A stretch of DNA of 36,632 bases from a virus. Shown here piece after piece: positions 1-36,632 of this stretch (position 1 is the first letter of the stretch; every line of letters starts with the position of its first letter). Position numbers and translations under genes: made by a program. Under the pieces are notes generated by a model. It was given only the letters and a program-made list of their open reading frames with translations, ran no database searches and was not told where the DNA came from. Where the stretch lies: IMG/VR virus record IMGVR_UViG_3300020213_001060, positions 1 through 36,632 of that record; one strand, written 5' to 3'.

Positions 1-612
1 TCAAGAGAAAATTAGTAAATTACGAATACGAGCCACAGTCTCCTTAGGTTCCGAAAGATCCAGAGGAATTAAAGGTAGAGACAGCTTCTTCGAGTCCCCC
101 TCTTTATCAAAATACGAATAGTAAGTTATTTGAGTAGCATAAGAGTTCTTGATCTCATGAACCATTTCTCCCTCTTCGATGCTAACATTCTCAGAGTTTA
201 AGAAGATTCCAAATAATTTTTGTTTAGATAAATCGAAATGAATTTGTAAGGTAAAACTATATTGACAACAACTCTTACAATCAATAGTTAGCCCATGTAA
301 AAACATCCCATTGTAAATGGGCGGGTTCATTATTTTTTGAGTCGCAGGAGGTAATGACTGAAGTACTTCATCAGATATTCTATCAGATAGAACTAGCTCT
401 ACCTCATCTGTCTCTGGATCTATAGTGATCGTGTCCTGCTCTCTTTGATTAACATGAAAAGAAAGTCTTTCCTTCAATCCACAATCTGAGCGGCGATAGT
501 CGGTTGCTAAATCCCTATCGTTGATGTGTAATGCATTAGTACACAGAGGGCAAACAGTTTTATAGCTAATAGCTTCTTTGAAAGAATGGAATTTAAGAGG
601 AGGAAGATTCAT
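1..612 (-). CDS. Cys-rich (zinc-ribbon-like) protein of unknown function, paralogue A
   Basis: This 203-aa protein matches no family I can name. It has a CPLC pair near residue 22 and a C-x2-CC cluster mid-protein (CKSCC), a spacing typical of a metal-binding knuckle. It is a paralogue of the gene at 1798-2475. Both start MNL, carry CPxC soon after, have a second Cys cluster mid-protein and end in the same RI-x2-LLIFS tail. I chose the ATG at 612 because it aligns with the paralogue's start; an in-frame TTG/ATG at 651/648 would add 12-13 residues. The start lies inside the 3' end of the upstream kinase-like gene (20-bp overlap), which suggests translational coupling. No signal peptide or membrane segment is seen. 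Zinc binding is inferred only from the Cys pattern. Confidence 0.75.
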   Translation of the reverse strand: MNLPPLKFHSFKEAISYKTVCPLCTNALHINDRDLATDYRRSDCGLKERLSFHVNQREQDTITIDPETDEVELVLSDRISDEVLQSLPPATQKIMNPPIYNGMFLHGLTIDCKSCCQYSFTLQIHFDLSKQKLFGIFLNSENVSIEEGEMVHEIKNSYATQITYYSYFDKEGDSKKLSLPLIPLDLSEPKETVARIRNLLIFS

Positions 613-1249
613 AGAATTCTGCGAAGACGTCTTTCGTAAGACCCGCATCAATCAAAACTGGTTTACCATCTTTGGTACCCCATGAGGAGATTCTGGCTAG
701 GTCGCCGGGCATCAGTTTGAACTGATTGCCGATTTTTTTCATCTCCTTATATATTCCGGACTTCTCAACTTTGTCGAAGTTCTCTGGTTTTTCTTTGTCC
801 GTATTTCCCGAAACATTTTTTAACCCGTATCTAATGGCGCTCCCAAAATCATCAAAATTAAGACCAGTCATTTCTTCAAATTCTTTGACAGTAATCTTGT
901 CTAAAAAGTGAGTCTCCATCCAAGAATAGTTCTTGGCATGACTAATAATTTTATTAAGGTATTTGGACTTCATCTTTGGGTTACATTCGGCTTTGTTCTG
1001 AGCAATTCCCTTATCATTCTTGGCCAGCTTAATGATAGTGTCATCTGGGCTAGAATAAACAATTCTAGATGAACCAGATGATAAATGCTTTAAGTTCTTC
1101 TCGGCATACTTCTTGCGAGAGTTATAGTTCTCAAGCGTCTCTAGATTCTTTAAAATAGTCTTCAGATCTTTAGCGTCAGCCGGAAGTTTCTCTCCGACAG
1201 CTAAGGCATAAAAATATTCTGCCATCTTAAGTAGTTTATTAGAATCCAT
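593..1249 (-). CDS. Degenerate protein-kinase-fold protein with N-terminal helical tag
   Basis: This 218-aa protein has the landmarks of a minimal protein-kinase/APH-like fold. There is a Gly/Ser-rich nucleotide loop (SSGSSRIVY, residues 57-65), a beta-3 lysine (IIKLAKN, K74), a possible alpha-C glutamate (E88), a catalytic-loop-like PGDLARISSWG (D183) and a DFG-like LIDAGLT (D201). The usual HRD histidine is replaced (MPGDL) and the loop Asn is not obvious, so activity is uncertain. Residues 4-19 (NKLLKMAEYFYALAVG) form an amphipathic segment that resembles the N-terminus of the protein at 3659-4186 and the C-terminus of the M23 peptidase at 36264. It is probably cotranscribed with the Cys-rich gene at 1-612. 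It is read divergently from the gene at 1295. The fold call is by eye from motif order, not from a profile search. Confidence 0.6.
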   Translation of the reverse strand: MDSNKLLKMAEYFYALAVGEKLPADAKDLKTILKNLETLENYNSRKKYAEKNLKHLSSGSSRIVYSSPDDTIIKLAKNDKGIAQNKAECNPKMKSKYLNKIISHAKNYSWMETHFLDKITVKEFEEMTGLNFDDFGSAIRYGLKNVSGNTDKEKPENFDKVEKSGIYKEMKKIGNQFKLMPGDLARISSWGTKDGKPVLIDAGLTKDVFAEFYESSSS

Positions 1250-1294
1250 ATAATAATGACAAATTAGTAATAAATAGCTATATTTAGACCTACT
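1250..1294. promoter_or_regulatory. AT-rich divergent promoter region
   Basis: This 45-bp gap separates two divergent start codons, so both promoters must lie here or inside the genes. It is nearly all A/T. On the plus strand it contains AATAAATA, which resembles the TATAAATA late-promoter element of T4-like phages. No good -35/-10 pair is visible and neither gene has a strong Shine-Dalgarno sequence. The element is an inference only. Confidence 0.25.
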
Positions 1295-1801
1295 ATGTCA
1301 ACGCCACGCAAAGAACACCTTAAATATCTACAATATCTAACTGACCATCAATACGATTATTCTGAGGAACCAGAAGAAAAAACTCCAGATGATTCTTGGA
1401 TTTGGGCCGAGCCTCCGGCCAAAGAGAAGATGAAGAATATTATCTTCAATGGAATAACGGACGCCACTAATTTACGTAAAGATCAAATTAAAACTGCTAT
1501 CTGTAAAACTCAAAACATTCAGGTCGGTTCTTTTTCTATCAAAATTAACGGTTATTATGGAACAACTCCTTTAGAAAAGGGCGTCCTATCCTTTTCAGTT
1601 TATGAAAAAAAAACTACAACTCCTAATGGTCATCCGTGCAACATGGATGTTCGTGCTGACTTATCCAAAGATAACAGATTTACTGACCGTCCATGGTTAA
1701 GTTATTTCAAAGGGTCCGGAGCTTATGACGTTCCTATAGATACCATTGTAGATATTATTAGGTGGATGCAAGCTGTCAAGAAGCTGAGCGCGTTCCTTTA
1801 A
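1295..1801 (+). CDS. Hypothetical protein, 168 aa
   Basis: I do not recognise this protein. It is soluble and mixed in composition, with an acidic N-terminal stretch (YSEEPEEKTPDDSWIW, about residues 21-36) followed by a beta-rich body and a short C-terminal helix. No Cys pairs, membrane segments or known motifs are evident. It is the only plus-strand gene between 1 and 4877, flanked by minus-strand genes. Its stop overlaps the stop of the convergent gene at 1798-2475 through a shared TTAA, with no room for a terminator. The ATG at 1295 is the first in frame and follows the divergent AT-rich gap; no clear ribosome binding site is seen. Confidence 0.65.
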   Translation: MSTPRKEHLKYLQYLTDHQYDYSEEPEEKTPDDSWIWAEPPAKEKMKNIIFNGITDATNLRKDQIKTAICKTQNIQVGSFSIKINGYYGTTPLEKGVLSFSVYEKKTTTPNGHPCNMDVRADLSKDNRFTDRPWLSYFKGSGAYDVPIDTIVDIIRWMQAVKKLSAFL

Positions 1802-2475
1802 GAGAAAATAAGGAGTTTATTAATGCGCTCCATTGTTTCTTCATTAGAAGTAAATTTAATGATGGGCGTCTGAATCATATCCAGATTACTACCATAACTA
1901 GTAGTAATAAATGGCCCCTTATTAACTACTCCGGCATCTGAGCGAGCAATCAGTTCCGAGTGATGACGCCCGAATACGATGGTACTTTTACCACCACCAT
2001 AATCATTCAGAAGTTTATACACCTTGAATCCAGATTCAACTGGCTGAAGCATTCCTATGTACTCTACGTTAACTATTAACTCTTCAATAAGACCCAAATC
2101 ATAATCAAGATAAAAATCTTGAGATGAATAATTGTAACAGCAACACCCTGTACAATGACGATAAAACTTATACTGTCCTAGATTCTTATCAAGTTCTTTG
2201 AAGCGATCCCTCAAAAAGTTTGGCGAATCATTTTCAAACCTCTTATCATCTTGAGAATAGAATTCTACATGCCAAGAGTTATTTTCGAATCCAAATGAGT
2301 ATCCTACCTTATAATTGATTTGCTTCTTTTTAAGCGCATCAAGTCGAAAAATAACAACAAACCTATCATCTTCATATCTGATGATTTGTTTCTTTTGAGA
2401 GTGGAAAGAAGTAACCAACACATCACTACAGATTGGGCAGATCTTCCTATACTCCAAAAACTCTTTAAGATTCAT
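1798..2475 (-). CDS. Cys-rich (zinc-ribbon-like) protein of unknown function, paralogue B
   Basis: This 225-aa protein is a diverged paralogue of the gene at 1-612. It has CPIC at residues 14-17, a CTGCCC cluster mid-protein and a closing MERINKLLIFS that matches the RIRNLLIFS end of paralogue A. The middle is beta-rich with many aromatic residues. Its ATG overlaps the stop of the upstream lipoprotein gene in an ATGA (2472-2475), so the two are very probably translationally coupled and made together. The overlap makes the start firm. Its stop overlaps the convergent gene's stop. Function is unknown; metal binding is inferred from the Cys pattern. Confidence 0.75.
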   Translation of the reverse strand: MNLKEFLEYRKICPICSDVLVTSFHSQKKQIIRYEDDRFVVIFRLDALKKKQINYKVGYSFGFENNSWHVEFYSQDDKRFENDSPNFLRDRFKELDKNLGQYKFYRHCTGCCCYNYSSQDFYLDYDLGLIEELIVNVEYIGMLQPVESGFKVYKLLNDYGGGKSTIVFGRHHSELIARSDAGVVNKGPFITTSYGSNLDMIQTPIIKFTSNEETMERINKLLIFS

Positions 2476-3350
2476 TCGGCATCCTTACAGGCCCTAGCTC
2501 CAGTCTCATACCACCCAAATCCTGCACCATGAGCCGTAGTCATGGGACGGCTAGCGTTGCGCACATGCCAGATGTGCCCTCCCATTAAACCAGTTCTACA
2601 ATTACCACTGGTTTTATTGATGCAGTAATCATTACTACTTTCATTGATAACCCATTCATCAATATTGCCTGACATATCATGTACTCCAAAATCAGAGACA
2701 CATTCTTCCATAGAACCAGAAGGAACTAATAGTGCACGAAGCTTCTGAGAAGCTTCATCGTTCGGACTCTTAGACTGAAAAACATCTATACCAGGATTGT
2801 GATTATCAAAATTGCAAAGTCTTTTACGATGAAATCCATCGCCATATGGCAGTGGGTGCATGTTCGGCCCTTCGGCCGCTAGACTCCATTCTTTATGAGT
2901 ACAGAGTCGCTTACCTACAGATGCTACCGCTTTTTGCGCATCGAAAAAAGTCATCCAATCTTGAGGGAGTTGACCTTCTTTATTGGGCCATTCATATTTA
3001 TCAATGCAGAAATTCATATGTACTTTTTCAACCAAACACTTGCTTGGCTGTTTGTATTCACCACAAGCTTTGGATAAGTCACCGGGACCTTCCAATCGAT
3101 TGCCATCATTATCTGTATTGTACAAACAAACTTGTTCTTCATTAGGACAATAATCACCTTCGACTTTCACCATATCTGGTGGACAATTACGATGTGGAGA
3201 TGATGTAGGTGTTGTGCTAATGGGCACACTAGAAGGAGCTACAGGCCGGGCGGAAGCGTCGACTCCAGTGACAATGTTTTTATTTTCCTTCTGAACGCAA
3301 GCCCCAAGTACAATGGTAGACAATAGTAGGATAGGCCCTATGTGTTTCAT
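2472..3350 (-). CDS. Lipoprotein with formylglycine-generating-enzyme (SUMF1/FGE-sulfatase) domain
   Basis: This is a 292-aa protein. The start at 3350 is chosen because it follows a GAGGA ribosome binding site and gives a clean type II signal peptide: MKH, a hydrophobic stretch, then the lipobox LGAC with Cys18 as the lipidated residue. An upstream in-frame start at 3377 would disrupt that. After a Ser/Thr/Pro-rich linker (30-55) come FGE-family landmarks: GKRLCTHKEWSLAAEG (146-161), PYGDGF, CVSDFGVHDMSGNIDEWV (217-234), GGHIWHVRNASRPMTTAHG and a GARACKDAE end in place of the usual GFRC. From memory, this arrangement resembles SUMF1-domain lipoproteins of Myxococcota and Bdellovibrionota. 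In catalytic FGEs the fold oxidises Cys to formylglycine, but many family members only bind ligand, and activity here is doubtful. The product would sit in a host envelope membrane. It is coupled to the downstream Cys-rich gene. Confidence 0.85.
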   Translation of the reverse strand: MKHIGPILLLSTIVLGACVQKENKNIVTGVDASARPVAPSSVPISTTPTSSPHRNCPPDMVKVEGDYCPNEEQVCLYNTDNDGNRLEGPGDLSKACGEYKQPSKCLVEKVHMNFCIDKYEWPNKEGQLPQDWMTFFDAQKAVASVGKRLCTHKEWSLAAEGPNMHPLPYGDGFHRKRLCNFDNHNPGIDVFQSKSPNDEASQKLRALLVPSGSMEECVSDFGVHDMSGNIDEWVINESSNDYCINKTSGNCRTGLMGGHIWHVRNASRPMTTAHGAGFGWYETGARACKDAE

Positions 3351-3658
3351 GTTTTCCTCAAAACTAAGTATAACCACAGGTAAACGGGAAAACAGTAGCA
3401 GTCCCTTAGGCTTATTAAATAAAAATTACAGGGTGACCTAACGTCCTAACCCAGATCATAATACTATTACCCCCTACTAGATCCCCCATTGGTTTGTCGA
3501 GATTAAGTTGAGTAAAAAGCAAAAATATAAGGCGATGAATTTTAGTTCATCGCCTTAAAAAGATAAGTTATTGTTTTGTGTATTCTACCAGACTTAATCG
3601 CATAGGTAGGAGTCCTTACATAACTACTCAACACGCTAATTAGAATTGGTATAATGTA
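3351..3658. other. Intergenic region with no gene seen
   Basis: This 308-bp stretch between two minus-strand genes has no credible ORF on either strand. It holds the minus-strand terminator at 3521-3556. Between the terminator and 3350 it must also hold the promoter of the lipoprotein/Cys-rich operon. TATTAT-like and TTATAC hexamers occur on the minus strand, but none has a convincing -35 partner, so no promoter is called. Nothing else was recognised in 3557-3658. Confidence 0.6.
3521..3556 (-). terminator. Rho-independent terminator for the 4818-3659 minus-strand genes
   Basis: A perfect 11-bp inverted repeat (AAGGCGATGAA at 3529-3539, TTCATCGCCTT at 3546-3556) encloses a 6-nt loop. Read on the minus strand, the stem is followed by ATATTTTT (3528-3521), a typical U tract. 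On the plus strand the stem is followed by A-rich sequence, so it acts in one direction. It lies about 100 bp past the stop at 3659 and separates that transcript from the lipoprotein operon. Confidence 0.85.
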
Positions 3659-4186
3659 TTAGACTTTTGGTCCTGGAACAAAGGTTTCTTGGCCGGCATG
3701 CTCACCGATTCCAGATGACTTAGTATCGCCTATTGGCGCATTGAAAGATGGTTGCTTAGCAACAGCACTATTTTGGTTTTTAAGTTTATCTCTAACTGCT
3801 AGTATGTTTCTAGCACTTGCAGGTTGACCAGCTAATTCTCTAGAGAATTTGGTCTTGAATTTGTTAATAGCATCTTGGGTATTTTTACCTAATTCGCCGT
3901 CTTCTTTAAGAACAAAAATATCTCCAGTTGGAACTAACAAATCATTTAATGCTCTTTGAACACTTGGACTTATTTGTTTTGGAACTGAAATTACAGTTTC
4001 TTTAACTGTTTGAACTGGATTCGCGGCTGGTCCTTGACTGCTTCCACCTTCCCATGGAACATTAGAGTCCGCACGTGGTGGAGTGAATTCTTGAGCTAAT
4101 CTCTTTAGAAAGGTTGATCGATCGCCATAAACGGCAAGTCTTTCAAAATATTCTACTCTTTTTACTAGTTCATCAATTTTCTTCAT
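3659..4186 (-). CDS. Peptidoglycan-binding-like (PG_binding_1-type) protein with N-terminal helical tag
   Basis: This 175-aa protein has residues 73-115 matching the PG_binding_1 helical repeat: SPSVQRALNDLL, then EDGELGKNTQDAINKFKTKF, the VQxxLN...DGxxGxxTxxAIxxFQ pattern. The flanks are low-complexity (Ser/Pro/Gly-rich 40-60, disordered C-terminal tail). Residues 1-21 (DELVKRVEYFERLAVYG core) resemble the N-terminus of the kinase-like protein at 593-1249. Alone it has no catalytic domain, so it may be a virion-associated cell-wall-binding protein or a partner of a lysin. It is preceded by AAGG about 8 nt upstream of the ATG. It ends just before the terminator at 3521-3556 and is probably cotranscribed with the gene at 4240. 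Confidence 0.7.
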   Translation of the reverse strand: MKKIDELVKRVEYFERLAVYGDRSTFLKRLAQEFTPPRADSNVPWEGGSSQGPAANPVQTVKETVISVPKQISPSVQRALNDLLVPTGDIFVLKEDGELGKNTQDAINKFKTKFSRELAGQPASARNILAVRDKLKNQNSAVAKQPSFNAPIGDTKSSGIGEHAGQETFVPGPKV

Positions 4187-4218
4187 ATTAGGTACCTTAT
4201 GGAAAAGACTACAAACTA

Positions 4219-4237
4219 TACATGATTATGCCATGTA
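4219..4237. repeat. Short inverted repeat between two minus-strand genes
   Basis: TACATG at 4219-4224 and CATGTA at 4232-4237 form a 6-bp inverted repeat with a 7-nt loop. It lies in the 53-bp gap between the stop at 4240 and the ATG at 4186. The stem is short and lacks a clear U tract, so it may be a processing or attenuation hairpin, or chance. Confidence 0.3.
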
Positions 4238-4239
4238 AA

Positions 4240-4818
4240 TTACTTCCTATTTATAAAATCTGGATTATTATAAATATTATCTGGATTAGGGTCATGAACA
4301 CCACTAGAATCCGCGCCTTGAATCACTACAATTCCACCCAATGAACGAGGAGGTCTGGTCGATGTGGGAGGGAGAATCGTTACATATCTTGAACCAACGT
4401 CTCGTAATAGTACATAGATATTTAATCTTTCTAGAGGAAGGGATAATCCGGGCGGGCCATAATTATTTTTTTCTACGTACACCAGACCATGGGTATAGAA
4501 GAGCACTAAGTCCGCTAAGTTTCGATGGGTCACGTCATAAAAATCTGTCAAAATAACTAAAATTCTCTTACCTTGTAAATGAACTACGGCTTGATAATTA
4601 GGATCAACAGAAACTCTAAGAGAAAACTCTCTAAAAGTCATCGTTTCATCTATCCAGAGCTGTTGCTCCAATAGATTCCTAGTAAGGTCGTTAATATAGC
4701 CATCAGGATTAACTTGATACCCATCCACATAATAACCATCAGTATAGATGTATCCATCTGGATAATGAGTGATTGGATCGGAATTGATGAAAATAATAGC
4801 TGGCGGAAATGACGGCAT
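4240..4818 (-). CDS. Hypothetical DGY-repeat protein, probably virion-associated
   Basis: This 192-aa protein has an N-terminus (residues 19-44) containing four Asp-Gly-Tyr triplets within 26 residues (PDGY, TDGY, VDGY, PDGY). They are encoded with all four Gly codons, so they are not a DNA-level repeat. The rest looks like a compact alpha/beta domain with a hydrophobic core around residues 86-115 (ILVILTDFYDV, ADLVLFYTHG) and a Pro-rich, probably disordered C-terminus. I recognise no family. DGY is otherwise concentrated in the fibre proteins of this window, so a structural role is inferred. It is the first gene of the minus-strand transcript that ends at 3521. No Shine-Dalgarno sequence is seen; TATAAAATA lies upstream of the ATG on the minus strand. 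Confidence 0.65.
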   Translation of the reverse strand: MPSFPPAIIFINSDPITHYPDGYIYTDGYYVDGYQVNPDGYINDLTRNLLEQQLWIDETMTFREFSLRVSVDPNYQAVVHLQGKRILVILTDFYDVTHRNLADLVLFYTHGLVYVEKNNYGPPGLSLPLERLNIYVLLRDVGSRYVTILPPTSTRPPRSLGGIVVIQGADSSGVHDPNPDNIYNNPDFINRK

Positions 4819-4877
4819 AAATATATGATATTTTATACCCTTGACTGCTTAAAGAGCATAATTAAAGTGAGTGCATA

Positions 4878-5441
4878 ATGGACGGATATAATACCCCCAA
4901 TTTCAAATTTGCCCTTCGTGATGACCTTCAGGATGATAAAAGATTCCTCCCAACTCGTGGAGAGCCCAAGGCTTCTGGCTGGGACGTGCGAGCAGCTATG
5001 TCAGATCGAAAAACGCTAATAGTTAAACCTTTTGATCTTATCAAGATGCCATTAGGCATTCGAGGTTATTGTCCAGATGGATGGTGGTATGATATTAAAC
5101 CACGCTCTAGTACTTTCGCTAAGAAAAACCTTCATGCTCTCTATGGAACTGTAGATGAAACATATGAAGGTGAATTAGTATTTGCTTGCCAATATCTACC
5201 ACCTGTCTCCTACAGAGAAGAATGGGATGATAATAGTTCATGGTATGAGCCAGAAAAGTGGGGAGATTACTGCGGATGCACTGAATTGAAAATTGAGTTC
5301 GGTGATGCCGTTGCACAGATTATTCCAAGACGCCGTGATGAAATGGTAGTCGAAGGAATTACCAATGAAGAATATAATAAGCTGTGCAAAGCACGAGCCT
5401 CTATAAGAGGAGCAGGTGGATTTGGTTCTACCGGAAAGTAA
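4878..5441 (+). CDS. dut: dUTPase (deoxyuridine 5'-triphosphate nucleotidohydrolase)
   Basis: This 187-aa protein hydrolyses dUTP to dUMP and pyrophosphate, keeping uracil out of DNA and supplying dUMP for ThyX (11290). All five trimeric-dUTPase motifs are present in order: motif 1 ASGWDVRAA (32-40), motif 2 KPRSSTF (74-80), motif 3 GTVDETYEGEL (90-100, catalytic Asp93), motif 4 GDAVAQIIP (142-150) and motif 5 RGAGGFGSTGK (177-187). The spacing between motifs 3 and 4 is about 20 residues longer than usual, holding a Trp/Tyr/Glu-rich insertion (about 107-134). The protein begins MDGY, echoing the DGY triplet of the structural proteins. It opens a plus-strand operon, with two bases between its stop and the next ATG. 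Confidence 0.95.
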   Translation: MDGYNTPNFKFALRDDLQDDKRFLPTRGEPKASGWDVRAAMSDRKTLIVKPFDLIKMPLGIRGYCPDGWWYDIKPRSSTFAKKNLHALYGTVDETYEGELVFACQYLPPVSYREEWDDNSSWYEPEKWGDYCGCTELKIEFGDAVAQIIPRRRDEMVVEGITNEEYNKLCKARASIRGAGGFGSTGK

Positions 5442-5443
5442 AA

Positions 5444-6271
5444 ATGTCTAAAACAAAAGAACATATTGAGAAGTCAACGCAAACATTTGATCTAGATCCT
5501 GAGAGTTTTGGTGGGGAAGATTTCCCCTCTTATTTTCCAGAGCAGAGAAGTGAGTCAGTTATCAAGACTGGTCCGCGTGATATTGCAGCACCCTTCATTA
5601 CTTTAGAAGAGGAGGCTACCATTAAAAAGTTCTTTGAGAACAACCCTGCTCTCCAACAAAGCCCATTAAACTCTATGGTATTTGAGAATAGTGAGAGACT
5701 TTTCCATGAAAATGAGCCTTGGATTCAAACCTATTCTGGAATTAGATTCAACCCAACCAATCCTGTTGTAGGTTCAATTATCATTCAGGACATAGCTCAC
5801 TCACTATCCATGCAATGTCGATTCAGTGGTCATGTTAAAAAGTTCTATTCAGTCGCCCAGCACTCAGTTCTAGTAAGCTACCTATGCGATGAGAAGGACA
5901 GGCTGTGGGGATTACTTCATGATGCTTCTGAGGCTTATTTAGTGGATGTTCCAAGACCACTAAAGCACTCTGGTAAATTTGATGCTTACATTGAATTTGA
6001 AACAGTTATGCAGGCGGCTATCTGCAAGCGCTTCGGGTTACCTGAAAAAGAACCATCCTCGGTTAAGACCGCTGATAAGATTATGCTCTCTACTGAAGCT
6101 AGAGATCTTATGGGTCCACTTCATGTTGACTGGAGAAACCCAGTTGAAGCTGCTCCTTTCATTGTAGATCCTTTGCCCCAGCAAGTGGCCAAAAATCTCT
6201 TTATGAAGAGGTTCTATGAACTAACTGGTCGCCCTGAAGTATATGCACATTATCTTTCTACCCAAGGTTAA
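5444..6271 (+). CDS. HD-domain phosphohydrolase (YfbR-like nucleotidase family)
   Basis: This 275-aa protein has HD-superfamily metal ligands: YSVAQHSVLVS (His140), GLLHDASEAY (His159-Asp160) and KTADK (Asp211). It is preceded by WIQTYSGIRFNP and DIAHSLSMQCRFSGH, which are typical of phage and bacterial HD proteins related to 5'-deoxynucleotidases. The first 90 residues are an acidic extension without recognised motifs. The ATG at 5444 is preferred to an upstream start at 5384 because it lies just past the dut stop with GGAAAG in front, while the longer form would overlap dut by about 60 bp. Beside dut, it probably dephosphorylates nucleotides; the substrate is inferred. Confidence 0.9.
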   Translation: MSKTKEHIEKSTQTFDLDPESFGGEDFPSYFPEQRSESVIKTGPRDIAAPFITLEEEATIKKFFENNPALQQSPLNSMVFENSERLFHENEPWIQTYSGIRFNPTNPVVGSIIIQDIAHSLSMQCRFSGHVKKFYSVAQHSVLVSYLCDEKDRLWGLLHDASEAYLVDVPRPLKHSGKFDAYIEFETVMQAAICKRFGLPEKEPSSVKTADKIMLSTEARDLMGPLHVDWRNPVEAAPFIVDPLPQQVAKNLFMKRFYELTGRPEVYAHYLSTQG

Positions 6272-6289
6272 CCTTGATATAATCATATT

Positions 6290-6604
6290 ATGACTAAAGA
6301 TAATGATTTTCCAGAATTAGAAGATAAGCCAGCTCCAAAGCCTGAGCCAATCAAGAAAGAAGCTCAGAAGATACCTCCACCAAAACCTAAGTATTATTAC
6401 GACGTTAAGGTAGAGTGTATGCTTCCCGCCACTATTACTTACAAGGTTTTAGCTGAGGACCCACAGCAGGCTGCTGAATTGATTAGAGGCAAGCAGCCCA
6501 ATCAAGTTCAACATAAACTTGTTGGTAGGAAAGAGTTAGTTCTTCGTGTCTATGATGCAAGTAGTTCTATGATGCGATTTATGAAGAAATTAATGGGTAA
6601 CTAA
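6290..6604 (+). CDS. Small Lys/Pro-rich hypothetical protein
   Basis: This 104-aa protein has residues 1-35 disordered and rich in Lys, Pro and Glu (PAPKPEPIKKEAQK). A small beta-alpha-beta-like domain follows (YYYDVKVECMLPATITYKVLAEDPQQAAELI), then a basic C-terminal helix (MMRFMKKLMGN). Function is unknown. Its stop shares a base with the next gene's ATG in TAATG (6602-6606), so it is translationally coupled to the SET gene. Conserved small proteins of this look occur in large phages, but I cannot name a family. Confidence 0.75.
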   Translation: MTKDNDFPELEDKPAPKPEPIKKEAQKIPPPKPKYYYDVKVECMLPATITYKVLAEDPQQAAELIRGKQPNQVQHKLVGRKELVLRVYDASSSMMRFMKKLMGN

Positions 6605-7092
6605 TGTATAACGAGTACTTAGAGATTAAGAAATCCAAAACTGGATTAGGAGTTTTTACTAAGGTAAAAATACCTGCAAACTCTCCCATCATTGAGTTTA
6701 CTGGTACAATCGTCCCTAAAAATAAATCAGCTATTGATCCAGCTTTGTTCTTACAAGTGGGGGCCAATAGGATTATGGGGCCATCTGGAGCCGTTGACGA
6801 CTACATCAATCATAGTTGTGATCCAAACTGTTTTGTCCACATTGTGGGTAACAGGGCCATCTTATATTCTTTGTATTTGATTACGGAGGGAACGGAATTA
6901 TTTTTCGATTATTCCACCTCATCTACCGATACATTGGAAGAATGGAAGATGAGCTGTGGATGTAGCAGTTATAAATGCAGGGGTACTATCAGCGGATACC
7001 AGTACCTAAGCGATCAGATTAAGAAAGACTACCGGGCAAAGGGAATGATTCCAATGTTTATTACTATGCCCAATTTGATTCAAAGGGATTAA
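6604..7092 (+). CDS. SET-domain protein (putative protein lysine methyltransferase)
   Basis: This 162-aa protein has all core SET signatures: GLGVFTKVKIPANSPIIEFTG (N-terminal SET strands, 14-34), DDYINHSCDPNC (65-76, the NHSCxPN pseudoknot motif), TELFFDYS (97-104, the catalytic-Tyr ELxxDY motif) and a post-SET-like CGCSSYKCRGTI (118-129, three Cys plus CRG). SET enzymes transfer methyl from S-adenosylmethionine to protein lysines. It is close to the minimal SET length and has no targeting domain. It is coupled by TAATG to the gene before it and separated by one base from the exonuclease gene. The target, host or phage, is unknown. Confidence 0.9.
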   Translation: MYNEYLEIKKSKTGLGVFTKVKIPANSPIIEFTGTIVPKNKSAIDPALFLQVGANRIMGPSGAVDDYINHSCDPNCFVHIVGNRAILYSLYLITEGTELFFDYSTSSTDTLEEWKMSCGCSSYKCRGTISGYQYLSDQIKKDYRAKGMIPMFITMPNLIQRD

Positions 7093-7093
7093 G

Positions 7094-7762
7094 ATGAGCC
7101 TACTATATTATGTAATTGATACTGAGACCACTGGATTAAAAGCCGGTTACAATGAGATGACCGAAATTGGCATCATTCGCTACACAGATCGTGTTCAACT
7201 ATGGCGCCAGATTAAATGCGAATATCCTGAACGCGCCAACTTTGATGCCCTTGCTATTACTAAGAAGACAATGGCAGACCTAGAAAAGGGTTATTCTAAT
7301 CAACAAGTTGTAGAAGAGTGTGAGAAGTTTTTTGCCGAAGACGGGGCCACTCCAGCTCATCGTTGCATCGTTGCTCATAACGCGCCATTTGATAGAAGAT
7401 TCCTGCATGCTCTTTGGGCTCAGAATGGTAAAGCATTTCCAGCCAATCTTTGGCTAGATTCTATTGGTCTAACTAAGGAATATGCTAAGAAGGCCGGGCT
7501 ACTTGTCAAGGCTGCCAAGGGTGAAAAACGACAAAGTTTTGCGTTGCATGCGGCTTGCGACATTGTTGGTATCAAAAAGATTAGCGAAGCACACAATGCT
7601 AAGGTTGATAGCAGAAATACTTATCTTCTTTATCGTAATTTGCTTGAAGAAAAACAAGTAGATCATCTTCCGTACATCAAGACAGAAGTACATTATCCTA
7701 ATCTTGCCCCTCCAGCCGGAGATGAAGAGGGTGGACTAGATCCATCATTGCTAGATATATGA
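7094..7762 (+). CDS. DEDDh 3'-5' exonuclease (DnaQ/RNase T superfamily)
   Basis: This 222-aa protein has Exo I at VIDTETTGL (Asp9, Glu11), Exo II at IVAHNAPFDRRFL (Asp100) and Exo III at AHNAKVDSRNT (His167-x4-Asp172), making it a DEDDh exonuclease that uses two metal ions. It is a stand-alone exonuclease domain with no polymerase attached, as in proofreading epsilon-type subunits, RNase T and phage exonucleases. A proline-rich acidic tail ends the protein. Its stop overlaps the next ATG in ATGA (7759-7762). Whether it proofreads, trims RNA or degrades host DNA is not shown. Confidence 0.92.
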   Translation: MSLLYYVIDTETTGLKAGYNEMTEIGIIRYTDRVQLWRQIKCEYPERANFDALAITKKTMADLEKGYSNQQVVEECEKFFAEDGATPAHRCIVAHNAPFDRRFLHALWAQNGKAFPANLWLDSIGLTKEYAKKAGLLVKAAKGEKRQSFALHAACDIVGIKKISEAHNAKVDSRNTYLLYRNLLEEKQVDHLPYIKTEVHYPNLAPPAGDEEGGLDPSLLDI

Positions 7763-8421
7763 AGAGCCCAAGTCTCGATGTTTTTTATACGCAATTAGAT
7801 AAACATATCTTGTTGGTGCAATCATACACCGAGATCAGTGATCTCTTTTTTCTTATCAAGAGTTGTCGCCTAAAGCCCCACCAATACATTTTTCAGGGAA
7901 AAAGCGAAAAGCTTATTCTTTACAAATGGTGGTTTGATGAATTTGGAAACTCTTTCAAAGTGCAAGGTTCTAAGAACATTCAGATTATTTACAATGACCT
8001 ATCACTACCTCGAAAAAGTATAACGTCAACTGATTTATATTATGGTTTATCTATTGACAAAGTAGTAAAGATTAGTAAACTAGCTTTCATCTGTTTCGGA
8101 AAAGACGATGACTTGAATCAAGATTGTTTGATGATTACTCTTTTAGGGATTGATAATTATCTACGAAGCTTTATGTATCTATATGGCGAGTGGCAACAGG
8201 TGTCGCCGCTTCTTTTAGGGCTATCTCATCTCAAAAAGATGAGTGAAAACAGAGACATAAAGTATTATAAAAAAATAGAGAGTAAAGAAAATTCCCCAAT
8301 TCCTTGCGCTTTAGCGGAACAGTGGCTAACTTTCATGCCACCTCGTAAAGAGTTTATGAGCTTACTAAGCGTGCATTGCCGTCCGGCTCACGCATTATTT
8401 GAAAACACAAAGGAACATTAA
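7759..8421 (+). CDS. Hypothetical protein, 220 aa
   Basis: I do not recognise this protein. It is rich in Leu, Ile, Lys, Tyr and Phe and appears to be a soluble mixed alpha/beta protein, with no signal peptide, membrane segment or catalytic motif that stands out. Short clusters worth noting are YKWWFDEFG near residue 55 and a basic, Ser-rich C-terminal third. It is coupled to the exonuclease gene by a 4-bp ATGA overlap and ends 6 bp before the IF-1 gene, so it belongs to the same operon. Confidence 0.75.
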   Translation: MKSPSLDVFYTQLDKHILLVQSYTEISDLFFLIKSCRLKPHQYIFQGKSEKLILYKWWFDEFGNSFKVQGSKNIQIIYNDLSLPRKSITSTDLYYGLSIDKVVKISKLAFICFGKDDDLNQDCLMITLLGIDNYLRSFMYLYGEWQQVSPLLLGLSHLKKMSENRDIKYYKKIESKENSPIPCALAEQWLTFMPPRKEFMSLLSVHCRPAHALFENTKEH

Positions 8422-8427
8422 GGTATT

Positions 8428-8649
8428 ATGGCTAACAACAGAGATAGATTAGAGTTTGAAGGTGAAGTAATTGACGCAAACAAAGGCAAGTTCACAGTCA
8501 AGGTTAATGATAACCTGACCGTGCTTTGTACATTGAGCGGCAAGATTCGAATGAACTCCGTCAAGATTTTGATTGGAGATAAGGTTCGAATTGAAGTATC
8601 AGAATATGACACCACTCAAGGTCGAATCACTTATCGAAACAAGTCTTAA
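8428..8649 (+). CDS. infA: Translation initiation factor IF-1
   Basis: This 73-aa protein aligns along its whole length with bacterial IF-1: LEFEGEVIDANKGKFTVKV (OB-fold strands 1-2), LSGKIRMNSVKILIGDKV (matching the SGKMRKNYIRILTGDKV block of E. coli IF-1) and YDTTQGRITYR (the YDLSKGRIVFR end). IF-1 binds the A site of the 30S subunit and, with IF-2 and IF-3, controls start selection. A phage copy could bias initiation toward phage mRNAs; that role is inferred. It is the last gene of the operon. Its stop overlaps that of the convergent gene at 8646 through TTAA. Confidence 0.93.
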   Translation: MANNRDRLEFEGEVIDANKGKFTVKVNDNLTVLCTLSGKIRMNSVKILIGDKVRIEVSEYDTTQGRITYRNKS

Positions 8650-9434
8650 TATCTTTGGAAGGTAAGGACGCCTTCATCACTGATGAGGGCGGAGAACTTA
8701 GGATTCTTCCAAACGTCTTGTATTCTCATTGGGTTACCATTGACGACAACGTCATTGGCAATGAGTCTAACTCCATGGCTGTAATCAGCATACATATCGT
8801 TATGGTCTGATGGATTCAAATCTTGAATCACCGTTCCATTAGAATAGAACCATCCATAGATAGCAACTCTATGATTTGGATTTTTAGGAGCAAGCTTGTT
8901 CGTTAGGACGATATCCTTTTTGTGCCCTGCTGTTAAATCATTTACGCTCAATGAAGCCATTTGATTGTTGACAAGTGCATTATGTTCACCGAAACGTTTG
9001 GTGCTAGTCATTTGAGCGTCGGGTGGAGTAGTCTTGGGGGGAAGTTTATTGACGGCATTCTTCCAAATATCTTTAACCATCTTCCTAGTTGGAAGTGAGC
9101 AATCAAACTTATCCGCAATCTTTTGCGCCGTAAGTGGGCTCATTGGCATTCTAACGAAATTATCGTCATTGCCAATAGACAAATAATCCAAAGTTACTAA
9201 ATAGGTAATAGTATTTACACCGTCAGTAACAACAACTGGAGTCAAATCTCTTAGGAAATTTGGCAGGTTGCCGTGAATTAATTCATCAAGAATGTTGGAT
9301 TCACGACCAGCTCCGCTTGTGTTTAAATTACTCTGAACGAAAGCAGATCCTGTAACTGCGCCCGGATCTCTAGTAGGGAATAGATAGTTGCCCTCTGGTT
9401 CACCGTCAAATATATTAAAGATATTGATACTCAT
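8646..9434 (-). CDS. Conserved protein of unknown function (DYSHG motif)
   Basis: This 262-aa protein matches a pattern I recall from scattered bacterial and phage hypothetical proteins, with no established function. Its blocks are TLDYLSIGNDDNFVRMPMSP, TAQKIADKF, LPTRKMVKDIW, GHKKDIVLTNKL, RVAIYGW, IQDLNPSDHNDMYADYSHG and VRLI. The conserved His and Asp residues (SDHNDMYADYSHG) suggest an enzyme or metal site. The first 45 residues are variable. It has AGGA six bases before the ATG. It is transcribed alone on the minus strand, divergent from the IMPDH/GMPR operon and convergent with infA. No signal peptide is seen. Confidence 0.75.
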   Translation of the reverse strand: MSINIFNIFDGEPEGNYLFPTRDPGAVTGSAFVQSNLNTSGAGRESNILDELIHGNLPNFLRDLTPVVVTDGVNTITYLVTLDYLSIGNDDNFVRMPMSPLTAQKIADKFDCSLPTRKMVKDIWKNAVNKLPPKTTPPDAQMTSTKRFGEHNALVNNQMASLSVNDLTAGHKKDIVLTNKLAPKNPNHRVAIYGWFYSNGTVIQDLNPSDHNDMYADYSHGVRLIANDVVVNGNPMRIQDVWKNPKFSALISDEGVLTFQRY

Positions 9435-9464
9435 ATAATTCCTATTGTTTTCAAATCCGGCACC

Positions 9465-9493
9465 TTGACAAACTCAATGAAAATCATTATCAT
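9465..9493 (+). promoter_or_regulatory. Sigma70-like promoter for the IMPDH/GMPR-thyX operon
   Basis: TTGACA (9465-9470) is a perfect -35 box. It is followed by a 17-bp spacer and TATCAT (9488-9493) as a -10 box, with TATACAT overlapping. It faces the gene at 9599, giving a leader of about 100 nt. This is the best host-type promoter in the window. Confidence 0.65.
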
Positions 9494-9503
9494 ATACATG
9501 ATA
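9477..9503. promoter_or_regulatory. Two adjacent palindromes overlapping the promoter (possible operator)
   Basis: AATGA-AAA-TCATT covers the spacer. TATCAT-ATAC-ATGATA (9488-9503) covers the -10 box and start site. Such placement is typical of operators, but the palindromes are short and A/T-rich, so chance is possible. Confidence 0.35.
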
Positions 9504-9598
9504 TTAGTGGAAATAAGCAAGGCAGTCGAATTCTCTTCTACATAATATACTGAAATATGGAGAGCGTTATATCAGCTCTGGACATAGGAGACTGTACA

Positions 9599-10633
9599 AT
9601 GATTCGTGAAGGATTAACTTTTGATGACGTGTTACTTGTTCCGCAACATTCAACCATAAAGAGTCGCTCTGAAGTAGACATCTCAGCTACATTATGTGGA
9701 CTTAAATTCAAGCATCCCGTAATTCCAGCTAATATGAAAACTATTACTGGATTAGAAATGGGCTTTGAAATATGTAAAAGTGGTGGTTTAGCTATCATTC
9801 ATCGCTTCATGCCAATTGAAGAGCAATTATTTATTGCGAATCATTTGATTGATACTTTTGGAGATAGAGGGGTGTGCATCTCACTTGGAGTAAAGAATGA
9901 AGACTTGCCGGCCTTTCATAAGTTCCTAGAGGCTGGCGTTAGAAACTTCTGTATCGATGTGGCTCATGGCGACTCCGCCCAATGTATCCAAACACTTAAA
10001 AACATGAGAGCTTTGAACGAGCAAGTCTTTATTATTGCTGGCAATGTGGCTACAGGAGAAGGGGCGCGCAGATTATGGGAAGCTGGAGCTAGCGCCGTCA
10101 AGGTTGGCGTTGGGCCGGGTAGCTTATGTACTACTAGAATTGAAACTGGTAACGGAGTTCCTCAGCTTACAGCTTTGATGGACGTTGCTCAGGTTCAAAA
10201 ACAATTAATGGAATTGGAGAGAACCAAAGCCACTACTTATAAACGTCAGTTCCCTATCATTGCAGATGGCGGTATCAAGAGCGCAGGTGACCTTGTGAAG
10301 GCCCTTTGCTTTGCTGACATGGTTATGGTCGGTAATTTGTTCGCGGGCTGTGTAGAGACTCCTGGCGAGATTATGAATATTGATGGGAGATCATTTAAGC
10401 ACTATGTAGGTAGCTCTACCCATAAGACAAATCATGTTGAAGGCGTGGCTGCCATCGTTCCGGCGAAAGGCAAGTTCGGAGATATTCTAGCGAAATTACT
10501 AGAAGGCCTACGTTCTGGATGCTCTTATCAAGGCGCCCATAATCTAGTGGACCTTAGGGATAATCCGGAATTTATTAGGATAACCAATGCGGGTTTGAAA
10601 GAGTCCCATCCGCATGATGTTATCCTAAAATGA
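9599..10633 (+). CDS. IMP dehydrogenase / GMP reductase family protein
   Basis: This 344-aa (beta/alpha)8 enzyme lacks CBS domains. Motifs are [19 protein letters not shown] (6-24), [31 protein letters not shown], the catalytic-loop [15 protein letters not shown] (170-184, Cys177), [12 protein letters not shown] and [12 protein letters not shown]. Absence of CBS domains, length near 345 and a [14 protein letters not shown] flap (like B. subtilis-type GMP reductase YFGSASEF...NVEG) favour GMP reductase. GVPQ after the Cys loop is also seen in IMPDH, so the reaction is not settled. The ATG at 9599 is chosen over 9557 because of the AGGAG at 9586-9590. It is the first gene after the promoter at 9465 and would shift the guanine/adenine nucleotide pool. 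Confidence 0.9.
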
Positions 10634-10640
10634 GGATATT

Positions 10641-10853
10641 ATGACCGACACAGCAAAAATTATCAAAACAGTAATCGCCTGCGCTACCCTTGCTACAGCA
10701 CTAGCTATGTTAGGGTTTACAGTATTTGCTTTAACCATTCCACATTGGGGTCTATTCGCTACTTGTCTTCTATTGACAGTTGGTATGGGTTTCTTCGTGC
10801 GTAATGATTATTATTACTTTTTCCAAAAGAAGAAAGATGAACCAACTAAGTAA
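10641..10853 (+). CDS. Small membrane protein, two predicted TM helices
   Basis: This 70-aa protein has two hydrophobic segments (about residues 8-31 and 36-54) separated by a short PHWG turn. It ends in an aromatic/basic tail (RNDYYYFFQKKKDEPTK), giving a hairpin with a likely cytoplasmic C-terminus. GAGGA lies just before the ATG. The next gene starts inside its 3' end. Function is unknown; paired small membrane proteins in phages are sometimes holin- or exclusion-like, but nothing specific is seen. Confidence 0.75.
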   Translation: MTDTAKIIKTVIACATLATALAMLGFTVFALTIPHWGLFATCLLLTVGMGFFVRNDYYYFFQKKKDEPTK

Positions 10854-11040
10854 CTGCACTTTTTGGAAAATTCTTTCTGGGATTTTCTTTATTTTAGTCC
10901 TGGCCTCTACGTTATATTGTGGTCTGAAGTTAGGCTATTGGATGGGTTTCGGAACACTAGTTTTAGGATTTATTAGTGGATTCATTTATGCAAAATTTAG
11001 AAAGTCTAAGTGTGGAATATCAGATCTACGCTCTCGGTAA
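10837..11040 (+). CDS. Small membrane protein, two predicted TM helices
   Basis: This 67-aa protein has hydrophobic segments at about residues 11-30 and 33-52, followed by a basic tail (KFRKSKCG). The ATG at 10837 overlaps the preceding gene by 17 bp and has a purine-rich AGAAG stretch in front; a longer form from 10780 would lie mostly inside the preceding gene and is less likely. With its neighbour it forms a pair of hairpin membrane proteins. Function is unknown. Confidence 0.65.
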   Translation: MNQLSNCTFWKILSGIFFILVLASTLYCGLKLGYWMGFGTLVLGFISGFIYAKFRKSKCGISDLRSR

Positions 11041-11293
11041 AAAGCTAATCATGTTCGAGAGCCATGTTAGGTATGAAACATACCAAAACAAATGGTATTA
11101 CGGCATTATCTTTTTTACCGATAATGAAGGCGATGGCCTCTTGCATAAAGATGGTCGCTATGATATTATTCATCACCATCATATGGATTGGGAAAGATTA
11201 ATTATTAACAACAAACAAGGTTGGAAGGATCTTCCGTTTCACCCAGGAACTTATCGGTTCTTGCCTGATAGTATAAGGATATTAGATATATGA
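10988..11293 (+). CDS. Hypothetical protein, 101 aa
   Basis: This is a soluble protein with a striking HHHH run (IIHHHHMDWERLI) and a beta-rich, aromatic body (NKWYYGIIFFTDNEG). It matches no family I know. The start is uncertain: GTG at 10976 has TAGGA in front, and ATG at 10988 is preceded by GTGGA; I list the ATG. It overlaps the preceding gene by about 50 bp and joins thyX by an ATGA overlap (11290-11293), so it is coupled to ThyX synthesis. The His cluster could bind metal, but that is a guess. Confidence 0.65.
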   Translation: MQNLESLSVEYQIYALGKKLIMFESHVRYETYQNKWYYGIIFFTDNEGDGLLHKDGRYDIIHHHHMDWERLIINNKQGWKDLPFHPGTYRFLPDSIRILDI

Positions 11294-11967
11294 ATGATTA
11301 TACGAACAAAGTTGAATTGGTTGGAGTATATGGTTCTGATGAATCCCATGCATTATCAGCCTGGACTTCAACGTCCAGAGATTTGAATGATGAGAAGCGT
11401 GGGCGTATGGGCAAGCTTCTTGGTATGTTGGGCCGCGAAGGACATCACACACCATTTGAGAAGTCTTCTATACATTTCTTGGTAACTACCGACATTGCTA
11501 CTCACATTCATATCCTGAAACATCGTATTGGAGTCTCCTTCAATGGTGAGTCAGCCCGATACAAAGAGCTTGGCAAAAAGAAGGAAGGCGACAAGGTTGT
11601 GTATGATGATAAATTTTACATTCCCCAAGATTGGGCAGAAGATGAACAAGCTCAACTAGTTCAACATTGTGAAGAATCTTTCAAGAAGTATCATGACTGT
11701 ATGGACCGAATGATTGCTAAGGGTATGTCACGTACACGTGCTAAGGAATCTGCCAGATTCTATCTACCATATGCTAACCAGCTAACGGCCGATGTTATGT
11801 TTAACTTCCGCTCTTTCATGCACTTCATTGGACTTCGCTATAGCGATCATGCTCAACTAGAAGTTAAACAGGTAGCTTACAATAAGCTTAATCTAGTTTC
11901 TCAGACGGGCCAATTTGATTTATCATTAGATGCTTTTGGTTGGACTAAAGAGAAAATATATGGCTAA
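11290..11967 (+). CDS. thyX: Flavin-dependent thymidylate synthase ThyX
   Basis: This 225-aa protein makes dTMP from dUMP using methylene-tetrahydrofolate, FAD and NADPH. Family features are GREGHHTPFEKSSIHF (48-63), the ThyX signature in variant form KHRIGVSFNGESARY (77-91; the classical form is RHRxxSxNExSxRY), then YKEL, FYIPQDW and a C-terminal RSFMHFIGLRYSDHAQLEVKQVA block matching the FxHFxxLR...AQxEIR region. The first signature Arg is Lys and there is an extra residue before the ESARY; from memory this variant is shared with some phage and cyanobacterial enzymes. With dUTPase it completes a route from dUTP to dTMP. It is coupled to the genes on both sides. Confidence 0.95.
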   Translation: MNDYTNKVELVGVYGSDESHALSAWTSTSRDLNDEKRGRMGKLLGMLGREGHHTPFEKSSIHFLVTTDIATHIHILKHRIGVSFNGESARYKELGKKKEGDKVVYDDKFYIPQDWAEDEQAQLVQHCEESFKKYHDCMDRMIAKGMSRTRAKESARFYLPYANQLTADVMFNFRSFMHFIGLRYSDHAQLEVKQVAYNKLNLVSQTGQFDLSLDAFGWTKEKIYG

Positions 11968-12298
11968 TTTTCCTATGTCATTTCCTATTACTTGGGATCT
12001 TGATAACACAACCTTCATTAAACATGAGGATAATTATCTGGCCATTCATGCTAATGGAGAGATTGTTATACAAGGGGAAGTTAAAAAAGTAGCTCATGGT
12101 CTAGCCAAGTATGTCTTTGAAAAAGAATACATTACAGGATTACATGAACTTCAAATCAATAAAATTATCTCTATTAATTTCGAAGGCGGAATCAAGATCA
12201 AATATCTCGGAGTCGAACCACCCACATATTGGAAAGAGTTTACTCAGGAGTTTGAATCGATTAGTAATCGAATGAATAAGATGAGAGTGTTTTGGTAA
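11960..12298 (+). CDS. Hypothetical protein, 112 aa
   Basis: This unrecognised protein has a beta-rich N-terminal part (ITWDLDNTTFIKHEDNYLAI, then GEIVIQGEVKKV) and a helical C-terminus (EFTQEFESISNRMNKMRVFW). The ATG at 11960 overlaps the thyX stop by 8 bp and has AGAG about 6 bp upstream; a start at 11930 would be deeper inside thyX and is less likely. It is the last gene of its operon, with its stop directly abutting the convergent stop at 12299 and no visible terminator. Confidence 0.7.
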   Translation: MANFPMSFPITWDLDNTTFIKHEDNYLAIHANGEIVIQGEVKKVAHGLAKYVFEKEYITGLHELQINKIISINFEGGIKIKYLGVEPPTYWKEFTQEFESISNRMNKMRVFW

Positions 12299-12631
12299 TT
12301 ATGGATTGTCTGGAGTAGCTCGTACTATATCAGTACCATCACAGTAGACTATACAACGTTTATTGTACGCGACTGTAACCCCCGTTTGTCCAGAAACTTT
12401 GAATACCAAGTTAAAAGAAGCGGTTGTATTATTATATACAATCCATTGAAGACCTGCAATGTTTGGTAAGATTACATCTCTGTCAGCAGTAATTGGAGTT
12501 CCGGTAGCGGTAAATTCCATGATTGCTGCGCGGTAATCATTTACTACAGCAGTGTAGTTTGCGTTGCTAGGAAAATCCCTAACAATTCTGACTCCGGGAT
12601 TAGCGTATCCGTCTAGATATTTATAGCTCAT
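12299..12631 (-). CDS. Small tail-fibre-associated protein
   Basis: This 110-aa beta-rich protein (RDVILPNIAGLQWIVYNN, then CIVYCDGTDIVRATPDNP) has the LP...N....G...V...DG pattern seen in small C-terminal domains of phage fibres, and it contains one DGY (residues 7-9). Its ATG shares a base with the stop of the 1370-aa fibre gene (TAATG), so it is coupled to it and likely forms part of the same appendage as a tip protein or chaperone. The start at 12631 is preferred to 12646 for that reason. Confidence 0.7.
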   Translation of the reverse strand: MSYKYLDGYANPGVRIVRDFPSNANYTAVVNDYRAAIMEFTATGTPITADRDVILPNIAGLQWIVYNNTTASFNLVFKVSGQTGVTVAYNKRCIVYCDGTDIVRATPDNP

Positions 12632-15600
12632 TAGCTTAGACTCCATTGAGTACCAGTGTACGTTACAGTTACTGCGGCATAACCAGTGGTAATTGGGATT
12701 GAAGCTGCACCATCGATATTGGTACCATTTCCACCTATAGTAACAACAAAGGTTGGAGAGGCATTTCCAGTAGTATCTTTGATCTCATAAGTATCACCAA
12801 GAGTTGGCGTTGTTGGAAGATTAATGGTAAACGAAGCTGCTACCGTTGTAATGGCGATGTAATCATTCGTAGCAAGAACAGCGTATGTGCCACCTGCGCT
12901 GCTGATTTGGGTAACGTTTCTACGACGACCCTTATTAAAGACAAACTTGTTAGTTACTAGAGAGGCAGTAGTAACTGTACCAACTTGTAAGTTAACTGCA
13001 CCGTTAGTAGTTGTACCAGTTCCAGAACTTAGAAGTAAGGCACCGCCAACAGTAGTAGTTCCAGTTGCATGTTGCGCTATAACGGCTAACGGAGCGCCGG
13101 TTGCTGCATTTACTACTGTATCTGCTTGAGCGATACCAGATGTAGTTACTGTGCTAGCGAATTGTATATAGCTTATACCGGAAGAGACTGGTACAATACG
13201 TACGGCTTCAGCCATATCTCTGAACTCAGTGTAGGTTGGATGGACAATTATTCTATCTACAGCTCCGGTCTGCAATTGAACATTACCAGCCGTTGCGCCA
13301 GTACCTGAAGTAATGACTGCATTTCCACCAGTGGTTACAGCATTCTGTGCCTGAATCGTAAGGTTAGCTCCAGTTGCCCCACCAGTAGTAGTTTGGTTAA
13401 CTGTGGCGGCGGTAACCGTAGAAGCAAATGTAATAAGCGTACTACCAGAAGACACTGGAGTAACTCTCAAAGCCTCTATTGTATCATTAAAGGTTGTGAA
13501 GGTCGGATTAACAGATACCCTAGTAACAGCTCCAGTTTGAAGGTTGGTATTGCCGGCTGTAACTCCCGTACCTGAGCTAAGGTTCAACGCACCACCTGTG
13601 GTGACTGCGTTCTGAGCCTGATGAGTCATCGGGGCGCCAGTTGCACCAGCGGTTGCCGTTTGGTTAATCTGAGCGGCCGTTACTGTAGAAGCATAAGTAA
13701 TCTGAGTTGTACCAGAAGATACTGGGGTAACTCTTAATGCTTCTACAGTATCATTAAAGGTAGTAAAGGTGGGGTTGATAGATACTCTGGTAACTGCCCC
13801 AGTCTGTAGGTTAACGTTACCTGCGGTAGCGCCTGTACCTGAACTAACTATTGCATTTCCACCTGTAGTAGTGGCATTGCCTGCAATTAAGCTGATAGCT
13901 CCACCAGTACCTGATGCACCTGTTTGAGCCTGAATAGTCCAAGGTGCTCCGGTTGCTCCACCAGTTGCCGTTTGATTAAAGGAAACTGACGTGATGCCTG
14001 TTGCGAATGTAACTTGAGTAGTGCCAGCAGAGACTGGGGTGATGCGTACTGCTTCGGCAGTATCATTAAAGGTCGTAAAAGTTGGATTGACAGAAACTTT
14101 AGTGACGCCACCCGTTTGGATGTTAGCGTTTCCTGCTGTAGTACCGCCTGTACCAGAACTTAATCTTAGTTCGCCACCCGTAGTGGCTGCGTTCTGTGCC
14201 TTGATAAACATCAATGCGCCAGTTGCGCTACCAGTAGCCGTCTGATCAATTTGAGCAGTGGTTACCGTAGAAGCGTAAGTGATTAAAGTAGTACCAGCAG
14301 ATACTGGAGTAATTCTTAGAGCCTCAGCAGTATCTCTAAATTCAGTAAAGTCCGGATGAACAACAACGCGGTCTACTGCACCAGTTTGAAGTTGAAGATT
14401 ACCGGCAGTTGTTGCTCCCGTACCTGAGGTAAGGATTAGAGCGCCACCTGTAGTTGCAGCATTTTGAGCTTGCAAGGTAGTTGGGGCGCCGGTTGCGGAG
14501 CCAGTAGTTGCTTGATTATAAACTAGCGCTGTTACACCTGAAGTTGCTTGAAGTGTAGTAGTTCCGTTTGATATTGGTTGGATCTGATAAGTTGAAACAG
14601 AGTTAACCTGGAAATCATATATTGTAGACGTGGTCGTATTAAAGATATGACCAGCATTTTGAGTTGGGGATCCCCATATCAAATGATTGGTTGAGTCTGT
14701 ACTTGCTTGAATTAAATCTTGTGTACCGGCCGCATTACGTGAGGCTAATGATACCGTGTTATTTAGAGTTCTAAATCCGCCAACAGTTGGGATTAAGGCG
14801 GCAGTTACTGGAACGGAAGCACTTGGTTGAACTAAGAAATGAGAGCCAATAACTGGAAGAGTAGTTGTTAATACGTTCTGAGCAGTATAACCGTCAGTGT
14901 TAACAGCGAATCTCCAATAGCTATCAGTTTCAGACCAGAATAGACCGTGATACGCTCTTTTAGTAGTATTATCTGTAGAGCCTCTGTCAACTGCAAAACC
15001 AGTAAGTTGAGTTGGTAGAGGAACAGTTGTTCCAGGAAATTGGTTAGCAGAGCTGTTTAGGTTAATAACTCTATCTGCAATTTCAACTACAGTGCTAGCT
15101 ACGCTGGTTGTAGTTCCGTTAACTAATAAATTACCTAAAATGGTAGTTAATGTTGGTGTGACGATAATCTGATTGGTATTACCAGTTTTAATAATAACGT
15201 TACCAGCAGTACCTGCGCCAGTTCCAGAAGATAGTAGTAAATTACCGCCAGTAGTTGCTGCGTTTTGTGCCTGAACTGTTAAGTGAGTTGCAGTAGCTCC
15301 AGCCGTAGTTTCTTGAAAAATAAATGGTAAAGTCTGAAGATCATCAAACCTTAAATTGTTATTAAACAATTCGATAGTACTGTTGTTGGCGGCTGCCGGA
15401 GCAGTTGTTGGGTGTACTCTTACTTTAACAACACCCCCAGTACTTAGGTCAACAGTTCCTGAAAATGAGCTACCAGTACCTGACATTACTTGGGCGATAC
15501 CGCCTGTGGTGCTGCCTGTTCCACCGTTCTGAGCTTGTAGCGTTAGTGTCTGACCAGTTTGACCAGCACCAGCAGTTACTTGCATAATGGTTGGAGCAAC

Positions 15601-16743
15601 TACGCCGGCAGTAAATCTTGCATATACGTCTCCTAACTCAATTGTTGAAACTGAGTTAATCTGGAAAGCATGAAGTCCGCCAGTAGCAGTATTATAAACT
15701 GTTCCAGCATTAACAGCGTCTCCAAGGACGATACGATTAGCTGCGGTAGTAGATAGAACTACGATATCAAGAGTGCCTGCTTGATTTCTAACAGCAATGA
15801 TGTTAGTACCATTTTGCTCACGGATAAATCCGGTAAGCGGAACGTTAGTTCCCGTTCCGTCATGAACAATGTATCCATCAACATCAAGATTACCTGGTAA
15901 ATAAACTAAATCAGAAACACCAGCTCCGATTTTAATTCTATTCAAAGTATCAATACCAATCATAGAAATATCGGCAGTTAAACCAACATTTCTACCAATC
16001 ATAAATTGATTGTTTGGAAATCTTATTGTGCCCGTTGCCGCTACGGTGGTCGTTCCATGAGCGGTAGTTCCTAAGGAGGCATAGCCATCAACGAAGGAAT
16101 TTAATACTCTAAGATTTTGACTTGCGCCCAAGGTAAGTCCATTGCCACTTGTATTAAGTGCCATTCTCCAACTGTTATTAGTTTCATCCCAAGTAAGAGT
16201 TGAGAAATCGGTTGGCGTATAAATAGTACCACCGGAAGTATAAGCTCCACTACCTTCAGAACCAATTAATGAAAAACTAGTTCCCGTAGTAGCTACGGCC
16301 GGAAAAGTGCCATTGGCAGCGACGTTACCTAAAACGCCTATCACCGTAATCATAACCTGAGCACCTACAGTAATACCATGGGCAGACGTAGTTAATACGA
16401 TAGGCGTTGCATTAGTGGCTGCTGAAACAGTAGCTATAGAGGTAATTCCTCTTTCAATGGCGACACCAGCTAAGGTAGTAGGAACGCCAATTGGGGCTGT
16501 AGCCTTTAACCAATCATAACTATTAATATGGAAATAATAACCATCATTTCCACCAAGAGATTGATTGGGTTTTAGAAAATTATCAACCTTTGAACTAACT
16601 ATTCTATTGACAATAATATTAGTTAACTGGTTAGTTGGATAACCAGAAAAGGTACCGACTGTGTCGGGCGTGTCATTTACAATCCACTCCACATAATTGG
16701 AAAGGCTTGTATTGTATGCTCGCATGTAGTACTGAATTGCCAT
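12631..16743 (-). CDS. Giant repetitive tail-fibre protein, 1370 aa
   Basis: This Thr/Ala/Gly-rich fibre has an N-terminal head (1-100) and an inserted FCCH-like module at 101-175. Two scaffold blocks follow, each with an F/L-W-x-E-T-x-x-S/Y-W-R-x-A-x-N-T pattern (SWRMALNTSG and YWRFAVNTDG). The long shaft has about 89-residue repeats (TFNDTxEAxRxTPVSSGTT, QAQNAxTTGGA, LSSGTG, TAGNxxLQTGAV, RVSVNPTF). The C-terminal beta domain (last ~95 aa; GTYAVLATNDYIAI to GTQWSLS) is also found as the small protein at 16813. Length and repeats fit a trimeric shaft. AGGAGA precedes the ATG. It has four DGY triplets. It probably contributes to receptor binding; the attachment end is inferred to be the N-terminus. 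Confidence 0.85.
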   Translation of the reverse strand: MAIQYYMRAYNTSLSNYVEWIVNDTPDTVGTFSGYPTNQLTNIIVNRIVSSKVDNFLKPNQSLGGNDGYYFHINSYDWLKATAPIGVPTTLAGVAIERGITSIATVSAATNATPIVLTTSAHGITVGAQVMITVIGVLGNVAANGTFPAVATTGTSFSLIGSEGSGAYTSGGTIYTPTDFSTLTWDETNNSWRMALNTSGNGLTLGASQNLRVLNSFVDGYASLGTTAHGTTTVAATGTIRFPNNQFMIGRNVGLTADISMIGIDTLNRIKIGAGVSDLVYLPGNLDVDGYIVHDGTGTNVPLTGFIREQNGTNIIAVRNQAGTLDIVVLSTTAANRIVLGDAVNAGTVYNTATGGLHAFQINSVSTIELGDVYARFTAGVVAPTIMQVTAGAGQTGQTLTLQAQNGGTGSTTGGIAQVMSGTGSSFSGTVDLSTGGVVKVRVHPTTAPAAANNSTIELFNNNLRFDDLQTLPFIFQETTAGATATHLTVQAQNAATTGGNLLLSSGTGAGTAGNVIIKTGNTNQIIVTPTLTTILGNLLVNGTTTSVASTVVEIADRVINLNSSANQFPGTTVPLPTQLTGFAVDRGSTDNTTKRAYHGLFWSETDSYWRFAVNTDGYTAQNVLTTTLPVIGSHFLVQPSASVPVTAALIPTVGGFRTLNNTVSLASRNAAGTQDLIQASTDSTNHLIWGSPTQNAGHIFNTTTSTIYDFQVNSVSTYQIQPISNGTTTLQATSGVTALVYNQATTGSATGAPTTLQAQNAATTGGALILTSGTGATTAGNLQLQTGAVDRVVVHPDFTEFRDTAEALRITPVSAGTTLITYASTVTTAQIDQTATGSATGALMFIKAQNAATTGGELRLSSGTGGTTAGNANIQTGGVTKVSVNPTFTTFNDTAEAVRITPVSAGTTQVTFATGITSVSFNQTATGGATGAPWTIQAQTGASGTGGAISLIAGNATTTGGNAIVSSGTGATAGNVNLQTGAVTRVSINPTFTTFNDTVEALRVTPVSSGTTQITYASTVTAAQINQTATAGATGAPMTHQAQNAVTTGGALNLSSGTGVTAGNTNLQTGAVTRVSVNPTFTTFNDTIEALRVTPVSSGSTLITFASTVTAATVNQTTTGGATGANLTIQAQNAVTTGGNAVITSGTGATAGNVQLQTGAVDRIIVHPTYTEFRDMAEAVRIVPVSSGISYIQFASTVTTSGIAQADTVVNAATGAPLAVIAQHATGTTTVGGALLLSSGTGTTTNGAVNLQVGTVTTASLVTNKFVFNKGRRRNVTQISSAGGTYAVLATNDYIAITTVAASFTINLPTTPTLGDTYEIKDTTGNASPTFVVTIGGNGTNIDGAASIPITTGYAAVTVTYTGTQWSLS
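13000..14560 (-). repeat. Tandem ~270-bp coding repeats of the fibre shaft
   Basis: The EFRDT/TFNDT landmark recurs at about 14345, 14065, 13752, 13482 and 13217. Spacings are about 280, 313, 270 and 265 bp, with partial units at both ends. The 313-bp unit holds an extra insertion of about 14 residues (ISLIAGNATTTGG). Protein repeats are close, while codons differ between copies. Confidence 0.85.
16219..16443 (-). repeat. FCCH-like beta module inserted in the 1370-aa fibre
   Basis: Residues 101-175 follow the pattern TPIVLTTSAHGITVGAQVMI, GVLGNVAANGTF, SFSLIGSEGSGAYTSGGT. They split VAIERGI from TDFSTLTWDETNNSWR, which are nearer to each other in the second scaffold copy (VDRGSTDNTTKRAYHGLFWSETDSYWR). 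Confidence 0.7.
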
Positions 16744-16812
16744 AGATTCTCCTAGAGAGATGTCTCTTTATTAGATTATGACCATTCTAAATACGTAGAA
16801 TTCTGTAACTTC

Positions 16813-17244
16813 TTAGAATTTACTGATAATTGACCAGGTCGCACCATTGAAAACAAAATGGGCACCACCATAATTTACATTTATTATGTAAGGCGAAGTG
16901 CCATCTATATTGGCGGCGGCCACAACATTGATTGGGTTAGCAAGAGCTACACCTGCGAAATCTTTAACAAATACATGAAATCCAATTGGAGGGGCTACTG
17001 GCAAGTTAACAATGTAAGTTCCGCTATGACTTGGAACTAAAACAAGATCTTCTGTCGTAATCGTATGGGGCCCGCCCGCAGATGGAACTCCTAAAAGTAA
17101 AAGTTTAGAAGTAGGTCTAGGATAATAATAACCATCAGTCCCACTGAAAGTTACTACATAGCCGTCAGGAGGATTTCCAGCAGGAAACCTGTCAGTTATC
17201 TCTGGCATAACAAATGTTTTAGTTCTAGGAGTATGTCTTGGCAT
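16813..17244 (-). CDS. Small fibre-tip-like protein, 143 aa
   Basis: The N-terminus has two DGY triplets (PPDGYVVTF, GTDGYYY). Residues 45-143 match the C-terminal domain of the 1370-aa fibre (TITTEDLVLV, TYIVNLPVAPPIG, NIDGTSPYII, FNGATWSI), so the same module exists here as a separate protein and there as a fused tip. The ATG shares a base with the 911-aa fibre's stop (TAATG at 17244). The 69 bp to the next gene hold an AGAGA-CA-TCTCT hairpin-like sequence and the ribosome binding site of that gene. It is probably an appendage component. Confidence 0.75.
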   Translation of the reverse strand: MPRHTPRTKTFVMPEITDRFPAGNPPDGYVVTFSGTDGYYYPRPTSKLLLLGVPSAGGPHTITTEDLVLVPSHSGTYIVNLPVAPPIGFHVFVKDFAGVALANPINVVAAANIDGTSPYIINVNYGGAHFVFNGATWSIISKF

Positions 17245-19979
17245 TATAGTCTCGTTACCTCGCGCATATCGATAGTTGCAATAGCTCTTCTATTTGATGC
17301 GGTATTTGTTGGTTGAACATAATTAGCGGATGATATCTCAGGATCAACGGTAACTAATAATTGATTAGTAGACGCTGTTACGCTGACAGACCAACCTACT
17401 GTACGGGTAACGCCCGTAGGATCATCAGATGTATTTAGAGTAATTACACTTTGATTAATATTATCTAAGATTAGAACGCCACCTTCTTGATGAGCTAATA
17501 CATCAAAAACAAAACGAGCAGGAACAACAGGGTTAGGTGAGATTGGAGAAGTATTAACTACTAGTACTCTAATCTGCATATCATAAGAATAGCCATCTAC
17601 GAACGTTGGGGGCGTTGGTGCAGCGTCCTGCAATAAACATTGGATAGCGGCGCCTGAGTTTGCCGTTCCAGTTAGAATTAATCTAGAGAACTGAGCTTGA
17701 CCAATGGTTCCACCAGTGAATCTAGAGTTGGCATGAACATATTGTCCAAACATTCTGGACTTACCATATTGTCCCATGACAGTAGAGAAATTACCATTTG
17801 TAATATTTGTTGAGCCTAAGACAACGTTATTTCCGCCAGCATCAACAATGTTAGAATGCCCAGCCACAACAGAGTTATTAGCCGTATTTATTAATTGATT
17901 AGAATTACCAAATATAGTATTCGTGGTGGCCCCTGCGCTAAGTGCATTTGTGCTACCAAAAATTCTATTGAAAGTGCCACCCGGCGCAACAGTATTACTG
18001 TTTCCAATAATTTTGGAAGATGCAGCTAGAACAATGTTAGAACCACCAAAGACATAAGAATTACTTGCATTAGTTACTGTGTTTGTGTTGCCTGAAATCA
18101 ATCCGTTAATTGTACCAATAATAGCATTACCAGTTCCATTAAGAACTGTGCATTGCATGCTGGCAGCATCAGCCGTATTAGTGCTTCCATTTAGAACTGT
18201 AGAGTTACTTGCTGCAAAATTATTTCCATTACCATTTACAACAGTTGAATACAATCCAGAAACTGTATTACTAAATCCGCCTAGAACAAGTCCGCCTGAA
18301 ATAGATACTGTATTGCTATATCCGTCAAAGATGCCGGCATGAGATACTGCACCGCTAATGATGTTGTTAAGCCCATTTACGATGGTAGAATAACTTCCTG
18401 TTACAGAATTAGTATTACCATTTAGAATTAGACCGTGTAAACCGTTAACTGTTGAAGTTGTACCGTTTAAGATTGTTGCATACAATCCGGTTAGCGTATT
18501 ATTAACGCCCGCGCCAACGAATGAGAAAGTTGAGGCCGCGTTAATTATATTTGTTTGACCGGAGACAACTGCTGAATAAGCAGAGGATACGCTGGCTCCA
18601 GTTGGATTTCCTAAGAAGATGTTCTGTCCATTGGCCGTGTTGCCGCTACCGCCTAGAATAATCGTATAAGTTGACGTGGCGCCAGCAATCGCGTTGTTGG
18701 AGCCAAAGCCGATACCCGCATGAGTTGAGGTGGAAGTAATGGTATTGGAGATACCGTTTAGCACTCCAGAGAAGGAGGCTGCTGGAGCGTTGCTGCCCCC
18801 GCCCAAGACAAATGAATTAACGCCAGATGCAGTGTTAGAATAGCCATCTAATACAAAAGCATGAGTCTGGCTAGCTGTATTAAGCGTTCCATTTCCTACG
18901 AAAGAATATTGAGAAGAGGCAGTATTACTTAATCCATTAATTACAGATCCATATTGACCGCTAATAATATTACTTAATCCATTAATTGCAGTGCCGTATT
19001 GGCCGCTAACGATATGGCTATCACCACCAACTATTAGGCTGAATGTATTAGTTGCTGCGCCTCTGTCACCAGAAAGAATAGCCGAGTAATCTTCTTGGGC
19101 TCCCACTGCGCCACCAGTAGAACGACTACCAAAATTAACGATACCAGTTTTAGTATTTAGAATTGGTGATTGTAAAATTTTATTTGATCTTATATTGCTT
19201 CTAGCAACATATCCGTCAAAGATAATAGCACGGGGCCTTGGTTGCCACTGGCTAGTGGAAGGATCCCAAGCAAGTCCGTCACCATCTGAAGAAGTAGCTC
19301 CGCTAGGAGCTGTACTAGCTAAAGTTCTGCCTCGAAGTCTTACAACTGTTTGACCAGTCCTACCAAATGGACCGCTAAGAATTGCAAGATCTCCATTAGC
19401 AATAAAACCAGTTTGTGCTTCCCAAGAAGTAATGACATTGTTCCAAGTAAGATGATATCCGTCTTGGGTCGCGCCCGTAGTAGCTAAAGATACGTTAAGA
19501 GATTTTCCCCTAATGCCAATAACTGTTTGATTCGTGTAAGTTCCAGATAGGTCTCCGCCAGCAACCCATAAATCAGATTGCATTGGATACCAAGCTCCGC
19601 TTCTACGAATGTAAAGTTCATGATTAGCGTAGCCGTCTGCTCGCATGAAAAGAGAACCATCGATTCTATTTTCAGTAGGAACTCCGTATCCGTCACTGAT
19701 ACTTAGCGTTACGGCTGATGGAGTATTTACAATAAAAAATGGGCTATTAGTGTAGCCATCGCTTAAGATAATACCAGATGCTGGACTATTGATTCTAGCT
19801 TCTAGAATATCAAATCTAGCTCTAACATCAGAATAAACACCGCTAGGCACAATTCCCAATTCTTTTTCAATTGCAAATGCGGCCTCTCTTAAGGCATTGA
19901 TAGCAATGTCCTCGTCGGTGACTCCTGAAACGCCAGGAAGCGTGATGATATTGTCTTGGCTGTTAGGGTAATTTGTCAT
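17244..19979 (-). CDS. Tail fibre with YadA-like head repeats, 911 aa
   Basis: Residues 1-65 (YPNSQDNIITLP, INALREAAFAIEKELGI, PSGVYSDVRARFDILEARI) form an anchor shared with the divergent gene at 20068. Two GDLSG-type segments follow (AGGDLSGTYTNQTVIGIRG; a degenerate second copy), a motif common in phage fibres. Residues about 300-745 carry at least 20 left-handed beta-roll repeats of about 21-24 aa (SxVxxGxxNTxSGxYS), like the YadA head of trimeric adhesins. The C-terminal ~165 residues (about 746-911) form a beta-rich domain ending ATIDMREVTRL. Eight DGY triplets are present, two of them replacing the NG/GG corner of the YadA repeat. It probably acts as a trimeric adhesin. It shares an intergenic promoter region with 20068. 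Confidence 0.88.
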   Translation of the reverse strand: MTNYPNSQDNIITLPGVSGVTDEDIAINALREAAFAIEKELGIVPSGVYSDVRARFDILEARINSPASGIILSDGYTNSPFFIVNTPSAVTLSISDGYGVPTENRIDGSLFMRADGYANHELYIRRSGAWYPMQSDLWVAGGDLSGTYTNQTVIGIRGKSLNVSLATTGATQDGYHLTWNNVITSWEAQTGFIANGDLAILSGPFGRTGQTVVRLRGRTLASTAPSGATSSDGDGLAWDPSTSQWQPRPRAIIFDGYVARSNIRSNKILQSPILNTKTGIVNFGSRSTGGAVGAQEDYSAILSGDRGAATNTFSLIVGGDSHIVSGQYGTAINGLSNIISGQYGSVINGLSNTASSQYSFVGNGTLNTASQTHAFVLDGYSNTASGVNSFVLGGGSNAPAASFSGVLNGISNTITSTSTHAGIGFGSNNAIAGATSTYTIILGGSGNTANGQNIFLGNPTGASVSSAYSAVVSGQTNIINAASTFSFVGAGVNNTLTGLYATILNGTTSTVNGLHGLILNGNTNSVTGSYSTIVNGLNNIISGAVSHAGIFDGYSNTVSISGGLVLGGFSNTVSGLYSTVVNGNGNNFAASNSTVLNGSTNTADAASMQCTVLNGTGNAIIGTINGLISGNTNTVTNASNSYVFGGSNIVLAASSKIIGNSNTVAPGGTFNRIFGSTNALSAGATTNTIFGNSNQLINTANNSVVAGHSNIVDAGGNNVVLGSTNITNGNFSTVMGQYGKSRMFGQYVHANSRFTGGTIGQAQFSRLILTGTANSGAAIQCLLQDAAPTPPTFVDGYSYDMQIRVLVVNTSPISPNPVVPARFVFDVLAHQEGGVLILDNINQSVITLNTSDDPTGVTRTVGWSVSVTASTNQLLVTVDPEISSANYVQPTNTASNRRAIATIDMREVTRL
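17740..19075 (-). repeat. YadA-like head repeats
   Basis: This stretch codes for short 21-24-residue repeats with Asn/Gly/Ser corners, for example GQYGTAINGLSNIIS and GSYSTIVNGLNNIIS. In YadA-type adhesins each repeat forms one turn of a left-handed beta-roll. Repeats are clear at protein level and only partly similar as DNA. Confidence 0.85.
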
Positions 19980-20067
19980 GTTTTATCTTTTGTACGTATA
20001 TTCACAAGTATACTAAACTTTTAGCATATCTTCAGGAAATTTTAATCGCTAGACAACTAAGGCTTTC

Positions 20068-21312
20068 ATGTCCAAATACCCTGCCCAGATAGATAATCTT
20101 GTTACATTGCCTTTAGTTACTGACAATTCGACCACAGTTCAAGGCGATACTGTCAATAGACTAAGAAATGCCATTGTAGCCGTTGAAGCTGAGCTTGGAA
20201 TTAAACCAAGTGGAGCTTACTCTACAGTTAGATCAAGACTAGATGCTATGGATTTAGCTATTTCTAATCTTTCTATAAGCGGAGTAAGCGGAGATGTTAT
20301 TGGAGGATTATCAACAACCAAAGTTATGGGCTTTGGAGGAAGACCCTTTTCTGACCAAGCCCCCAGCGTTAATCAAATTATTGCTTGGAATGGTATTGCC
20401 TGGGTTCCAAGTACTAATAGCAGCATTATTATTAATGTTTTACCAACTTCTGTTCTTTTACCTGTTGATGTTCAATTTTTATCAGGCGACGGCTACACCA
20501 ATAGCACAAGCCCATCTAGAGTTGGCGCCCGTGTTATTGATTTAAATCTATTTCCATCTCAATATACAGATGGCAGAAATAGAACAATGAAATTTATTGC
20601 AGATTTAGAGGTTACTAATACTGCAACCGTAGGATATGTTCAACTTAAAGACATTACTCATAATGCAATTATTTTTAATTCTACATTAAGTACAAACAGT
20701 TTATCTTCTGTAGAGCTTTCAGCAGTAATTACATCAGGCACTACTGATGGATACATAAGAGACGGTTACTGTGACCTTACAATGTATGAAGCTCAAATTT
20801 ATTTATTGGGTGGCGGGGTAAACGACCAAGTTATTTGTAGAAATGCTAGAATAGAATTTAGTTATAGCTCTCCAATTTTAGTTAGCGCCCTCGTTCCTTT
20901 AGCTTTACCAACTGATATTAATATTGTAACAGGGGTTGATGTAAGTGGTTTTACAACTCCAGCAGGAATTGGTGGAAGAGTTTTAAATATGAGCAATTTC
21001 CCAGCTACACTACCTGATGGTCGAGGAAGATTTGTCAGATTTATGGCAGATATTGAGATCTCTGCCCCAGGAACAGATGGATACATCCAGCTTTGGGACA
21101 CAACACATAATATATTAGTAACTGGAACTAAATTTCAATTTACTAATACAATTGCTGCTGAAGTATCTGTATTACTTACAGTTGGTGCTTCTGCTGGAAA
21201 TATTAGAAATGATGTTTCAACTAGATATGAAGTTCAATTATGGAAAGTAAGTGGCTCGCCAGCCGACCGAGCTATATGCAATAATGCGCGATTACAAATA
21301 ACGTACGTATAA
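20068..21312 (+). CDS. Fibre protein with shared anchor and two tandem beta domains
   Basis: This 414-aa protein has an N-terminus (YPAQIDNLVTLP, VNRLRNAIVAVEAELGI, PSGAYSTVRSRLDAMDLAI) matching that of the divergent 911-aa fibre. A short GDVIGGLSTTKVMGFGG segment (degenerate GDLSG type) follows, then WNGIAWVPS. After that come two similar domains of about 140 residues. Each runs VGARVIDLNLFP / IGGRVLNMSNFP, DGR-x-R, MKFIADLEV / VRFMADIEI, GYVQLKDITHN / GYIQLWDTTHN and a closing ICRNARIEFSYS / ICNNARLQITYV, so they arose by duplication. Four DGY triplets are present. It opens the plus-strand fibre operon. AAGG lies before the ATG. Confidence 0.8.
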   Translation: MSKYPAQIDNLVTLPLVTDNSTTVQGDTVNRLRNAIVAVEAELGIKPSGAYSTVRSRLDAMDLAISNLSISGVSGDVIGGLSTTKVMGFGGRPFSDQAPSVNQIIAWNGIAWVPSTNSSIIINVLPTSVLLPVDVQFLSGDGYTNSTSPSRVGARVIDLNLFPSQYTDGRNRTMKFIADLEVTNTATVGYVQLKDITHNAIIFNSTLSTNSLSSVELSAVITSGTTDGYIRDGYCDLTMYEAQIYLLGGGVNDQVICRNARIEFSYSSPILVSALVPLALPTDINIVTGVDVSGFTTPAGIGGRVLNMSNFPATLPDGRGRFVRFMADIEISAPGTDGYIQLWDTTHNILVTGTKFQFTNTIAAEVSVLLTVGASAGNIRNDVSTRYEVQLWKVSGSPADRAICNNARLQITYV

Positions 21313-21321
21313 GGAAATATA

Positions 21322-22052
21322 ATGCCAAGAATATCTCCAGACGGATATGATGTATTAGTTATTCCTTTAACACAAGGTACATCTACTCACATTAATGATG
21401 GTACTGCGGGAACGGCCGGAGATTTTGTTCAATTCGGGGCGCCGGTTAACAATGCAACGGGCTTACTCAATATAAATAATAAAAGAAATGCTCTTTATAT
21501 ACCGGGATCTATTCTTATTTCTAGCGTGCGTAATGGGGCTGGAGGGGCTAATAATATTACAGCCTCACCAAATGTTTCTCTTTCAGGATGGGTCTTTATG
21601 AGAAAGTACCCCTCAGTAGCTGGTGAGATTTTAATAAACAATATTTTATAAATGCTTGGAGTTATCCATTTTTAACATTTGGTTTTCAAATGCATACAAC
21701 TCAAGATGGTCAGCTCGATCTTTACATTACGAGTGGCGGAGTATTACAAACGCAATTACGTTGCCCCGCTAATTATGGAATTCCCGTAGGTAGATGGTGC
21801 CATCTCGGTGGAACTTGGGATGGAACTACAATGAATATGTACATTAATGGAAGTTTAGCTACTTCTGCCGCTTACACAGCGACTATTGATTATAATACTT
21901 CTGGCAGTCCAGGGCAATGGTATGTTGGGGGCATTCCAGGTACTAGCGTTAATCAAGAATCTTCAATTATAGTGCAAGACATAAGAGTTGCTAATATAGC
22001 TAGGCCACAATCTTATTTTGCAAACATATATTACAATGGATTTTTACCTTAA
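21322..22052 (+). pseudogene. LamG-like fibre gene split by a one-base frameshift
   Basis: Frame 1 (21322-21651) gives 109 aa ending at TAA. The rest of the domain continues in another frame. If a single T is added in the T4 run at 21629-21632, translation proceeds FNKQYFINAWSYPFL and on through 22052, giving about 243 aa. The joined product aligns with the intact paralogue at 22062 (YFSKQHTANTWSGVF; WCHLGGTWDG versus WCHIGLVYDG; ANIARPQSYFANIY versus ANIARPQSYFQNVY), so it is one LamG (concanavalin-A-like) domain. It lacks the C-terminal YYK module of its paralogues. It could be a real inactivation, homopolymer phase variation, -1 frameshifting or a sequencing error. AAGG precedes the first ATG. 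Confidence 0.75.
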
Positions 22053-22061
22053 GGCGGAATA

Positions 22062-23000
22062 ATGGTTGGAACAAGAGTAGATCCTGATAATAATGATATT
22101 GTAGTTTGGAAATTTGATGATGCGGCAGCACCGTTCATCAACTCTTCTACCTCTACCTCTGCGCCCTCGCATGCTGTCTCAGATTTAGCTACCCTATCAG
22201 GGACTGGTACTGGCGCACCTAAGCTTCAACAACCAAGCCCATTTGCAGCTACGGGCAATAATACTTCTGTTTTATTTTCAGGCAATAATGCAGGCTCTCC
22301 CAGAAATTATATTTTAGGAGCTAATGCCGTTGTTCCTCAATCTCCCGTTACATTTTCTTGTTGGCTTTATTTAAGAATTTATGCAAATGGATTAACTCAA
22401 CATTATTTTTCAAAACAGCATACAGCTAATACATGGTCTGGAGTTTTTGCTCAAGTAGGATTACAAAATAGAACATACACTTCCCAATCAACTGCTTTTG
22501 ATCTATTCATAGCTCCAAGTACTGGCGGTTCTATAGTGCTCGATGCCGGTAACAATATCCCAATTCAAACTTGGTGTCATATAGGGCTAGTTTATGATGG
22601 CTCTTTTGTTTATGGATATCTTAATGGAAATTTAGTTGGTCAAGTGGCTTCTACAGGGGCAATCAACTATGGTAATAATGGGCCTTGGTTTTTTGGAGGT
22701 CCACTTGGATCTGGTAGCGTAGAAGAGGGAGCTTACTCTATTTGTGATTTTAGAATTGCGAACATAGCTAGACCTCAATCATATTTTCAAAATGTTTATA
22801 GGCAAGGTATGTTACAATCTGATTCTGGACAACCAATCACTATTTATTACAAGCTAAGAGCATATGATCTTTCTTGTTCCACAATAACCCCCGTTTATTG
22901 GATATCAACTACTATTAATTATGATGACGCCCCAGCAACACCATGTGGAACTCTTGGACCAATAGATATTTTAGACACTTGGACTATAATAGGTTTATAA
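22062..23000 (+). CDS. LamG-like fibre/appendage protein with C-terminal YYK module
   Basis: This 312-aa protein has a disordered Ser/Thr-rich N-terminus, then a LamG/concanavalin-A-like domain at about 85-240 (PVTFSCWLYLR, WCHIGLVYDGSFVYGYLNGNLVG, FRIANIARPQSYF). A short module follows from residue 264 (YYKLRAYDLSCSTITPVYW, DTWTIIGL) that recurs in the genes at 23010, 31812 and 35949. LamG domains bind sugars or proteins, so a receptor-binding part is plausible. AAGG sits before the ATG. It lies between the frameshifted paralogue and the larger paralogue in one operon. Confidence 0.8.
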   Translation: MVGTRVDPDNNDIVVWKFDDAAAPFINSSTSTSAPSHAVSDLATLSGTGTGAPKLQQPSPFAATGNNTSVLFSGNNAGSPRNYILGANAVVPQSPVTFSCWLYLRIYANGLTQHYFSKQHTANTWSGVFAQVGLQNRTYTSQSTAFDLFIAPSTGGSIVLDAGNNIPIQTWCHIGLVYDGSFVYGYLNGNLVGQVASTGAINYGNNGPWFFGGPLGSGSVEEGAYSICDFRIANIARPQSYFQNVYRQGMLQSDSGQPITIYYKLRAYDLSCSTITPVYWISTTINYDDAPATPCGTLGPIDILDTWTIIGL

Positions 23001-23009
23001 AAGGATAAC

Positions 23010-24518
23010 ATGGCTAAAGTAAATCCAGACTCAAATGACATACTAGTTTATAAATTAGATGAAACCTCAGGCGTTTATAGAAATACAGGGGTTACTTCAC
23101 CTAATAATAGTTTAACTGATTTGAGTGTATCAGGAACAATAATAAGAACAGCAACCGGAATTCATGGTGGAAATTGTCCGTGGTTTCCTGGAACTGGTAA
23201 CTATCCAACTGGCGCATCAGCTACTAGAAATTATATCTTTGGCGCCAATACTATTAATCCACAACCACCATTTACATTATCTTTCTGGCTTAATCAAAGA
23301 GGGTATATTAACAATGGTAGCTTTCAACAATATGTAAGAAAACTATTTAGAGATCATACTATTACCAATACCTCTGCGTCCCCCTTCTTCTCATTTGAAA
23401 TATCAAATGCTTCCACAAACAGCGGACAAGATTTATATTTTGGCTTTAGTAACTCAGCAACTACTCAGACTAATATGACCATTACAGATTTTCCAATGCC
23501 ATTGGCACAATGGAATCATATAGGAATGACTCATGATGGAACCAATATTAGAGCTTATTTAAACGGCTGTCAGTTAATAAGATATAGCGGCGCTACTCAA
23601 TTAAATACATTAGCGGCAACAACTCAATCAATAGTATATAATGATGTCAGTTATGCTATTACTTCTTCTACAGGGACTTATATTCCAGGAGTTGATGATA
23701 TTGGAAATCATGGAGATGAAGTAATGACATCAGTAAGCTTACCATTTACTGTTAATTTATATGGAGCTTCTTATTCGTCTGTTTTTGCTTCTTCTAATGG
23801 ATTTGTAGAATTTGGACAAAATACAAATGCATTTGGTTTTAGCTTACCGAATGCTGGACTAGGTCCCCTTATTAACGTTTGTGAGAGAGATACTACTACG
23901 AGTGGTGGTGGATTAGGTATTTTTACCACTACAGTAGGAAGTGCCCCAAATAGAACATTTATTATTGAATGGAGAATGAACTCTTTGGCGGGAGGTACTC
24001 TAAATGCCGAAATCAAATTTTTTGAAGGTTTAGATGTTTATGAAACTTTATATACAACCTCTACCTCTGTTAATACAGTGTCTATTGGTATACAAAGTGC
24101 AGCAGGTGGTAAAAGTACCGTTTTTAGTAATGCTACTACAATCCCAGCAGCTAACACAAGATTAATTTTTACTCCTACAAGCTCCGCCTCAGGATATTTA
24201 GCAATTGGAGCTACTCCACCATATTTAGTAACTTCCTCTCCAACAAAGGAAGAAGCTAATTTTATGATCTCTGATCTTAGAATAGCTAATATTGCTAGGC
24301 CTTTATCATATTTTCAGCAAATTTATAATTATGGAGCACTACCAAATCAATTAACAGATCAAATCGTTTATTATAAGCTAAGAGTTTATGATTTATCTTG
24401 TTCTACTCCGACACCAGTAACTTGGGTAGATACTACAATTAGACTAGATAATGCGCCAGTATTTCCATGTGGAGGGCCTTATAGCGATATCGAGATAATT
24501 GAGTGGTGGGCCGCATGA
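23010..24518 (+). CDS. LamG-like fibre protein with a second domain nested inside, 502 aa
   Basis: The first part matches the LamG paralogues (PFTLSFWLNQR, WNHIGMTHDGTNIRAYLNG) up to about residue 200. Residues about 205-395 are a different beta domain (SLPFTVNLYGASYSSVFASS, NGFVEFGQ, RTFIIEWRMN, NAEIKFFEG), like the PFxxxFYGxxYxxVxVSSNGFxxFG domains of bacterial surface proteins. Then the LamG end resumes (LAIGATPPY, MISDLRIANIARPLSYF), followed by the YYKLRVYDLSCSTPTPVTW module and EIIEWWAA. The second domain is thus inserted between LamG strands. AAAAGGA precedes the ATG. It is the last gene of the LamG group. Confidence 0.8.
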   Translation: MAKVNPDSNDILVYKLDETSGVYRNTGVTSPNNSLTDLSVSGTIIRTATGIHGGNCPWFPGTGNYPTGASATRNYIFGANTINPQPPFTLSFWLNQRGYINNGSFQQYVRKLFRDHTITNTSASPFFSFEISNASTNSGQDLYFGFSNSATTQTNMTITDFPMPLAQWNHIGMTHDGTNIRAYLNGCQLIRYSGATQLNTLAATTQSIVYNDVSYAITSSTGTYIPGVDDIGNHGDEVMTSVSLPFTVNLYGASYSSVFASSNGFVEFGQNTNAFGFSLPNAGLGPLINVCERDTTTSGGGLGIFTTTVGSAPNRTFIIEWRMNSLAGGTLNAEIKFFEGLDVYETLYTTSTSVNTVSIGIQSAAGGKSTVFSNATTIPAANTRLIFTPTSSASGYLAIGATPPYLVTSSPTKEEANFMISDLRIANIARPLSYFQQIYNYGALPNQLTDQIVYYKLRVYDLSCSTPTPVTWVDTTIRLDNAPVFPCGGPYSDIEIIEWWAA

Positions 24519-24520
24519 CC

Positions 24521-24544
24521 ACCTAATATTTAGGTATTTTGTTT
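24521..24544 (+). terminator. Weak intrinsic terminator or attenuator
   Basis: ACCTAA (24521-24526) and TTAGGT (24530-24535) form a 6-bp stem with a 3-nt loop followed by ATTTTGTTT. It lies just after the stop at 24518 and before a strong GAGGAG ribosome binding site. The stem is A/T-rich, so it may only reduce read-through into the A-B block. Confidence 0.4.
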
Positions 24545-24561
24545 ACTTAGAGGAGTTTTAG

Positions 24562-26187
24562 ATGGGAATGAAATTTATTAGAGGAATGGTTTACCCAAAT
24601 GCCAACAATACTTTCGCTGGTGGAACTGGTGGTGTTACATGGAGAATGAAATGGGCCTATGAATTCTGGGGATTTTGTGTCAATGGAACGGCCTCCACAA
24701 CTATTCCTGGCGGATTTCCAACAAATGGAGTTAATTTTCCAACCAACTTTACGGGTGGCACTAGCTTACTAGCTTCTGGGACAGATGGCTCTCACGATGC
24801 CGTTTCTGGAGATTTATTCAGCGGAGATTGCATATTCACATCCGCTTCTGCTACATTTAATACCGCTATGGTAGGTAAAGCTATAGTAATTTGGAAGGCT
24901 AACTCCAATAGTTCTGAAGACTCTATTTATCTAATTACTAGAGTAATTTCTGCTACTCAATTAATGATTAATATTAACACAGGTGGTACACCTAATGCAT
25001 CTACTAAGCATCCATCGATGACTGCAAGAACCGGAGTAAATTATAGGATTGTAGATATGGTTGTTGGGGCGGTCGCCGGATTTGTTAATGGTACTTTTAT
25101 GGTATTTCAAACGGATGCATCTAGTATTAATCCGGGCCAAGCAAACTCCCAATTTTCTTTAACTCAACAATGGGATACTAGTGCAAATACAACTAATTTT
25201 GGAAATACATCAAGCGCTTTGTGGGCTGCCGGTATGTCTGGCTCTGGCTCTTGGAATGGATCAACATTAACCGTATCTTCAGTAACCGGCGCAGGCGTAT
25301 CACCAATTGTAGTTACTACTTCTACTCCACATGGATTTATAACTGGACAAACAGTTAACATTGCTGGTGTTGGTGGCAATACCAATGCTAATGGTATGTT
25401 CTTAGTAACTTCTACTGGAGCAAATACTTTTTCTTTATCAGGACTTGCTGGCGTTAGCAGCGGAGGATTGTATTATGGTACCGTACCTGGAACAACTACT
25501 GGTAATGGTACTTATACTAGCGGCGGTACAGTTTATAATGGATTTCAAAATGATGGATATGCCACTTTTTTTGCGGCTAATCCTAATACCAACGCAGCCT
25601 ATTCTGGTGGACAGACTGCCATCACTATGATTGCAGATAAAACGTTTATGCTTTGTCATGTTAGAGAGCAAGATTTATTTCAAAATAACCTTCAAATAAG
25701 TTTTCATTTTGAAATACCAACCAGACTTTATCCCCAGGGACAAGATTTACATCCAATGGCAATTCTATTTACGACTACTAACGGTTTAAATACTAGTAGT
25801 ACAAGTGGAAGTTATGGTGGCGGATTTACTATGCGCACTCATAGCGGTGATGCCGTTACTAATAGACCATACAGAACTCTAGTCAAGGCCTTAAGAGGTG
25901 ATGGCACCCCTGATGTATTCGGTCAATCATTAAGCGATTATAGAGTTGGTTATAATACGATTGCGGGAACTATTCCAATTTCTGATGGACTACTATGTCT
26001 TCCTGGTATTACTAATCAATATCAACTTGCGAGAATTAGATTAAGAACAGTTAAATTTACAGGAACACACGTACCAAAGCATCACAGAATTGGTTTAAAT
26101 GGCGAGTTTATACAGATGCAAAACGGTATTTGTTGGCCCTGGGACAATGCAATCATCCCACATCAACTTATATTGTTTGGAGCTTAA
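24562..26187 (+). CDS. Appendage protein family A, copy 1 (541 aa)
   Basis: This is the first of three paralogues (others at 27672 and 32397). Family A landmarks are a start of M-x-x-K-(F/Y)-(I/V/L)-R, YEFWGFCVNGTAS, MVGKAIVIWKANSNSSEDSIY, YRIVD, INPGQANSQF, MIADKTFMLCHVRE, EIPTRLYPQGQDLHPMAI, YGGGFTMR and an end with NGEFIQMQNGICWPWDNAIIPH. Copy 1 alone has an FCCH-like module at about 235-326, inserted after GSGSWNG. One DGY is present. Family function is unknown; fibre or appendage is inferred from beta-rich composition and neighbours. GGAG precedes the ATG, and the B-type partner follows 9 bp after the stop. Confidence 0.8.
   Translation: MGMKFIRGMVYPNANNTFAGGTGGVTWRMKWAYEFWGFCVNGTASTTIPGGFPTNGVNFPTNFTGGTSLLASGTDGSHDAVSGDLFSGDCIFTSASATFNTAMVGKAIVIWKANSNSSEDSIYLITRVISATQLMININTGGTPNASTKHPSMTARTGVNYRIVDMVVGAVAGFVNGTFMVFQTDASSINPGQANSQFSLTQQWDTSANTTNFGNTSSALWAAGMSGSGSWNGSTLTVSSVTGAGVSPIVVTTSTPHGFITGQTVNIAGVGGNTNANGMFLVTSTGANTFSLSGLAGVSSGGLYYGTVPGTTTGNGTYTSGGTVYNGFQNDGYATFFAANPNTNAAYSGGQTAITMIADKTFMLCHVREQDLFQNNLQISFHFEIPTRLYPQGQDLHPMAILFTTTNGLNTSSTSGSYGGGFTMRTHSGDAVTNRPYRTLVKALRGDGTPDVFGQSLSDYRVGYNTIAGTIPISDGLLCLPGITNQYQLARIRLRTVKFTGTHVPKHHRIGLNGEFIQMQNGICWPWDNAIIPHQLILFGA
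25264..25540 (+). repeat. FCCH-like beta module in family A copy 1
   Basis: It codes for SPIVVTTSTPHGFITGQTVNI, GVGGNTNANGMFLVT and a long C-terminal loop ending TYTSGGTVYNG. The paralogues at 27672 and 32397 have no such module at this place. Confidence 0.75.
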
Positions 26188-26196
26188 GGGAAAATA

Positions 26197-27660
26197 ATGG
26201 CTACACACCTTTGCAGAGATTATCTAACTCAAAACATATCTACAACTAGACAATATGTTTATACATACCTTTTATCTATATTTATGAGAAGGATATTATC
26301 ATACTCTTATATCGGAGATACTAACTATCCAATTAACGCTATTGGAACATTATTAATTGCTACTGGTGATATTAACCCAACTGGTGCTGCTAGTTTTCCT
26401 ATGGGCAATAAAGCTGGAATCAATATTGGAACTCAAAAAGAATTTTATGTTTCCATTCCTGTTAGCGTTAGATCTGTCACAGGAAATGATATTGGAAGGT
26501 TGCTTGTTCTTAAAAGTACAGCTAATCCTACTTTCAACTCTGGAATTTTCTTGATTGTAGGAATTGAGATATCTACAAACTCTTATGTTATTGATTATAG
26601 AACTTTAGGAGATAAACCTCCAGTTGAAGCTACGGATACCATTCAATGGTGGCTATATGAAAAAGACTTAAATTGCCCATCTCAAGGCGCACCTAATTCT
26701 ATTAAAACATCAACAGAGTATAGGGGAGATGGTAATTCTACTACTCCAAGAATAATTCTACAGAGTCCGCATGTAACTGGTTATCAAGTAAGAATTTGTA
26801 ACGAAAGCACGGGAGATGTGGCAACTGATTTGGCGGCTAGAAACTGCCCAGCAATGACTGTATCACCAGGATTTAGTGGAAATAGTGCTGGAGATTTTGC
26901 TGCATTTGGAAAGCACTTTCATGCTCCAATGTGGTACAATAGCAGTAGTACTAATTTTCTAGGGGGCGCTCCGGGATTTGGAGATGGTGGTTATTCTGGA
27001 ATTCAATTCAGATTAACATTAATTGGAGATGATACTGGACAAGGCGTAGTAATGTATTGCCGTCGTCCTGGTAATGGAACCTTACCAGATTCTAATATTC
27101 TTTGTGTAGGACTTGCTGAAAATGAACCATCTCCATTACCAGTTAATAATCATGCTAGATTATTTGTTCTTGGTACTGGATTTACAGGTAGCGATGGTTT
27201 TGGATCTAGATGCATTAATGATGGTGCGTTATTCGCAATGCTAGGATCTCCTGCGGGCTCCTTTTTCCTTTCTAGAGGATCATCACAGGGAATGGGATCT
27301 ACACCATTCGGAACTCCTTGTGTTACTTCCGCCGCAATGTGGACTTACGTAACTGGCGTTTCTCAAGGAGCTAGTCCTATTTTCGATAGTCTTTCTACAG
27401 ATAACCCATTTACTAGCTCAACAGAAGTGTTACCAATAGACATTATGCAAGCAACACTAGATAGATGGGGGGTTGTTTCTAGTGGACAAAACGCTTCAGT
27501 TTATCCATTTGCTCCAAGAACAATTGGCACTATCCCTCACCTTAGAGAAGGGCGCTCAAACTTTGGAGATTTCTCCCCTACAACAGATTTTGCAAGATCA
27601 TATCAACATCTAAGAAGGGGACTATACATTCCATGGAATGGTCCAAACTTAATCCCATAA
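26197..27660 (+). CDS. Appendage protein family B, copy 1 (487 aa, no inserted modules)
   Basis: This is the simplest member of the three-copy B family (others at 29277 and 33677). Its blocks are CRDY near the N-terminus, RRILSYSYIGDTNYPIN, FYVSIPVSVRSV, IGRLLVLKSTANPTFNSGIF, YVIDYR, VEATDTIQWWLYE, PRIILQSPHVTGYQVRICNES, LTLIGDDTGQGVVMYCRRPG, ENEPSPLPV, PFTSSTEVLPIDI, LREGRSNFGDFS and the closing QHLRRGLYIPWNGP. It serves as the reference for mapping the insertions in copies 2 and 3. Family function is unknown. It has a good AAGGGAAA ribosome binding site and is paired with family A copy 1. Confidence 0.8.
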   Translation: MATHLCRDYLTQNISTTRQYVYTYLLSIFMRRILSYSYIGDTNYPINAIGTLLIATGDINPTGAASFPMGNKAGINIGTQKEFYVSIPVSVRSVTGNDIGRLLVLKSTANPTFNSGIFLIVGIEISTNSYVIDYRTLGDKPPVEATDTIQWWLYEKDLNCPSQGAPNSIKTSTEYRGDGNSTTPRIILQSPHVTGYQVRICNESTGDVATDLAARNCPAMTVSPGFSGNSAGDFAAFGKHFHAPMWYNSSSTNFLGGAPGFGDGGYSGIQFRLTLIGDDTGQGVVMYCRRPGNGTLPDSNILCVGLAENEPSPLPVNNHARLFVLGTGFTGSDGFGSRCINDGALFAMLGSPAGSFFLSRGSSQGMGSTPFGTPCVTSAAMWTYVTGVSQGASPIFDSLSTDNPFTSSTEVLPIDIMQATLDRWGVVSSGQNASVYPFAPRTIGTIPHLREGRSNFGDFSPTTDFARSYQHLRRGLYIPWNGPNLIP

Positions 27661-27671
27661 GAGAGTAAATA

Positions 27672-29264
27672 ATGGCAACCAAGTTCGTTAGAGTACTAAA
27701 TTTTTCTACTGGAAGTACAACTGCCAGAATGACATACTTTCTTAAAATAATGTATGAATTCTGGGGGTATTGTATTTTTGGGGGCGCTTCGGTTGGATCT
27801 CCTGGTACAAATGCATTCGCTGCCACTACCCCTACTGGTGGAGCTTTGCCAGCAAACTTTCTTGGAGTTGCCACTACTATTGCTGTCGCTTCTAACGGAG
27901 CCGTTTTACCCCAGGGAACTATTAACGTAGCTTCCACCACAGAATTTCCAGCTTCTGGAACTATTTTCGTAAAAACTACAACCGGAACACAAACTATAAC
28001 ATACACTGGTGTAGGTGCCACAACCTTTACTGGTTGTACTGGTGGTACTGGTACTATGACCACTGGTGACAACGTTACAAGTTCAAGTTTAATGACCGTT
28101 GGAACTGACGGAGCTACTACTGCAACGACCATTTATAGAATGGATGGTTATCAAGATTTTACTGCTGCTAGCGGACCTTTTACTGCTAGTATGGTTGGTA
28201 AACAATTGGTAACCTGGAAAGCAGGATCTAATAGTTCAGAAGACTCTATTTACAACATAATTGCATTTAAATCTCCAACAAATATAGTTGTAAATGTTAA
28301 CAATGGTGGAACTCCAAGTTCAGGTAATGATGGTTATAGGCCCTCATTTACAACTAGATCAGCAATTAATTATAGAGTAATTGACGTTGCCGTTGCTGGA
28401 GCTTTTACAGGTATTGCTGATGGTAATTTTATAGTGTTTCAATTAGATGGAAGTATTGTGAATCCAGGTCAAGCTAATCCACAACTCCAATTATTTGTTG
28501 CCTCCACTAATCAAAGATTAGATTTTAGAATGTCTCCTAATGGAACTTGGAACGGAACTGCATTTGGAGTAGATGGAAGTAGTACTATTCTCCCAAACCT
28601 CGCATCCGCCAATAGCAGTAATTCTATGCAAAATACCACTTCTGCCGGTCAATGTACTATAACATTAATTGGTGATAAAGAATTTTTAATAGTATATGGT
28701 AAAGATTCAAATCATGCATCTTCAAATGGATTTCACTTTCATTGGGAGATACCAGAAAGATTATATTCTCAAACACAAGATCCTAATCCGTTCGCAGTTC
28801 AAATAAATGGATATGGTAACCCATCCTCCCCAAATTTTTTCAATTCAACGGGCACGACATATGGATACGGTGGTGGATTTGTCATGCGATGCAATGATGG
28901 AGTTTTCCGTAACCATCGTATGTCTGTAAAAGCCTTAATAGGTGATGGAGATACAGATAGACTTCAAGTTTCAGCAACACAATTACCTAAAGTACCTGGA
29001 AATTCATTAGTAGATATTAGGGCCGGGGCTAATCTAGTTACTGGTCAACTAGCTAACTCAACCGGATTTCTTTCGCTAGTTGGAGTTGTAAATCAGTATT
29101 CATTAGCTAGAGCTAGAGTTAAAAAAATAAGATTCGCAAATAGTTTTATGAAGGTTTTTACAAGATTTAATGGCGGCAGTGATGGTGATTTTATTCTTTT
29201 AAATCAGGGAGTTGCTCTTCCATGGGATAAAGTGGTCTTACCATATACTTGGTTCCCGTACTAA
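27672..29264 (+). CDS. Appendage protein family A, copy 2 (530 aa)
   Basis: Family A blocks are clear: MYEFWGYCIFGGAS, MVGKQLVTWKAGSNSSEDSIY, NYRVIDVAVAG, VNPGQANPQLQL, LIGDKEFLIVYGKD, EIPERLYSQTQDPNPFAVQ, YGGGFVMR and DGDFILLNQGVALPWDKVVLPY. It differs from copies 1 and 3 by a VAST-type module at about residues 66-136 (see 27868-28080), inserted between PANFLGVA and LMTVGTDG. It lacks the FCCH-like module of copy 1. Two DGY triplets (MDGYQDF, NDGYRPS) are present. GAGAG precedes the ATG; the B partner follows 12 bp after the stop. Confidence 0.8.
   Translation: MATKFVRVLNFSTGSTTARMTYFLKIMYEFWGYCIFGGASVGSPGTNAFAATTPTGGALPANFLGVATTIAVASNGAVLPQGTINVASTTEFPASGTIFVKTTTGTQTITYTGVGATTFTGCTGGTGTMTTGDNVTSSSLMTVGTDGATTATTIYRMDGYQDFTAASGPFTASMVGKQLVTWKAGSNSSEDSIYNIIAFKSPTNIVVNVNNGGTPSSGNDGYRPSFTTRSAINYRVIDVAVAGAFTGIADGNFIVFQLDGSIVNPGQANPQLQLFVASTNQRLDFRMSPNGTWNGTAFGVDGSSTILPNLASANSSNSMQNTTSAGQCTITLIGDKEFLIVYGKDSNHASSNGFHFHWEIPERLYSQTQDPNPFAVQINGYGNPSSPNFFNSTGTTYGYGGGFVMRCNDGVFRNHRMSVKALIGDGDTDRLQVSATQLPKVPGNSLVDIRAGANLVTGQLANSTGFLSLVGVVNQYSLARARVKKIRFANSFMKVFTRFNGGSDGDFILLNQGVALPWDKVVLPYTWFPY
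27868..28080 (+). repeat. VAST-type beta module in family A copy 2
   Basis: It codes for GTINVASTTEFPASGTIFV, TQTITYTGVGATTFTGCTGG and TGTMTTGDNV. The same pattern occurs in family B copies 2 and 3. Copies 1 and 3 of family A run straight across this point. Confidence 0.75.
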
Positions 29265-29276
29265 TAAGGTTTTATC

Positions 29277-31802
29277 ATGGCACACTATACTTGCAGAGAT
29301 TATAACGCTACTTCAACAGGCACTTCTAGCACAGCTAGAACATACATATCGTCATATTTATTAGTTCTATTTTTACGTAGAATTTTGGGGTACACTTACG
29401 TCGGTGACACCAACTATCCAATCAATAATTTCGGTTCATTACTAATCGCCTCTGGAGATACCACTCCTACAGCTTCCGCTCCAACTTTCCCAGGTGGCAA
29501 TAGAGTGGGTATAGCTAATAATGGCGCTAATATTGAGGTACAAATACCACTTAATATTAAAACTGTAACTTCATTTGATATTGGTAGAACATTAGTTATT
29601 AAAAGTACTAGATATCCTACAAGGAATTCTGGCATTTTTGGTATCACTTCAATTCAACAAGGAAATACAACAACTATTACAGGTGGATCAAATAACGTAT
29701 CGCTTCCACAAGGAACAATTTACGTTAACTCTGTATCAGGATTTCCAACAAGCGGAAGTTTTTTTGTGGGGGCAAGCACCACTGTTGCATCTACATCAAA
29801 TGCTGTTACTTTTGGTACTACTACTACGACCGCGTCTGCCTCTAATGGTGTTGCACTTCCAAATGGAAATGTTAACGTAGCCTCTACTGTTGGTTTTCCA
29901 ACAAGCGGAACTATTTCAGTTGTGACTAGTGCTGGAACACAAACAGTCACTTATACTGGAACTAATGCAACCCAATTTACAGGTTGTACGGGTGGTACTG
30001 GTACAATGACTACTGGAAATCTTGTATCATTACCAGCATCCATAACTATTAACGTAATTTCTACAACAGGATTTCCAACTACTGGAACCTTTTTATTAAG
30101 TACATCTGCTGGAACTTCAACAATAACTTATACTGGAATAACTGGAACTAGCTTTACTGGTTGTACGGGCGGCACGGGCACAACATTTACGGGAGGAACA
30201 GTTCTTATTGGTAATGGTTTTCAAACAATTACATATGGCACCGTTACTAATGCTAATACTACTATTGCGTCTGGCTCTAACGGCCAATCCTTGCCCCAAG
30301 CAACCATTAACGTCGCTTCAACAACGGGATTTCTTGCTAGCGGTGTTATCACGGTAACTACTGGAGCTGGTTTACAAACAGTTACTTATTCAGGAACTAC
30401 TGGAACAAGTTTCACAGGATGTACTGGTGGAACTGGAGCCATGACTACAGGCGGAGCTGTTACGCAACAAGCATTTACTAGCGCAACTGGTGGTACTGGA
30501 ACTTTAGTAACTGGTCAATCTATCACCAATCAAAATAAGTATGTTATTGATTATCGTGGAAACGGTGATGCAGCTATTGTAGAAGCTAACGATACCGTTA
30601 TGTGGTGGTTATACGAGAGAGATTCAAGCGCTCCACAAAATGGGGCTGGCAACGGAACTAGCGGCTATAATAGCGTAGGATCCTCAGTTACTCCGCGAAT
30701 CATTCTTCAAAGTCCACATGCTTTGGCATGGCAGGTTAGAGTTTGTAACGAATCAACTGCTGATAGTGCTCGTAACATTTTTAACGGTGCTGGCGCTCCA
30801 ATAAGTGCGGCCCCCGGTTTTGGTGGAAATGGTGTTGGCGACTTCCCAATTGGAGGAGATTCTTTACATAATTTAAATTTCTTTAATCTCACTGGTAATG
30901 TAGCAAATCAAGACTATTCTGGTGGTAATGGATTTGGTGACGATGCAGGTAATTCTGGTCAAGTAATGAGATATACGCTTATTGGCGATGATACTGGACA
31001 ATCCGTTACTATGATTATGAGAAGAGCCTCAAATCTTACAAGTCCACGCTCTTTTCTTGTAACATTTGGTTTGCCAGATAATGAGCCGGTGCCACTACCA
31101 ATAAAACCAATAAGAAGACTATATGTATTAGGTAATACTCGTGGAGATGTTGGTAACGGCACTGGAAATGATGTTTCTCTGCAAGTAGGCTACACTAACG
31201 GCATTTCACCAATACAAGGAATAACATTTCATGAATCTCCTATTTCTTGTCATCCATCCATGTTGGCATATGTAACCAGTAATAATCAAGGAGCGGGACC
31301 AATGTACGATGCCAACGGCGGTGATTGTCCATTTACCTCATCCACAGAGTTATTACCAGTAGACCTAACTGCTGGAACTGTTTACTCGTGGAACGGCGGT
31401 ACTCCAGTACAAGCACTTGCTTTCTATCCAAAAGTTTTGGGGCAGCTTCCAATTATTAAAGTAGGAAGAGGAAATTTTGCAGAATATACTTTAACAACAG
31501 ATAATTCAACTTGGTCGGTTCAAACTACATCAGGAAACGGTATTTCACCAATTCAGATAACAACTACGGCTGCAAACACATTAATAACTGGTCAATCAGT
31601 AGCAATTCATAGCGTTGGCGGAAACACTAATGCGAATGGAACGTTTATTATAACCGTTATAAATAGCACTAATTTTACATTAAATGGTACAACTGGTAAT
31701 GGTGCTTTTACTTCTGGAGGAACGGTATTACGCGGTGGACAATGGCAGCATTTAAGAAGAGGAATCTACATACCGTGGAATGGTCCAGCGGTTGTTCCAT
31801 AA
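29277..31802 (+). CDS. Appendage protein family B, copy 2 (841 aa, module-expanded)
   Basis: The family B scaffold is intact (CRDYNATS, RRILGYTYVGDTNYPIN, IGRTLVIKSTRYPTRNSGIF, YVIDYRGNGD, VEANDTVMWWLYE, PRIILQSPHALAWQVRVCNES, LIGDDTGQSVTMIMRRA, PFTSSTELLPVDL, QHLRRGIYIPWNGP). The protein is 354 residues longer than copy 1. The excess is mainly a tandem block of VAST-type modules (29662-30528), placed between SGIFGITSIQ and KYVIDY, and one FCCH-like module (31510-31731) placed before the closing GGQWQHLRRG. Smaller differences are spread over the scaffold. No DGY is seen. AAGG precedes the ATG. Confidence 0.82.
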   Translation: MAHYTCRDYNATSTGTSSTARTYISSYLLVLFLRRILGYTYVGDTNYPINNFGSLLIASGDTTPTASAPTFPGGNRVGIANNGANIEVQIPLNIKTVTSFDIGRTLVIKSTRYPTRNSGIFGITSIQQGNTTTITGGSNNVSLPQGTIYVNSVSGFPTSGSFFVGASTTVASTSNAVTFGTTTTTASASNGVALPNGNVNVASTVGFPTSGTISVVTSAGTQTVTYTGTNATQFTGCTGGTGTMTTGNLVSLPASITINVISTTGFPTTGTFLLSTSAGTSTITYTGITGTSFTGCTGGTGTTFTGGTVLIGNGFQTITYGTVTNANTTIASGSNGQSLPQATINVASTTGFLASGVITVTTGAGLQTVTYSGTTGTSFTGCTGGTGAMTTGGAVTQQAFTSATGGTGTLVTGQSITNQNKYVIDYRGNGDAAIVEANDTVMWWLYERDSSAPQNGAGNGTSGYNSVGSSVTPRIILQSPHALAWQVRVCNESTADSARNIFNGAGAPISAAPGFGGNGVGDFPIGGDSLHNLNFFNLTGNVANQDYSGGNGFGDDAGNSGQVMRYTLIGDDTGQSVTMIMRRASNLTSPRSFLVTFGLPDNEPVPLPIKPIRRLYVLGNTRGDVGNGTGNDVSLQVGYTNGISPIQGITFHESPISCHPSMLAYVTSNNQGAGPMYDANGGDCPFTSSTELLPVDLTAGTVYSWNGGTPVQALAFYPKVLGQLPIIKVGRGNFAEYTLTTDNSTWSVQTTSGNGISPIQITTTAANTLITGQSVAIHSVGGNTNANGTFIITVINSTNFTLNGTTGNGAFTSGGTVLRGGQWQHLRRGIYIPWNGPAVVP
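29662..30528 (+). repeat. Tandem VAST-type modules (about four units)
   Basis: Successive units carry YVNSVSGFPTSG, VNVASTVGFPTSG, INVISTTGFPTTG and INVASTTGFLASG. Three of the four are followed by TxTYxGTxxTxFTGCTGGTG or close variants. The first unit lacks the second half, and a partial half-unit ends the block. Codons differ between units, so the expansion is not very recent. Confidence 0.8.
31510..31731 (+). repeat. FCCH-like beta module near the C-terminus of family B copy 2
   Basis: It codes for SPIQITTTAANTLITGQSVAI, GGNTNANGTFIITVINSTNF and TGNGAFTSGGTV. It separates NFAEYTLTTDNSTWS from GGQWQHLRRG. Copy 1 runs from NFGDFSPTTDFAR into SYQHLRRG without it. Confidence 0.78.
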
Positions 31803-31811
31803 TAGGAAATC

Positions 31812-32387
31812 ATGGCAATAGCACAAACTTCAAACATACTATTATCATTTTCCGATGGATTTAGCTTACCTAGTACTGGTGATCATTGGGATGGCTATGC
31901 GGGCACTACTCCTATACAGTTTACAGATGGAGTGTTCCAAGGCTATATGCTAGATTGGGGATCTTACGATAATCAAAACGTAAACTCACCATTTTTTAAT
32001 CAACCATATGCTGGATACAACTCAAATTGGGGCGGCGTCACTTCTGATAACATGGTAGATTCATTTAAGAATGAATTATATACTGGATACAATACCAATT
32101 GGGGAAAGTACGAACAACCAATTGAAGAATCTTTATTTGATATAGATATTAATTCTGTTATTGATCACCCTAAAGATCAAACTATTTATTATAAACTAAA
32201 GGGATGGAACCCTTTAACATCTTCATGGGAAGCTTGGGTTATTTCGGAAAATATTACTGGCCGTCCAGAATTATTTGATCCAGTACCTGGTCGTCATCCA
32301 GCTAATGTAGAGCGAGATGTCTTCAAAACACCGCCAAGTGGAAATAATTTAGTTAATATAGTTATAGTATCACGTTGGATAGAATAA
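31812..32387 (+). CDS. Short appendage protein with tandem GYNxNWG repeats and YYK module (family C)
   Basis: This 191-aa protein has an N-terminal part with repeated units around DWGSYDNQN, AGYNSNWGGVTSDN and TGYNTNWGKYEQ, rich in Asn, Trp and Tyr. From about residue 120 it has a module like those ending the proteins at 22062, 23010 and 35949: IYYKLKGWNPLTSSWEAWV, a Pro-rich loop, PPSGNNLVNIVIVSRWIE. The same module occurs as a C-terminal domain in LamG fibres, so this protein probably assembles at the same site. One DGY is present (WDGYAGTT). AGGAA precedes the ATG. It lies between A-B pair 2 and pair 3. Confidence 0.72.
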   Translation: MAIAQTSNILLSFSDGFSLPSTGDHWDGYAGTTPIQFTDGVFQGYMLDWGSYDNQNVNSPFFNQPYAGYNSNWGGVTSDNMVDSFKNELYTGYNTNWGKYEQPIEESLFDIDINSVIDHPKDQTIYYKLKGWNPLTSSWEAWVISENITGRPELFDPVPGRHPANVERDVFKTPPSGNNLVNIVIVSRWIE

Positions 32388-32396
32388 GGAACTTTC

Positions 32397-33677
32397 ATGG
32401 CTAGAAAATATCTAAGAGGATTACAATACACTACATCGACTAACGGTCGTGATATTCCTATTTTCATGAGAATTTGCTATGAATTTTGGGGATATTGTGT
32501 TAATGGAACTTCTTCATTAACTACTCCAGGTGGTATGCCAACCACTCCAACCAGCGCGCCTGCTGGTTTTTTTGAAGGGGCATCAGTTTTAGCTACGGGA
32601 AATGATGGCGTTACTTCTGATTTGGGAATTAATTTTGTCTCTTTGTCAGGCAATTTCAGTACATCTATGATTGGTAAACATATTACTATCTGGTCTCATA
32701 CTGATACAGATAGTACTGATAATTCTATTTACAGAATTATCAATGTTTTAGGCGCCACTCAAATGATTATTGCTCCATTTAGTGGCGGCACTAGAGATAT
32801 TACTACTCTTAAAAATAACTTAACATCTCGCTCTGCTCTTAATTATAGAATTATTGATGTAATAGCAGCATCTCAATTAGGTATCGCTAGCGGAAATTAT
32901 TGGGTTGGAACTCTATCGGGAGCATCAACCATTAATGTTGGGCAAGCCAATAGTCAATTTCAAATGTTATTAAGAGGCTCTTCTACTCCATTTGGACAAT
33001 TTGGTATGGTAGGATCTCCTGCTGGCACATGGACAGGTTCAGCTTTTACCGGAACAACTTTAACAGAACGAACCCCTACTAGCTCAAATTTTACAGGAAC
33101 TACATCTAATGTTATCGGAAACATAACATTGATCGCAGATAAAGATTTCTTCATAGGTCATATTAGAACTCCTAATACAAATAATGCTGGGCTGTATTTT
33201 TATAATATTATACCAAAAAGAATATATACACAAGCACAAGATACTAACCCGCTAACTATAATGGTGGCTGGTAATAACCTTCTTGCATCTGTAGCCACTG
33301 ACTCTCATACTAATAATTTTGCTATGGTAGGTTTTGATGGAACTACAAGAACCTGCCAATTAATGACAAAGAATTTAGTAGGTGATGGTGTTACGGGCAC
33401 AGCATTCACAGTAGGCCCTAACTTAACTAATCTCCTCGCCGCAACATCAAGATTAGGTAAAGTATTTTACTCAGAAGCTATTATTTCCACCATCTCTGCG
33501 GCAGGCCAATATTCTTTAGCAAGAGCAAAATTAAGACCTATTGCGTTTACGAGTAACATCTTCCCCGCCTTCCATTTGATAGGTGATAATGGGGAATTTA
33601 TACACGTAGGAAACGGCGTATTATGGCCATGGGATGGCTCAGTTCTACCATATAGTCTTCTACCTTTAGGCACCTAA
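32397..33677 (+). CDS. Appendage protein family A, copy 3 (426 aa, no inserted modules)
   Basis: This is the shortest family A member. Its blocks are YLRGLQYTTS, CYEFWGYCVNGTSS, MIGKHITIWSH, NSIYRIINVLGATQMII, YRIIDVIAAS, INVGQANSQFQM, LIADKDFFIGHIRT, PKRIYTQAQDTNPLTIM and DNGEFIHVGNGVLWPWDGSVLPY. It has neither the VAST-type insert of copy 2 nor the FCCH-like insert of copy 1, so it marks the basic scaffold. No DGY is present. AAGGAA precedes the ATG. Its stop shares a base with the B-copy 3 start (TAATG at 33675-33679), so A and B partners are translationally coupled here. Confidence 0.8.
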   Translation: MARKYLRGLQYTTSTNGRDIPIFMRICYEFWGYCVNGTSSLTTPGGMPTTPTSAPAGFFEGASVLATGNDGVTSDLGINFVSLSGNFSTSMIGKHITIWSHTDTDSTDNSIYRIINVLGATQMIIAPFSGGTRDITTLKNNLTSRSALNYRIIDVIAASQLGIASGNYWVGTLSGASTINVGQANSQFQMLLRGSSTPFGQFGMVGSPAGTWTGSAFTGTTLTERTPTSSNFTGTTSNVIGNITLIADKDFFIGHIRTPNTNNAGLYFYNIIPKRIYTQAQDTNPLTIMVAGNNLLASVATDSHTNNFAMVGFDGTTRTCQLMTKNLVGDGVTGTAFTVGPNLTNLLAATSRLGKVFYSEAIISTISAAGQYSLARAKLRPIAFTSNIFPAFHLIGDNGEFIHVGNGVLWPWDGSVLPYSLLPLGT

Positions 33678-35941
33678 TGACAATTTTTATCTCAAGAGAT
33701 TATAATCCAACTACTTCAGGTTACGTTAGTCAACCTTTTGGAGGCTCTTTTAGCACAAATAATACTGGTAGGTTTTATGTTGGATTTATGTATCAACTAA
33801 CTCTTTTTCTACAAAAAGTTTTAGGATACACTGTTGTTGGTCAAACTTCCTGGAACATGGATAACAATAACATTAAATCTCTTGTTGTTACCGCTGCCAC
33901 CAATACTACGCCAATTACAATTACTACTGCTTCTGCTCATGGATTATCAGATGGTTACGTAGTTAACATTACGGGCGGAACTGGTAATAGCGCTGTCAAT
34001 GGAACTTGGAAAGTAACTGTTTTAAATTCAACTCAAGCAACACTATATGGTACTTTTGGTAATGGCACTTATACGGCTAGCACCGCAACAATGACTACCG
34101 GATTTCTGTATGCTTCAGGTATGGTAACCGATGGTTATGGAGCTGGCCTTAATTTTGGAGCGGGATCATTTTTTGATGTCTCTATCCCTATTACTCAAAG
34201 AAAAGTGGTCGTTGGCGATGTTGGTAAAATATTGGTTTTGAAAAGTAATTCTTTCCCAACTAAAAATACCGGACTCTTTAAGATTTCTGCTCGTAATACG
34301 GGCAATACAACTACAATTGCGGCGGCTTCAAATGGCGCCACCCTACCACAAGCTACTATCAACGTAGCCTCTACGGCTGGATTCCCCGCCAGCGGGACTA
34401 TTTTTGTTACTACAGCTACTAACACTTCTACAGTTACTTATACGGGAACAACTGGAACTACTTTTACAGGATGTTCAGGTGGTACCGGGACTATGGCAAC
34501 TGGTGGTGAGGTAGCTAATCTTAATAGATACATTATTGATTATAGATCAACCGAAACTCCCCCTGTTGAAGCTACTAATTCTATTGATTGGTGGCTATAT
34601 GAAACAGAAGTAATTGCTGCTGGTTATTTATCCAAATTTTATGGCGGTAACTGGGGGGTCGGCGGATCGACTAACACAACTCCGATCGTAATTCAGGGGG
34701 ACAATAACTTCCCTCATACATGGATAACTGGACAAAAGGTTGTTGTCAGTGGAACTGGTAATGTAAATGCCAACGGAACTTGGACTATTACGCAGGCAAC
34801 CGATAGTACTCGCTTTTCTTTAAATGGTTCTGTTGCTGGTGGTGCATTTGGTTCAGGTGGCACACTATCTCTTTTTGGATATACTGGCGGTCCGGACACA
34901 GCTAATAGCAGAATCATTTTACAAAGCCCTCATAGCTCTGCATGGCAAGTAAGAATATGTGCCGAGCCAATGGGCGCCAATTTACCTTGCGTATCTATTG
35001 CTGTTGGTTATGGCGGAAATTCGGCGGGAGATTTTCCGGCTGGCGCAACCAGTACCCATGTAGTAGAATTCATGGATATTAATTCTGCCTCAAATACATC
35101 ACTTGCTAACACAGTGCCAGGCGGCGGACATGTTACTCTTGTTTCTCGCATGTCAATGGTGGGAGATGGGTACGGCCAATATGTTGCTGCTTTTATGAGA
35201 GAAACAGGTGGCAATAATGGGATGTTGGTTTTCGGGATATCTGATAATGAGCCGGCTCCTTTACCAGATAATCCAAGCAGAATATTCTGTTATGGCGGAG
35301 CGCCTACAACAGATTTCGGCACTATTAGATTAAGAATGGGCGCGGCCACTAATGTTGGCGTTACTATAGGCACTAATACTCCTGAATTTTGTGCACTAAC
35401 AAGTTGGGCGAATCTAGATGGCACCTCAGCAACCAATCCTATGTTATCTGCTAATGCTGGTGACTCTCCATTTACTAGCACTACTGAAATTTTACCAATA
35501 GAAGTGTGGAGGGCAACAACTGCTGATGTTACTTTAACTACAGCAATTATCTCTCCTTTTAGTTACAACCCTGGATTTATGGGAACAGCTCCAGCATTAA
35601 GAAATGGTAGAACTAATTTTGGTGATTTTAGTTTGACATCAGATGAAGTTACCTCTCGCGCTATCTCTGCCGCCACCAATGCTTCTCCTATCCAAATTAC
35701 TGCGGCAGCTAATGCTCTAACAACTGGTCAAACTGTAACCATATCTGGAGTTTTAGGCAATACCGCTGCTAATGGTACTTGGATAGTTACTGTATTAAAT
35801 AGTACCCAATTTACATTAAATAACTCTGTAGGTAATGGAACATACACAAGTGGTGGCACAGCAACCGGATGTGCTCGTTGGCTTCATTTACAAAATGGAA
35901 TATATTTACAATGGAATGGACCTAGTGGATTAACCCCATAA
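33677..35941 (+). CDS. Appendage protein family B, copy 3 (754 aa, four inserted modules)
   Basis: The family B scaffold is present (SRDYNPTT, VVGQTSWNMDN, VGKILVLKSNSFPTKNTGLF, YIIDYRSTETPPVEATNSIDWWLYE, SRIILQSPHSSAWQVRICAEP, SMVGDGYGQYVAAFMRE, DNEPAPLPD, PFTSTTEILPIEV, LRNGRTNFGDFS, LHLQNGIYLQWNGP). Compared with copy 1 it carries an FCCH-like module at 33874-34100, a VAST-type module at 34294-34519, a second FCCH-like module at 34653-34870 and a third at 35650-35868. Three DGY triplets are present. The coupled TAATG start is firm. Beta-rich, probably surface-exposed; role inferred as fibre or appendage. Confidence 0.82.
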   Translation: MTIFISRDYNPTTSGYVSQPFGGSFSTNNTGRFYVGFMYQLTLFLQKVLGYTVVGQTSWNMDNNNIKSLVVTAATNTTPITITTASAHGLSDGYVVNITGGTGNSAVNGTWKVTVLNSTQATLYGTFGNGTYTASTATMTTGFLYASGMVTDGYGAGLNFGAGSFFDVSIPITQRKVVVGDVGKILVLKSNSFPTKNTGLFKISARNTGNTTTIAAASNGATLPQATINVASTAGFPASGTIFVTTATNTSTVTYTGTTGTTFTGCSGGTGTMATGGEVANLNRYIIDYRSTETPPVEATNSIDWWLYETEVIAAGYLSKFYGGNWGVGGSTNTTPIVIQGDNNFPHTWITGQKVVVSGTGNVNANGTWTITQATDSTRFSLNGSVAGGAFGSGGTLSLFGYTGGPDTANSRIILQSPHSSAWQVRICAEPMGANLPCVSIAVGYGGNSAGDFPAGATSTHVVEFMDINSASNTSLANTVPGGGHVTLVSRMSMVGDGYGQYVAAFMRETGGNNGMLVFGISDNEPAPLPDNPSRIFCYGGAPTTDFGTIRLRMGAATNVGVTIGTNTPEFCALTSWANLDGTSATNPMLSANAGDSPFTSTTEILPIEVWRATTADVTLTTAIISPFSYNPGFMGTAPALRNGRTNFGDFSLTSDEVTSRAISAATNASPIQITAAANALTTGQTVTISGVLGNTAANGTWIVTVLNSTQFTLNNSVGNGTYTSGGTATGCARWLHLQNGIYLQWNGPSGLTP
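33874..34100 (+). repeat. FCCH-like beta module 1 in family B copy 3
   Basis: It codes for TPITITTASAHGLSDGYVVNI, GNSAVNGTWKVTVLNSTQ and GNGTYTAST. It lies between NMDNNNIKSL and the scaffold that resumes at GLNFGAGSFFDVSIP. Confidence 0.72.
34294..34519 (+). repeat. VAST-type beta module in family B copy 3
   Basis: It codes for ATINVASTAGFPASGTIFV, STVTYTGTTGTTFTGCSGG and TGTMATGGEV, between GLFKISARN and YIIDYR. This is the same scaffold site that holds the tandem block in copy 2. Confidence 0.78.
34653..34870 (+). repeat. FCCH-like beta module 2 in family B copy 3
   Basis: It codes for TPIVIQGDNNFPHTWITGQK, GNVNANGTWTITQATDST and AGGAFGSGGTL, between WWLYE...YLSKF and SRIILQSPH. Copies 1 and 2 have only a short loop there. 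Confidence 0.72.
35650..35868 (+). repeat. FCCH-like beta module 3 in family B copy 3
   Basis: It codes for SPIQITAAANALTTGQTVTI, LGNTAANGTWIVTVLNSTQF and GNGTYTSGGTA. It sits at the same C-terminal site as the module in copy 2. Confidence 0.78.
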
Positions 35942-35948
35942 GGATAAT

Positions 35949-36263
35949 ATGGCTTTAATAACTGAACAAAATATATTGAATTTAGTATACGCTGCCGGAT
36001 ATACAGGACAAAGTACCGGCTCACTTGGTAGTCAAGATCTAACTTCATCAATTGGAAGTGGGCAAACATCTGTTTTAGGCGGCCTTTTTAATTCTAACGC
36101 CAACATAACTACAGGATTTAATACCTATTACAAAATGCAAGGTTGGAATCCTTTTACTCAAATATATGAGGATTGGCACTCTATGGGTACACCATTATTA
36201 GATCCGCCAAGCGGAAACGCCTTAGAAAACATAGGTATCATCGGCACCTGGAAGGACCGTTAA
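35949..36263 (+). CDS. Short appendage protein with YYK module (family C)
   Basis: This 104-aa protein has a Ser/Gly-rich N-terminus without known motifs, followed by TYYKMQGWNPFTQIYEDW and PPSGNALENIGIIGTWKDR. These match the C-terminal module of the protein at 31812 and, more distantly, of the LamG proteins at 22062 and 23010. AAGGA precedes the ATG. It is the last plus-strand gene; its stop abuts the stop of the convergent M23 peptidase with no terminator visible between them. It probably forms an appendage part with A-B pair 3. Confidence 0.72.
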   Translation: MALITEQNILNLVYAAGYTGQSTGSLGSQDLTSSIGSGQTSVLGGLFNSNANITTGFNTYYKMQGWNPFTQIYEDWHSMGTPLLDPPSGNALENIGIIGTWKDR

Positions 36264-36632
36264 TCAGCCTGAGGTTAACTTATAAAATTGGTGTGCAATC
36301 TTTAGGAGCTGGTCGACGTCAGATGTAAATGCAACACGACTACGGCCCTTTTGAACGTGCTCTGACATATTGAAGGCGGCGGCCTCTTGTCTAGCCTTTT
36401 CAGACCAAAGACCATTTTTCTTTTCATCTTCAGATAGATTAGTATATTTAGGAACAGTAAAATATCTAGCAGGATCTTGTAATTGATTGTCTTTCCAAAC
36501 TTGAAAATGACAATGAGGGACGGTACCCTTAGCATTACCAGTTTCTCCTACAGTACCAAGTACGGTATCATAATCTACCTTATCGCCCTTTTGTACTTTG
36601 ACAGTAGAGCAATGAGCATAATAGGTTCTAAC
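36264..36632 (-). CDS. M23 (LytM-type) peptidase, C-terminal part; runs off the window
   Basis: The minus-strand frame ending at TGA (36266-36264) is open to the window edge (122 codons) and lacks its start here. It reads YYAHCSTVKVQKGDKVDYD, LGTVGETGNAKGTVPHCHFQVW and QDPARYF. This is the M23 core YxHxS...V..GxxV..GxxIGxxGxTG...PHxHF, with the HxH pair (HCH) that binds zinc. M23 enzymes cut peptidoglycan cross-bridges, so this is a virion or lysis endopeptidase. About 60 residues follow the domain, ending in LLKIAHQFYKLTSG, close to the N-terminal tags of the proteins at 593 and 3659. The upstream Zn ligands (HxxxD) would lie outside the window. Confidence 0.85.
   Translation of the reverse strand, partial: VRTYYAHCSTVKVQKGDKVDYDTVLGTVGETGNAKGTVPHCHFQVWKDNQLQDPARYFTVPKYTNLSEDEKKNGLWSEKARQEAAAFNMSEHVQKGRSRVAFTSDVDQLLKIAHQFYKLTSG

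Follow-up and report, generated by a model that had tools for sequence, protein, structure and literature searches.

Phage host-recognition proteins diversify through domain exchange, and accounts of it mostly concern the swapping of terminal domains. Fraser et al. 2006 reportedly described promiscuous Ig-like domains on phages. Phage receptor-binding proteins exhibit domain mosaicism and shuffling (Smug et al., 2023; PMC10684548). Tail sheath proteins carry additional Ig-like domains, which are more numerous in large-genome phages and are proposed to function in adhesion or stability (PMC9230969). In the phages described below, we consider it probable that an ancestral pair of genes, A-B, multiplied and that whole modules were then inserted into loops of the encoded proteins, sometimes lost and in places nested.

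Two scaffold families and their modules

The window is the full 36,632-base IMG/VR virus record IMGVR_UViG_3300020213_001060. PHROGs and Pfam assign dUTPase, nucleotidase, exonuclease and IMPDH-like genes upstream, after which comes a block of genes that includes those for a beta-roll protein and for LamG proteins. Beyond these lie six ORFs that, as the original prediction held down to their coordinates, form two three-copy families, A and B (Table 1). Members are 38–42% identical to A1 in family A and 39–49% identical to B1 in family B, and are alignable end to end apart from extra blocks. Homology between the A and B scaffolds is not claimed, since profile comparison found nothing beyond brief, weak similarity (probability ~20%, E ~0.001). 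PHROGs gave neither scaffold a confident family, only LamG and beta-roll domains were recognized among the locus neighbors, and the A1 protein had no matches in GenBank phages. Context and module type suggest that the proteins are putative tail appendages or adhesins, in which modules may enlarge or vary the binding surface.

Table 1. Genes and modules of the A/B locus and related features, in window coordinates
Feature	Position	Strand	Evidence
FCCH-like near N terminus of 1370-aa fibre (ORF 12631-16743)	16219..16443	-	alignment, separate search in G001
LamG protein D1, 312 aa, without extra domain	22062..23000	+	
LamG protein D2, 502 aa, with extra ~180-aa domain	23010..24518	+	
Third inserted domain (D2 aa 207-390)	23628..24179	+	
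A1, family A, 541 aa, one FCCH-like module	24562..26187	+	ORF list, alignment, profile search
FCCH-like, scaffold-A site 222 (A1 aa 241-323)	25282..25530	+	profile search
B1, family B, 487 aa, module-free	26197..27660	+	ORF list, alignment, profile search
A2, family A, 530 aa, one VAST module	27672..29264	+	ORF list, alignment, profile search
VAST, scaffold-A site 64-65 (A2 aa 68-135)	27873..28076	+	profile search
B2, family B, 841 aa, nested VAST array and one FCCH-like module	29277..31802	+	ORF list, alignment, profile search
Outer VAST 5' part, scaffold-B site 121 (B2 aa 132-185, model 1-50; end overlaps next module)	29670..29831	+	
Inner VAST 1, complete (B2 aa 183-250)	29823..30026	+	
Inner VAST 2, nearly complete (B2 aa 248-309, model 8-68)	30018..30203	+	
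Inner VAST 3, complete (B2 aa 328-395)	30258..30461	+	
Outer VAST 3' part (B2 aa 394-416, model 46-68)	30456..30524	+	
FCCH-like, scaffold-B site 445 (B2 aa 751-816)	31527..31724	+	profile search
191-aa protein between pairs, module-free, kept in relatives (position in gene order varies)	31812..32387	+	
A3, family A, 426 aa, module-free	32397..33677	+	alignment, profile search
B3, family B, 754 aa, three FCCH-like and one VAST	33677..35941	+	alignment, profile search, B3 model
FCCH-like, scaffold-B site 53 (B3 aa 72-137)	33890..34087	+	profile search
VAST, scaffold-B site 121 (B3 aa 212-279)	34310..34513	+	profile search; block pLDDT ~81-91
FCCH-like, scaffold-B site 166 (B3 aa 329-396)	34661..34864	+	profile search
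FCCH-like, scaffold-B site 445 (B3 aa 664-728)	35666..35860	+	profile search; Pfam E1_FCCH above gathering score

Module profiles were seeded from the copies and iterated over all proteins, including those of G001, a record near-identical to the window; rescanning the window gave the same result as G001. The inserts are whole modules, in frame, at defined positions of a conserved scaffold, and paralogues as well as orthologues in related phages differ in whether they carry them. The FCCH-like copies proposed for A1 (one), B2 (one) and B3 (three) were recovered, with a weak match at A1 aa 98-143 left out of the count, and the least decorated members, A3 and B1, contain no module. VAST is likewise present in A2, B2 and B3, though in B2 it is not a single copy but an array in which one split outer module is interleaved with three inner ones. 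Full-module E-values of ~1e-20 to 1e-32 exclude chance for these matches. The predicted segment length of 70–90 residues fits the 83-residue FCCH-like module of A1, whereas most modules span ~66–68 residues. The copy placed in the fibre on the opposite strand is alignable with the rest and was detected independently in G001.

All FCCH-like copies are mutually alignable, including those under the Pfam gathering score (29.5 bits for E1_FCCH, PF16190), which the B3 C-terminal copy exceeds (39.1) and the A1 (24.3) and B2 (20.5) copies do not reach. Foldseek matched the module to the FCCH region of Uba1/Uba6 with probability 1.00 over ~80 residues (rmsd ~2–2.5, best E 2e-3); matches to TAL effectors in a PDB sequence search were repeat artefacts. 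VAST had no Pfam match at E≤1 (five copies tried), and one copy searched in GenBank phages found none. Its matches to PHROG 2885 and 708 (baseplate wedge/virion structural) are weak, the best (E 7e-5) being confined to a single stretch of a profile 4179 positions long. In the B3 model (mean pLDDT 64), VAST is a confident compact unit and the best-predicted part. The A1 AlphaFold model (mean pLDDT 50) was rejected as too poor for use. Since the models are moderate or poor, the assignment of modules to loops in scaffold A is based on sequence.

Other proteins of the window also carry repeats or recognizable domains. FGE-sulfatase domains have a C-type-lectin-like fold that is also used by targets of diversity-generating retroelements, and one such domain (PF03781) occurs in a protein at 2472-3377 (minus strand). 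A 911-aa protein at 17244-19979 (minus strand) has repeated beta-roll matches (LbR_Ice_bind, PF21300) and is likely a fibre of YadA-head-like repeats. The tripeptide DGY occurs 31 times in the window versus 1.7 expected, with varied codons and mostly in 12631-21651 and 4240-4818 (minus strand). Enrichment is similar in several relatives (for example, L017 with 21 versus 1.1 and L185 with 19 versus 0.7), but not in G006, G008 or other viral contigs (28 versus 18).

VAST modules nested within VAST

The VAST modules do not form tandem arrays: the incomplete copies complement one another as pieces of an outer module that complete inner modules interrupt. In B2 of G001 the multi-part array spans aa 132-416. 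Across proteins, VAST is split at three loops, at positions ~23, ~35 and ~48, and in the B3 model these split points fall between predicted strands (~residues 231-239, 247-249 and 260-261). The B2 of G002 reads model 1-32, complete, 33-49, complete, 46-67, which is one outer module with two interruptions. Simpler arrangements occur in G003 B3 (1-37, complete, 33-68) and, within the G005 group, in A3 (1-50, complete, 46-68) and B2 (1-23, complete, 23-68), while A1 of that group, which reaches 1255–1257 aa in G005 and G007, has several nested levels. G003 B2 provides an empty nested site, with an uninterrupted VAST where the window and G002 hold an inner module. The same nesting recurs at the same loop in an unrelated contig, L075.

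A stack parse of all proteins yielded 24 joined pairs; over 2000 shuffles of each kind, 12 pairs were joined on average and at most 19–20. To allow for the dependence among orthologues, the VAST arrays were collapsed to six independent ones before testing, which gave 10 joins, 9 of them within 5 positions versus 2.8–3.9 expected (p 0.0002–0.0016). The parse leaves unmatched VAST fragments in A1, two each in G005 and G007 and three in G009. Dating outer against inner modules by sequence similarity was not decisive and was abandoned, rejoined outer halves being not clearly closer than the inner module to relatives' intact single VAST.

Could the extra segments be ordinary tandem repeats, or ancestral parts of the scaffold lost from its short members? 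Tandem duplication does not produce partial copies that are complementary and nested, and the modules are homologous to one another and to modules in unrelated proteins. Loss certainly contributes, as at B3 site 121, where VAST occurs in one group and in the basal G009 but is absent from G005-G007. The single-pair relatives G004 and G008, however, lack every module, and we judge this explanation very unlikely.

Nested insertion after multiplication of the gene pair is our preferred reading, and VAST may be self-accepting. We tentatively suggest that its three turns act as general docking sites for additional copies, so that insertion in frame, repeated recursively, would give tree-like proteins; a process at the DNA level may assist by transferring pieces of module length from one turn-coding position to another. 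If true, this would be a general, undescribed way to build phage surface proteins.

Insertion sites across related phages and the origin of the modules

The A/B genes of the window are nearly unchanged in G001 (202.6 kb, IMGVR_UViG_3300015360_000023) and occur in diverged versions in G002 (204 kb), G003, G005 (210 kb), G006, G007 (359 kb) and G009 (481 kb), with A2 not found in G005, G007 and G009. G004 and G008 encode one A-B pair each; PHROGs and Pfam gave no tail assignment to the genes neighboring the G008 pair. That both single pairs are module-free suggests that decoration came later. Between G001 and the window, A2 has 19 nucleotide differences, 17 of them inside A2 nt 683-825, and the other five A/B genes have 0–1 each. 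This cluster resembles a recombination tract and lies in the scaffold, outside the module.

Sites were numbered on the module-free G004 proteins, with scaffolds aligned after module removal and G006 A1, which ends at the contig end, excluded from placement. This revealed five sites in scaffold A (48-54, 65, 88-92, 107 and 222) and four in scaffold B (53-56, 121-133, 166 and 445). Orthologues in different phages differ by whole modules at matching sites. A3 has FCCH at 48 and VAST at 107 in G003, G005-G007 and G009, and both sites are empty in the window and G002. VAST occupies B3 site 121 in G002 and G003 as it does in the window and in G009. Site 445 of B3 holds FCCH alone or FCCH then VAST, depending on the orthologue. 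VAST is the occupant of B site 121 in B2 and B3, whereas B1 of the G005 group has FCCH there. Gain is not always separable from loss, since gene trees within the window/G002/G003 group disagree.

In module trees, copies mostly group by site across phages and not by genome. No exact DNA repeat of at least 18 nt was found among the window's six A/B genes (counted on G001, which differs at 21 nt), and third-codon-position composition is the same in modules and scaffold. Together, these results favor rare insertion and loss over an active cassette machine. Such a machine would use homologous recombination or a dedicated enzyme to shuffle modules among the paralogues of one phage and so vary host range. 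Some observations do point toward such exchange: modules at separate locations share identical DNA tracts of 20–41 nt in G002, G003, G005, G007 and G009, and the module tree places the B2 site-445 FCCH of the window group beside the B1 site-121 FCCH of G005/G007, copies that share 71–80% of residues versus ~44–51% scaffold identity between B1 and B2. In the pairs compared, however, modules at orthologous sites match or exceed the scaffold in conservation (for example, 97% versus 85% for A1 of G005 and G007), so that copying can be mimicked. No PF00078 (reverse transcriptase) match was found in six records, which may be incomplete and in which positive controls worked, and this also speaks against a diversity-generating retroelement. 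Active shuffling therefore seems unlikely to us, and the cassette system of the original prediction, taken in that sense, is not supported.

Module conservation also bears on whether the modules do anything specific. Large phages might simply tolerate inserted beta modules that lack a particular binding function, a reading consistent with near-consensus modules at many sites, with A3 and B1 managing without any, and with the multi-domain sheath proteins of large phages (PMC9230969). Conservation equal to or above that of the scaffold suggests constraint, but a strict fold could also explain it. We regard such neutral growth as possible though doubtful.

Under our preferred model, the starting point would be one ancestral A-B gene pair for beta-rich proteins of the virion or an appendage, which then multiplied to three pairs. 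Complete FCCH-like and VAST modules of ~66–68 residues would later have entered scaffold loops in frame and occasionally been lost. The same loops would have been used repeatedly, and loops of VAST itself would have taken up more VAST, giving branched, nested arrays. Survival would require only that the frame be kept and that the module tolerate insertion at a turn, the ends of its chain presumably lying close together. Copying may have proceeded by illegitimate or homology-assisted recombination, after which modules would mostly be inherited at their site, with rare insertions and losses filtered by folding.

Wider distribution and comparison with described systems

Insertion extends to the LamG paralogues. 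Their third inserted domain, which had no Pfam match, has a homologue in the G009 orthologue of D2 (50% over 175 aa), where it lies at aa 41-222 in a different loop, and is absent from D2 of G003, G005 and G007. Its occurrence in two different loops indicates that the insertion pattern is not limited to two module types.

Peptide-pattern scans of IMG/VR confirmed 358 loci with VAST and 210 with FCCH, and those of bacterial genome records confirmed 15 with VAST. With modules masked, the carriers of 159 loci kept from the IMG/VR scans fell into 75 clusters. The modules themselves are thus common in unrelated viral proteins, and their mounting is what stands out. Neither this spread nor the VAST-in-VAST nesting nor the third domain had figured in the original prediction. 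VAST also occurs in a ~368-aa ORF distant from the appendage block (G005:C1:23065-23277 and G007:C1:262913-263125).

FCCH in E1 enzymes is itself an insertion. The phage modules share its fold (Uba1/Uba6) and, in the B3 C-terminal copy, its Pfam signature. Unlike in E1 enzymes, no other E1 domain is present here, and FCCH serves as a beta module in putative phage structural proteins, a setting in which it has already been annotated in Vibrio phages. Like phage Ig-like domains, the modules are optional beta domains, presumably surface-exposed, on putative virion proteins; Ig-like domains are mostly terminal additions, unlike the nested loop insertions seen here.

The sheath proteins offer a parallel in that a conserved core is interrupted by added beta domains, but their scaffold differs, the additions are Ig-like and not FCCH/VAST, and self-nesting is not mentioned in the passages of PMC9230969 consulted. 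The mosaicism of Smug et al. (PMC10684548) concerns domains common to otherwise unrelated phage structural proteins, frequent among receptor-binding and baseplate proteins, and the modules here are likewise shared by unrelated carriers. They differ in being placed within the loops of a conserved scaffold and within one another, and neither 'nested' nor 'FCCH' appears in that text. A search of open-access full texts gave no direct precedent for nested domain insertion in phage proteins. The related genomes form a series with internal-loop insertion, loop reuse, recursive self-nesting and empty sites for comparison, which allows one to ask where in a protein a domain is tolerated and by what route branched proteins come about. 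The window proteins are a form of phage domain mosaicism in which modules are mounted in internal loops and nested, and they show a way in which phages can make their surface proteins larger and still keep them intact.
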